Part shown: piece by piece, positions 1 to 46,767 of the stretch
Layout: the number at the start of each line of letters is the position of its first letter
Numbering within the stretch: the stretch's first letter is position 1
Assembly: GCA_033471095.1 (NCBI GenBank)
Contig: CP136752.1
Coordinates: forward strand, 489,083 to 535,849
Direction: 5' to 3'
Length of the DNA stretch: 46,767 bases
Origin: Nitrosopumilaceae archaeon AB1(1)
GTDB taxonomy: Archaea > Thermoproteota > Nitrososphaeria > Nitrososphaerales > Nitrosopumilaceae
Translations under genes and position numbers: made by a program
The notes under the pieces: model-generated
Seen by the model: the letters and a program-made list of their open reading frames with translations, nothing else
The model's database searches: none
Told to the model about the DNA's origin: nothing

Positions 1-495
1 ACTGGCGCTGATGCTGTAAAGTTGGAGGGCGGTAGTGTAATGAAAAATATCATACAAGGAATCACTAGTGTAGGAATACCGGTAATGGGGCATATTGGAC
101 TGCAGCCTCAAACTGCTACTCTATCAGATGGTTATGTGGTTCATGGAGATACTAGCAACTCGGCTGAAAAATTAATTCGTGATGCAAAATCTGTTGAAGA
201 GGCCGGTGCATTCAGTTTAGTATTAGAAAAAGTGGAAACAGATACTGCTAGAATAATTACATCTGAAATATCAATACCAACCATTGGAATTGGTTCGGGG
301 AGTGGTTGTGATGGACAGGTACTAGTAACTCATGACATGCTTGGTATGTATGATAAAATCAATCCTAAATTTGTGAAAAAATACTCTAACCTATCTGGAA
401 TCATAACGGAATCTGTAACACAATATATCAAAGAGGTGCAATCTGGGCAATTTCCAGGCACAGAGCACTCTTTTTCAGGAAAGAGAAATGAATAA
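1..495 (+). CDS. panB: 3-methyl-2-oxobutanoate hydroxymethyltransferase, 3' part
   Basis: Ketopantoate hydroxymethyltransferase, the first committed step of pantothenate/CoA synthesis: it transfers a hydroxymethyl group from methylene-tetrahydrofolate to 2-oxoisovalerate. The frame is open from base 1, so the gene is cut by the window edge and a TTG at 22 is not the real start. Family motifs are visible: GADAVKLEGG at the extreme left, GIPVMGHIGLQPQ, the IPTIGIGSGSGCDGQVLV metal/substrate loop and HDMLGMYDK. The 3' end overlaps the next gene by 8 nt, and both genes belong to CoA synthesis, which fits an operon. Identification is firm; the N-terminal part is missing. Confidence 0.95.
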   Translation, partial: TGADAVKLEGGSVMKNIIQGITSVGIPVMGHIGLQPQTATLSDGYVVHGDTSNSAEKLIRDAKSVEEAGAFSLVLEKVETDTARIITSEISIPTIGIGSGSGCDGQVLVTHDMLGMYDKINPKFVKKYSNLSGIITESVTQYIKEVQSGQFPGTEHSFSGKRNE

Positions 496-1702
496 TCATC
501 CATCTTTAGATATTATTGGTATCGATGGGAGTGAGCTGAATAATAAAAAAATCATACTCTGTGTTACCGGCAGTGTTGCAGCATACAAGGCAATTGAACT
601 TGCAAGATTATTCATGCGACATGGTGCAGATGTGACGTGTGTGCTTAGTAGAGCAGTTGAAAAATTGATTCGTGCAGATTATTTTAAATGGGCTACTGGC
701 AATGATACCATAACAAAACTAACTGGTAATTTGGAGCATATTCAAGTTGCAAATTACAACACATCTGATGTTATAGTGGTATATCCGACAACTGCAAATA
801 CACTAGGTAAATTTGCAAATGGAATTGATGACTCTGTGATATCTACCATACTCACTACTAGTTTTGGTTCCAAAATTCCAATAGTAATGGCTCTAGCTAT
901 GCATGAATCAATGTATAATAATGATATCATACAAAAGAATATCAAGTATTTATCAGATAAGGTAAAGTTTGTATCCCCTGTAATTTCAGAGGGAAAGGCA
1001 AAGATTGCAGAGCCAGAAAAAGTATTAAAAGAGGTGATAAAGATTAATCGTTCTGAAAAATTATACAAGAAAAAAATATTGATATCTGCTGGACCAACTG
1101 AGGAATTCATTGATGATATCCGTGTTGTTAAAAATACTAGTAGTGGTAAAACAGGAATTCTGCTTGCAAAGGAGCTGAGTCGTGTTGGAGCAAATGTCAC
1201 ACTAGTGTATGGACCCGGAGAGTATGATATCCCTGCAGGAATTTGTGTCATTCCGGTAAAGACTGCAAAGCAGATGGATGACACCATTACTAGTAGGGTG
1301 AAGAAATCCGATATTGTCATAATGGCCGCTGCTATCTCCGATTACACCCCAAGAAAGATTAGTGGAAAATTGAATAGTGAAAAGAGTGAGATTTCTGTAA
1401 AACTGGTCAAAACTGCAAAGACTATAGATAAAATCAAAAAGCTCAAAAAAAGCATATTTCTTGTTGGGTTTAAAGCAGAGATTGATGTCTCTGTAAAGAA
1501 ATTACAGACTAGTGCTAGAAATAAACTCAAACAATCTAGTGCAGATTTAATAATCGCAAATGATATTGGAGTGAAATATAAAAAAGATACATCATATAAT
1601 GATGTATTAATCATTGATAAAGAAAATGTTGTAAAAACTGGTAGGAAAAAAAAGGAAGAGATTGTAAAAATAATAACAAGAGCAATTGAAGATAAAATAT
1701 GA
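488..1702 (+). CDS. coaBC: bifunctional phosphopantothenoylcysteine decarboxylase / phosphopantothenate-cysteine ligase
   Basis: Fused CoaB and CoaC that make 4'-phosphopantetheine from phosphopantothenate and cysteine. The N-terminal half is the flavoprotein decarboxylase (ILCVTGSVAAYKAIELARLF, then VYPTTANTLGKFANGIDDS and an AMHESM segment that should carry the active-site region). The C-terminal half, from about residue 200, is the ligase (ILISAGPTEEFIDD, NTSSGKTG, VIMAAAISDYTP, ANDIG). At 404 residues the length is normal for the fusion. The ATG at 488 lies inside the end of panB and the stop overlaps the following methyltransferase by 4 nt, so the genes are probably translationally coupled. 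Confidence 0.95.
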   Translation: MNNHPSLDIIGIDGSELNNKKIILCVTGSVAAYKAIELARLFMRHGADVTCVLSRAVEKLIRADYFKWATGNDTITKLTGNLEHIQVANYNTSDVIVVYPTTANTLGKFANGIDDSVISTILTTSFGSKIPIVMALAMHESMYNNDIIQKNIKYLSDKVKFVSPVISEGKAKIAEPEKVLKEVIKINRSEKLYKKKILISAGPTEEFIDDIRVVKNTSSGKTGILLAKELSRVGANVTLVYGPGEYDIPAGICVIPVKTAKQMDDTITSRVKKSDIVIMAAAISDYTPRKISGKLNSEKSEISVKLVKTAKTIDKIKKLKKSIFLVGFKAEIDVSVKKLQTSARNKLKQSSADLIIANDIGVKYKKDTSYNDVLIIDKENVVKTGRKKKEEIVKIITRAIEDKI

Positions 1703-2529
1703 ACAAATCCTCAGATTATAAAATATATAATATGAAAATATGGAATGAGATTGCACCTAGATATCAAAAGAGATGGATTGGTGCAAAGACTGGGCCGTTT
1801 CAGAGTGGAGATGTACTAGTTGATATGATGAACTTTTCTGCTAACGATAAAGTGTTGGATGTAGCATGTGGTACAGGAGTTATAACTGCAAGAATTGTGA
1901 AAAAAGTCAGGAATGGAATGGTTGTTGGTGGAGACACTTCTATTACCGCATTAAAATTGGCAAAAAGAAAGATACCTAATGCTCACTTTGTAAACATGGA
2001 TGCAGAGAATTTTAGATTCTCTGAATCTTTTGATGCTGTTACATGTCAGTTTGGATTATTTTTCTTTCCAAATGCACAAAAGGCACTGAGGAATATGAAG
2101 AGTTGTCTGAGAAAAGGAGGACGATTAGGTGTTACTGTTCATGGTGAGAAATATGGATCTCCATACTTTTCTAGTATTATGAAAGAGATTACACAATTCA
2201 TACCAGATTATATGAATAATGGTAGTCCGGATTTGGCTAGATTTGGTACCAAAAAGGCACTCAGAGAAGAGATGAAACGGGCAGGATTTGAGAGAATAAA
2301 GGTAAAAGATATCATTTATCAGTATAGCCCTGGAACATTTGATGATTATTGGAAAAATTATACAAAGTATATTGCAAAACCATTACGACAAAAGATGAAT
2401 AAATTGAGTAGAAATGAAAAGATAGAGTTGAAGAGTCGTGTAGAGAATAATACAAAACGTTTTACAAATAAAACTGGCAAGATCACATTTCCTTGGCAGA
2501 TTTTGATAGTATCCACAGAGATACATTAG
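1699..2529 (+). CDS. class I SAM-dependent methyltransferase
   Basis: A 276-residue Rossmann-fold methyltransferase. Motif I is VLDVACGTG at residues 52-60, followed by an acidic ribose-binding strand (VVGGDTS) and a motif II/III region around MDAENFRFSESFDAVTCQFGLFF. This resembles UbiE/MenG-type methyltransferases, but the substrate cannot be read from the sequence. It starts with ATG overlapping the coaBC stop (4 nt), so it is co-transcribed with panB-coaBC; whether it acts in cofactor metabolism is inference only. Confidence 0.8.
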   Translation: MNKSSDYKIYNMKIWNEIAPRYQKRWIGAKTGPFQSGDVLVDMMNFSANDKVLDVACGTGVITARIVKKVRNGMVVGGDTSITALKLAKRKIPNAHFVNMDAENFRFSESFDAVTCQFGLFFFPNAQKALRNMKSCLRKGGRLGVTVHGEKYGSPYFSSIMKEITQFIPDYMNNGSPDLARFGTKKALREEMKRAGFERIKVKDIIYQYSPGTFDDYWKNYTKYIAKPLRQKMNKLSRNEKIELKSRVENNTKRFTNKTGKITFPWQILIVSTEIH

Positions 2530-2561
2530 TCAATAGAAAGCTAACAAGTAAATTAATATAA

Positions 2562-4877
2562 TTGTATGATTATATCTTTGAATTGAGATATTTTGATCAG
2601 AGAGGAAAGGCGAGAGAGAAAATAGATATTGAATATATTTTTGAAGAATTTTATTCACTTTTATCACTTGTAGAAAATTTCAATGAAGAGGCAGAGGAAA
2701 AACTCATACAAAATAATTTAATGTTATTTCATATACACAATTATATCGTTATACGCTTGGTTACAATATTAGAACATTTTTTTTGGTTTATAACAAAGGT
2801 AACAATTAATGAGGATAAAGAATTACGTACAAGTATACAAAAAGAATATGTTGACATAAAATTTAGTGATTTAGAAAATTATAAAAGTGGAAGAATTACA
2901 TCAGGAAGAGTTTATGCTACAGCACATTCTGCTCAAAATTTCAAAGATATTTCAACAATTATGAAAAAAATTTTGCGGTTGAATATTACATATTATGAAC
3001 AAATTATAAATGAATTAAAAAATAGTGTAGAGTTTAACACAAATCACTCCAAAGAAAGCTATCTACAAAAAGTAAAGATCGATGATTTATTTGATATTCG
3101 TCATGAATTGGTACATACGTTAAGCAAAAAAAGATTAAATATTTTTCATATGTATTGGGCAGTTGAAGAAATAATGATCATAACTCAGAGTATGGTTAGG
3201 AATGTTGAGAAAAAACGTCAAAAAAAAATTACCTTCAAAATTGAAGGAATTATACAAGCGTATGTATCTAAGAGTATATTTTATCATAATAAAAAAGAGC
3301 AAAATTTAGAAAAACAATATTTTGAGGAAGCAATCAAATGGTTTGATAAAGCATTGGAGATTGATCCTGAAGATGCAGATGTGCTTACTAGTTTGGGAAA
3401 TGCATTTGCTATGAAGGAGGAATATGAGGAAGCAATTGGTTTGTTGAAGAGGGCACTTGATATTGATGAACATGATGTAGATGTGCTTACTAGTTTGGGA
3501 AATGCATTTGCTATGAAGGAGAAATATGAGGAAGCAATTGGTTTGTTGAAGAGGGCACGTGATATTGATGAAGAAAATGTAGATGTGCTTTCTAGTTTGG
3601 GAGAAACATTTGCTATGAAGAAGGAATATGAGGAAGCAATCAAATGGTTTGATAAAGCATTGGAGATTGATCCTGAAGATGCAGACACATTATACTATAA
3701 AGGAAATGTAATGATTAATCTAGAGAACTATGAGGACGCAATTGGTTTGTTGAAGAGGGTACTTGATATTGATGAACATGATGTAGATGTGCTTACTAGT
3801 TTGGGAAATGCATTTGCTATGAAGGGAGAATATGAGGAAGCAATTGGTTTGTTGAAGAGGGCACTTGATATTGATGAACATGATGTCGATGTGCTTACTA
3901 GTTTGGGAAATGCATTTGCTATGAAGAAGGAATATGAGGAAGCAATCAAATGGTTTGATAAAGCATTGGAGATTGATCCTGAAGATGCAGACACATTATG
4001 CTGTAAAGGAAATGTAATGATTAATCTAGATAACTATGAGGAAGCAATTGGTTTGTTGAAGAGGGCACTTGATATTGATGAACATGATGTAGATGTGCTT
4101 ACTAGTTTGGGAAATGCATTTGCTATGAAGAAGGAATATGAGGAAGCAATCAAATGGTTTGATAAAGCATTGGAGATTGATCCTGAAGATGCAGACACAT
4201 TATACTATAAAGGAAATGTAATGATTGATTTAGATAACTATGAGGAAGCAATTGGTTTGTTGAAGAGGGCACTTGATATTGATGAACATGATGTAGATGT
4301 GCTTACTAGTTTGGGAAATGCATTTGCTATGAAGAAGGAATATGAGGAAGCAATCAAATGGTTTGATAAAGCATTGGAGATTGATCCTGAAGATGCAGAC
4401 ACATTATACTATAAAGGAAATGTAATGATTGATTTAGATAACTATGAGGAAGCAATTGGTTTGTTGAAGAGGGCACTTGATATTGATGAACATGATGTAG
4501 ATGTGCTTACTAGTTTGGGAAATGCATTTGCTATGAAGGGAGAATACGAGAACGCAATTAGTTTGTTGAAGAGGGCACTTAATATTGATGAAGAAAATGT
4601 AGGTGTACTTACTAGTATGGGAGAAACATTTGCTATAAAGGGAGAATACGAGAACGCAATCAAATGGTTTGATAAAGCATTGGAGAATGATCCTAGTTAT
4701 GAAATTCCAATTTGTAATAAGGCAATTGCGTTAGCAGAACTTAATCTATACGAAAAAGCAGTTAGTTATATTGACAAAGCATTAAAAGATATACCAAATA
4801 GTAAAACAATAATGAATTGTAAAAAATTAATTAAAGAAAAACAAGACAAGTATGATTCTAGTAATAGAATTAAATAG
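2562..4877 (+). CDS. HEPN-like domain protein with about 15 tetratricopeptide repeats
   Basis: A 771-residue protein with two parts. Residues 1-245 are helical and end in the motif RHELVH (residues 180-185). This fits the R-x4-6-H signature of HEPN RNases, which typically act in toxin-antitoxin and anti-phage systems. From about residue 250 to 750 there are about 15 TPR units of 34 residues, alternating a YEEAIKWFDKALEIDPEDAD type with a YEEAIGLLKRALDIDEHDVD type. The repeats are nearly identical at DNA level with a 204-bp double-unit period, which implies recent expansion. The start is TTG, 32 nt after the methyltransferase; no better ATG is seen. The TPR assignment is firm. The HEPN assignment rests on one motif and the helical context, so a fold search would be needed to settle it. 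Confidence 0.8.
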   Translation: MYDYIFELRYFDQRGKAREKIDIEYIFEEFYSLLSLVENFNEEAEEKLIQNNLMLFHIHNYIVIRLVTILEHFFWFITKVTINEDKELRTSIQKEYVDIKFSDLENYKSGRITSGRVYATAHSAQNFKDISTIMKKILRLNITYYEQIINELKNSVEFNTNHSKESYLQKVKIDDLFDIRHELVHTLSKKRLNIFHMYWAVEEIMIITQSMVRNVEKKRQKKITFKIEGIIQAYVSKSIFYHNKKEQNLEKQYFEEAIKWFDKALEIDPEDADVLTSLGNAFAMKEEYEEAIGLLKRALDIDEHDVDVLTSLGNAFAMKEKYEEAIGLLKRARDIDEENVDVLSSLGETFAMKKEYEEAIKWFDKALEIDPEDADTLYYKGNVMINLENYEDAIGLLKRVLDIDEHDVDVLTSLGNAFAMKGEYEEAIGLLKRALDIDEHDVDVLTSLGNAFAMKKEYEEAIKWFDKALEIDPEDADTLCCKGNVMINLDNYEEAIGLLKRALDIDEHDVDVLTSLGNAFAMKKEYEEAIKWFDKALEIDPEDADTLYYKGNVMIDLDNYEEAIGLLKRALDIDEHDVDVLTSLGNAFAMKKEYEEAIKWFDKALEIDPEDADTLYYKGNVMIDLDNYEEAIGLLKRALDIDEHDVDVLTSLGNAFAMKGEYENAISLLKRALNIDEENVGVLTSMGETFAIKGEYENAIKWFDKALENDPSYEIPICNKAIALAELNLYEKAVSYIDKALKDIPNSKTIMNCKKLIKEKQDKYDSSNRIK
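3325..4700 (+). repeat. in-frame tandem TPR-coding repeats, 102-bp units in 204-bp pairs
   Basis: Within the HEPN/TPR gene, 102-bp units are arranged as alternating pairs. Starts of nearly identical 204-bp units are visible at 4035, 4239 and 4443. Because the length is a multiple of three, gain or loss of units by recombination or slippage would keep the frame. Assembly collapse or expansion is possible here. Confidence 0.9.
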
Positions 4878-5031
4878 ATAATATAATGACTTGTGTGTTT
4901 TATAATTATACTCTAAAAATTTTGCTTAAAATGTTTTAAATTTGTGTTAGAATACTTGCATTTATTCTTCATTCAAGAATCAATTTGTCAGGTAACAAGA
5001 TAGATTATAATTTTGTATTTGAATTCTTATC

Positions 5032-5334
5032 TCATTGTACTTTTCCGCTAGATTTTTTTACTTTAACTACAGTTCTACCATTTGATTTTCCTACAGGAAT
5101 TGCATCTACCATCTTGCCTTCTAGACGTCTTTCCAGTCTATCTTTTGCTGCAAAATAACCATATTCACTCATTTCAGGAGCATTTACATTTGCAGGTCGT
5201 ATACGTGTACTGCCATTTGCAAATCGTATACGTGTACTGCCATTTGCAAGTCGTATACTTGTATTGCCTTTTGTAGGTCTGTGAGCAACTACAGTTTTCC
5301 CGTTAATAATACGTATAACAAGACGTCTTATCAT
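5032..5334 (-). CDS. small basic protein with three 9-residue tandem repeats
   Basis: About 100 residues, unrecognised. The ATG at 5334 (MIRRLVIRII) is preferred, because the upstream extension to 5382 reads as non-descript hydrophobic sequence. The middle carries three copies of a nine-residue unit of the form (S/N)(T)(R/S)IR(L/F/P)AN-G, encoded by 27-bp DNA repeats. The C-terminal part is charged (DRLERRLEGK) and ends in a basic tail (VVKVKKSSGK). There are no membrane segments. It could bind nucleic acid, but that is only suggested by the charge. Confidence 0.55.
   Translation of the reverse strand: MIRRLVIRIINGKTVVAHRPTKGNTSIRLANGSTRIRFANGSTRIRPANVNAPEMSEYGYFAAKDRLERRLEGKMVDAIPVGKSNGRTVVKVKKSSGKVQ
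5197..5277. repeat. three tandem 27-bp repeats
   Basis: Units at 5197-5223, 5224-5250 and 5251-5277 share the core CGTATACGTGTACTGCC. The first two are nearly identical and the third is diverged. They lie in frame inside the small basic protein gene, and the 27-bp length preserves the frame. Confidence 0.85.
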
Positions 5335-5448
5335 AAACAAGTAATACGCATTCCCACATAAAAGAATATTTACACATATCATACCTATGTTTAGTGTAAA
5401 ATTATGACATCATATGATCATCAAACTAAATCTAATTATTTAATGATA

Positions 5449-6510
5449 TTAGATTCTAATGGGTTCTTTAGTAAATTTATGCAACAAAATGGGTTTTCCT
5501 TTAGTCACAATAACAGAGTCTTCTATACGAATTCCAAATTTCTTTGGAATATAGATTCCAGGCTCTATTGTTATAGCCATATTGCTCTTCAAGACCTCTT
5601 TACTATTCAAAGATATTGCAGGTGATTCATGTACATCTAGACCAATTCCATGCCCCGTAGAGTGGATAAAATATTTGCCAAAACCTTGTTTATCGATATG
5701 ATTTCTACATGCTAGATCTACATGTTTACAAGTAGCATTAGCAGTAGTAGCGTCTAATCCTAATTGCTGAGAGTGATGTACAGCGTCATACGCTTTTGCA
5801 GCATCAGGGGACATTTCACCAATATGAAATGTTCTTGTAGCATCAGATACATAGCCTCGATACCGTAGTGTTAAATCTACTACAATTAGATCACCGTCTC
5901 TGAATTTTCTATTAGTCACTTGTGCATGCGGCAGTGCTCCGTTTGGTCCTCCAGATATAATTAATGGGTTTGTGGTCCAACGATAACCAGTATCAAACAA
6001 GCCTTTATCCATTGCATATGACATTAGAATTGTTTGTAATTGTGATTCATTTTGATCTACTGTAATTGAATCTACACATAGTTGAAACATTTCATCAATT
6101 ATTTTAGAGGCTTTCTTTAATAGATTAATCTCTTGGGTATCTTTGAGTAATCTAGCTCTCTGAAGTGAGATGAATGATTGTTTGAGCTTTGGAAATATTT
6201 TTTTCATCGCGCTGAAATAAGTTATATCTTTAGCATCGGTACAGATTTTTTTAGATTTTATTGATTTTAGTGATGATGTTATAGCAGTTCCTCTAGGCGC
6301 TGCAATGATTTCACAGTCTTTGCTTTCAAGTTTTGCACGCTCTACCTCTAAACTTGGGGCAAAAATCCTTACATTATCTTTAGTCAATACACCAATAGCT
6401 TCTCCCCAAAAGCCAGTCAAGTAGAAAAGATTTTCAGGCTCTGTTACAAGCAGAGTATCGCATTGTACATCACGTACATATCTAAAAATGGTTTTCTGTC
6501 GTAGATTCAT
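5449..6510 (-). CDS. M24-family metallopeptidase (Xaa-Pro aminopeptidase type)
   Basis: A cytoplasmic metal-dependent aminopeptidase of 353 residues, the normal length for archaeal PepQ/PepP-like proteins. The N-terminal creatinase-like domain (VTEPENLFYLTGFWGE) is followed by the pita-bread catalytic domain. Metal-ligand regions are visible in order: VVDLTLRYRGYVSDATRTF, HSTGHGIGLDVHE, TIEPGIYIP and GIRIEDSVIVT. The ATG at 6510 lies 2 nt after the stop of the Mrr-like gene, so the two may share a transcript. The gene is intact, unlike its upstream neighbour. Confidence 0.9.
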   Translation of the reverse strand: MNLRQKTIFRYVRDVQCDTLLVTEPENLFYLTGFWGEAIGVLTKDNVRIFAPSLEVERAKLESKDCEIIAAPRGTAITSSLKSIKSKKICTDAKDITYFSAMKKIFPKLKQSFISLQRARLLKDTQEINLLKKASKIIDEMFQLCVDSITVDQNESQLQTILMSYAMDKGLFDTGYRWTTNPLIISGGPNGALPHAQVTNRKFRDGDLIVVDLTLRYRGYVSDATRTFHIGEMSPDAAKAYDAVHHSQQLGLDATTANATCKHVDLACRNHIDKQGFGKYFIHSTGHGIGLDVHESPAISLNSKEVLKSNMAITIEPGIYIPKKFGIRIEDSVIVTKGKPILLHKFTKEPIRI

Positions 6511-6512
6511 AA

Positions 6513-7184
6513 TTATTCATCAAAAAAATCATTATCTAATTGTTTAGTTGTATATGTAGTTGTACACTTTGTTCCAATATTATATTCATACATATACATT
6601 GCAAGTTGTTTCCCATCAATTAAAATAATATTATTATCACTTTTTTTAACAAATTCTTCTGTGCCGCTACTAAAAGTGGATGAAGTAATAAAAATACCTT
6701 TTTTAGATGATTTAGACGAAAGAGCTCCTGCAAATCCTCTAACAGTTTCAACTGGAACAGAGGACTTCCATCTTTTAGCTTGAAGATATATTTTGTCCAA
6801 ACCTAGTTTGTCCTCTTTTATAATACCATCAATGCCACCATCTCCAGATTTCCCGATAACGTTATCTTCAATACCATAACCCATTGCTCGTATCACTTTT
6901 ATTACTAGACGTTCAAAATATTGAAAATTTTGAGAATTAATTTTTTGATGAAGCTCGTTCTCGACTTGTGTACGTAAGGTTTGTTGGGTACTCTCAAGAA
7001 TCTCCTCAGGTGAGAGTTCAGATTTGATGGTTTGGATGGTATTTTGTTTTTTATTTTTATATCTAAATATAAATTTTTTATAAGATTCTAATGTTTTTAA
7101 AAATTTAAGATTAACCCTTGTTGGATTTTGTTTAAGAATTTCTCTTCCTTTTTTAGTTATCATAATAGTTTTATCATCGTTCAC
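6513..7184 (-). CDS. Mrr-type restriction endonuclease, C-terminal catalytic part (frameshifted from 7395)
   Basis: The catalytic half of an Mrr-like modification-dependent nuclease. The PD-(D/E)xK core shows SGDGGIDG (D119) and LQAKRW (Q135-A-K137), then the helix around VRGFAGAL and the strand GIFITSSTFS. The first residues (TIMITKKGREIL) are the end of the Mrr N-terminal winged helix, whose beginning lies in another frame at 7174-7395. The two frames differ by one nucleotide and overlap by 11 nt, so the parent gene most likely suffered a single-base indel near 7174-7195. A GTG at 7184 could restart translation, but this would leave half a winged-helix domain. Confidence 0.8.
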   Translation of the reverse strand: MNDDKTIMITKKGREILKQNPTRVNLKFLKTLESYKKFIFRYKNKKQNTIQTIKSELSPEEILESTQQTLRTQVENELHQKINSQNFQYFERLVIKVIRAMGYGIEDNVIGKSGDGGIDGIIKEDKLGLDKIYLQAKRWKSSVPVETVRGFAGALSSKSSKKGIFITSSTFSSGTEEFVKKSDNNIILIDGKQLAMYMYEYNIGTKCTTTYTTKQLDNDFFDE

Positions 7185-7395
7185 AACAATTCAGCTCGGC
7201 TTTAGATAAATGAAATATAGCCCAGGAAGTACGATTAGCGATTCGAGTTTGTGTTCCAGATTGAAGATATTGATTTTTTTCATCTTCATTGAGTTCAAAG
7301 TGCTCTATTATTTTATTTATAATTTCTTTACGAGAAATTGGTGTGTGTGTAAAAGTAATAATTGGTAACATAATTTCTTGAAATGGTGGAATCAA
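7174..7395 (-). CDS. Mrr-type restriction endonuclease, N-terminal fragment
   Basis: The 73-residue fragment begins at TTG 7395 and reads PPFQEIMLPIITF, ISRKEIINKIIEHFELNEDE, SGTQTRIANRTSWAIFHLSKA, which matches the Mrr N-terminal DNA-binding domain. It ends at a stop created by the frame change just before the catalytic half at 6513-7184. Together the two make one normal-length Mrr protein of about 295 residues. Confidence 0.75.
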   Translation of the reverse strand: MIPPFQEIMLPIITFTHTPISRKEIINKIIEHFELNEDEKNQYLQSGTQTRIANRTSWAIFHLSKAELNCCER

Positions 7396-7675
7396 TATCT
7401 AAAATTAAAATGAATAATATAAAAATACTAGTATGATTTTGAGTGTAATTCAATATAACATAATAGAGTCATTTCGTAATGACAATATTATCGTTAAACT
7501 TCTAAAAATAAAAATTATAATTTAAAGTAATTGTGAGTTATTAAATAATTTCATATCAATTCTATGCCTAATTGTTGAAAATTCTTCAAAATTTATGTAT
7601 AGATTTCAAGTAAATTGTAATGTATATTGATTAGTCAATCTATCTATATACTTGTAAAGGGTATATCATATTGGT
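7396..7675. other. AT-rich divergent intergenic region
   Basis: This 280-bp spacer separates the leftward Mrr/M24 pair from the rightward ATPase gene, so it should hold promoters for both. It is very AT-rich with several TATA-like stretches, and no single box can be assigned with confidence. Confidence 0.4.
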
Positions 7676-9595
7676 TTGAGCCAGTCAAATTTTGGCGATT
7701 GTAAAAGTTATTCAAAAGGATTTGTAGTGGATCCAAATGATTTATCTAGACACACATACATTTTGGGAGGTAGCGGTTCAGGGAAGACTACTTTGTTGAG
7801 AATTTTATTCAAACATCTAGAGTTGGCAAATGTAAATGATATATTTAAAAGTGCATTCATCTATGTGGATACAAAAGATGATGATGCGATACTATTCCTA
7901 AGACAATGTGAAAAGAATACCTTGAAAAATAATGTTCAGTTTGTAGATATTAGTAGTAGTAATTTTAAATTAAACATATTAGAATTGCCACAGTACTATA
8001 CAGATTGTAATAGTATAGTCTCTAGAATGACAGGACATGTTGTAGATATGTTTAAAGAATATTATTCACAACATCAGACCTTCATTCAAGTAGAACGTAT
8101 CTTAAGATTACTACTACTCATATTATACGCACAATCCGACAAACCCACACTATTAGACTTGTTTGATCTTGTAACTAGATTCAAAAAGTATGGTACAGGT
8201 GAAGTAGACCGATTAATCAGTTTAGGAAAGATTCAGAATGCACAGACTGAGGAGGCATTAACCACACTTGCAGATTTGAGGGCAGATATGTGGTTGCCGA
8301 TATTGAATAGAATTGAGCAATTTACTACAGATCCATACATGAAACAGAGATTTTCAGTCAAGAAATCCTCCATTAATTTTGAGGATATACTTCAGCCTGG
8401 AAAATTTACTATTTTCCAAATAAGTGATACACAAACACCTATTCATGCACACGGTATTGCAATTACCTCTATTGTAATGAAGATTCGGTTTGCTGTACAA
8501 TCACGTGCAGCTATGATACCTGCAGAGGACAGAACTTTGGTCGTTTTAGCATTAGACGAGTTTCAAAAGATACATGATTTAACACTACTATCCACACTAC
8601 TTGCTCAGGCTCGATCATACAATTTAGGGCTAATCCTTTCACATCAAAATACATCTCAGATATCTGCAAAATTATTAGAGAGTATAGCTGGAAATACAGC
8701 AACACAAATCTTTGGTAGAGTATCTGGAATTGATGCTGAACGAATAGCGAAAATTATGGATCCAATGTTTGCAGATATGCTCACAAAACAGATTCCTGTA
8801 CAATCAGATAGAGTGTTTACTGCCAAAATGCGTGATGTAGATAATGAACAGAGCACTCCATTACAGTTTACAGTTCGAGATGAACCATTATTACTTTCAA
8901 GTATTGATGAGGTCAAGACATTATTTGAATCAAGAAATGATAAGGTTGATGAAGATCCACCGATGGTTAGTGAAGGTTCGGATTGGATGCTGCACATTAC
9001 GATTCCATTCTACTCTAAATTAGAGTGGGGAATATTGGTACATTTGGAGAAGAATGTGTCTAATTTGGTCTCTATTGTCAAAGCTACAAAGGTACCTAAA
9101 CGTGAACTTGCAAGTAAGGCATTGACTAATTTGATGGCCAATGAAGTAATCACAGTACGAGAGTCTGGCATGAGAGGTAGAGTGTTTGAGCGTAAATTTG
9201 ATTTAATGCCAGAGCATCGCAAGTTGTTATTTCCAGATAATTTTCGTGATATAGGAACAGCTCAGGATATAGAGATTGTAGCAGGTATGGCAATGTCTTA
9301 CTATATGGAAAAGGGGTATTTTGTTTGTATAGCTAAACAGCACAAGTATAAAACGCATGTATTCAAGACGGATCTTGTTGCATTTGACTATGATAGAAAA
9401 ATATCAATATCCGTTGAGGTAGAATCTAAAGTTGAGGTATCTGGACATCCCGAACAGGTCAGTTTCAATATGAGGAAGTGGAGAGAGATGGGGTTTTCAC
9501 AGTGTCATGTGTGGACAGCATCCAAAGTAATTACAAAATTTGAAGAGGTAGAAGATGATGGTGTTTCTGTATTTTTCGTGGATGTTGAAAAGTGA
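7676..9595 (+). CDS. HerA/VirB4-like ATPase with C-terminal winged-helix and nuclease-like segment
   Basis: A 639-residue P-loop ATPase of the FtsK-HerA superfamily. Walker A is GGSGSGKTT (residues 31-39) and Walker B is VVLALDEFQ (D294, E295). It is followed by an ILSHQNTSQI sensor-like strand and FGRVSGIDAERI. After the ATPase core there is a probable winged helix around KRELASKALTNLMANEVITV. The tail (from about residue 560) has D566 followed by E581-V-E583-S-K585, which looks like a PD-(D/E)xK variant. This is a DNA-pumping ATPase plausibly coupled to a nuclease-like module, as in mobile elements or defence. The start is TTG after a 280-bp AT-rich spacer. A 245-bp piece of this gene is duplicated at 26229-26473. 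Confidence 0.75.
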   Translation: MSQSNFGDCKSYSKGFVVDPNDLSRHTYILGGSGSGKTTLLRILFKHLELANVNDIFKSAFIYVDTKDDDAILFLRQCEKNTLKNNVQFVDISSSNFKLNILELPQYYTDCNSIVSRMTGHVVDMFKEYYSQHQTFIQVERILRLLLLILYAQSDKPTLLDLFDLVTRFKKYGTGEVDRLISLGKIQNAQTEEALTTLADLRADMWLPILNRIEQFTTDPYMKQRFSVKKSSINFEDILQPGKFTIFQISDTQTPIHAHGIAITSIVMKIRFAVQSRAAMIPAEDRTLVVLALDEFQKIHDLTLLSTLLAQARSYNLGLILSHQNTSQISAKLLESIAGNTATQIFGRVSGIDAERIAKIMDPMFADMLTKQIPVQSDRVFTAKMRDVDNEQSTPLQFTVRDEPLLLSSIDEVKTLFESRNDKVDEDPPMVSEGSDWMLHITIPFYSKLEWGILVHLEKNVSNLVSIVKATKVPKRELASKALTNLMANEVITVRESGMRGRVFERKFDLMPEHRKLLFPDNFRDIGTAQDIEIVAGMAMSYYMEKGYFVCIAKQHKYKTHVFKTDLVAFDYDRKISISVEVESKVEVSGHPEQVSFNMRKWREMGFSQCHVWTASKVITKFEEVEDDGVSVFFVDVEK

Positions 9596-9689
9596 GAGAT
9601 TATGAAATAATAAGTATAGGAATGGTTATTCCATATTACAAGTTTTGGGATTTCGTTAGCTATAATATATTCATCTATGATCCTGTTTA

Positions 9690-9960
9690 AACTGTCTATC
9701 TCTTTTTGTAATCTTGTACAATCAAATCATTTGTTTGTAATGGCAATTTGCCAGTTTGGACAAAGTTATCCCTCCATTGATAAAAGCTGGAGTAACATTG
9801 TACTTTATACACAATTCTACAACACTGTTGTTAGTGTAGAGAAATTCAAGAATTATTTGTACCTTGTTTTGGGGTGAAATCCTTTTTTTCATACTCTTTC
9901 TTCCTCCATGATCCAAGATGAGATTATGTATGTGTAAGTGGTCTCATTCTAAAGTGGTCC
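9690..9960 (-). mobile_element. IS3-like insertion sequence, 5' remnant (orfA start and terminal repeat)
   Basis: On the minus strand from an ATG at 9916 the frame reads KKRISPQNKVQIILEFLYTN, SVVELCIKYNVTP, a typical transposase helix-turn-helix. It then shifts by one base: the next frame continues FYQWRDNFVQTGKLPL, completing the motif. Upstream, 9934-9960 is the left terminal repeat, reading GGACCACTTTAGAATGAGAC on the minus strand. The element stops abruptly to the left of this remnant, so it is a dead fragment. Related ends occur at 12711-12736 and 29600-29625. Confidence 0.75.
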
Positions 9961-10032
9961 TCACTATCAGAGGAAAAAATATTTAGAAAAATTTTAGACA
10001 TAAATATCTGAGTAGCTAGATTCCCATAATTT

Positions 10033-10965
10033 TTAAGGTTTTTTAGATAAGACCTTATTAAAATCCTTTTTAATCCTCTCAAGATATAATTTCTTTTTCA
10101 GTGTAAGATAACCGATGGATGTTGGTTCTCGTAATGATAATTTAGTAATAGCTTGCACTTTAATATTTTCTGGCATTAAATTATTTAATGTACTTGAATT
10201 ATCTACATTACCCAAAATAAATCTTTGATCTACTGTTAAATATTCTTTCAATGTTTGTTTGGTAGTAAGATTTTGAATGATTTTCCAAAAATCATTTGGA
10301 CGAAATGGGTTTTTACGCTCTTGTTTTCTCAAATCATGCATACCACGAAAAACCGATTCTCGATCCCCCGTTTTTCCTGCATGAAGAAATTTTTGAATGG
10401 CTGCCGCTTTATCTTGTATTTCTTGAGGCAATTGTATAGCAAATAATTTATTTATATCGACTTTTACATTTACATTTATTTCATCAATTTCTAACTCTGT
10501 CCAAATATTTTCTAATTTTTTAGGATCTTTTAATGATGCATCTAACCAATATTTATCATAATCATCACTCGGATCTCTGTTAATCGAGGGTTTGATGTGT
10601 ACTAAATTCTTTAAACTTTCTTCTTTTATACCTCCCTCCAGTTTTACAAAATAACCATCAGATTTAGGCAATGTTTTTGCATCAAGAATCCACTCATTAT
10701 CAATTAACTTCCATAATGGTTTTAATGAATTAAATACTGCGTCCTGCATTTCAACAATACGAAATCCAGAAAAATTAGGAATTTTTAGTGTTTTATGATT
10801 TTTTCTATAGCCCTCTTCAATGTGAAATGACAGACCTATTTCACACGTTTTATCATTGAAATTTATACACATGGATTTTGTTTCTGGTTTAAAATCAGAA
10901 AAATAGGTTTTGATTGTTTCAAACCATAATACTGGATCAGCAGATATACTAAGTACCATGGTCAA
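10033..10965 (-). CDS. unknown protein, second gene of a two-gene cassette
   Basis: A 310-residue soluble protein with no domain that I recognise. It lacks a signal peptide and membrane segments, and is mixed alpha/beta with many charged residues, ending in a basic helical tail (KKKLYLERIKKDFNKVLSKK). The frame opens with TTG at 10965, and an ATG at 10959 (MVLSISADPVLWFE) is the likelier start. The gene overlaps the 3' end of the upstream gene at 10949, so the pair is co-expressed. It lies between IS remnants, which suggests it came with mobile DNA. No function is assigned. Confidence 0.65.
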   Translation of the reverse strand: MTMVLSISADPVLWFETIKTYFSDFKPETKSMCINFNDKTCEIGLSFHIEEGYRKNHKTLKIPNFSGFRIVEMQDAVFNSLKPLWKLIDNEWILDAKTLPKSDGYFVKLEGGIKEESLKNLVHIKPSINRDPSDDYDKYWLDASLKDPKKLENIWTELEIDEINVNVKVDINKLFAIQLPQEIQDKAAAIQKFLHAGKTGDRESVFRGMHDLRKQERKNPFRPNDFWKIIQNLTTKQTLKEYLTVDQRFILGNVDNSSTLNNLMPENIKVQAITKLSLREPTSIGYLTLKKKLYLERIKKDFNKVLSKKP

Positions 10966-12046
10966 TCCTCATATTTCTAACGTTTTTATATGCTTCATCT
11001 TCATAAACTTTTTCAATTTCTATTGGAATATTCACTTTTAATTGAGCACTCTTACGGTTGTCTCTAATTTCTATATTTCCTGTTAATGGTGGATATAAGT
11101 TTCCTACCAAATCTTCATAATTTATTGTTATATATAACGAGGTTAATTTTGTCTTAAGATTTGCTACTATGTTTGTGCCAGAATCTATCTGTAAATACGC
11201 ACCTATATTTCTTGCAAAAACATCTGTTATTCTTTTTATCATATACCCTTCCATTGTATCATATAACACATTCATAAATTTATCTTGTTGTAGTGTATTA
11301 AGATCCATTAACCAATCTATCGTTTCTTGTGTGATTTCATCATCCTCTTTTAATTCTTTAATAAATTTTTCATCATCTAATCTCTTTTTAAATTTATCAA
11401 GTTCTCGTAAAAGTAGTAATTTATTAATAGTGACTTGATTTGGATTATTTTTTGATGATGTTTCAAATACTCCTTCTCGTAGAAAACCCTGAACTAATTC
11501 ATCTATTACAGTTCTTCCACCTTCCGATACTAATTCTCCACCAATATTTGCCTCAATTCTAATTGAAATATCACCAAATCCTTTGAATCGTAAATGAATG
11601 GGTAATGTGGTTTCCTCTACATCATTTAACGATATGTAATCGGGAATTTGTTCTATTTCTAGATATGGTCTAAACACTCGCACATATACTAGTGCCTCTG
11701 TTTCATCATGATTAGTTTCGATCATCTTTATTTTTATTTCTTTTTGTACAGCTAATTCATCAAAAGGTTTTTTTGATGCAATTGTAACTCCAAAATATTT
11801 TTTTGGGTTTAATTTGGATTCTCCAATTTCAGTTACACATAAAATATTTTCGTCAAAAGTATGTTTATAAACATTAATAAAATCTTTAACTTCAAAACAT
11901 TTTGGAATATTAATTTCAATTTTTGTAAAATTTATGTTTTTGTTGATTTTCACATAGAAAGTAATTTCTTCTGTGGGTAAAACCCATGTTGGTATTTCAG
12001 TTGTAATTTTATCTGATTCGTTTTTATCAATCCCCTTATTCATCAT
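10949..12046 (-). CDS. unknown protein, first gene of a two-gene cassette
   Basis: A 365-residue intact gene of unknown family. The first 170 residues are beta-rich and look like one or two immunoglobulin-like sandwiches (WVLPTEEITFYVKINKN, TLPIHLRFKGFGDISIRIEA). The centre is helical and charged (LLLLRELDKFKKRLDDEKFI), and the end returns to beta strands (LYPPLTGNIEIRDNRKSA). There is no signal peptide, so it is probably cytoplasmic. It starts with ATG at 12046 (a second ATG follows at once) and overlaps the next gene by 11-17 nt. The pair is bracketed by IS3-like remnants. Confidence 0.65.
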   Translation of the reverse strand: MMNKGIDKNESDKITTEIPTWVLPTEEITFYVKINKNINFTKIEINIPKCFEVKDFINVYKHTFDENILCVTEIGESKLNPKKYFGVTIASKKPFDELAVQKEIKIKMIETNHDETEALVYVRVFRPYLEIEQIPDYISLNDVEETTLPIHLRFKGFGDISIRIEANIGGELVSEGGRTVIDELVQGFLREGVFETSSKNNPNQVTINKLLLLRELDKFKKRLDDEKFIKELKEDDEITQETIDWLMDLNTLQQDKFMNVLYDTMEGYMIKRITDVFARNIGAYLQIDSGTNIVANLKTKLTSLYITINYEDLVGNLYPPLTGNIEIRDNRKSAQLKVNIPIEIEKVYEDEAYKNVRNMRIDHGT

Positions 12047-12254
12047 AATCTGTCTATTGATTTAGGTACCAATAACTATTATACTTTTCTTAGCTCTGTA
12101 CATAAATAGATATAACATATTTCAGTATGTATTAATCCTAGAAAGATCAAATCAGACATCATAAAATCTACTGATATATTCAAACTAACTAGACCTAATG
12201 AATTATGAGAGACAGACATTATCTACATTTGATGTGGTAAAGATAGATGATACT

Positions 12255-12736
12255 ATTGTTTCAATGTTGTTCACGTATTTGCAGGGAAATGAATAGAACT
12301 TTTTGATACTACCACTAGTGATGCTGTAGTTGTGAGAGAGGTAAAGGTCATGTCAATACACAAATCAAAGGTAGGCAAACTAGTCATTTGTTCAGACAAT
12401 GGTACACGATATATGAATAGAAAATTTAAAGATACACTAAATGTACTACAAGTCAATCACGAATACATTTGGAATCACATGCCAGAGAAGAATGGTCATG
12501 TGAAATCCTTTCACAAGACACTCAAGAAAGAATATTTGTGGCCGCATGACTTTACGAGTTTCCAGGAAGTCAAAGTTGTACTGTCATCGACATTCATAGA
12601 TTATAATCAGTCTAGGATTCATTCTTCATTGATATATGTAACTCCTAATGAATTTGTAGAGTCATGGAGGGATAGAAACAACTTAGGAAAAGTGTAAAGA
12701 AAAACATGCAAAAAGTGGTCTCAAAATGGAGGGTCC
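12255..12736 (+). mobile_element. IS3-like insertion sequence, 3' remnant (integrase core end and terminal repeat)
   Basis: The open frame (12332-12697, readable from about 12310 as TTSDAVVVREVKV) is the C-terminal rve integrase core of an IS3-type OrfB. It contains KLVICSDNGTRYMNRKFK with the second catalytic Asp and VNHEYIWNHMPEKNGH. The expected catalytic Glu of the NGH-x-E-SFH motif is Lys here (NGHVKSFHKTLKKEYLW), so the protein should be inactive. The right terminal repeat at 12711-12736 is the inverted counterpart of the left ends at 9934-9960 and 29600-29625. The region upstream of 12255 no longer reads as transposase. Confidence 0.8.
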
Positions 12737-12829
12737 GCTCCATAAATTAGATTTTACATGCATACATAATTTCAAACATTGTATACAACATTTACACAGA
12801 TGTCCAGCTCATTATTCATAACTCTCAAT

Positions 12830-13189
12830 CTAATTTTTTCTTGATCTTTTTTTATTACTTTTTCGATCAAACGACTTTATTAAATATTCGTATACATCTT
12901 TAACTAAATTACCTAATATGATGCTAATCATTTCATCAGATAATTTAATATGCATATTTATTGTGATGTCAATAGTAGCTTCAATAGAATATTTTGAATG
13001 AATTAAATGTATACGAGAGGTAATAAGATTTCTATGTACATCTTCACCTATACGTGTTGAAATTTTTCCTAGTTCTTTAGGATCAACAATTACACTAAAA
13101 TTAATATTCTTTTTCACATCATCAATAGGAATATTTTTTATTCTATTTAGAATCAATTTTTCAGCATCAGTTAATGGGATTGAATTCAT
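12830..13189 (-). CDS. hypothetical protein, 119 residues
   Basis: An unrecognised small soluble protein. It begins with ATG at 13189 (MNSIPLTDAEKLILNRIKNI), has a helical opening, a middle of alternating strands (ARS-like pattern around SIEATIDITINMHIKLSD), an amphipathic helix and a strongly basic tail (FDRKSNKKRSRK). No membrane segment or metal motif is seen. It stands alone between an IS remnant and the membrane/HNH gene. Confidence 0.5.
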   Translation of the reverse strand: MNSIPLTDAEKLILNRIKNIPIDDVKKNINFSVIVDPKELGKISTRIGEDVHRNLITSRIHLIHSKYSIEATIDITINMHIKLSDEMISIILGNLVKDVYEYLIKSFDRKSNKKRSRKN

Positions 13190-13339
13190 ATATCGTAAAC
13201 ATGAATTTCTTCAAATTAAACTTTTTGTACAGGATGACCTGTAGATTAAAAAGCAAAGTACTAAATTATTATCTTACGTGTATAAGTTATCGATGAATTG
13301 ACAATACCACATTTAGAAAACAATTTATAGATTTTTACA

Positions 13340-13570
13340 ATGATATTTTTAATGGCAGACGATGAAGAATTTAACGGATTTTTAGTAGTTATTGGATTCG
13401 TGTTTTTCATTATAGTGATATTCGGATTTATTTTAGATATAATAATTGGAATTACACTATTAATTATATGGTTTATTGGTCTCATCATAGCTTTTCGTTG
13501 TCCACATCTGAATCAAATGATACAACAGAAGAATATGACTCAGATGATGAACAACGTTCAGATGATGTAA
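13340..13570 (+). CDS. two-helix membrane fragment, probable N-terminus of the HNH gene
   Basis: Starts MIFLMADDEEFNG and then runs through two very hydrophobic helices (GFLVVIGFVFFIIVIFGFIL and IIIGITLLIIWFIGLIIAF). After about residue 52 the sequence becomes a Gln/Met/Asn-rich read-through of the neighbouring frame (MIQQKNMTQMMNN), which is the out-of-frame reading of the HNH gene's acidic linker. The natural product is therefore probably one membrane-anchored HNH protein broken by a -1-type indel near 13490. Confidence 0.5.
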   Translation: MIFLMADDEEFNGFLVVIGFVFFIIVIFGFILDIIIGITLLIIWFIGLIIAFRCPHLNQMIQQKNMTQMMNNVQMM

Positions 13571-13779
13571 AAAATACTCTTTATGGTAAACAAGCAGGTA
13601 TTTGTAATGGTTGCAGAAATCATTATCGAATTAAAGATTTAGAAGTGGATCATGTAAAACCTAAATCTCGTGGTGGTAGAGATGTTGATGATAATTTACA
13701 ATTATTATGTGGAAGTTGTAATAGAATCAAAGGAGGTCGTGATATGAAATATTTGAGAGATAATTTACGAAAGGATTAG
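13468..13779 (+). CDS. HNH endonuclease domain protein
   Basis: The C-terminal half is a clear HNH (beta-beta-alpha metal) nuclease with a zinc-holding pair of CxxC motifs: CNGCRNHYRIKDLEVDHVK, then DDNLQLLCGSCNRIKGG. The catalytic His is in VDHVKP and the Asn in DDNLQLL. The stretch before it is an acidic, disordered-looking linker (SESNDTTEEYDSDDEQ). The ATG at 13468 falls inside the overlapping membrane frame, so it may not be the ancestral start. Expected activity is DNA cleavage or nicking in restriction or a mobile element. Confidence 0.75.
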   Translation: MVYWSHHSFSLSTSESNDTTEEYDSDDEQRSDDVKNTLYGKQAGICNGCRNHYRIKDLEVDHVKPKSRGGRDVDDNLQLLCGSCNRIKGGRDMKYLRDNLRKD

Positions 13780-13976
13780 AAATAACATGAATTGGAAATA
13801 TGACCAATTTTTGTTCATAGATTTAAGTAGAAAATTTATTGTGCCTGTCCACAGATAACTTAATAGCACTGATTAGTCTAATCTTGAATATACCTACATA
13901 ATGAGCAAGTCCATATAACTTGACAATACCTATTTTAACAGCATTAATAAAATATTAGATATTAACTACAAATATG

Positions 13977-14399
13977 CCTAAAAAGAAAATAGTAGCCCCC
14001 TATCAGGCGGTCTAGACAGCCAGTTAGCAGTAAAAATGATGCAAAAGTAGGGATTTGATGTGTCTGCCGTAGCAATCAAGACACCATTCTGTGACTTTGA
14101 TTGTGGGAGAGGTTGTGGATTCGAAATTAGAGAGCGCTCAGAACTAGGTGTTGATCTAAAAACAGTATACCTGGGAGATGAATATATCAAAATGCTAAAA
14201 AATCCAAAACATAGAAGAGGTGCAGGTTATAATCCTTGTATTGATTGTCGTTCCATGATGTTTGATGTAACAAAGAAACACATGGAAGAGATTGGTGCAG
14301 AGTTTATCATATCCGGAGAAGTACTAGGTCAAAGACCCATGAGCCAACACGGTCAAGCGCTTGGAGTAATAGAGAAAGATTCAGATCTAAAGGGCAAAG
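13977..14399 (+). pseudogene. broken copy 1 of the PP-loop tRNA-thiolation-like ATPase gene
   Basis: Nearly identical at DNA level to the start of the intact gene at 31064. The copy begins at an ATG near 13976, loses one base in the PP-loop region (GTAGCCCC versus GTAGCCCTCC), has CAG to TAG at about 14048 and lacks one codon after the RERSE segment. It then stops matching at about 14399, where an IS110-like transposase remnant begins. The open stretch from 14060 covers the Cys-rich part (CDFDCGRGCGFE, NPCIDCRSMMFD). The 5' flank matches the flank of copy 2 at 25640, not that of the intact gene, so copies 1 and 2 share a duplication history. Confidence 0.85.
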
Positions 14400-14822
14400 A
14401 TATTGTTGACAATGCCTGGAATTAGTTTTACAACTGCCGCAATAATAATTTCTGAAATTGCAGATATCAAAAGATTTTCTACTCCAGCAAAATTGGTTGC
14501 GTATGCAGGACTTGCTCCATCACACAGAGATAGTGCAAATGTACACAAAGGAGGCAGTATAACAAAGAGAGGTTCCACTTGGTTACGTAATGCGTTAGTA
14601 GAATCTGCAACGACTACGGTATGTCTCAATGATAGAATAAAATCATTCTATACTCGTATTGCCAAACGACGTGGAAAGCAAAAAGCTGAGAGTAGCTGCT
14701 GCAAGACAAATGTTGGAGATTATCTGGTACATGTTGAATGATATGAAAGAGTATAGAACGCAAAATACTGACTTGACATCAAAAAAATTTAAAAAGATGA
14801 AAAAGAAAGCACAATTGTCCTG
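14400..14822 (+). mobile_element. IS110-family transposase, C-terminal remnant
   Basis: The frame from 14403 reads MPGISFTTAAIIISEIADIK, FSTPAKLVAYAGLAPS, ITKRGSTWLRNALVESATT, the transposase_20 domain of IS110/IS1111 elements. Near 14690 a one-base insertion breaks the frame. The correct reading resumes as LRVAAARQMLEIIWYMLNDM and runs to a stop at about 14822. The N-terminal DEDD catalytic domain is absent and the left end is fused directly to the PP-loop pseudogene. Confidence 0.8.
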
Positions 14823-15019
14823 ATTCAGCTAAAGTCACAAAGTATGGTCCACGAGAAAAGTGGTAACGAGTTAATATGGGAGAACCCAAGAAAGAACTAA
14901 TAAATTAAAAAAACTAGGTATGAAATAGATTCACAGGTTTATCTCCAGTAATAAACATCGCTCCAACTAGTATGAGAATAGGATCCTTATCCTGTTTTAT
15001 CTTCTGTTTTACCTCTTTT

Positions 15020-16489
15020 TCAATGCCTACCCTTTCTGCTATCTTTTTGATCTCTGTTCATTATATCTGCCACGTTCTTGGTTTTATCATATTCTTTTAA
15101 CAGATCTGATATGTTATTTTCCCATGCCTTTAGATCAGGTGAATCTGTTATTTCAAAGACAGATCCTCCCTCTTTTTCTGAAACTTTCCCATCACTTACT
15201 GCCTCCATTATAATACCTTGTATTTTCTCAATGTTCTTTCTGTAAGTATTTGATGTTTGACGTAGTCTATTTGCTGCATCTGCGTCTATACTTTTTTTAT
15301 AAATTATGGCATTCCTGGCAAGCTTGTCGATCTCTAATAGTTCTGCAAACGATCTACTATAATGGTTATCATCCATCGGCATATATTTGGGCGTGTCATC
15401 AACACAGGCAGTATGTTTGAATGCGTCAGAGTCTTCTATAACTTCTGCCTTTCTAGTAGAATAATCAAATAGCACAGAATGGAACTGTCTCTGTGGTTTT
15501 TCTTGAATGTATGATATAATTACTATATCTCCATGCATGTTCTTACCACTTCTGCGTCCCATCGGAATCTTCATCATCTCTTCTATTCCAGTCTTTTTCA
15601 CATACTGGTTTATCTCGTTAAGTGGTGATACTAGTGGCATTAGGTCTGATTCTCGTTCAAGCTTTTCTCTCACGTCTGTTACAGAATCTTCTGACTTTGA
15701 TGCCCCTGCAAATATCCGTATCCTATTGGCATCAGTTCCGTTGAACTGCTTTGGTGTGGTCTCTGCACCAAGAATTGAGGTATCTAGTCCAATTACATCA
15801 TTTATGGTCTCTATTTTACCCAAAAGCTTACCCATGAGTTTTAGTATTTTATCAAGGCTTTTCTCTGGATAACATTCTCTAGAGCGTACCGTATCAAAGG
15901 TGCTAGTTAGTCTATCTATTCTCCCAATTCTCTGTACTATTCGCATAGGATTCCATGGCAAATCATAATTTATTACATAATTACAGTCTTGCAGGTTCTG
16001 ACCCTCTGCTAACACCTCCGTTGATATAAGAATGTCTGCCGTCTGCTCTGGCATTGTCTCATCATCATCCATATTTGCTTTTGGAGAGAACTCTTGTATC
16101 ATCTTCTGTCGAGTCTCTTTTTTGACATCTCCTGTGATTAACAATATCTTTTTGTTTCCAAATTTTTCCATCATCTTTTTCTTGATATGATTAGCAGTCA
16201 CTGTATACTCTGTGAATATGAGTACCTTTCTGCTCTCATTTTTCAATGCGCCATCAATCATTATCTTTTCTGCAACAGCATCGAATTTTTTATCAAATGG
16301 TAAAATTTCTTCAATTCCTTTCTGATATTCTCTTAGAATACGTAGATCCTCTGTTAAATCCTCTTTCATCTGTACTGTATCATAGTTTACTGCAGGTTCT
16401 GTTGGAAGCTTTTCTATTGCGCTTACAAAGAACTCATCCCTATCATTTCCATCATCTTCTCCATCTGTCTGCCTCTTCCATTTTGCCAT
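15020..16489 (-). CDS. SNF2-type helicase, C-terminal half (frameshifted)
   Basis: The second RecA-like lobe of a SNF2/DEAD superfamily ATPase. It contains KVLIFTEYTVTANHIKKKM, DILISTEVLAEGQNLQDC, INYDLPWNPMRIVQRIGRID (motifs V and VI) and a long C-terminal extension. Its first residues overlap the end of the N-terminal half (16452-17540) by 38 nt in another frame, around a GA-rich stretch near 16455-16480, which fits a one-base indel in one original gene of about 850 residues. ATG at 16489 could in principle restart translation. The gene ends a PLD-helicase-methylase cluster. Confidence 0.8.
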   Translation of the reverse strand: MAKWKRQTDGEDDGNDRDEFFVSAIEKLPTEPAVNYDTVQMKEDLTEDLRILREYQKGIEEILPFDKKFDAVAEKIMIDGALKNESRKVLIFTEYTVTANHIKKKMMEKFGNKKILLITGDVKKETRQKMIQEFSPKANMDDDETMPEQTADILISTEVLAEGQNLQDCNYVINYDLPWNPMRIVQRIGRIDRLTSTFDTVRSRECYPEKSLDKILKLMGKLLGKIETINDVIGLDTSILGAETTPKQFNGTDANRIRIFAGASKSEDSVTDVREKLERESDLMPLVSPLNEINQYVKKTGIEEMMKIPMGRRSGKNMHGDIVIISYIQEKPQRQFHSVLFDYSTRKAEVIEDSDAFKHTACVDDTPKYMPMDDNHYSRSFAELLEIDKLARNAIIYKKSIDADAANRLRQTSNTYRKNIEKIQGIIMEAVSDGKVSEKEGGSVFEITDSPDLKAWENNISDLLKEYDKTKNVADIMNRDQKDSRKGRH

Positions 16490-17540
16490 TATCTTGTTGA
16501 GTCTCCTTTACAGATACTATGGAGTTATTTTTCAGAGTCTTCTCAAAGTGCTCATACAACCGTATTTTATTATCTATGCTAATCTTAGCTGCATACGTAC
16601 TACTTTCAAATCTCTTTAAAATAATTATAGTCTGAAGTGTAGCTAAAACCTTGTGCTTTTCCCTTTCCTCCTTTGAGAGAGTCTTGTTGTAAGTTTCTAC
16701 ACCGTATGGTACCATATGAAGTTTTTCTACTGTATCTAATAATTCTGAATACACATTTGTCCCAGTAGTTTCGCTCAAGTCATAGTATATAGGGGAGTAT
16801 TCTCTTTTTGGAAATTTTACTAGTTTGCCATTGAGCTTCTCATTAGGATATACGTCCTTGATAAATGATTCTGTGCGCCTTATCATTATGGCGTCAAGAA
16901 GTTGTTGGATTTTTTGTAGACCATTTCCTATACCTTCGTTTGCAGCCTTTCTCATATGTTGATACAGATTTGGTATTCCTATATTAGAAAAATAGGTATC
17001 ATCACCATTTGTAATTATTGATACCTGATAGTAGAGATCCATTATACTGTTGTTGATTGGTGTGGCAGATAGCAATATTGCGTCCTTTTTCTTTCCTGAC
17101 ATGAGTTTCATCAAGTTTATACGCCTGTTTGCGTTCTTTGAACGAAAGTTTTGTGATTCGTCTATTACCACCGTATCTATGTTTCTATACTTGTGCAACT
17201 CATCCTCAAATGTATCCCTCCCTAAACTTTCCATTGTTATTGTCTTTATGGTAATTCCTGCCGATTCCAATTTTACTTTCCACACTGACTCTAGCACTTG
17301 AGAAGGGGCAATCAAAAGTACCTTTTTGTTGTCCTGATGTCTCTTTTGTCTGATTATCTCTATTCCTATGTGGGTTTTGCCCAGTCCTGTCGAGTCTGCA
17401 ATTATCACACCTCTGTAATCATTAATTATGTGCATTGTGGTTATCACGGCATCTTTTTGGAATTTTGCAAGGTTTGCAAGCTTTGAGGAATCTGTCTCTG
17501 CCATTGCCATAAGCGATGGTTTGTATTTTTCAAATAACAT
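16452..17540 (-). CDS. SNF2-type helicase, N-terminal half
   Basis: The first RecA lobe of a SNF2-like ATPase. It has a Q-motif-like FQKDAV, Walker A ADSTGLGKTHIG, motif Ia VLLIAPSQVLESVW, Walker B VVIDESQNFRS and motif III LLSATPINNS. The ATG at 17540 follows the stop of the PLD gene after a single base, so translation is coupled. The frame ends shortly after 16480, where the C-terminal half continues in another frame. In DISARM and related systems SNF2 helicases act with methylases and PLD proteins against phage DNA. Here at least two members of the cluster are broken. Confidence 0.85.
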   Translation of the reverse strand: MLFEKYKPSLMAMAETDSSKLANLAKFQKDAVITTMHIINDYRGVIIADSTGLGKTHIGIEIIRQKRHQDNKKVLLIAPSQVLESVWKVKLESAGITIKTITMESLGRDTFEDELHKYRNIDTVVIDESQNFRSKNANRRINLMKLMSGKKKDAILLSATPINNSIMDLYYQVSIITNGDDTYFSNIGIPNLYQHMRKAANEGIGNGLQKIQQLLDAIMIRRTESFIKDVYPNEKLNGKLVKFPKREYSPIYYDLSETTGTNVYSELLDTVEKLHMVPYGVETYNKTLSKEEREKHKVLATLQTIIILKRFESSTYAAKISIDNKIRLYEHFEKTLKNNSIVSVKETQQDNGKMEEADRWRR

Positions 17541-17541
17541 T

Positions 17542-18204
17542 TTAATATATATCTGGTATGGATTTGGTGGTATCCCAAACTTCGATTGTTCTAACAGATT
17601 CGATTATCTCTTGTTTTGTATCTTTTGCATCAAACCACATTCTATTGAACCATTTGTATATTTTATCTAGTGACGCTGGTGTGTATATTGCAGCATTGAG
17701 CTCTCTATTGCCCTCAAATCCAGATTTTGTAAAATTACTAGATCCCACTAGCGCCATATCTTTTCCCAAAATGTAGCACTTTGCGTGATTGAATCTACGA
17801 TCGTTATGTCTTACTTGGATATTATTGCGTTTAAGCATCTTTACTAGACTGGAAGCGGAATTCATATTGTCCTGTGTAAATATAGCATCGTCTAAATTCT
17901 CTCCTAACGATTTTGTACTAAATGATTTCGTCTCGTCTGTTTTTATCTTTTTGCGATAGTCCTCAAATGTATTCAAAACTGGAGCACTGATCGCATCTTC
18001 ACCTAAAAGTAAACGTATGACAAAATCACTCTTCTCTGAGGCAGGTTCTAATGTATTGCGAATTAAGTCATAGCCACTTAATTCAAAGTAACCAGATGAT
18101 ATGTCAAGTGATTTGATCTTTGGAATGTTGAGATTGAGCGCATCTATCATATTTGTGCTGACGTTATCTACTATATCTGGACGATCTTTTCTATCATAGC
18201 TCAT
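17542..18204 (-). CDS. phospholipase D-like domain protein
   Basis: A 220-residue protein with a PLD-superfamily motif: H140-A-K142 followed by LVGSSNFTKSGFEGNRELN (G154, S155, N157). Such domains in defence clusters are usually nucleases. Only one HxK motif is present, so a dimer would be needed for a complete active site. The ATG overlaps the TAA of the methylase fragment (TAATG) and the stop is one base before the helicase ATG. This is the only apparently intact gene in its three-gene cluster. In many genomes the PLD domain is fused to the SNF2 helicase, which supports a joint function. Confidence 0.8.
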   Translation of the reverse strand: MSYDRKDRPDIVDNVSTNMIDALNLNIPKIKSLDISSGYFELSGYDLIRNTLEPASEKSDFVIRLLLGEDAISAPVLNTFEDYRKKIKTDETKSFSTKSLGENLDDAIFTQDNMNSASSLVKMLKRNNIQVRHNDRRFNHAKCYILGKDMALVGSSNFTKSGFEGNRELNAAIYTPASLDKIYKWFNRMWFDAKDTKQEIIESVRTIEVWDTTKSIPDIY

Positions 18205-18725
18205 TATATTTTCACTCCAATATTGTATTCTTTTACATATTCATTATAATGTTTTAGAACAATTTTACGCACCTCGCCAAAAAAGTTACGCATTATGGAC
18301 GTACTGTCACTCCAGTTAATCTCTTTAGCATCACTCATTGTAAAATCTTCACCAAGCTTGAACGAATTTATAACAATTTTATATTCATTTATATCCAATC
18401 CATACGCAAGAGCCACCAATGCATCAAGTTTGGCGGCGGTCTCGATTCTTTCTCTAGGAGAGAGTTGTTTGTTTTCAATTCTCAATGATTCTGCAAAACC
18501 TTCAAATTCAGAACTACCAATTGATAGTTTGGCAGAGAGATGAATTATTTCATCATCAAACTTTGTAACATTTGGAATTGGAAGTAATGGAAATACTGTA
18601 GATACATTTAATTGTGTTTTAGAACGCGCTATAAAATCAAAAATCATAGAATTAAAAATACCACATAAATATGCTATTTTTCTATTATACTGTGCATCGA
18701 TCTTTATCAGATCGTCTTTTTTCAA
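18204..18725 (-). CDS. Eco57I-like methylase/nuclease, fragment D (C-terminal specificity region)
   Basis: The last 173 residues of a large adenine-specific methylase, with the typical ending YLCGIFNSMIFDFIARSKTQLNVSTVFPLLPIP and a helical tail ending at the PLD gene. In this frame the reading extends upstream without a stop (IIPPHKFYTYSLRVL) to about 18770, where it joins fragment C after a one-base indel. ATG 18725 is thus not the natural start. Its TAA overlaps the PLD start codon. Confidence 0.75.
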   Translation of the reverse strand: MKKDDLIKIDAQYNRKIAYLCGIFNSMIFDFIARSKTQLNVSTVFPLLPIPNVTKFDDEIIHLSAKLSIGSSEFEGFAESLRIENKQLSPRERIETAAKLDALVALAYGLDINEYKIVINSFKLGEDFTMSDAKEINWSDSTSIMRNFFGEVRKIVLKHYNEYVKEYNIGVKI

Positions 18726-18756
18726 TATTAAAACACGTAATGAGTATGTATAAAAT

Positions 18757-19572
18757 TTATGTGGAGGAATTATAGTCTGTAATGACAGTTCTCATATTTG
18801 TGGGTGATGATATATTTCTAAATGCCAATCTGAATGAATCGTGGATTTCTTTGCATTGATCATCATAAACTCGTTTTTTTTGTTCATGTTGCAAGCCAGC
18901 AATTTTGTCTGCTGTAAATTCAGGCTTTGTATAGTTTGAAATAAATTGGTGTATATGTTTGCCTTCCAAAACAGGCCAACCTTTTCCATCATCTTGTAAC
19001 AAATTCGAATCATTAGTTTTATCAAATCCACGTGAAAGTGATATAGACCAATTACCATCTAGTCTAGAACCAACACATGGATTATCGGCAAATTTTGTTA
19101 ATAAATTCGTATATGCCGATCCAGTTTCATGAATCATAAGCTCATTTGGAGATATGAGTTCCATCTCAGTTTTAGAAACAATTCTAAATTTGTGTTTTTC
19201 TGATTCATCTCCTTGTAAAGTGGAAAGATTATGTAGATAAAATCCAGCAGGAAATATATCTGAACCAGTTACATTGCGAATAGTTAGCAGTACAAATCTA
19301 TAGCTGACTATGTATGGAAAATATTTTTTTTTATTCTCAAACACATAAAGTGATATAATATCTTTATCAAGAATTTTTTTACGAATATCGTATCCTCCAA
19401 GATTCGAAAGAAGTTGAGACGGAATCACCATTGATATTGATCCACCGGCAGTCATAAAATCCAAGGAACGTTCAAGAACAAGTTGCCACAGAATCTCTAT
19501 CCCCAACTCCTTGTAGTTTATATATTTTATAAAATAATGTTTTATCCACAAACATGTTTTTATGATTCTCAT
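18757..19572 (-). CDS. Eco57I-like methylase/nuclease, fragment C (post-catalytic region)
   Basis: From about 19490 the frame continues the methylase: LWQLVLERSLDFMTAGGSIS, MVIPSQLLSNLGGYDIRKKI, then target-recognition-like sequence (GWPVLEGKHIHQFISNYTKP). The first 25 residues from 19572 are an out-of-frame reading of fragment B and carry no meaning. It ends at a stop created by an indel at about 18770, just before fragment D. Confidence 0.75.
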   Translation of the reverse strand: MRIIKTCLWIKHYFIKYINYKELGIEILWQLVLERSLDFMTAGGSISMVIPSQLLSNLGGYDIRKKILDKDIISLYVFENKKKYFPYIVSYRFVLLTIRNVTGSDIFPAGFYLHNLSTLQGDESEKHKFRIVSKTEMELISPNELMIHETGSAYTNLLTKFADNPCVGSRLDGNWSISLSRGFDKTNDSNLLQDDGKGWPVLEGKHIHQFISNYTKPEFTADKIAGLQHEQKKRVYDDQCKEIHDSFRLAFRNISSPTNMRTVITDYNSST

Positions 19573-21541
19573 AAATTTTTTTAATAGATAAATTCTTGAG
19601 TAGATTTTTAATAATTTTATTTTTATCTTGTTTTGTTTTCAATGATTTAAAAGATGGATAGTGTGAAGTGAAAAATTCATCATCAGAATGTTTTACTTTA
19701 TCCCAAGGAGGATTTCCAACAATCAAATCAAATCCTCGCCTTGTATCAGTAAATGCATCCATCATCTCAAGCTCCCAATGAAAAAATTTGTAAATTTTAG
19801 ATAATTTTTGAACTTTTTTTCTTATTTTTGTTATGGAGTTATCTGTAGATAATTCATCATCAGTATTATTAGTAAATTGTTCTACGAATCTTTTGACATC
19901 ACGATTTTTTTTTGGTATTATATCCTTGTCAATTTTTGATGCTGTAAGCACATCCAGCATCATTTTGTGTGGTAACATCTCTTCTTCATATCTATTATGT
20001 TCATCTTCACTGAATTGAACCTGTTTCATTGTAACATCTGAACTACAACTTACTTTGGTTATTATCTCTCCAGTCATTTCAGTATTATCAATCCAGTTAT
20101 CTATGGTATGATTTTTCTCTGCCAAATCCTTCCGCCACATTCCTATTGTAGAATCTCCAATCTTTAGATGGTGGTTCATGTATGTTAGAGGAACTCCTAT
20201 TGCAAACGAGTCAAGCCATAAAGACAATCTTGCAAGTTCTACAGCAAGAGGGTTAATATCAACACCAAATATACATCGCTTCATTATTTTCCGTTTTAAT
20301 AAAACATCATCTTTAAGAAAGTTATAATCAAAAGTTATGCCCTTCTTCTTTTGTGTCTGAATTATTGTTTCTCTATCATGTTCGATGTCTTCGGCAAGCG
20401 GATGATCTCTGTATCTGTTTAAAATACCTGTTACCCATGTCGTTATTTGGTTTAATGCTTCCACCAAGAAATGACCGCTGCCCATTGATGGGTCAAGTAC
20501 TTGTAAATCAAGTAGTCTGTCTATGCAGACTTTACGATTTTTATCATTAGAATTTTTTTTGTAATTCTCTAAATCTTTTTTGATTTTATTTTCTCGTTCA
20601 TAAAGTATGGGATCAAGTCCTTGTTTTACTAGAAATTGTACAAATTCTTCTGGAGTATAATAGCTAGCAGAATTTTTTCTTGATGCTATTCCTCCCTTTG
20701 ATGCAAGATACAAATCATTTACCTTGTAAGAGTATGTAGATTCTTGCTTGGTTACAACCTCTCTTACCCCCTTTGAATCCTCTAACAACATTATGTCCTT
20801 GTCTGCCTGTTTTACACTAAACTCCATCAATGCCTCATAGATATTTCCAAGGTGTCTAACACCAAGACTAGCATAATCCATTGCATCACCATCTTTTTCA
20901 ACTAGTCCACGCATAGCAGGTACTATGAATTTGTTTTTGACACTTTGATTATCAATAGATGGATTGATCTTGAACAGTTCACCGTTGTACTCTGGAAGAT
21001 TATGTTCTACACTACCTTTGCGTATTCCAGTGAATAGCTTCAAAAGTGCACTCCAGCAGGAATCATCATTTGGCTCTTTTTCCATAGTATCAAATCTAGT
21101 TCGCAGATTCTGGAGTGATATGGGATGATATTTTGTATCGTTTACTGGTAACAGATCACGAGATTCAGCATATAACAGGAACCATATTCTATACATGATC
21201 TTCAATGATGTCTGCTTTGCATGTTCTAGATCTGCATCAGTATACTTCTTTTTTATATCATGATCTAACACACCTTTTATCAAATCAAGAAATATTCCAT
21301 CTGTTTGTAGTATTTTAGAGGACAGATCATCTTCAAGTTCCTGCGCATATGTCTTACCTTTCTCAAATATTACGTCAATGTCGATTTTTTTATCGTGTTT
21401 CACATACGAGTCTATACCAAATATTGCTACTAGATATTGTAATATGATATCGCGTTTAAGACCCAAATTTATCTCAAAATAATTTGTGGTGGGGGCCGAC
21501 ATTTTGTTTGTATAGAGTCGCCATTGCGTACCGTTTGTCAA
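19472..21541 (-). CDS. Eco57I-like methylase/nuclease, fragment B (N6-adenine methylase core)
   Basis: The central 689-residue piece holds the catalytic methylase domain: SYYTPEEFVQFLV (motif X), VLDPSMGSGHFLVEAL (motif I, about residue 350, SAM binding), FGVDINPLAVELARLSLWL (motif II) and the catalytic NPPWDK near 19705. The first codons (LTNGTQWRLYTNKMSAPTTN) are the end of the N-terminal nuclease-type domain, whose beginning is fragment A. Frame changes at about 21550 and 19490 separate it from fragments A and C. The full gene would run from about 22374 to 18204 and needs at least four frame corrections. Confidence 0.85.
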   Translation of the reverse strand: MTNGTQWRLYTNKMSAPTTNYFEINLGLKRDIILQYLVAIFGIDSYVKHDKKIDIDVIFEKGKTYAQELEDDLSSKILQTDGIFLDLIKGVLDHDIKKKYTDADLEHAKQTSLKIMYRIWFLLYAESRDLLPVNDTKYHPISLQNLRTRFDTMEKEPNDDSCWSALLKLFTGIRKGSVEHNLPEYNGELFKINPSIDNQSVKNKFIVPAMRGLVEKDGDAMDYASLGVRHLGNIYEALMEFSVKQADKDIMLLEDSKGVREVVTKQESTYSYKVNDLYLASKGGIASRKNSASYYTPEEFVQFLVKQGLDPILYERENKIKKDLENYKKNSNDKNRKVCIDRLLDLQVLDPSMGSGHFLVEALNQITTWVTGILNRYRDHPLAEDIEHDRETIIQTQKKKGITFDYNFLKDDVLLKRKIMKRCIFGVDINPLAVELARLSLWLDSFAIGVPLTYMNHHLKIGDSTIGMWRKDLAEKNHTIDNWIDNTEMTGEIITKVSCSSDVTMKQVQFSEDEHNRYEEEMLPHKMMLDVLTASKIDKDIIPKKNRDVKRFVEQFTNNTDDELSTDNSITKIRKKVQKLSKIYKFFHWELEMMDAFTDTRRGFDLIVGNPPWDKVKHSDDEFFTSHYPSFKSLKTKQDKNKIIKNLLKNLSIKKIYENHKNMFVDKTLFYKIYKLQGVGDRDSVATCS

Positions 21542-22232
21542 TATTACCCAAGGTGTGTTGTTTCAGCTCAGACACAGCCACATAACTTGGCGCTATATCA
21601 TCTTTGGTTTTTATCCCAAGATCTACATCTTTTTTAACTACAATGGTAACAAAATCGTTAATATGATAAACTCCACTAGCTCGTTTTTCTAGATTTTTCC
21701 AACCTAACAGATCTAAAATATCTTCCACAGAATTAATTCTCTTTGCAATCTCTGTTGCTTGTTCTTTTACATCTCGCCCAAGTTCATCAAATAATCGGTT
21801 TTTGATATAATGTGTCGAAAATACTCCTCTATTGTCAAAATCAGATTCGTGTGTAGGAATCATCTTTATGGCATTGCTCACACATCTTACCATCTCCATC
21901 TTACTAGTCGCCTTTGCAAATTTACATGAGTTTAGAATGGATGTCATCTGTTCGTATGTATTGGCGCTTTCAAGTTTTACTAAAAAACTATGTTCCAACG
22001 CCTTTAGAAACAGATTGTATGGTTTACCCTGTTTTGTTCTAAACAGCACTATGCATGAAGAGAGTTTAGATATGTATGAACGTGCTTCTACAATGTTTTT
22101 GGGACCATCTTCAATCAATATTATTTGAGTTGATGGAAAATCACTTGATTTTTTAAAATTAAACGCTGTCCAGTTTTTTGGAAACCCTTCCATCTTGATT
22201 TTTTCAATGTCTACACCCAATTGATCAAGCAT
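21474..22232 (-). CDS. Eco57I-like methylase/nuclease, fragment A (N-terminal domain)
   Basis: A 252-residue N-terminal piece ending in VAVSELKQHT before the frame switches to WVILTNGTQWRLY of fragment B, a hallmark join in type IIG and BREX-type enzymes. The fragment also continues upstream in the same frame (GGYLLSEQIQK) to about 22258. There another indel separates it from a probable true start at ATG 22374 (MLSIVKSISSLNRHMNDSVR). The domain should correspond to the restriction or accessory module. I could not identify a clean PD-(D/E)xK triad. Confidence 0.65.
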   Translation of the reverse strand: MLDQLGVDIEKIKMEGFPKNWTAFNFKKSSDFPSTQIILIEDGPKNIVEARSYISKLSSCIVLFRTKQGKPYNLFLKALEHSFLVKLESANTYEQMTSILNSCKFAKATSKMEMVRCVSNAIKMIPTHESDFDNRGVFSTHYIKNRLFDELGRDVKEQATEIAKRINSVEDILDLLGWKNLEKRASGVYHINDFVTIVVKKDVDLGIKTKDDIAPSYVAVSELKQHTLGNIDKRYAMATLYKQNVGPHHKLF

Positions 22233-22501
22233 TTTTTGGATCTGTTCAGATAAGAGATAGCCACCTCGTGTACTTGACTAATAAAAATCCTTGAACATTT
22301 TGTGAAGATTTCTCTCTTACAGAATCGTTCATGTGTCTATTCAAACTTGATATACTTTTCACAATAGATAGCATGGTTTTAGCAGATTATAGTGTTTTTA
22401 TTTTTTTAGTAATAGATTAATTAGTAGTGTGCGTAAATAAGTCTGTGGAAGAAATAACAGAACCATAAATGATATTAATTACTAATTAGATTATATATTA
22501 A

Positions 22502-22954
22502 TTGGGTAATGCATCTATAAAAAAATCTGATTTAATTCTTCTTTTACTTAATGGAGATAACAAATTTCCAATTGAGGGCATAACTAGATTTGAAAAATTA
22601 GTGTTTTTAACACAAATGGAAATTTTAAATAAATGGGACAATGTAAAAATCAAATTTAATTTTGAACCTGATAGATTTGGACCGCTCGCTACGGAAATTT
22701 ATGATGAGATTGATTTTCTAAAATCAGTTAAAATGATTAAGGAGACAGTGGGGAAATATGAGATTACGGATAAAGGAAAAAGATTTCTTGAAAAGAAAAC
22801 GTATGAACGAGTTCATGAAGATCTGATAAAACATATATCCGATCTTAAAGAAAAACATGGTAGAGAAAAATTAGATGATATTCTCAGATATGTGTATTCA
22901 AATTATCCTGATTTTACAATAAAATCACAAATACGTGATAGGGTGTTAAGATAG
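22502..22954 (+). CDS. winged-helix/Panacea-like protein, first gene of a five-gene operon
   Basis: A 150-residue protein. The N-terminal 90 residues look like a winged helix (LILLLLNGDNKFPIEGITRFEKLVFLT, then FNFEPDRFGPLATEIYDEID and YEITDKGKRFLE). The C-terminal ending LDDILRYVYSNYPDFTIKS is typical of SocA/Panacea-like antitoxin-related proteins. It may act as the regulator or antitoxin of the operon. It starts with TTG at 22502. The next gene starts 2 nt after its stop, so co-translation is likely. No frame disruption is seen, in contrast to the neighbouring cluster. Confidence 0.6.
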   Translation: MGNASIKKSDLILLLLNGDNKFPIEGITRFEKLVFLTQMEILNKWDNVKIKFNFEPDRFGPLATEIYDEIDFLKSVKMIKETVGKYEITDKGKRFLEKKTYERVHEDLIKHISDLKEKHGREKLDDILRYVYSNYPDFTIKSQIRDRVLR

Positions 22955-22956
22955 CA

Positions 22957-23511
22957 ATGCCATTAACTGAAACATACATCTTTGGAGTATTTGCTAGTGG
23001 ACTCATCATTTTTGGGTGTACTTTATTTAGAATGAAAGATGATAAACGAGATAAACTTGATGAAGACATTACAAAAACATATCAACACTTGAGAAATTAT
23101 ACGTTAAATCCTATTTTACAAGGAATTCTTAGTAGTACTAAAGGAAAATTTAAAACAGAAAAATTTTTTAAAACCCCAGAAGTCATAGAAAAATTAGAAC
23201 AATACCGAGTGCGTTTATTCAAATTTAATGAAGTTAGCAATAAGAAACAAATCATTATTCTATTATTGGAATTATCAACAAATACGTCTATAATACTTGG
23301 GATCATAACTTTTTTGTTTACTGCAACAAACGAACTTTTCATAAATTCTAAATATAATACATTTGGAATTGATATATTGTACATAGTATGTTTAAATGCA
23401 ATTGTTCTAGTGATTGGGTTAATTTTTATTACTAGTTTTATTCAACAATTTTTGTCTTTTAACTCTTCATTTAAATCTGAAATAAGGGAGCTAAATGGTG
23501 GTTTGGTATGA
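22957..23511 (+). CDS. three-helix membrane protein, second gene of the operon
   Basis: A 184-residue integral membrane protein of unknown family. Hydrophobic helices lie near residues 5-24 (YIFGVFASGLIIFGCTLF), 102-130 (IILGIITFLFTATNELF) and 140-165 (YIVCLNAIVLVIGLIFITSF). A charged cytoplasmic segment of about 75 residues sits between the first two. It overlaps the following nuclease gene by 4 nt. Membrane partners next to nucleases are common in abortive-infection modules, but nothing in this sequence proves pore formation. Confidence 0.65.
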   Translation: MPLTETYIFGVFASGLIIFGCTLFRMKDDKRDKLDEDITKTYQHLRNYTLNPILQGILSSTKGKFKTEKFFKTPEVIEKLEQYRVRLFKFNEVSNKKQIIILLLELSTNTSIILGIITFLFTATNELFINSKYNTFGIDILYIVCLNAIVLVIGLIFITSFIQQFLSFNSSFKSEIRELNGGLV

Positions 23512-23921
23512 GTATTAAAGAATTAGAATTGTACAAAAAGATTAAACATACAGGACCTTTTGCAAATGAGACTCTATATTATGAAATTCCAATAGGGGAT
23601 TGGTCATCTAGTAGAAAAAGAATTGATATAGTTGCTTTAAAAAATCAAAAATTAGTTTCAATTGAAGTAAAAATCAGTAATTGGAAAAAAGTTTTGCAGC
23701 AAGCTTATACAAATCTCTATGTTGCAGATTATTCTTATGTTGCTTTATGGCATAAAACAATGCCGAATGTAGATATATCGCTCTTTGAAAATCTTGGGAT
23801 TGGAATTTTAGAAATAAATGGTTCCTGTGAAAAAAAATTATCTGCAAAAAAATCAAAATTAGTTATTTCTAAACGTAGACGTTATGCAAAAAAACAATGT
23901 ACATTACAGGAGATGTCTTGA
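23508..23921 (+). CDS. PD-(D/E)xK nuclease-like protein
   Basis: A 137-residue compact protein with the order expected for PD-(D/E)xK nucleases. Conserved acidic residues lie near residues 21-26 (NETLYYEIPIG), followed by R-I-D40, then S-I-E53-V-K55, and a following helix with Q64/Q65 (VLQQAYTNLYVADYSYVALW). This matches the resolvase/restriction-like core. It overlaps the upstream membrane gene (ATGA) and abuts the next gene with no gap, so it is part of a coupled operon. The C-terminus is strongly basic (KRRRYAKK), suggesting nucleic-acid contact. Confidence 0.7.
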   Translation: MSIKELELYKKIKHTGPFANETLYYEIPIGDWSSSRKRIDIVALKNQKLVSIEVKISNWKKVLQQAYTNLYVADYSYVALWHKTMPNVDISLFENLGIGILEINGSCEKKLSAKKSKLVISKRRRYAKKQCTLQEMS

Positions 23922-25136
23922 TTGCCTGAATTAATGATACGAATTAACATTAGCCGAGAAATGGCATGGTTAGAAAATAGTAATTTGAGAAACTTTAACA
24001 TTGTTGTATCAAGTCATATTTTAGAAGGTCTGAAAAAAAGGATTACCAATATGCTTACAAAACTAAAAAAACCATACATTATTGATCCTCATACATACGT
24101 TTTTGGTGCTGATGTTGAAGATATTAGAGGAAAACGTTGGTTTCCAAAACTCATGGAAAACTATGGTTTAGATTTGATAGTTGAACCTGATTCTCTTAAT
24201 CTATCTCCAAATTTACTTATTGACAATAATCAACCAACAGATAATTTGAAAGAATTAGTTGAAAATGTTGTAACTTATCAAAGAACTACAGTTCAAGATA
24301 TTTATGATGAAATTTCTGAATTTGAAGAATTCGAAACTGAAAATACTGAATCTTTTGTTCTTAGACCTAAATGGATTATTCCACCATATTTTTTCTTAGA
24401 CGCAGGTGCTGAAGATTGGCTTACCGTAAATACTCACTCTATCAAATTGGCAATAGAAAATAGAGATGATAATGAAAAAATTTTTGCAGTGATAATGATT
24501 GATAGGGATCTATTGTCATATGAAGAAGATATTGATGAAATTATACAAAAATACAAAATCTCAGGCGTTGATGGATATATGATATGGTCTGCATACATGG
24601 ATGAAAATTTTGCAAAGAAAGAAGAGTTAGAACGTTTTCAAAAATTTGTTAGTAAACTTGCTAATAACAAAAAACCAATTTATAATATGTATGGGGGATT
24701 GTTTTCGTTTTTACTCAAAGAAAAAGGTATGACAGGATCCTCACATTCAATTTGTTATGGAGAACACAAAAGTCCATTTACTACTGGTGGTAGGGCTGCA
24801 ACCATTCGATTTTATCAAACATTTCTTCATTCAAAAGTACCATTTGCAAGAATTGCTGAAATTGAACGTGCGCTAGAATTAAAAAAATGTGATTGTAAAT
24901 ATTGTGACATAATCCATGATGTTGATAATAAAGGTGAACAAATGGAATTGGCAGGAAAGCATTTTCTTGTAAATCGAATTAAAGAATTAGAAGAAATTGA
25001 TTCTGATGGGATAGGAAAATTTCTTGCAAAATTAACACATGCAGCGAAACATGCTAATAAAAGGGATACAACTGGTGCATATTCTAACCTTTATGATCGA
25101 TTTACAACTTGGGAAGAGATTATCAACAAAATTTAA
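23922..25136 (+). CDS. large protein with TGT-like C-x-C-x2-C-H zinc site, function unknown
   Basis: A 404-residue intact gene, starting with TTG directly after the nuclease stop. The alternation of strands and helices (PYIIDPHTYVFG, KWIIPPYFFLDAG, IFAVIMIDRDLL, VDGYMIWSAYMDE, PIYNMYGGLFSFLL) suggests a TIM barrel. Near the C-terminus is C323-x-C325-x2-C328 followed by H347. This pattern resembles the zinc site of tRNA-guanine transglycosylases and the related DNA-modifying DpdA proteins. The barrel and zinc assignments are inference, since the catalytic Asp pair of TGT cannot be placed by eye. The gene is coupled to a zinc-finger gene (TAATG). Confidence 0.6.
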   Translation: MPELMIRINISREMAWLENSNLRNFNIVVSSHILEGLKKRITNMLTKLKKPYIIDPHTYVFGADVEDIRGKRWFPKLMENYGLDLIVEPDSLNLSPNLLIDNNQPTDNLKELVENVVTYQRTTVQDIYDEISEFEEFETENTESFVLRPKWIIPPYFFLDAGAEDWLTVNTHSIKLAIENRDDNEKIFAVIMIDRDLLSYEEDIDEIIQKYKISGVDGYMIWSAYMDENFAKKEELERFQKFVSKLANNKKPIYNMYGGLFSFLLKEKGMTGSSHSICYGEHKSPFTTGGRAATIRFYQTFLHSKVPFARIAEIERALELKKCDCKYCDIIHDVDNKGEQMELAGKHFLVNRIKELEEIDSDGIGKFLAKLTHAAKHANKRDTTGAYSNLYDRFTTWEEIINKI

Positions 25137-25495
25137 TGATTAAATTGAAATCAAAATTTAAATCTAAATGTTTTGGATGTAGTGAGTTTATTTATCCAGG
25201 AGATGAAATAATTCAAGCTGGAAGTGGAAGATGGATTCATGAACATTGCCCAGTAGTTGAAGATGGTGATTATCAAAATGATCCTCTCATAAGAAAAAAA
25301 TCTGAACAAATAAAACGTAGTTTACTTCATTCAAAAGTTGATAATGATAAGCCTAAAAAATGTCTTCATTGTGGAAATAAATCATTTTTGAAAAAAAGAC
25401 TTCATACTTTAACTTTAGGTGATAGAGAAACATTTTCTATTAAATTATTCATTTGTGACAAATGCTTCTTTGTCATGCAATTTATTGAAGAGTAA
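25136..25495 (+). CDS. two-zinc-site small protein, last gene of the operon
   Basis: A 119-residue protein starting at ATG 25136, which overlaps the previous TAA. The first site is C12-x2-C15 with H35-x-H37-C38 (KCFGCSEFIYPGDEI, RWIHEHC), a PARP-finger-like treble clef layout. The second is CLHCG with CDKC near the end (LFICDKCFFVMQFI). Such proteins usually bind nucleic acid or act as adaptors. A longer in-frame start at 25109 exists but would overlap the upstream gene by 28 nt and adds no motif. Confidence 0.65.
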   Translation: MIKLKSKFKSKCFGCSEFIYPGDEIIQAGSGRWIHEHCPVVEDGDYQNDPLIRKKSEQIKRSLLHSKVDNDKPKKCLHCGNKSFLKKRLHTLTLGDRETFSIKLFICDKCFFVMQFIEE

Positions 25496-25669
25496 ATAAT
25501 TATTTGAAATGAGGAGGGATCCTTCCTGTACCAAATTTGTTGAGATTTTCTACTATGGTGTTCTTGCTATGAATATGTATTTTGAGATATCTAAACATCA
25601 TAATACCTACACTGTTCAAAATTAGATATTTTTATTAGTATTAATAAAATATTAGATATTGATTACAAT

Positions 25670-26225
25670 ATGGTAAAAAACAAGAAAATAGTAGCCCTCC
25701 TATCAGGCGGTCTAGACAGCCAATTGGCAGTCAAAATGATGCAAAAGCAGGGATTTGACGTGTCTGCCGTAGCAATCAAGACACCATTTTGTGACTTTGA
25801 TTGTGGAAGAGGTTGCGGATTCGAAATTAGAGAGCGCTCAGAAGAATTGGGTGTTGATCTCAAAACAGTATACCTAGGAGATGAATATATCAAAATGCTA
25901 AAAAATCCAAAACATAGAAGAGGTGCAGGATATAATCCTTGTATTGATTGTCGTTCCATGATGTTTGATGCAGCAAAGAAACACATGGAAGAGATTGGTG
26001 CAGAGTTTATCATATCCGGAGAAGTACTAGGTCAAAGACCCATGAGCCAACACGGTCCAGCACTTGGAGTAATAGAGAAAGATTCAAATCTAAAGGGCAA
26101 AATAGTCAGACCACTATCTGCATGACTATTACCACCAACAATTCCAGAAAATGACGGGCTAATCAGACGAGAAGACATGGGAACAATCAAAGGACGCTCA
26201 AGAAAGATACAACTTCAAATGGCCA
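25670..26225 (+). pseudogene. broken copy 2 of the PP-loop ATPase gene
   Basis: The copy is open from ATG 25670 to a nonsense change at 26124, where GGA of the intact gene became TGA (LSA-stop). Beyond it the match continues to about 26225 (ATGGCCAAA), then switches without a gap to a segment of the HerA-like ATPase. It retains SGGLDS, the Cys-rich region and NPCIDC, so a 151-residue truncated protein could be made. Very high identity to copy 1 and to the intact gene indicates recent duplication. Confidence 0.85.
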
Positions 26226-26228
26226 AAG

Positions 26229-26473
26229 CACGTGCAGCTTTGATACCTGCAGAGGATAGAACTCTGGTCGTTTTAGCATTAGACGAGTTTCAAAAGATAC
26301 ATGATTTAACACTACTATCTACACTACTTGCTCAGGCTCGATCATACAATTTAGGGCTAATCCTTTCACATCAAAATACATCTCAGATATCTGCAAAATT
26401 ATTAGAGAGTATCACTGGAAATACAGCAACACAAATCTTTGGTAGAGTATCTGGAATTGATGCTGAACGAATA
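26229..26473 (+). pseudogene. 245-bp duplicated piece of the HerA-like ATPase gene
   Basis: Bases 26229-26473 match 8502-8746 with no gaps and only scattered substitutions. They carry the Walker B strand (VVLALDEFQ) and the ILSHQNTSQI region. The segment is fused in frame to the PP-loop copy upstream (QMAKARAALIPAEDRTL) and ends in unrelated sequence with a stop at 26507-26509. It lacks Walker A and so cannot be an active ATPase. Confidence 0.9.
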
Positions 26474-26584
26474 AAGATCATCAAAGGATTACAAAACTTG
26501 ATGATCTAAATCTTTTTGATTGTAAATGAGTTAGATGTAAATTAGGAAGCAAAGTTTAACATAACACATTATTCATCATATTAT

Positions 26585-26863
26585 ATGAGTCGGAGTATAT
26601 CAGATGACGTTAAAAGGCGATTATACATGAAATGTGGGAGACAGTGTGCAATGCCTGATTGTGGACTCGATCTTTTACAAAAAATGACCAAAGATGTTGA
26701 AATTGTTATTTCAGAAAATGCACATATCATAAGTTTTAGCAAAAATGGTCCTCGTGCAGAAGAGGATATCATCAGACTCACAAAAAAATTCAGAAGAGAA
26801 TTTAATTGTAGTTTGTGCAAATTGTCACATAAAAATAGACAAAAATCCGAAATTCTACACTAA
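26585..26863 (+). CDS. ABC-3C system HNH effector, N-terminal part (frameshifted)
   Basis: Reads DDVKRRLYMKCGRQCAMPDC (zinc-binding start of the HNH domain), then ENAHIISFSKNGPRAEED with the catalytic His. This is the signature arrangement of HNH effectors in ABC three-component systems. The frame is lost after a run of seven A at 26782-26788. The continuation (SEENLIVVCANCHIKID) lies one base later in the frame that ends at 27332. With six A the gene would read through as one protein of about 248 residues. Confidence 0.8.
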   Translation: MSRSISDDVKRRLYMKCGRQCAMPDCGLDLLQKMTKDVEIVISENAHIISFSKNGPRAEEDIIRLTKKFRREFNCSLCKLSHKNRQKSEILH

Positions 26864-27332
26864 AGATAAATTACAAAAATTCAAAAAAGACCACGAAGCC
26901 AAAATATACAATAAATTGAGAGACAATGTACAAAATGTAGGATTTACAGAACTAGAAGACATATTAAATTTTCTAGCATCAGATGTGATTACAATTCAAG
27001 ATGATTATACATTGATAAAACCTAAAGAAAAAATCAAAAAAAATAATTTGTCAACACAGACTTCACAATTAATTTTACGTGGAATGATAGGTTCAAATCA
27101 AGTTAATAATTATTTGCAAAAACACCCCAATCCAAAACAAGGAGAACGCATAAGAGAACGTTTTGTACAAGAGTACATGAGACTACGTAATGAAGAAGAA
27201 ATAAAAGACGATGATTTATTTTATTCCTTGTATGATTTTGCTTCATTACATTCTAACGAGAAAGCAAAAACACAAGCAGGGTTATCCGTGTTAGTATATT
27301 TCTTTGAAAAATGTGAGGTGTTTGAAAAATAA
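26745..27332 (+). CDS. ABC-3C system HNH effector, C-terminal part
   Basis: From about 26790 the frame carries the second half of the HNH motif (SEENLIVVCANCHIKIDKNP, KDKLQKFKKDHEAKI). A helical region follows, with a target-sensing or docking C-terminus (GMIGSNQVNNYLQKHP, NEKAKTQAGLSVLVYFFEKC). The first 15 residues from 26745 are an out-of-frame reading of the N-terminal part. It is followed at 27335 by the middle component with a 2-nt spacing. Confidence 0.8.
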   Translation: MVLVQKRISSDSQKNSEENLIVVCANCHIKIDKNPKFYTKDKLQKFKKDHEAKIYNKLRDNVQNVGFTELEDILNFLASDVITIQDDYTLIKPKEKIKKNNLSTQTSQLILRGMIGSNQVNNYLQKHPNPKQGERIRERFVQEYMRLRNEEEIKDDDLFYSLYDFASLHSNEKAKTQAGLSVLVYFFEKCEVFEK

Positions 27333-27334
27333 TA

Positions 27335-27556
27335 TTGCCAAGTAAACATGTAAAATTATCTAATTCAATGTTAAATGTGGGGGCTGTAATATTAGAACAA
27401 ATTGATGAAGCACAAACAATTACAATGCTTTGGAATGATTCAAAAATTAAATCTGAAATAATATACTTTGAGAAATTTACTTTAGGGTTAGATTTTTTGT
27501 TTATGTTAGGTCTAATAGATTATGAAAAAGGAATTATTAGGAAAATACAGATTTGA
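27335..27556 (+). CDS. ABC-3C system middle component
   Basis: A 73-residue protein (LSNSMLNVGAVILEQIDEAQ, FTLGLDFLFMLGLIDYEKG) between the HNH and ATPase genes. In size, position and pattern it matches the small winged-helix-like middle components of ABC-3C systems. It starts with TTG at 27335, and its stop overlaps the TTG start of the ATPase gene (TTGA), which implies translational coupling. It is the only undamaged gene of the three. Confidence 0.75.
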   Translation: MPSKHVKLSNSMLNVGAVILEQIDEAQTITMLWNDSKIKSEIIYFEKFTLGLDFLFMLGLIDYEKGIIRKIQI

Positions 27557-28749
27557 TTCATTCGATTGATTCTGATCATAAGAAATTTAAAAAAATTAAT
27601 TTTTCTAAAGGATTTAATGTAGTTTTAGCAGAAAGAACTAGGGAATCATCACAGAAAGATTCGAGGAATGGGCTTGGGAAAAGTACCATGATAAACATTA
27701 TTCATTTTTGTTTAGGAGGAGATCCTAAAGATGCACTAAATGATTCAAAGTTGGAAGATTCTACATTCACAATTGAACTTGATTTAGATGAGAAAAGATA
27801 CAAGGTCAGTAGAAGTCCAGGAAATAAGGGTCAGATTTTCATAGATGGGGATTATTCCAGTTGGTCAATAAAACCTAAAACAGATACCGAAACGGGTAAA
27901 AAATATCTCAACAAGAATTCTTGGCGAAATATTTTAGGTAAACTTATGTTTGATTTACCAATAGGTTTACAATCATTTAATCCATCATTTGGAAGCATGA
28001 TTTCATATTTTATAAGAAAACATGAAGGATTTCTTGATGCATTCAAACAGTCATCAGCTCAACTAACATGGGATATTCAGACTAATAATGCATATTTGTT
28101 AGATTTAGGATGGATATTTGCAACAGAATTACAAATTTTGAGAAAAAAGAAAAATGATCTAGATGCATTTAAGCGAGAAATAAACACAGGAAACTTTAAA
28201 GGATTTATGGGAAATACTGGTGAATTAGAAGCAGAAAGAGTCAGATTACAAATACATGCAGATAAAGAAAAAGAAAAATTAAATAAATTTCAAGTAAATG
28301 ATCAATATGAACAAATTGAGAAGGAAGCTAACGACATCACAGACACAATTCACAATAAAACCAATCAAAGTGTAATGGATAAATTATTGTTAAATAGATA
28401 CAACGTTAGTTTAGAACAAGAAAAAGTAGCAGATATTCAACAAATATCTGAAGTTTATCAAGAAGCTGGAATGTATTTTTCAGAAAGAATAACAAAAACA
28501 TTAGAGGAAGTTAATGAATTTCATAATAAGATTATAGAAAATAGAAAAGAATTTTTGAATTCAGAAATTACACAATTAAAAAGTGAAATTATTTCCAGAA
28601 CACAAATAATAGAACAATTAGATAAAAAAAGATTAAATTTAATGCAAATACTTAACACACAAGGTGCATTAAAGGAATACACAGAAGTTCAAAAGAATCA
28701 TAGTAATTCTCAATCTGAGTTAAATGATATCAAAGCTGAAATTAGATAA
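27553..28749 (+). CDS. ABC-3C system SMC-like ATPase, N-terminal part (frameshifted)
   Basis: An ABC/SMC-type ATPase head: GFNVVLAERTRES, then Walker A SRNGLGKST (residues 37-45) and IIHFCLGG, followed by long coiled coils (EKEKLNKFQVNDQYEQIEKE, ITQLKSEIISRTQIIEQLDK). It lacks the Walker B/signature half, which sits in another frame at 28724-29284. The two frames differ by one base and overlap by 26 nt near 28724-28749. It belongs to the DUF2326-type family described in ABC-3C conflict systems. Confidence 0.85.
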   Translation: MIHSIDSDHKKFKKINFSKGFNVVLAERTRESSQKDSRNGLGKSTMINIIHFCLGGDPKDALNDSKLEDSTFTIELDLDEKRYKVSRSPGNKGQIFIDGDYSSWSIKPKTDTETGKKYLNKNSWRNILGKLMFDLPIGLQSFNPSFGSMISYFIRKHEGFLDAFKQSSAQLTWDIQTNNAYLLDLGWIFATELQILRKKKNDLDAFKREINTGNFKGFMGNTGELEAERVRLQIHADKEKEKLNKFQVNDQYEQIEKEANDITDTIHNKTNQSVMDKLLLNRYNVSLEQEKVADIQQISEVYQEAGMYFSERITKTLEEVNEFHNKIIENRKEFLNSEITQLKSEIISRTQIIEQLDKKRLNLMQILNTQGALKEYTEVQKNHSNSQSELNDIKAEIR

Positions 28750-29284
28750 TTTAAAAAATATTGCAGATAGAGATAATCAGATAAAAATGGATAAGCAGAA
28801 ACTCTATAAAAATGCTTTAATCGACATGAAAGAACGAACTGATCAGAAAAATATGGCAATCAGGGCATTTGGTGAATTCTCTAGTTCTCTCTATAGTGAA
28901 TTTGGAACTTTTCTAATAAATTTAAATGAAGACGGGTTTAAGTTTGATATCAACATTCAACGTTCATCAAGTCAGGGTATTGGAAATATGAAGGTATTTT
29001 GTTATGATCTTACACTTACAAAAATTTGGTCTATGAGAAAACAATCTCCTAAATTTTTGATTCACGATAGTATGATTTTTGATGGAGTGGATGAACGACA
29101 AAGAGCAGGAGCCCTACAACTTGCAAAAAAAACATCAGAAATGTATAGTTTTCAGTATATTTGTACATTAAATTCAGATATGATTCCTCATAGAGATTTG
29201 AAAGATCTGGATTTAGAAAGACACATTGTAAGAAAATTAACAGATTCAACTGAAGATGGTGGAATCTTAGGCATTAGACTATAA
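28724..29284 (+). CDS. ABC-3C system SMC-like ATPase, C-terminal DUF2326-type part
   Basis: The continuation of the coiled coil (LKLDNLKNIADRDNQIKMDK) followed by the C-terminal ATPase lobe: GIGNMKVFCYDLTLTKIW (signature-like region), SPKFLIHDSMIFDGVDERQ (Walker B region, D-loop) and the strand QYICTLNSDMIP. The sequence ends naturally (DGGILGIRL). The ATG at 28724 lies within the upstream frame and is unlikely to be the ancestral start. Confidence 0.85.
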   Translation: MISKLKLDNLKNIADRDNQIKMDKQKLYKNALIDMKERTDQKNMAIRAFGEFSSSLYSEFGTFLINLNEDGFKFDINIQRSSSQGIGNMKVFCYDLTLTKIWSMRKQSPKFLIHDSMIFDGVDERQRAGALQLAKKTSEMYSFQYICTLNSDMIPHRDLKDLDLERHIVRKLTDSTEDGGILGIRL

Positions 29285-29599
29285 ACAATGACAAAATCTA
29301 GTTTTTGTTTGATTTACTCATATAAAAATAACTCGAAAGAAAAACTAAACAGTTTGTTAGAATTAGTATTTTTTAACTTATTAACACATGAGAGATAATT
29401 TAGAATAGATTTTCAAACAAAGCTAGAGTTAAACCAAGCTATTATCAAACATGTTTTTATACATAAGAAAAACAAAGTTATACATCTTTTTAAAATTGTT
29501 TTTACACTGATTTTAACTCGTTAATCTGAAATGTGATTGATTCTTTTTGTTTCTGTAAATCTGTTAGCTTGACGAGGCCCATTCACATACTAATTGGTG
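29285..29599. other. AT-rich spacer without recognised gene
   Basis: About 315 bp following the ABC-3C operon. I see no reading frame, repeat or RNA gene that I can support. The right end abuts the IS remnant. Confidence 0.5.
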
Positions 29600-29747
29600 T
29601 GACCCCTCTAGAATGAGACCACTTACATGTATAATCTTATCATAGATCATGGAGAAAGAAAGAACATAAAAAAGAATTTCGCTTCAAGACAAGACACGAA
29701 TAGTCCTTGAATTTCTCAACACTAACATCAATGTTGTGGAACTATTA
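29600..29747 (+). mobile_element. IS3-like insertion sequence, 5' remnant with terminal repeat
   Basis: The left terminal repeat at 29600-29625 (GACCCCTCTAGAATGAGACC) matches the end at 9934-9960 in inverted orientation. Next come an ATG region and transposase start codons reading RIVLEFLNTNINVVELL after at least one frame break. The fragment stops at about 29747, where it is fused to a cysteine desulfurase fragment on the opposite strand. Confidence 0.7.
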
Positions 29748-29919
29748 AATCAGATACTTGTTCTCTAGCTTTATTGATCACTATTTTGGCTTGTTGTCTG
29801 AATGTATGAGTATTAGAAGGATTACCAAATGTATGATGAAATATTTGCAGCATACTTTCAAAAACGCATTGATTTATCGAAGTTGTAGAATTATAATCTA
29901 GATAAATAGATTCTTGCAT
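29728..29919 (-). pseudogene. cysteine desulfurase, N-terminal fragment
   Basis: From ATG 29919 the 63-residue frame reads SIYLDYNSTTSINQCVFESM, HHTFGNPSNTHTFRQQAK, NKAREQVSDLI, the start of a NifS/IscS-type PLP enzyme. It stops after about 57 residues, where IS-derived sequence (VPQH, stop) takes over. The catalytic Lys and Cys regions are missing, so it is non-functional. The family supplies sulfur to tRNA-thiolation enzymes and to DNA phosphorothioation (DndA); which one this came from cannot be told. Confidence 0.8.
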
Positions 29920-30009
29920 ATTTATAATATACCAGATTGTGTATTATATTTAATTTGATATTAGATTCTGTTGAGATAAATTTAAATATTTAATAGTTAT
30001 ATCAAATGT

Positions 30010-30093
30010 ATGTCTAAAATAGAATCCAAAGGAAAAGGTGGAAAGCCTAGTAAAACAGATAAACCATCAGGAAAACGTAGGGATAATAACTAA
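30010..30093 (+). CDS. putative 27-residue Lys/Gly-rich small protein
   Basis: ATG at 30010 opens a short frame (MSKIESKGKGGKPSKTDKPS, then GKRRDNN). It is very basic and low in complexity, and is preceded by an AT-rich TATA-like stretch (TTTAAATATTTAATAG) about 20-30 nt upstream. The composition is unlike random AT-rich sequence, which supports a real gene, but it is too short for family assignment. Confidence 0.4.
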   Translation: MSKIESKGKGGKPSKTDKPSGKRRDNN

Positions 30094-30200
30094 ATAGATC
30101 ACCATCTAAAAATATTTAGGTTTTTTTATAATGTTAACTGTGTAGTAAATAAATACATTTCATATCACAATAAAGAAATATTCTAATATGTAATTCTATT

Positions 30201-30423
30201 TCAATCACTGGGATCTATTTTGTCAAATGGAAAATTAAGCTTGTAAATAATTTTGTTATCTCCAGGTAGAGCAATCTCATTACATAATTTATCTTTTCCA
30301 CCATAATATCTATAGATGGTCTATTCTGCATTATTTCTGTCGTTGTCATTACTAATTTCTGCGGGAAAAACTTTAGTAGATTTATTTCTTCACGAAAAGA
30401 TGGTTGTAGACAGATATTATAGT
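30201..30423 (-). pseudogene. decayed protein-coding remnant
   Basis: On the minus strand one frame reads YNICLQPSFREEINLLKFF. After a one-base shift it reads AEISNDNDRNNAE, an in-frame TAG, then YRYYGGKDKLCNEIALPG and NKIIYKLNFPFDKIDPSD to a TGA at 30201. The protein-like composition in an otherwise AT-rich gap suggests an eroded gene of unknown family. Confidence 0.4.
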
Positions 30424-30632
30424 AAATTTATTAAAAAAAAATAATATTAAAAATGAGATTTTTAATTTAAAACATCTAAATTCTTTTCTAATTGCTCCAC
30501 GATACGAATTGAGTGAATCAATCAATACATAATTTGGATGATTTAACACTATTTTACCACTGACAGCCAGAGTAATGTAGAATAATCCACTAAAAGCACA
30601 TTAATAAGATTGTTGGATATAGTGTATATAAA

Positions 30633-31001
30633 ATGACAAGAAATGAAATACGAGATAAAGGAGTAAATTATATTATATCATTACTATCGTCTAAAGGTCA
30701 CATAGTAAAAAAACAAAGAAATGGAAGAGATGAATATTTGTATATAGAAAAACCCAAAAAATTCATTATTAAAATTAAAACTCTTTCTCAAACCTCACCA
30801 GTTCCATTTGGTCAAAGAGATCCTAAATCAATAAACGCAGATTTTTTAATTATTTGTAGAATTGTAGGATCAGATAGTCCAGAGAGCTTTATAGCAAATA
30901 TTGAAAAAGTGATTAGAGTAACTAAGAAAATTAAGGAAAATTATTGGCTCCAACGTAGAGATTATGAGGAATTCGAACAGAATTTAGATCTTTTAAATTA
31001 G
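30633..31001 (+). CDS. hypothetical protein, possibly nuclease-fold
   Basis: A 122-residue soluble protein starting at ATG 30633. An initial helix (GVNYIISLLSSKGHIVKKQR) is followed by strands (DEYLYIEKPKKFIIKIKTLS, NADFLIICRIV), an order reminiscent of small restriction-like folds with an I-K-I-K strand. A clear D...ExK triad is absent. It is intact and followed 62 nt later by the PP-loop gene. No specific function is assigned. Confidence 0.55.
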   Translation: MTRNEIRDKGVNYIISLLSSKGHIVKKQRNGRDEYLYIEKPKKFIIKIKTLSQTSPVPFGQRDPKSINADFLIICRIVGSDSPESFIANIEKVIRVTKKIKENYWLQRRDYEEFEQNLDLLN

Positions 31002-31063
31002 AAACGAATACTAGATATTTAATAATTATACTATTTTATAATGTAGCTCATTTAAGATAATAT

Positions 31064-32050
31064 ATGTCTAAAAAGAAAATAGTAGCCCTCCTATCCGGCG
31101 GTCTTGACAGCCAGCTAGCAGTCAGAATGATGCAAAAGCAGGGATTTGACGTGTCTGCCGTAGCAATCAAGACACCATTTTGTGACTTTGATTGCGGAAG
31201 AGGTTGTGGATTTGAAATTAGAGAAAGGTCTGAAGAGCTAGGAGTAGATCTCAAAACAGTATACTTGGGAGATGAATATATCAAAATGCTAAAAAATCCA
31301 AAACATAGAAGAGGTGCAGGATATAATCCTTGTATTGATTGTCGTTCCATGATGTTTGATGCAGCAAAGAAACACATGGAAGAGATTGGTGCAGAGTTTA
31401 TTATATCTGGAGAAGTATTAGGTCAAAGACCCATGAGCCAACACGGTCAAGCGCTTGGAGTGATAGAGAAAGATTCAGATCTAAAGGGCAAAATAGTCAG
31501 ACCACTATCTGCAGGACTATTACCACCAACAATTCCAGAAAATGACGGACTAATCAGACGAGAAGACATGGGAACAATCAGAGGACGCTCAAGAAAGATA
31601 CAACTTCAAATGGCCAAAGAGTTTAACATCAAAAACCCACCAAATGCAGGAGGCGGATGTCTCCTAACAAATCCATCATTTGGAAGAAAGACTAAAGATC
31701 TATTCGAGCACACAGATATGCCAACAATTAATGAGATAGACCTACTAAAGGTTGGAAGACATTTCAGATTTGACAAAATCACGAAATTAATAGTAGGCAG
31801 AGACCACCAGGAAAATCAGACCATATCGGCCCTTGCACTACCTGAGGATATCATACTAGAGACTGAAACATACATGGGTCCGACCTCACTGCTCAGAGGC
31901 AATAAGGAACACCTAGAGAAAGCAGCGAGAATCACCCTACGATACTCTGATGCACCAAAATCAGGAATTCATACGGTACGTACAGGCACGACTCAGGCAC
32001 AAGTCAGTCGTGCAGAACCGGACGATATGGAGTCATTCCGGATTCTATAG
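31064..32050 (+). CDS. PP-loop ATPase, ThiI/MnmA-like, probable tRNA thiolation enzyme (intact copy)
   Basis: A 328-residue adenine nucleotide alpha-hydrolase. The PP-loop is SGGLDS (residues 11-16). Cysteines C40, C44, C48, C90 and C93 may bind metal or an Fe-S cluster and carry sulfur. The C-terminal half (NPPNAGGGCLLTNPSFGRK, then FRFDKITKLIVGRDHQEN) resembles the NFACT-R-like RNA-binding domain seen in ThiI-like proteins. The likely role is sulfur insertion into tRNA, with the exact modification unknown. This is the only complete copy of three in the window (others at 13977 and 25670). The 5' flank differs from those of the two broken copies. Confidence 0.8.
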   Translation: MSKKKIVALLSGGLDSQLAVRMMQKQGFDVSAVAIKTPFCDFDCGRGCGFEIRERSEELGVDLKTVYLGDEYIKMLKNPKHRRGAGYNPCIDCRSMMFDAAKKHMEEIGAEFIISGEVLGQRPMSQHGQALGVIEKDSDLKGKIVRPLSAGLLPPTIPENDGLIRREDMGTIRGRSRKIQLQMAKEFNIKNPPNAGGGCLLTNPSFGRKTKDLFEHTDMPTINEIDLLKVGRHFRFDKITKLIVGRDHQENQTISALALPEDIILETETYMGPTSLLRGNKEHLEKAARITLRYSDAPKSGIHTVRTGTTQAQVSRAEPDDMESFRIL

Positions 32051-32060
32051 GTTCAGAAAT

Positions 32061-32070
32061 TATTTAAACT
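32061..32070 (+). promoter_or_regulatory. TATA-like box before sepF
   Basis: TATTTAAACT lies 22-31 nt upstream of the sepF ATG, the spacing of an archaeal TATA box driving a leaderless or nearly leaderless transcript. Confidence 0.45.
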
Positions 32071-32091
32071 ACTTCTGCAAAGTTCGTTCCT

Positions 32092-32370
32092 ATGCAAAAG
32101 CAAGAAAACGAGACATACCTCAAAGCGTTCACCATCAAGGATCCTAGCGATCTAGATGCGATAAAAGCTGACATCAAAAAAGGCATGATTCTCATCCTAA
32201 AGGTAACACCTCTAGCGCAAAAAGACGTAGCCAAACTACGAAACATGGTAGAAGAGATTCACCAGATTGCAAAGAGAGAAAATGCAGACATTGCCCGATT
32301 AGGTGAAGAGAGAATCATCGTAACTCCAAATGGAATAAAAATTTGGAAGCCAGAGTATGATCTAAAATAA
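32092..32370 (+). CDS. sepF: archaeal SepF-like protein (DUF552)
   Basis: A 92-residue protein matching the SepF core (YLKAFTIKDPSDLDAIKADI, ILILKVTPLAQKD, ADIARLGEERIIVTPNGIKI). In archaea SepF anchors FtsZ to the membrane and has been shown to be a division factor. In thaumarchaea, which divide mainly by Cdv proteins, its role is less clear. No N-terminal amphipathic membrane helix is obvious in this short form. The gene overlaps the convergent aCPSF1 gene by 9 nt at the stop. Confidence 0.85.
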   Translation: MQKQENETYLKAFTIKDPSDLDAIKADIKKGMILILKVTPLAQKDVAKLRNMVEEIHQIAKRENADIARLGEERIIVTPNGIKIWKPEYDLK

Positions 32371-34290
32371 TTTTATAGATTCTTGAATCTGTGGATAATG
32401 AGCTGGAAGACGATACATCTTACGTATCACAGCAGATAGATTCTCAGATTTACGACGCTCTCCGTGATTGACCAATACTCGTTTCAACTTGGGACGTAAT
32501 TTATGGACAAATGATAATAATTGATTATAATCGCTGTGACCACTAAATCCATCCAACTTTTCCATCTGACAGTTTATCGAGACAGCTTCTACTTTACCAG
32601 TCTGAGTCATCATAGAGACCTGCCTTGCGCCATCCAATACTCTTCTTCCCATTGTACCATTTACCTGATACGATACAAAGAGAATCTTATTTTTTTCATG
32701 TGGTGCAAGATTTCTAAAGTACTCCAACACCGGACCGCCTTCTAGCATACCGGATGTCGCCAAGATAATACAAGGTGATCCCTCTCGCATAGCCTCATCT
32801 CGTCTATCGACATGATCTATATTGGTAAAGTATTCTGAATCAAAGGGATTATCGTCAGTCTCTAGTATTCTCTGCTTCAAATCACGTGCCAAATACTCTG
32901 GAAAACTCTCATGAATAACTGAGGCCTCTGATATCATACCTTCGGTAAATACTGGTGCCTCTACCATATCGCCGGATTTCATATACTGGTCTATTACCAT
33001 CATGATTTCCTGTGCACGGCCAACAGCAGGTATTGGGATTAGTACTTTACCGCCTCCCTTTAATGTCTCATTTACAGCTTGATTAAATGATGTCTCTACC
33101 TCGTCGCGTGATGGTTGAATATCCTCTTTAGCACCGTATGTACTTTCAATTAGTAGAGTCTCAACACGTGGGAAATTTACATTGGCTGCCTCAAACAGAA
33201 TACTTTTTGCAAATTTAATATCACCAGAATACACAAAATTATGACCACCATTACCGATATGAAAATGACACAGAGATGAGCCAAGAATGTGACCTGCGTT
33301 TGCCAAGACAAGTTTAATGTCCGGTGAAATGTCAGTGACTGTCCCATATGGTAATGTGATTGTTTGGCGCATTATCTGCTTTACATCACGATCAGAGTAC
33401 ATTGGAACTCTACCCTGTGCAGAGGCTACTTTGATTGCATCGAGTTGAATTAGATTCATCATTGGCAATGTTGGTTCCGTACAGTATATCGGTCCCTTGT
33501 ATCCATACTTGCACAGTACCGGTAAAAATCCTGTGTGATCAAGATGTGCGTGACCAATTACTACTGCGTCAAGATCATCTAGAGTTAAGTCAAGCCAATC
33601 TAGTCTAGGGAATGAATCCGTTGGATGACGAGCTCCGGGATTTATCCCACAGTCTATCAAGACTTTACTTTCAGGGGTAGCTAGTAGCATTGAAAATCTA
33701 CCGACTTGGCCAAATCCACCAAGGGTGAATAAAGATGCCTCTGTCCTCTGAACAAGTCTACTTCTAAAGATATCATCGCCTATACTTCGTAGTTGTTTTG
33801 AACGCTCAGGGACAGATGTCTGCAGAGCGTGCTGGATGGTCTGTATAGTATTAGATGTGCCTGTAGATGCCTTGCGGACTCTAATCTTCCAACCAGATTC
33901 CTCTACAGTCTTTACATAATCGAATTTACCAGAATCTGCACGCAAAAGCCAGGGTCTCTTTACCTGAACAGAGGCAACTCCAGAGACGGGATCAAACAAG
34001 ACATTCTGCAGATCGGCCTCTTTTGGGACTAGTTTGGATATGATTTGTTTTGCCTCATCTGCAGGTTTACGCATAGACTCGTCTGTACGAACGATGATTC
34101 TCTTTTTAATCGTACTAACTAGATTAGATATAATACTGGTATCAGAGAGTAGACGGCGAGGCTTGTCTGTATATATTGCAATATAGGGACCTGCGTACTC
34201 TATCCTAGTTACACTTGCATCAGCAGGTAGACTCTGTAGTACTATAGCAATCATATTTTGACTAGTATCTGTTTTTGATTTTTTTTCCAT
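32362..34290 (-). CDS. beta-CASP ribonuclease aCPSF1 (KH-domain CPSF homologue)
   Basis: An archaeal mRNA 3'-end processing and transcription-termination nuclease of 642 residues, the family's full length. N-terminal KH-type RNA-binding domains (residues 1-150) precede the metallo-beta-lactamase core with G-H247-A-H249-L-D251-H252-TG and the beta-CASP motifs (LIESTYG, LIPIPAVGRAQE, CIILATSGMLEGGPV, GFSGHSDYNQLL, VNHGE). It lies 8 nt downstream of the proteasome gene on the same strand, and this psmB-aCPSF1 pairing suggests one transcript. Intact. Confidence 0.95.
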   Translation of the reverse strand: MEKKSKTDTSQNMIAIVLQSLPADASVTRIEYAGPYIAIYTDKPRRLLSDTSIISNLVSTIKKRIIVRTDESMRKPADEAKQIISKLVPKEADLQNVLFDPVSGVASVQVKRPWLLRADSGKFDYVKTVEESGWKIRVRKASTGTSNTIQTIQHALQTSVPERSKQLRSIGDDIFRSRLVQRTEASLFTLGGFGQVGRFSMLLATPESKVLIDCGINPGARHPTDSFPRLDWLDLTLDDLDAVVIGHAHLDHTGFLPVLCKYGYKGPIYCTEPTLPMMNLIQLDAIKVASAQGRVPMYSDRDVKQIMRQTITLPYGTVTDISPDIKLVLANAGHILGSSLCHFHIGNGGHNFVYSGDIKFAKSILFEAANVNFPRVETLLIESTYGAKEDIQPSRDEVETSFNQAVNETLKGGGKVLIPIPAVGRAQEIMMVIDQYMKSGDMVEAPVFTEGMISEASVIHESFPEYLARDLKQRILETDDNPFDSEYFTNIDHVDRRDEAMREGSPCIILATSGMLEGGPVLEYFRNLAPHEKNKILFVSYQVNGTMGRRVLDGARQVSMMTQTGKVEAVSINCQMEKLDGFSGHSDYNQLLSFVHKLRPKLKRVLVNHGERRKSENLSAVIRKMYRLPAHYPQIQESIKLF

Positions 34291-34298
34291 ATTTATTA

Positions 34299-34931
34299 TT
34301 AAAGGGGTAGTATAGTTTTCTTTTGTTCTGCGGTTAACAGTTGGAATCCATGTTTATCTATGGTTGCTAGATTGATTCCATCGCCTGTTCCAATATTTCT
34401 TAAAATGGCAGCTTTGACAGCTTTGAGGGCAAGTAACTTTGCGTCTTCAAGTGTGATATCATCTTTATAATTCTCTTCTAGAGCACCATACGCAACGGGG
34501 GAACCACTTCCAGTGGTTACATACTTTTTGCGCTCTACAGTACCAAACATGTCAATATTAAATAATGAAGGACCATTCTCATCAAAACCACCAATTAGAA
34601 TGTCAGCCATAAATGGATAACCACGATTTTGATGAAATATTAAAGAACAAAATCGTGCCAGTGATGGTATGGGTAAATCTCTGTGTTTTTGAACTTTATG
34701 AATCCCTGCGTTATATCGCAGTACATCAGTTAGGTTTTGAGCATCTGCCACACCACCGGCAAGAGTAAGACCTGCATGATCTGCTATCTTTTGAATCTTC
34801 ATTGTATTATTATTGGCTATAAAATATCCTGCACTAGCACGCATATCTGCGCATAGTACTATGCCATCTGAGGCATGTATTCCTACCGTAGTAGTTCCAT
34901 GTAGTATTTTTTCTTCGACATTATTTGACAA
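34299..34931 (-). CDS. psmB: proteasome beta subunit
   Basis: A 20S proteasome catalytic subunit of 210 residues. A short propeptide ends at H-G, and autocleavage before T13 (HG-TTTVGI) exposes the catalytic Thr. Further family features are GIVLCADMRASAGYFIANNN (with the catalytic Lys region nearby), LAGGVADAQNLTDVLRY and YVTTGSGSPVAYGALEE. The start is TTG at 34931, because no in-frame ATG gives a propeptide. The gene is divergent from egsA, from which it is separated by 68 bp. Confidence 0.95.
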   Translation of the reverse strand: MSNNVEEKILHGTTTVGIHASDGIVLCADMRASAGYFIANNNTMKIQKIADHAGLTLAGGVADAQNLTDVLRYNAGIHKVQKHRDLPIPSLARFCSLIFHQNRGYPFMADILIGGFDENGPSLFNIDMFGTVERKKYVTTGSGSPVAYGALEENYKDDITLEDAKLLALKAVKAAILRNIGTGDGINLATIDKHGFQLLTAEQKKTILPL

Positions 34932-34970
34932 AAATTACACCTGTAAAGTTATTTTACATTCAATCTACCC

Positions 34971-34980
34971 TTTTAAATAA
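34971..34980 (+). promoter_or_regulatory. TATA-like box before egsA
   Basis: TTTTAAATAA lies 20-29 nt upstream of the egsA ATG at 35000 in the short psmB-egsA divergent spacer, typical for an archaeal leaderless promoter. Confidence 0.5.
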
Positions 34981-34999
34981 CTTTTTGTTATGAGTAATC

Positions 35000-36022
35000 A
35001 TGCATACTATGGAACTTCCCAGAAAGATTACCATCGGGAAAGACTGTATAGGTATGATTGGAGATTTTCTAGCAACGTTGAGTGATTCACGAGTTGTGTC
35101 TATCATTTCTGGCAAGCATGTAATGAAGATAGTACAAGATGGTATAGAGGATTCTCTAAAAAAGACAAATGTATCAATACACTGGCACGATACAGTTGAG
35201 AATAAAACAGAACTGATTGATATAGTACAAGGAGAAATTAAATCAGTTAATCCAGATATGATATTGGGTGTGGGTGGAGGCAGCTCAGTTGATGTTGCCA
35301 AGATGGTATCATTTAATTTGAAAAAACCATTTATCAGTATACCCACAGCTGCATCACATGATGGAATAGCAAGTCCGTTTGTATCAATAAAGAGTGATAA
35401 ACCACATTCTATTGTAACAAGCGCACCTATGGGTGTGTTTGTTGATATGAGTATTATAGAGAAGGCGCCTGGTCGTCTTTTATCTAGTGGTTGTGGAGAT
35501 TTAATTGCAAATATTATTGCCATTCATGATTGGAAATTAGGACATGAATCCACTGGTGAATATTATGGAAGATATGCTGCAGAGTTGGCATCACTAAGCG
35601 CAAAGATGGTAGTAGAGAGTAAAGATAAACCAGAACCAAGAGTTGTGGTTGAGGCATTAATTAGCGCCGGTGTTGCAGCGTGTATAGCAGGTAGTAGCAG
35701 ACCATGCTCTGGTGCAGAACATCTATTTTCACACGCTCTAGATGTTTTAGCTCCGAGAAAGGGTCTGCATGGAGAGAAATGTGGTATTGGTAGTATATTG
35801 ATGGCAAAACTACAAGGTCAGGATTGGCAGAAAATTAGAGATGCTCTAGTCAGAGTAGGATTTCCAACTAGTGCAAGAGAGATTAATCTAGAGAAAGATG
35901 ATATAATACAGGCACTACTCTTAGCACCTACTCTAAGACCTGAGCGGTACACTATACTAAATGAGGTAAAATTGGATGAGGCATCTGCTGTTAGTCTAGC
36001 AGAGAGTACAAAAGTTTTATAA
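35000..36022 (+). CDS. egsA: sn-glycerol-1-phosphate dehydrogenase
   Basis: Makes sn-glycerol-1-phosphate from DHAP, the step that sets archaeal lipid stereochemistry. The 340-residue protein shows the NAD(P)-binding GVGGGSSVDVAKMVSF, the ISIPTAASHDGIASPFVSI substrate loop, and metal-ligand histidines in SGAEHLFSHALD and KGLHGEKCGIG. A TATA-like box stands 20-29 nt upstream. ATG 35000 is used; a second ATG (35009) is also possible. The gene converges with the FKBP gene, overlapping by 6 nt. Confidence 0.95.
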   Translation: MHTMELPRKITIGKDCIGMIGDFLATLSDSRVVSIISGKHVMKIVQDGIEDSLKKTNVSIHWHDTVENKTELIDIVQGEIKSVNPDMILGVGGGSSVDVAKMVSFNLKKPFISIPTAASHDGIASPFVSIKSDKPHSIVTSAPMGVFVDMSIIEKAPGRLLSSGCGDLIANIIAIHDWKLGHESTGEYYGRYAAELASLSAKMVVESKDKPEPRVVVEALISAGVAACIAGSSRPCSGAEHLFSHALDVLAPRKGLHGEKCGIGSILMAKLQGQDWQKIRDALVRVGFPTSAREINLEKDDIIQALLLAPTLRPERYTILNEVKLDEASAVSLAESTKVL

Positions 36023-36718
36023 TTTTTTAGTAGGCTCTTCTGACTTTGTAAAGGTCTCAGTATAAGTTACTTTAGTAATACTAGTAAATTTGAATATATC
36101 CATCTGAATGAATCGTTTGATTATCCCAAGACCCTCCATTTGAAATATAGATTCAGGAATTGCAATTTTTACATCACTCCCTTCAAGCTCAAACGTTACA
36201 GAAGCTCCAGTCTCACCTGTATGTTTTTTTAACAACTCTGTAATTTTTTCTTTATCATTATCTAGCTGTTGTTTAACATCAATTTCATAGAGTATTGTTT
36301 TTCCTGCATGTCTATGATTATAATCAACGGAGACACGACCAGAACCAATGAAACGAATTGTTCCAACCTTATTATCAATCTCTACGGTATCTCCAATGGA
36401 TACTTTTTCTGCATCTTCGCCTAGTTTTCGTAGTGGTATCATACGTACTTTTTTAGGATCACGTTCACCGAAACCGTCCTTTGGTAAGACCTCGATTGTT
36501 TTTTTATCTCCAACAGAGGTTTCAGCTAGTGCTTTATCAAGACCACCCAACACCCATGATTCACCTACGGCAACTAGTTTAGGACCGTACAGTTTTTGCT
36601 CTTCGTGGACAGAGTGTTTTTTTGCAATCTCCTCAAAGGTGGTATCTATGACATTATCCGTATCTTTTATTTTAGCGGTATAGTCTACAAGTATGAGAGT
36701 TCCTGTTTTAAATGACAA
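36017..36718 (-). CDS. FKBP-type peptidyl-prolyl isomerase (SlyD-like)
   Basis: A 233-residue cis-trans prolyl isomerase and chaperone. The FKBP start (FKTGTLILVDYTAKIKD), the catalytic-pocket segment VAVGESWVLGGLDKALAETS and the closing VDYNHRHAGKTILYEIDV are typical, with the inserted-in-flap (IF) domain between. A C-terminal extension of about 80 residues (ITELLKKHTGETGASVTFEL) is common in archaeal long-type members. Start ATG at 36718. Intact. Confidence 0.9.
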   Translation of the reverse strand: MSFKTGTLILVDYTAKIKDTDNVIDTTFEEIAKKHSVHEEQKLYGPKLVAVGESWVLGGLDKALAETSVGDKKTIEVLPKDGFGERDPKKVRMIPLRKLGEDAEKVSIGDTVEIDNKVGTIRFIGSGRVSVDYNHRHAGKTILYEIDVKQQLDNDKEKITELLKKHTGETGASVTFELEGSDVKIAIPESIFQMEGLGIIKRFIQMDIFKFTSITKVTYTETFTKSEEPTKKL

Positions 36719-36790
36719 TAGTCAAGATTTGGAAATTCCTAATATTAATTTAGACAAACATATTAGATAAATTAATTTAGCATATCACAT

Positions 36791-36948
36791 ATGACGGGTA
36801 TTGAAGAATGGGGAATGAAATTAAATGAAGAAGTGTATAAGAAATGGATTAAACATCCTAGGTTGAAAGCAGGTTTTAAGATTTTTTATACCAAACTTAG
36901 AAAAGAATCCTCCAATTATGATAATATCATTAAATCCAGGTGGAAAAA
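36791..36948 (+). CDS. uracil-DNA-glycosylase-like protein, N-terminal part (frameshifted)
   Basis: ATG 36791 opens a short frame (MTGIEEWGMKLNEEVYKKWI, KAGFKIFYTKLRK) that runs into a stop soon after 36940. Shifting by one base at the AAAAG run at 36901-36905 gives the natural join RKNPPIMIISLNPGG with the downstream frame. It is thus probably the missing N-terminus of the gene at 36918. Confidence 0.65.
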
Positions 36949-37496
36949 AAGATAGTTTTGAGGAAGACCGTAAACGATTCGAAAAAAAATGTTTTGAAAT
37001 TAAAGATGAGAATTTTTATCTTGAAAATAAGAACAGACCTTTTGCAAAAGCAATTATAAAACTTTTTGAGAATCACGAAGGTTTATTGAAAAAATCTGTT
37101 GCTATCCCAATTTTGTTTTTTAGAAGTAAAAGTATGGAGCAATGGAAAAATGATTTCTTCGGATCAGCTCCAGAGGAACGTTGTAAAATTGAATTTTTCT
37201 GTTATGAGAAAACAATTGAGATTATAAAGATGGTAAAACCAAAAGCCTTGTTAATAATAGGCTTTAATACTTATGAAGCATTAATTTCTAACGAATTACT
37301 TTTACCATTAACAATAGAAAAGATCAAATTTAGTATGTATGGAAAAAGTAAACAAAGGATATGGATTAGAATGAAGCAGGATAATATTCCTATTCTTTGT
37401 ATAAGACACTTAACTGGATCACATATTAAAAAAGAAGACAAACAAGAAACTAAAAAAGAATTTAATGACTTTTGTAAAAAATATTCAATAAACTAA
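36918..37496 (+). CDS. uracil-DNA-glycosylase-like protein, main part
   Basis: A 192-residue protein whose opening MIISLNPGGKKDSFEED resembles the first active-site strand of UDG-superfamily proteins (NPG). KPKALLIIGFNTYEAL is like the second strand, and PILCIRHLTGSH like the late H-x(n) loop. Substrate specificity cannot be stated. The ATG at 36918 lies inside the domain, and the true start is probably 36791 in another frame. The stop overlaps the convergent aminotransferase gene by 4 nt. Confidence 0.6.
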   Translation: MIISLNPGGKKDSFEEDRKRFEKKCFEIKDENFYLENKNRPFAKAIIKLFENHEGLLKKSVAIPILFFRSKSMEQWKNDFFGSAPEERCKIEFFCYEKTIEIIKMVKPKALLIIGFNTYEALISNELLLPLTIEKIKFSMYGKSKQRIWIRMKQDNIPILCIRHLTGSHIKKEDKQETKKEFNDFCKKYSIN

Positions 37497-38638
37497 AAAT
37501 CTGCTAATTTTGATTCGGCAATCTTTAGTGCTTCCTCAGAATTCACATTATAACCCATCATGTTTAGTGTAGAGGCAATAGCAGAGATTGTACGCATTAT
37601 ATGATATCTTTGCACTTCTCCCATACAGCCAACTCTAAACACCTTACCCTTCAAATCACCAAATCCACCTGCAACTAGTACACGAAATTTTTGTGCTAGT
37701 GTATTACGGAATTTGCCATCTTCAAGACCGTCTAGATAATTCAAGGCTACAATGGATATGGAACAATCCTCTTTCTTTGCAAATGGATCAAGACCAAGAG
37801 CAGTTAGACTATCATAGAGAGCTTCAGAACAAATTGAGTGTCTTCTGAATCTGGCCTCTAGTCCTTCCTCTAAGACTATTCGTAATGCTTCTCTATACGC
37901 ATATAGTAATGGAAGAGCTGGAGTGAAGGGGGTTTGTTTTGATTCTTCATAATAGGCAAAGTATCTTGCCAAATTAAAGTAGAAAGTTGGTGGTGGATTA
38001 TCAATCATGTATTTTTTGGCTTTAGGACTAATTGATATTGGAGATATGCCTGGTGGTGCAGCAAGAGCTTTCTGTGATCCTGTCATACATACATCAATGT
38101 TCCACTTGTCTACGGGAAGTTTTGCTCCGCCCAATAATGATACTGAATCGACAACATAGAATGAATCATTTCGTGAGGTAAGGTCTGATATGCAATCTAA
38201 ATAATTCACCATTGTTCCAGTAGATGTTTCGTTGTGAACAACATAGAATGCTTTTACATCTTTATTGTTATCAAATGCTTCACGTATCTGATCAAGTGTA
38301 GCGTTTTGACCAAATGGAGTAGTAAGTCTTACTACATTTGCTCCCTGCCATTCTATTAGAGTAGCAAGTCTATTACTAAATTCTCCATTAACTGGAATGA
38401 TAATTTTATCGCCTTTTTTAACTATATTTACAACTCCTGCCTCGACTGCTCCGGTTCCAGAACAAGATAAAGCTATTATGTCATTTTGTGTTTCAAATAT
38501 TTTTTGAGTATTCGCTATTATTTCTTGATATAATTCAACAAAATCTGGGCTTCTATGATTAATTACATGAGTAAACATGGCACGAGTTACTCTCTCTGGT
38601 ACATTTGTTGGTCCGGGGAGCATGGCTAGGTATTCCAA
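37493..38638 (-). CDS. class V aminotransferase (alanine-glyoxylate/serine-pyruvate type)
   Basis: A PLP enzyme of 381 residues. The N-terminal MLPGPTNVPERVTRAM and INHRSPDFVELY are typical of serine-pyruvate/alanine-glyoxylate transaminases, with SGTGAVEAGVV for phosphate binding, VVDSVSLLGG, and the PLP lysine K190 in MTGSQKALAAPPG. The likely role is glyoxylate/serine interconversion, although purine-linked (S)-ureidoglycine glyoxylate activity is also known in this family. Intact, with start ATG 38638. Confidence 0.9.
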   Translation of the reverse strand: MEYLAMLPGPTNVPERVTRAMFTHVINHRSPDFVELYQEIIANTQKIFETQNDIIALSCSGTGAVEAGVVNIVKKGDKIIIPVNGEFSNRLATLIEWQGANVVRLTTPFGQNATLDQIREAFDNNKDVKAFYVVHNETSTGTMVNYLDCISDLTSRNDSFYVVDSVSLLGGAKLPVDKWNIDVCMTGSQKALAAPPGISPISISPKAKKYMIDNPPPTFYFNLARYFAYYEESKQTPFTPALPLLYAYREALRIVLEEGLEARFRRHSICSEALYDSLTALGLDPFAKKEDCSISIVALNYLDGLEDGKFRNTLAQKFRVLVAGGFGDLKGKVFRVGCMGEVQRYHIMRTISAIASTLNMMGYNVNSEEALKIAESKLADF

Positions 38639-38763
38639 ATAATCACAAGAATCGCTATTTTACATTGTTATAAAAATTAATGTTTTTGAAATATTAGTAA
38701 TGAGATATAGTATCTATTGTTAATGTAAGCGATGCTTATATACAAATTTTTATTATTTGAATT

Positions 38764-39214
38764 ATGAAAATTAAGTTTGATGTGGATGGAAGACCACCAA
38801 GAAAATCAAATTGGGGTAAGAAAGATGCAGATTTAATAGTAAAACTTAGAAAAGCAGCATTTACAGCTGAGAAAAGATGCAGGTATAGATGAAGGGTATG
38901 ATAAACCGGTAAAAATAAAATTGACAGTATATGCCACAAATATTGTAGACATTGGGTATAAACAAAGTGGAGATGATGATCCTGACAAATTCGTAGGAGA
39001 TTTAGATAGTTTAATTTCTGGTGTGTGTGAATATTTACAACCGGCACCAGAGAACCCTGAGATTACGATTGATCCTATGCTTAAGAAAGGAGATGAAATT
39101 TCTCACAATAGAGCATTGATTATTAAAAATGACTCTCAAATTATTGAAATTACAGCAAAAAAAGTGGAACGTGATATTACGAAATATCATGTTGAAATTG
39201 TTAGTTGTGATTAG
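38764..39214 (+). pseudogene. RusA-like Holliday junction resolvase, frameshifted copy 1
   Basis: ATG 38764 reads MKIKFDVDGRPPRKSNWGKK, LIVKLRKAAFTAEK, then the frame breaks at the AAAA run at 38872-38875. One base later it continues KDAGIDEGYDKPVKIKLTVY to the stop at 39214 (GDLDSLISGVCEYL, IKNDSQIIEITAKK). It is clearly a paralogue of the intact gene at 39529. RusA features include the GRPPRKS start, the D-L-D region and the DS-QI strand. As it stands it would give only a 43-residue peptide or a restart product from 38921. Confidence 0.75.
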
Positions 39215-39528
39215 ATTTTGTGTTGAGTTCTATTCTTTTTTAATAATAGCTAATCATAATGAGATAAATTTCTTATGTGTATTGATAGATGAAATTATGT
39301 ACTAATATTAAGCGCCAATAAGGGTAAACTCGATGTGTTTGTTAACAAAGTTTGAACTTATCAATCGTGAGTAGTCTGTTGGAGGACAAATGATCCTTGA
39401 TGATTAAATACGTGTGTGATAAACTATCTATCAATATACTCACTATCGTTGTTATGAACGATGGTTAAAAATTAGTATGATTATCAGATATATTAAATAT
39501 TTATGAGTAATATTACACAATCTAAATT
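39215..39528. other. spacer between the two RusA-like paralogues
   Basis: A 314-bp stretch without a supported gene. It has a small perfect hairpin (ATCGTT / AACGAT, 39445-39462, 6-nt loop) and an AT-rich TATTAAATAT at 39491-39500, 29-38 nt before the start of copy 2, which may be its TATA box. Confidence 0.5.
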
Positions 39529-39993
39529 ATGAGAATTGAATTTGATGTGGATGGAAAACCTCCAAGTAAGTCTGGTTGGGATAATAAAGAGGGTCTAACA
39601 AAAAAATTTAGAGAAAAAGCTCTTGCAGCTAGAAATAAAGCAGGCATAAGTAAAGGAGATGAGCATCGTGTTAAGATAGATTTAACGGTGTATACTTCAA
39701 ATATTTCAGATAGAGAACTTGTCAAAGGAGATGATCCAAGTAAATATTCAGGAGATCTAGATGGTTTTATTTCAGGTATCTGTGATTATTTAGGACCAGC
39801 AGAAAAAAATGTGACAGAGGATAATGTTCACATTGAGCTAAAGAAACAAGATGAAATCAATTACAAAATACCTTTGATTATCCATGATGATGCACAAATT
39901 GTAGAGATCTACGCACAAAAAAAGAAGGATGAAAAGAAACGGTATCATGTTGAAATTGTTTTCTTAGATGAGAATCTAAAAGAATTGGATTAG
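39529..39993 (+). CDS. RusA-like endodeoxyribonuclease, intact copy 2
   Basis: A 154-residue protein with the RusA layout: IEFDVDGKPPSKSGWDNKEG at the N-terminus, the acidic SGDLDGFISGICDYLGP segment (equivalent to the DxD metal site), and LIIHDDAQIVEIYAQKK with the second acidic pair. RusA resolves Holliday junctions and is usually phage-derived. The normal Lys next to the D-x-D motif is not obvious here, so activity is uncertain. A frameshifted paralogue lies just upstream, which suggests tandem duplication. Confidence 0.65.
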   Translation: MRIEFDVDGKPPSKSGWDNKEGLTKKFREKALAARNKAGISKGDEHRVKIDLTVYTSNISDRELVKGDDPSKYSGDLDGFISGICDYLGPAEKNVTEDNVHIELKKQDEINYKIPLIIHDDAQIVEIYAQKKKDEKKRYHVEIVFLDENLKELD

Positions 39994-40044
39994 AGTCTAT
40001 TTTACATATTATATTATCATGTATGAGACAGGTTAGCCAATTAG

Positions 40045-40053
40045 TTTTATACT
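40045..40053 (+). promoter_or_regulatory. TATA-like box before tyrS
   Basis: TTTTATACT lies 22-30 nt before the tyrS ATG, the spacing of an archaeal TATA element. Confidence 0.45.
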
Positions 40054-40074
40054 GTATATAGTAAAAAATCATAG

Positions 40075-41109
40075 ATGGATATAACAGAAAAGATCAGACT
40101 AATCGAAGCAGAACCTACCGAGGAAGTAATAACTCGTGAGGATCTACAGGCATTGTTAGAGACAAATTCAAGTCCCAAGCACTATATCGGTCTAGAAATT
40201 TCAGGATTTCTACACCTAGGCAGCCTACTAAGTACCGGTTTTAAAATTAGAGATTTCATAAATGCAGGAATTAATTGTACCGTATTTCTTGCAGATTGGC
40301 ACACTATCATTAATGATAAAATGGGAAGTAGTAATGAGAAGATCAAAATAGTTTCAAAATATTATGCAGACGCATTCAACCTAGTATGCCCAGGTGTGAA
40401 TATAGTTTATGGCTCTGATCTGTATGATGACAATCCACAATATTGGAGAGAGTTTGTAAAATTAACAAAGCGTATGACACTGGCGCGAACAATGAGGACG
40501 CTTACCATAATGGGTAGAAATGAGGAACAAGAAAAAGTTGATTTAGCAAAATTACTATATCCTCCAATGCAGGCTATGGATATTCATACACTTGATTTGG
40601 ATATCATGCACGCAGGAATGGACCAGAGAAAAATTCATGTACTGGTAAGAGAGTTATTTCCTAAAATGGGATGGAAAGTGCCAATTGCTATACATCATAA
40701 ATTATTACCAGGATTAACAGAGCCTGTTGCAGATGGCAAAGTAGGAAAGATGAGTAAAAGTAGTATTGCCTCTAGCATTAGTGTACATGACACCGATGAA
40801 GAGATTACATCCAAGATTAAAAAAGCATGGTGTCCAGAGGGTCAAGTTGAAAATAACCCACTTTTAGCACTTGCAAAACTCATGTTTAGAGAGTTTCCAG
40901 AAATGAATCTAGAGAGACCAGAGAAATTTGGAGGCAATGCAACATTCTCACAATATCAGACTATGGAGGATGATTTTAAAGAAAAACGCCTACACCCTGT
41001 AGACCTAAAACAACTAGTGACTCGATACATGACAAAGATGGTAAAGCCGATACGTGAAAAATTAACACTAAGTGATAAAGTGTATCAGGCGATACACGAG
41101 AATGACTAA
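40075..41109 (+). CDS. tyrS: tyrosyl-tRNA synthetase
   Basis: A class I aminoacyl-tRNA synthetase of the archaeal type (344 residues). The HIGH-like motif is H47-L-G-S50 (GFLHLGSLLSTGF), followed by VFLADWHTIIND, YPPMQAMDI, the family motif GMDQRKIHVLVRELFP, and K225-MSKS229. The C-terminus is short, as in archaeal TyrRS. Intact, and converging with cobJ (4-nt overlap). TrpRS is excluded by the GMDQRKIH motif together with KMSKS spacing, but this was judged by eye. Confidence 0.93.
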   Translation: MDITEKIRLIEAEPTEEVITREDLQALLETNSSPKHYIGLEISGFLHLGSLLSTGFKIRDFINAGINCTVFLADWHTIINDKMGSSNEKIKIVSKYYADAFNLVCPGVNIVYGSDLYDDNPQYWREFVKLTKRMTLARTMRTLTIMGRNEEQEKVDLAKLLYPPMQAMDIHTLDLDIMHAGMDQRKIHVLVRELFPKMGWKVPIAIHHKLLPGLTEPVADGKVGKMSKSSIASSISVHDTDEEITSKIKKAWCPEGQVENNPLLALAKLMFREFPEMNLERPEKFGGNATFSQYQTMEDDFKEKRLHPVDLKQLVTRYMTKMVKPIREKLTLSDKVYQAIHEND

Positions 41110-41879
41110 TCTTTAGATATGTTATACTTTGAGGTATAGCCTCGTGGATTGATCATTAAATCCTTGTAGGTGTATGTAGAAGAATTACCAATTATCACTG
41201 TACTAATCATTCCCAATTCTTCATAATGATTCAATAAATCACCGAGGGTAGTTAGTACAACACTTTGAGATTCTCTGTATGCACCTTTAATTATTGCAAC
41301 AGGTGTTTTTGGACCACGATATTTTAGGACAATCTCCCTTGTATCTTTTAGTTGGTGTATGCGTTTTTTACTTGATGGATTATAAATGACTAGTACAAAA
41401 TCACCCTTTGCAGCTGCCTCGACTCGTTTTGTAATGACTTCCCACGGTACAAGTAGATCACTCATGCTCAATACTGCAAAGTCTGACATGAGTGGTGATC
41501 CAACTATGGATGAACAAGAGTTTAGAGCAGATATACCTGGCACAACTTCAACGTAAAGTCCAGTTGCCGGATCCCATTTTTCATCTGCTAATACTTCATA
41601 GATTAAGCCGGCCATACCATAAATTCCAGGATCACCACTTGAGACTAGTGATACTATCTTGCCAGATTTTGCAAGATCAATACATTGATGAGCTCTGTCT
41701 ACTTCTTGTGTCATTGCATAACGATACACGTCTTTTCCATCAATGAGATTTTCTACTAATTGAACATACGTCTCATAACCAATAATGACATTGCTTTCTT
41801 GTATTACCTGTTTTGCATGAAATGTCATATGATTGTTACTTCCAGGGCCTACGCCCACGATGTAGAGTTTGCCTGCCAT
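41106..41879 (-). CDS. cobJ: precorrin-3B C17-methyltransferase
   Basis: SAM-dependent ring methylation in cobalamin synthesis (CobJ/CbiH), 257 residues. The tetrapyrrole methylase motifs are clear: KLYIVGVGPGSNNHMTFHAK, VIIGYETYVQLV, VSLVSSGDPGIYGMAGL, VEVVPGISALNSCSSIVG, VLVIYNPSSKKRIHQLKD and TPVAIIKGAYRE. ATG 41879. Marine thaumarchaea carry this pathway. Intact. Confidence 0.93.
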   Translation of the reverse strand: MAGKLYIVGVGPGSNNHMTFHAKQVIQESNVIIGYETYVQLVENLIDGKDVYRYAMTQEVDRAHQCIDLAKSGKIVSLVSSGDPGIYGMAGLIYEVLADEKWDPATGLYVEVVPGISALNSCSSIVGSPLMSDFAVLSMSDLLVPWEVITKRVEAAAKGDFVLVIYNPSSKKRIHQLKDTREIVLKYRGPKTPVAIIKGAYRESQSVVLTTLGDLLNHYEELGMISTVIIGNSSTYTYKDLMINPRGYTSKYNISKD

Positions 41880-42068
41880 TGATTTCTAGATTATTCTTTG
41901 ATAATTATTCTTATTGAAATGATTTGTTCGTGTTTGTTGTGTAGAGATAGAATGAAAAGAAGTTAGAATGGGTTGTTTTTAGAAATTTCTTCAATCTTTA
42001 AAATAATTGTGTAGAGGTATTTCCAAAATCTTTGTAGGCATTATTAGTAAATGTTACAATTCAAATCA

Positions 42069-42305
42069 TTATAATTTGTACTTTGTTTTCATTTGTTTTA
42101 AAGTCTTGAATTTACCTTGTTTTATTTTGGAAATTGATTTTTTTATATCTAAAATATCTTTTCTAGTAAGTAGTTCGTGATCTTCCTCTGCTTGAGATTT
42201 TAAAATTCTATTTATCATTGCTTCAAAAGATTCTTGTTTATAATTTTTAATTCGCTCCCACTCTTTCTTTGATTTTTTAGATACTGCAATACTTGTTTGT
42301 TTCAT
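42069..42305 (-). CDS. small antitoxin-like / RHH-like protein, orphan
   Basis: A 78-residue protein (KQTSIAVSKKSKKEWERIKN, ESFEAMINRILKSQAEED) in the style of archaeal VapB-like antitoxins: a beta strand for DNA contact, then two helices, then a charged C-terminus. No toxin gene lies next to it; the neighbours are cobJ and a 570-bp spacer. ATG at 42305. Confidence 0.6.
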   Translation of the reverse strand: MKQTSIAVSKKSKKEWERIKNYKQESFEAMINRILKSQAEEDHELLTRKDILDIKKSISKIKQGKFKTLKQMKTKYKL

Positions 42306-42875
42306 AATTATACATGTAAATATAATATTTAATTATATGTGTTTTTTACACTGTTCAAAACCCAGATGATTTCAACATACTGTTCAATTATAATGCTAAA
42401 ATTTAGATTGTCATAACCATTTTCCCAATTGTAACACCTGAATTAAATACTAATCTGAAAACACCCAAGTTTTGAAGTGTACCAATTCATCATTACAAGT
42501 GATCATAAATTGTTGATCAGTTAAAGAGAGCTGAACTAGAATTATAAAAAATGAGTTTTTCGTTATGAGAAAATCTGAAAATTATGCAGTATTATTTTCA
42601 GCTGGGTAGAAATTAAAAGCATTTAATAAACAATATGTAAATGGTTAAAATTTTTCTTGCAGGTTTTGTGTCTCAGTTAGTTTCTATTCCCATGATGTAG
42701 ATTTGTTTGCCATTACAAAACTTACAAGTAATATACTTAACATTTTACCCTGTGAATTTGAGAGAGATGCTGCATCATTTTAAATTGTCTTTACAAAAGA
42801 TAGAAAGTTCAATTAATTATTATCACTAATTGTATAATAATTATCTAGAGATAAAATTTACCAAATTACCTTGGT
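42306..42875. other. 570-bp spacer with one arm of an inverted repeat
   Basis: No supported gene. It contains TACACTGTTCAA at 42347-42358 and the left arm (42381-42481) of a diverged inverted repeat whose partner is at 44811-44912, across the OLD-family gene. At about 42690-42713 a short stretch resembles the reverse complement of the cobJ start. Confidence 0.6.
42381..42481. repeat. left arm of a diverged inverted repeat flanking the OLD gene
   Basis: Read forward, this arm begins TGTTCAATTATAATGCTAAA and continues through AGATTGTCAT. It matches the reverse complement of 44811-44912 over about 100 bp at roughly two-thirds identity by eye. It may be an old terminal repeat or a MITE-like element. 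Confidence 0.6.
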
Positions 42876-44648
42876 TTAATTTTTTTTTGTTTCTGAACGT
42901 TTTCCTAAATATTTTTCAATGGCTTCAACAAATTTTAGTATGGGTTCTTGATTTTTTTTGTGTATACATTTAATTCCCAATTCTATAGATACGTCAGTAA
43001 TAATTTTTTTCACAGAATTTTTAACTTCATTATTCCATGGTTTACCCTGATCTTTGAAAGTATTTCTCATCCTAACCGACCATTTTTCCCTATTATTTTT
43101 GAATGTAGATCGTGATATATCAACACCCATTTTTGAAATTTCATTTTTATAGCTACTTGGTGATATTAAATCTTCCAATTCAGAGTCTGAATAACCACTT
43201 AAAGTTGCGAATGACACATCCTTTATAAAAATGGATTTTTTTTCTTTTGCAACTTCAAATGCTTCCCGACCCTCCTTGTCATAATCTAAAAAACTATAAA
43301 CATCACAAAGTAGAAGTTTCCACTTAGAAGATTCAGAGGCTAAATTATTAACGCCTCCCAAGTTAGAAAAAATAATTATTCCATTAAATATTGCATCTTT
43401 GATATCTGATGAAAGTTCAGTGGCCCATCTTTCCAATTTTTTTGAATCAGCGGCTCCTTCAGTAAGAATAACCAAGCTCGCACTTGTAAGATTATCAGCA
43501 ATTTGTACTCCAAGTACTTTCCTAATTTGAGATATGTTTTCTGCGGCAGTAACTTGAGATTTATCTACTATTAGATTCCTAGCTAAATTGGTTCTATTAA
43601 CCAATAGTGGAGAATGAGTTGAAATAATTACTTGGTTTTTAGATGAAATATCTTCAAGTACTATTCTTAGTTTATGAATAGCTTCAGGGTGTAAGTGTGA
43701 TTCTGGTTCTTCTATGGCCAAAACTATTTTTTTTTCCCTTGCATTTTTTTGTGTAACATGTTGAATAATTGAAATTGCTAGTAGACTTTTTATTCCGTCT
43801 CCTTTTAGTTTTAATTCGGTGTCAGTACCATCATCTATGTTTAGAGTCGTAGATGAACTGGCGATTCTTTTTAATTCTTCTCCGGAATTCAAATGAATTT
43901 CTTTTACATCTGGAAGAAATTCTGATACACTTTTTGTTAAACTTTTAGATATATCATCTAAAACTGGTTTTTGCATGAGTTCAATTTCTTTCATCAAATC
44001 GTTATATTTTTTTTCGCGTTCTAGAAGAGATAACTCATCAGAAATCATTTTTTCAACGATTTGAATTGTTTTATCAGAATCCCTTATTGCCTCAATATAC
44101 GTTAATTCAATATTTTCTATAATAAAGGTGAATGTTTCCTCTTTGTTTTTTATTTTTTTTGGTGAGGCAGAATCTTCTATCACCACTGATAACGGCAAAT
44201 GAAAATGCCCGATGGAAATTTTAATTCTTAAATCACCTTTAAGTTTGTTTTTGGTTTTTCTTTGGTATTTTACCTTTTCTTCATCAGATAAAGATAATGT
44301 TAATTCAAATTTGGTTTGTCCTTCTCTTTTTTTATCATTATTTTGAAGTTTAAGTGGAAAATCTCTTTCATAATTATAAATATAATCTTGTTCCCTACAA
44401 TCTAGAATTTTTGTCCTTCGACCTAATGATTGTCGGTATTTTAATCGTAATGGGAATTTAATCGTATGAGGAAAGCGATGTGAACGGAGGCTTTCATATT
44501 TAATGATATTAAGAGCAACTACTAAACCTCTTAGAATATTTGATTTACCTTGATTGTTGGGACCAATTAGAATACTATAATTGTGTAAAGGCAATTCTGC
44601 TTTAGTAATGGAGCGATAGTTTTTTATTAAAAGTGAGTTGATTAACAT
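42876..44648 (-). CDS. OLD-family ATPase/TOPRIM endonuclease
   Basis: A 590-residue ABC-type ATPase fused to TOPRIM. Walker A is GPNNQGKS (residues 29-36), the signature-like region is LKLKGDGIKSLLAISII, and Walker B is IVLAIEEPESHLHPEA with the H-loop IISTHSPLLVN. The TOPRIM part has LVILTEGAADSKKLERW (catalytic Glu) and DYDKEGREAFEVAKEKK. It resembles a class 1 OLD nuclease or the Gabija GajA subunit. No UvrD-like GajB is adjacent, so a stand-alone OLD is the better call. The gene sits between inverted repeats and is intact. Confidence 0.88.
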   Translation of the reverse strand: MLINSLLIKNYRSITKAELPLHNYSILIGPNNQGKSNILRGLVVALNIIKYESLRSHRFPHTIKFPLRLKYRQSLGRRTKILDCREQDYIYNYERDFPLKLQNNDKKREGQTKFELTLSLSDEEKVKYQRKTKNKLKGDLRIKISIGHFHLPLSVVIEDSASPKKIKNKEETFTFIIENIELTYIEAIRDSDKTIQIVEKMISDELSLLEREKKYNDLMKEIELMQKPVLDDISKSLTKSVSEFLPDVKEIHLNSGEELKRIASSSTTLNIDDGTDTELKLKGDGIKSLLAISIIQHVTQKNAREKKIVLAIEEPESHLHPEAIHKLRIVLEDISSKNQVIISTHSPLLVNRTNLARNLIVDKSQVTAAENISQIRKVLGVQIADNLTSASLVILTEGAADSKKLERWATELSSDIKDAIFNGIIIFSNLGGVNNLASESSKWKLLLCDVYSFLDYDKEGREAFEVAKEKKSIFIKDVSFATLSGYSDSELEDLISPSSYKNEISKMGVDISRSTFKNNREKWSVRMRNTFKDQGKPWNNEVKNSVKKIITDVSIELGIKCIHKKNQEPILKFVEAIEKYLGKRSETKKN

Positions 44649-44789
44649 TTGTCATAATTTGTAGACATATTAAACATTATAATTCTATCTTACATTGCTC
44701 TGTTCAAACTTAGGTCTTTTCAAGTGATATTAAATTCGGAACATATGCACACGGATAAGAGTCATAATAATTTAATTTCATGACCCTAA

Positions 44790-44821
44790 TTGAACAGTGT
44801 AGTATTTTTTACACTGTTTAA
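44790..44821. repeat. 12-bp inverted repeat hairpin TTGAACAGTGTA / TACACTGTTTAA
   Basis: Left arm 44790-44801, 8-nt T-rich loop, right arm 44810-44821, one mismatch. The same 12-mer occurs singly at about 25609 and at 42347. It could be a transposon end, an operator or a terminator. Confidence 0.7.
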
Positions 44822-44912
44822 TCTTAGAGTGTTTCCAGACTAGTGTTTAATTTGGTATTATAAATTGGAAAAACAATCATGACAATCCAAATTCTAACAT
44901 CTTAATTGAACA
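44811..44912. repeat. right arm of the inverted repeat flanking the OLD gene
   Basis: Its reverse complement starts TGTTCAATTAAGATGTTAGA and aligns with 42381-42481 (see the left arm). The two arms bracket a segment of about 2.5 kb. Confidence 0.6.
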
Positions 44913-44983
44913 TGCTTGTAGAATTATCTAAATTATATATTGTGACTACAAATATTTATAGTAATTATACATTGTAACATTCA

Positions 44984-45154
44984 ATGAGTAAACTATCAAG
45001 ACCTAAAATTTTATTGTCAGTTATAATTATCATAATATTTCTAGCAGTAATTATCTCTATTAGTGGCCCCTGTGATTTTGGATACGTTATCACAGGAGAT
45101 TATTGTGAATCAGTCCTAGTAGTTTTACACTGTGCAATCTTCGGGTGTCCTTAG
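44984..45154 (+). CDS. small membrane-anchored protein with four Cys
   Basis: A 56-residue frame from ATG 44984. After a short basic start (MSKLSRPK) comes one hydrophobic helix (ILLSVIIIIIFLAVIISI), then a 28-residue tail with C30, C41, C50 and C55. The tail would lie outside if the start is inside, and could form disulfides. Family unknown. Confidence 0.5.
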   Translation: MSKLSRPKILLSVIIIIIFLAVIISISGPCDFGYVITGDYCESVLVVLHCAIFGCP

Positions 45155-45319
45155 GTTCTGCAACTCGGTGGATGCCAGATATATCGTAAAACTACTCCAA
45201 TAATCGTACCATATTATGGAATGATTATTCTCCAGAATGATTCTGATTGTAGATAATAATTCAAAATCAATTCTAGATTTTATAAAAAATATAATTAATT
45301 AAAAAAAAGAGGAAGAGAT

Positions 45320-45838
45320 CTATTCGATCTCGATTGGTTTGCCTCTAGACCTTTCTTCGTCGGCAAGTTTTAAAGTCAATTCAAGAATTCCATTCTTGTA
45401 GTTGGCTTTAGAAGTATTTGGTTGTACTTTGTAGTTTAATGGAACGTCCACATGATACTTTCTAATGGCTTTGGCCGCATCAATATGTACCATGTTTCGT
45501 TCAACATTTACCTTGATGTCACTTTTTTCCACACCTGGCATCTCTGCAATCAATTTTACTTCTTTGGTTTTTTCGTCTTTTAGTATATCCACGATCGGTT
45601 CCTTGATATCAGATAGCTGTTGTGGTTTTGCCGGTGACAGTTCTGGTTCTACATTGCCATACGTCTTAACGGTCTGTTTTCCGTTTTGGTCTATATGCAT
45701 TACATAGCCCCAGCATACTGGAGCGTTTGTAGGTTCGGTGAGTTGTGGTGAGTCATCAAAGAGATCATTCTGCCCAAAGATGGACTGAAAGGACTCGTTG
45801 AGTAATTCTTCCACATCATCAAATAATGTCCGTGTCAT
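45320..45838 (-). CDS. Hsp20/alpha-crystallin family small heat shock protein
   Basis: An ATP-independent holdase of 172 residues. The alpha-crystallin domain runs from about residue 80 (IVDILKDEKTKEVKLIAEMP, GVEKSDIKVNVERNMVHIDA) to the conserved end KNGILELTLKLAD. The N-terminus (FDDVEELLNESFQSIFGQND) and YVMHIDQNGKQTVKTYGN match the archaeal subset that also includes gas-vesicle GvpH relatives. A short AT-rich region upstream (ATTACATTATTTATAGG) separates it from the divergent ACT-domain gene. Confidence 0.88.
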   Translation of the reverse strand: MTRTLFDDVEELLNESFQSIFGQNDLFDDSPQLTEPTNAPVCWGYVMHIDQNGKQTVKTYGNVEPELSPAKPQQLSDIKEPIVDILKDEKTKEVKLIAEMPGVEKSDIKVNVERNMVHIDAAKAIRKYHVDVPLNYKVQPNTSKANYKNGILELTLKLADEERSRGKPIEIE

Positions 45839-45918
45839 TACATAATGTAATGTATATTACATTATTTATAGGTTTAGTAGTAATATGACATAAGGTTATA
45901 TTATTGACACTCATGTAA

Positions 45919-46560
45919 ATGTGTATGTCTGTTACAGAGGCAGTTAAAGAGATTATCGTTAGAGATAAATCCATTCATGACTGTATGAAAATGAATATCA
46001 TCAATTATACAGCCTTGGCATTAAGGATGTTATCCGGTGTTGAACAAGAGGTAGGGTATAAAGTGAATCTGAATACTGTAGTAGTTGCAATTAAGAGATA
46101 TGCAGACTCGTTTAAAGAGGAAACTACAGTATACCCAGACTCTGATTTTAAAAATGTAAAACTGGTAATGACAGGTAGTATTATGGATGTGATATTACCA
46201 CCAGAATTTGGAGAGGATACTAGATGGGTGAAAAATCATTTTGCAAATAACGTAAACTATGAATTTTTCAAACTTGATGATACGTTTCGTATGTTGATAG
46301 ATGACATGGATGATATACGTAGTTTTATTGATAATATGTCAAAAGAAAGAGTTTATCATGCAGGTTTAGCCAAGATCAAAATTCATGTTGCAAATAATGA
46401 AAATAAATCACAAATCATATCACATGTAATAGAGATATTACATCGTAGTAATATAGAAATTAATAATGTATTTTTTGGTCAAGATGGAATTACTCTAGTA
46501 TTAAATGAACTAATTGCATCTAAAGCGTATGAAATACTTCGAACAAAAATTATGAAATAA
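45919..46560 (+). CDS. ACT-domain protein, probable amino-acid-metabolism regulator
   Basis: A 213-residue protein. The N-terminal half starts with a helix (VTEAVKEIIVRDKSIHDCMK) similar to archaeal helix-turn-helix ACT regulators. The C-terminal half is an ACT fold (LAKIKIHVANNENKSQIISH, RSNIEINNVFFGQDGITLVL), which normally binds an amino acid. This fits the COG2150-like archaeal family. ATG 45919 or 45925 may be the start. Confidence 0.75.
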   Translation: MCMSVTEAVKEIIVRDKSIHDCMKMNIINYTALALRMLSGVEQEVGYKVNLNTVVVAIKRYADSFKEETTVYPDSDFKNVKLVMTGSIMDVILPPEFGEDTRWVKNHFANNVNYEFFKLDDTFRMLIDDMDDIRSFIDNMSKERVYHAGLAKIKIHVANNENKSQIISHVIEILHRSNIEINNVFFGQDGITLVLNELIASKAYEILRTKIMK

Positions 46561-46767
46561 TTATACGCCCAAAGTTTCAGGTTTGGATATCTCCAAGAAT
46601 ACTTTATCGCCAACAGACAAGTTCAAAGATTTGTATTCATGCATGTCAAGTTTAAGTGAAGTTTGATTTGAATTGGATCCACCACTTATCATCTTGTTCA
46701 GACCTTTCATCATATCATCCATATTTGAAAAACCCATAACACCAGTCCCAAATGGAGATGGGGGGAA
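46561..46767 (-). CDS. hypothetical protein, 3' part (cut by the window edge)
   Basis: A 68-residue frame is open to the window end on the minus strand. It reads FGTGVMGFSNMDDMMKGLNK, then MHEYKSLNLSVGDKVFLEIS and ends PETLGV. The SVGDKVFLEI ending resembles a small beta-barrel. It is convergent with the ACT-domain gene, with no spacing. Family not recognised. Confidence 0.55.
   Translation of the reverse strand, partial: FPPSPFGTGVMGFSNMDDMMKGLNKMISGGSNSNQTSLKLDMHEYKSLNLSVGDKVFLEISKPETLGV

Follow-up and report, generated by a model that had tools for sequence, protein, structure and literature searches.

Panacea antitoxins counteract toxins of several kinds, membrane toxins and RNases among them (PMC8832971). 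Among systems linked to TGT-like proteins, Dpd has been described as restriction-modification (RM)-like, and the BREX-related capture (BRC) systems include a TGT together with a GNAT protein (PMC12839542). Here we describe a compact gene module that would bring together three separately studied things: Panacea-type regulation, TGT/DpdA chemistry, and the swapping of abortive-infection effectors. The module is known from archaea, bacteria and viral contigs, and is small enough for direct test in haloarchaea or E. coli. Literature searches found no description of this gene set, in agreement with an earlier note, made from the letters of the archaeal locus, that could match it to no system by name. 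We put at about an even chance the reading of the locus as a mobile module of genetic conflict that swaps effectors, is controlled by a Panacea-like protein and carries a divergent TGT-like barrel.

An intact operon within a mobile island

The window analysed is a stretch of 46,767 nucleotides from a Nitrosopumilaceae genome that consists of a single contig of 1.46 Mb. ORF calling identified five intact ORFs at 22502-25495, all on the + strand and separated, in order, by +2, -4, 0 and -1 nt, which bears out the five intact genes and the spacing of -4 to +2 nt given in the earlier note. These genes, and two partial gene copies that delimit the larger unit containing them, are as follows.

13933-14398, + strand: left partial ThiI-like copy, 92.8% identical to 25630-26101; left edge of a unit of ~11.2 kb
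22502-22954, + strand: gene 1, Panacea/SocA-like winged-helix protein, 150 aa, TTG start; core
22957-23511, + strand: gene 2, membrane protein, 184 aa; exchangeable slot
23508-23921, + strand: gene 3, small PD-(D/E)xK nuclease-like protein, 137 aa; core
23922-25136, + strand: gene 4, TGT/DpdA-like zinc TIM-barrel protein, 404 aa, TTG start; core
25136-25495, + strand: gene 5, zinc-ribbon-like protein, 119 aa, ATG start, with Cys pairs in its sequence
25630-26228, + strand: right partial ThiI-like copy, with the ThiI domain, 135 bp past gene 5

The TTG starts of gene 1 and of the barrel gene give the best fit to homologues, and the four-gene module that recurs elsewhere (see below) occupies ~2.6 kb.

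The operon sits in a mobile island with broken genes on both sides, so that both the defence-island setting and the broken neighbours claimed for it beforehand were borne out. Upstream, at 15020-22232 on the - strand, lies a DISARM-like set with several frame breaks, comprising a DrmD-like SNF2 helicase in two frames, a PLD/DrmC-like protein, and a DrmM (DrmMI-like)/type IIG methylase spread over several, overlapping frames. The downstream side holds the truncated ThiI-like gene, a HerA/TraG-like fragment of 110 aa, and an ABC-3C (PDC-M68) system at 26585-29284 (HNH-CTD10, MC6 and ABC ATPase), also with frame breaks, whose ATPase halves match positions 1-401 and 399-581 of the profile. Some of the splits in neighbouring genes could in part be sequencing indels; the ThiI-like and HerA/TraG-like fragments are real partial duplications. 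The latter derives from the HerA/TraG-like ATPase gene at 7676-9595, with 26226-26473 and 8499-8746 being 97% identical. Elsewhere in the window, a gene for a TPR-repeat protein with a TPR-S sensor domain (2562-4877) contains long, highly similar tandem DNA repeats at 3323-4694.

The window contains three copies of the 5' portion of the ThiI-like gene (ThiI + NFACT-R_2), at 93-94% identity. The right partial copy, over 25679-26228, is 94.4% identical to 31070-31619, within the only complete copy (31064-32050). The first two copies enclose the ~11.2-kb unit, and the module stands at its right end. This unit looks like the product of serial integration at one gene, and the three copies likely mark a repeated integration site bounding two units of defence genes.

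Recurrence of the module and exchange of its fourth gene

Sequence searches yielded 12 homologous loci from six deep clades. These are the Nitrosopumilaceae, a second archaeal order in the same phylum, plasmids of Haloarcula, a plasmid of Arthrobacter, and two lineages of viral contigs. The set consists of the window, G245/L006, G528/L016, G264/L017, L014 (Arthrobacter pSI-1), L015, L020 and L021 (Haloarcula), and the IMG/VR contigs L052, L054, L055 and L056, the last two being close relatives. A core triad of Panacea/SocA-like winged helix, PD-(D/E)xK nuclease and barrel of ~400-470 aa is present at all 12. The fourth slot is occupied by a three-TM membrane protein at six loci, by SIR2 at three (PF13289; 2.8e-24 in L020, 8.6e-6 in L052) and by PIN at one (PIN_3, 9.7e-13 in L004), with no evident occupant at two. 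The order winged helix, membrane protein, nuclease, barrel, with genes touching or overlapping, is found in thaumarchaea, Arthrobacter and viral contigs; in L052 and L054 the barrel and SIR2 genes converge on those for the nuclease and winged helix, the other loci being co-directional.

Distance matrices of the core proteins correlate across the 12 loci (r 0.93-0.96), and do so with one locus per clade (r 0.67-0.85, p 0.007-0.03). Among the three Nitrosopumilaceae copies, dN/dS is 0.06-0.40 for the first four genes, and since the genes on either side of it are not the same in the three genomes, the module moves. Its copies are located on plasmids, viral or prophage contigs, or islands. Several adjoin SIR2 or N6-methylase genes, and in Haloarcula genes of both types lie directly beside the module (L021, 1-3971; L020, 6375-7862).

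The earlier note had proposed that all five genes form one system, and a co-inheritance check set beforehand was run on other genomes. Four of the five genes recur together, the membrane protein among them, but in a slot open to exchange, and the zinc ribbon is confined to this genome: no homologue of it stands at the operon end at the other 11 loci. Gene 5 is translationally coupled here, yet lies outside the conserved unit. Nor is the system specifically thaumarchaeal, since it also occurs on haloarchaeal and actinobacterial plasmids and on viral contigs. The patchwork of broken genes in the island and the unconserved zinc ribbon might be taken to indicate chance adjacency of unrelated genes during decay; the same core at 12 loci, in the same order across domains of life and under purifying selection, makes that explanation very improbable, and for the core triad the recurrent order and the dN/dS values of 0.06-0.40 refute it.

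The prevalence of the module is low: 3/250 in Nitrosopumilaceae, 1/44 in the order of G264, and 2/400 in a draw from the class. The families of the nuclease (16/250) and winged helix (43/250) are commoner than that of the barrel, and their wider spread means that both also occur without it. Bacterial prevalence is underestimated, because genome contigs were scanned with exact peptide patterns taken from the window protein. A tblastn search for homologues of the module in phages retrieved none. Two genes near individual copies may be recorded here: a reverse-transcriptase-like gene, recognised by eye, upstream of the module on viral contig L055 (1677-2714), and an archaeal TGT-like gene (L006, 103-1077) ~3.5 kb upstream of the copy in Nitrosopumilus LS_AOA, perhaps by coincidence.

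The barrel protein

The gene 4 product matches no family in Pfam, NCBIfam or PADLOC, its matches in PHROG are weak, and neither the window protein nor its homologues match the TGT model PF01702 at E <= 1; the genome encodes its own archaeal TGT elsewhere, at 730915-731883. The TGT-like zinc fold suggested in advance of these searches nevertheless draws support from a zinc site, a predicted TIM barrel and structural matches to DpdA and TGT. The site has the form CxCxxC...H (C323, C325, C328 and H347), its cysteines being present at 11/12 loci and His347 at 12/12; the Arthrobacter barrel retains the histidine without the cysteines. When a profile of the 12 barrel sequences was compared by hhalign with 30 archaeal TGTs, the local alignment fell exactly at CxCxxC...H (P 1.1e-4), and a control comparison of phage DpdA with TGT was weaker (P 1.8e-3). 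The corresponding comparison of the barrel with phage DpdA was not significant. An alignment to TGT made with only eight barrel sequences covered a spurious region and was discarded. Profile searches of PDB sequences gave nothing meaningful, the one weak match, to gp162 of 8y6v, involving C-terminal helices only; this is not evidence against the relationship, because phage DpdA likewise finds no relative there.

An AF2 model built from six sequences (pLDDT 64, pTM 0.71) predicts a TIM-barrel fold, with low confidence in region 273-334, which contains Glu281 and the zinc cysteines; a model from two sequences (pLDDT 36) was set aside. Foldseek searches of the PDB with the six-sequence model returned TIM barrels, DpdA 7ui4 standing at rank 8 (E 6e-3). 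In the viral library the best match was a phage queuine tRNA-ribosyltransferase (E 4.4e-4, probability 1.0), and several other TGT-like proteins were also listed. TM-scores to DpdA are ~0.33, and those to PEP mutase and xylanases in the PDB are slightly higher. At these modest scores, the model is consistent with a TIM-barrel fold related to that of TGT/DpdA.

Residues invariant in the barrel are D55, P56, F61, P149, P155, G258, F261, L265, G272, E281, Y298, H347, L371 and W397, with R/K296 also conserved in 12/12 copies; Asp55 and Glu281 are the only acidic residues fully invariant across the 12 loci. We take D55, by position and not from a computed alignment, to match the first Asp of the DSG motif of TGT/DpdA. 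The nucleophilic Asp that those enzymes carry on the last barrel strand has no invariant counterpart in the expected motif, in a part where the model is weak. Because this nucleophile is not seen as an invariant residue, and because the Arthrobacter copy has no zinc cysteines, the barrel may not be a transglycosylase. The same missing nucleophile, and the loss of the cysteines in Arthrobacter while His347 stays, would suit a barrel that does no catalysis but senses modified bases or the tRNA or DNA of an invader, leaving the nuclease or the accessory protein as sole effector. We think this decidedly improbable: D55, E281, R/K296 and Y298 are retained in every copy, as one would expect if they belonged to an active or binding site. 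If active, the barrel would bring to genetic conflict an enzyme of the TGT superfamily whose active site is unusual.

Partner proteins

Gene 1 scores 19.8 bits against PF13274, below the Pfam cut-off of 25.7, as does every family member scanned (homologues up to 25.4). Panacea/SocA is the recurrent best-known match of the family, and the N-terminal part of the window protein matches PADLOC PDC-M19A (7.5e-13). The regulator or antitoxin-like character first suggested for it is supported. Homologues are present at 12/12 loci with 27-67% identity; those of Haloarcula are annotated SocA or DUF4065, two being named SocA domain proteins by NCBI. The gene 2 product has one N-terminal TM segment, a soluble region and a C-terminal TM pair, and this 1+2 layout is common to all its homologues, which occupy the same place at 6/12 loci, among them that of Arthrobacter and those of two viral contigs.

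A stand-alone pair, which also counts in favour of the conflict-module reading, occurs in the same genome (L094, C1:1035500-1041000) at 2103-3073 on the - strand, where a Panacea-like winged-helix gene (2624-3073) is followed after 2 nt by a gene for a 3-TM protein (2103-2621). The latter was rejected as a homologue of gene 2, hhalign detecting no homology between proteins alike in layout only. Such a pair, the Panacea-like first gene, and the location on plasmids and islands are what would be expected of a plain toxin-antitoxin (TA) system, with the Panacea-like protein as antitoxin and the nuclease, barrel or accessory protein as toxin, serving to maintain mobile elements and not defence. 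Three core genes plus a swapped fourth exceed the needs of a two-gene TA, however, and defence genes lie nearby; we judge this account unlikely.

The PD-(D/E)xK motif previously noted in gene 3 is upheld by its conservation, E26, D40, E53-x-K55 and Q65 being invariant at 12/12 loci, and the protein has weak similarity to Hjc, UPF0102 and DUF234. A paralogue in the same genome (L093, C1:431000-437000; 2589-3038) lies beside a nucleotidyltransferase and is flanked by preQ0 genes: QueC (778-1449), GTP cyclohydrolase I (1720-2295) and QueE-like (4067-4774). This bears on whether the module is a minimal, RM-like cousin of Dpd, in which the barrel would mark self DNA with a 7-deazaguanine and DNA without the mark would be cut by the PD-(D/E)xK protein. 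The nuclease paralogue inside the host preQ0 cluster, the pairing of a TGT/DpdA-like barrel with a nuclease, the host's own archaeal TGT and preQ0 genes, and the RM-like character ascribed to Dpd itself (PMC12839542) all speak for it. Its chances nonetheless seem small to us, given the lack of DpdB/DpdC-like partners, a nuclease of ~137 aa without a recognition domain, a barrel in which the canonical nucleophilic Asp is not apparent, and swapped SIR2, PIN and TM partners that better suit abortive infection.

Proposed function and comparison with known systems

Replacing one gene while the core stays constant is how prokaryotic conflict systems exchange effectors. The swapping of membrane, SIR2 and PIN proteins around the core triad therefore favours a Panacea-controlled defence or abortive-infection module, and with its constant core and interchangeable "weapon" genes the module probably acts against viruses or in self-shutdown, as a system not recognised before. 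The module architecture rests on sequence comparison, and from it we infer every later step. The Panacea-like protein would silence the toxic components and may also regulate its own operon; the barrel would bind or process guanine or 7-deazaguanine in nucleic acid, by base exchange or excision; the nuclease would cut sites made or recognised by the barrel, or next to them; and an invader upsetting this balance would cause the accessory protein, whether membrane permeabiliser, NADase or RNase, to stop the cell or the invader. More specifically, the module could be a new type of prokaryotic immune system built on a TGT-fold enzyme that has Glu where the Asp nucleophile would be usual. This enzyme would remove or exchange guanine, or a deazaguanine, in the nucleic acid of an invader, the dedicated PD-(D/E)xK nuclease would cut there, and the Panacea-like protein would release the exchangeable membrane, SIR2 or PIN effector; in that full form the proposal is a doubtful one.

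Several described systems share parts of this plan. Like Dpd, the module sits in a mobile locus associated with defence and joins a barrel resembling the TGT superfamily to partners of nuclease type, and DpdA 7ui4 and phage DpdAs are among the structural matches of its barrel. It differs in that neither the operon nor the other loci include DpdB, DpdC or preQ0 genes, in that the barrel lacks significant profile similarity to phage DpdA and an apparent nucleophilic Asp, and in having a Panacea-like regulator and swapped effectors. With archaeal and bacterial TGT (PF01702) the barrel shares its layout and the CxCxxC...H zinc site near the C-terminus, whereas the missing Pfam match, the diverged catalytic region and the operon with a nuclease set it apart. 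The recruitment of a TGT homologue into a conflict locus recalls the BRC systems (PMC12839542), although their PglZ, DUF6079, HerA and STAND components are not part of the module. The PADLOC candidate PDC-M19 is similar in that its protein A is matched by the N-terminal part of gene 1, but PDC-M19A has 294 aa and genes 2-5 match no other part of that candidate. In the Panacea (PanA-PanT) loci, as here, a Panacea/SocA-like protein is paired with toxin-like partners that are swapped, some of them membrane proteins or RNases; unlike PanA, the Panacea-like protein of the module has two further constant partners, the nuclease and the barrel.
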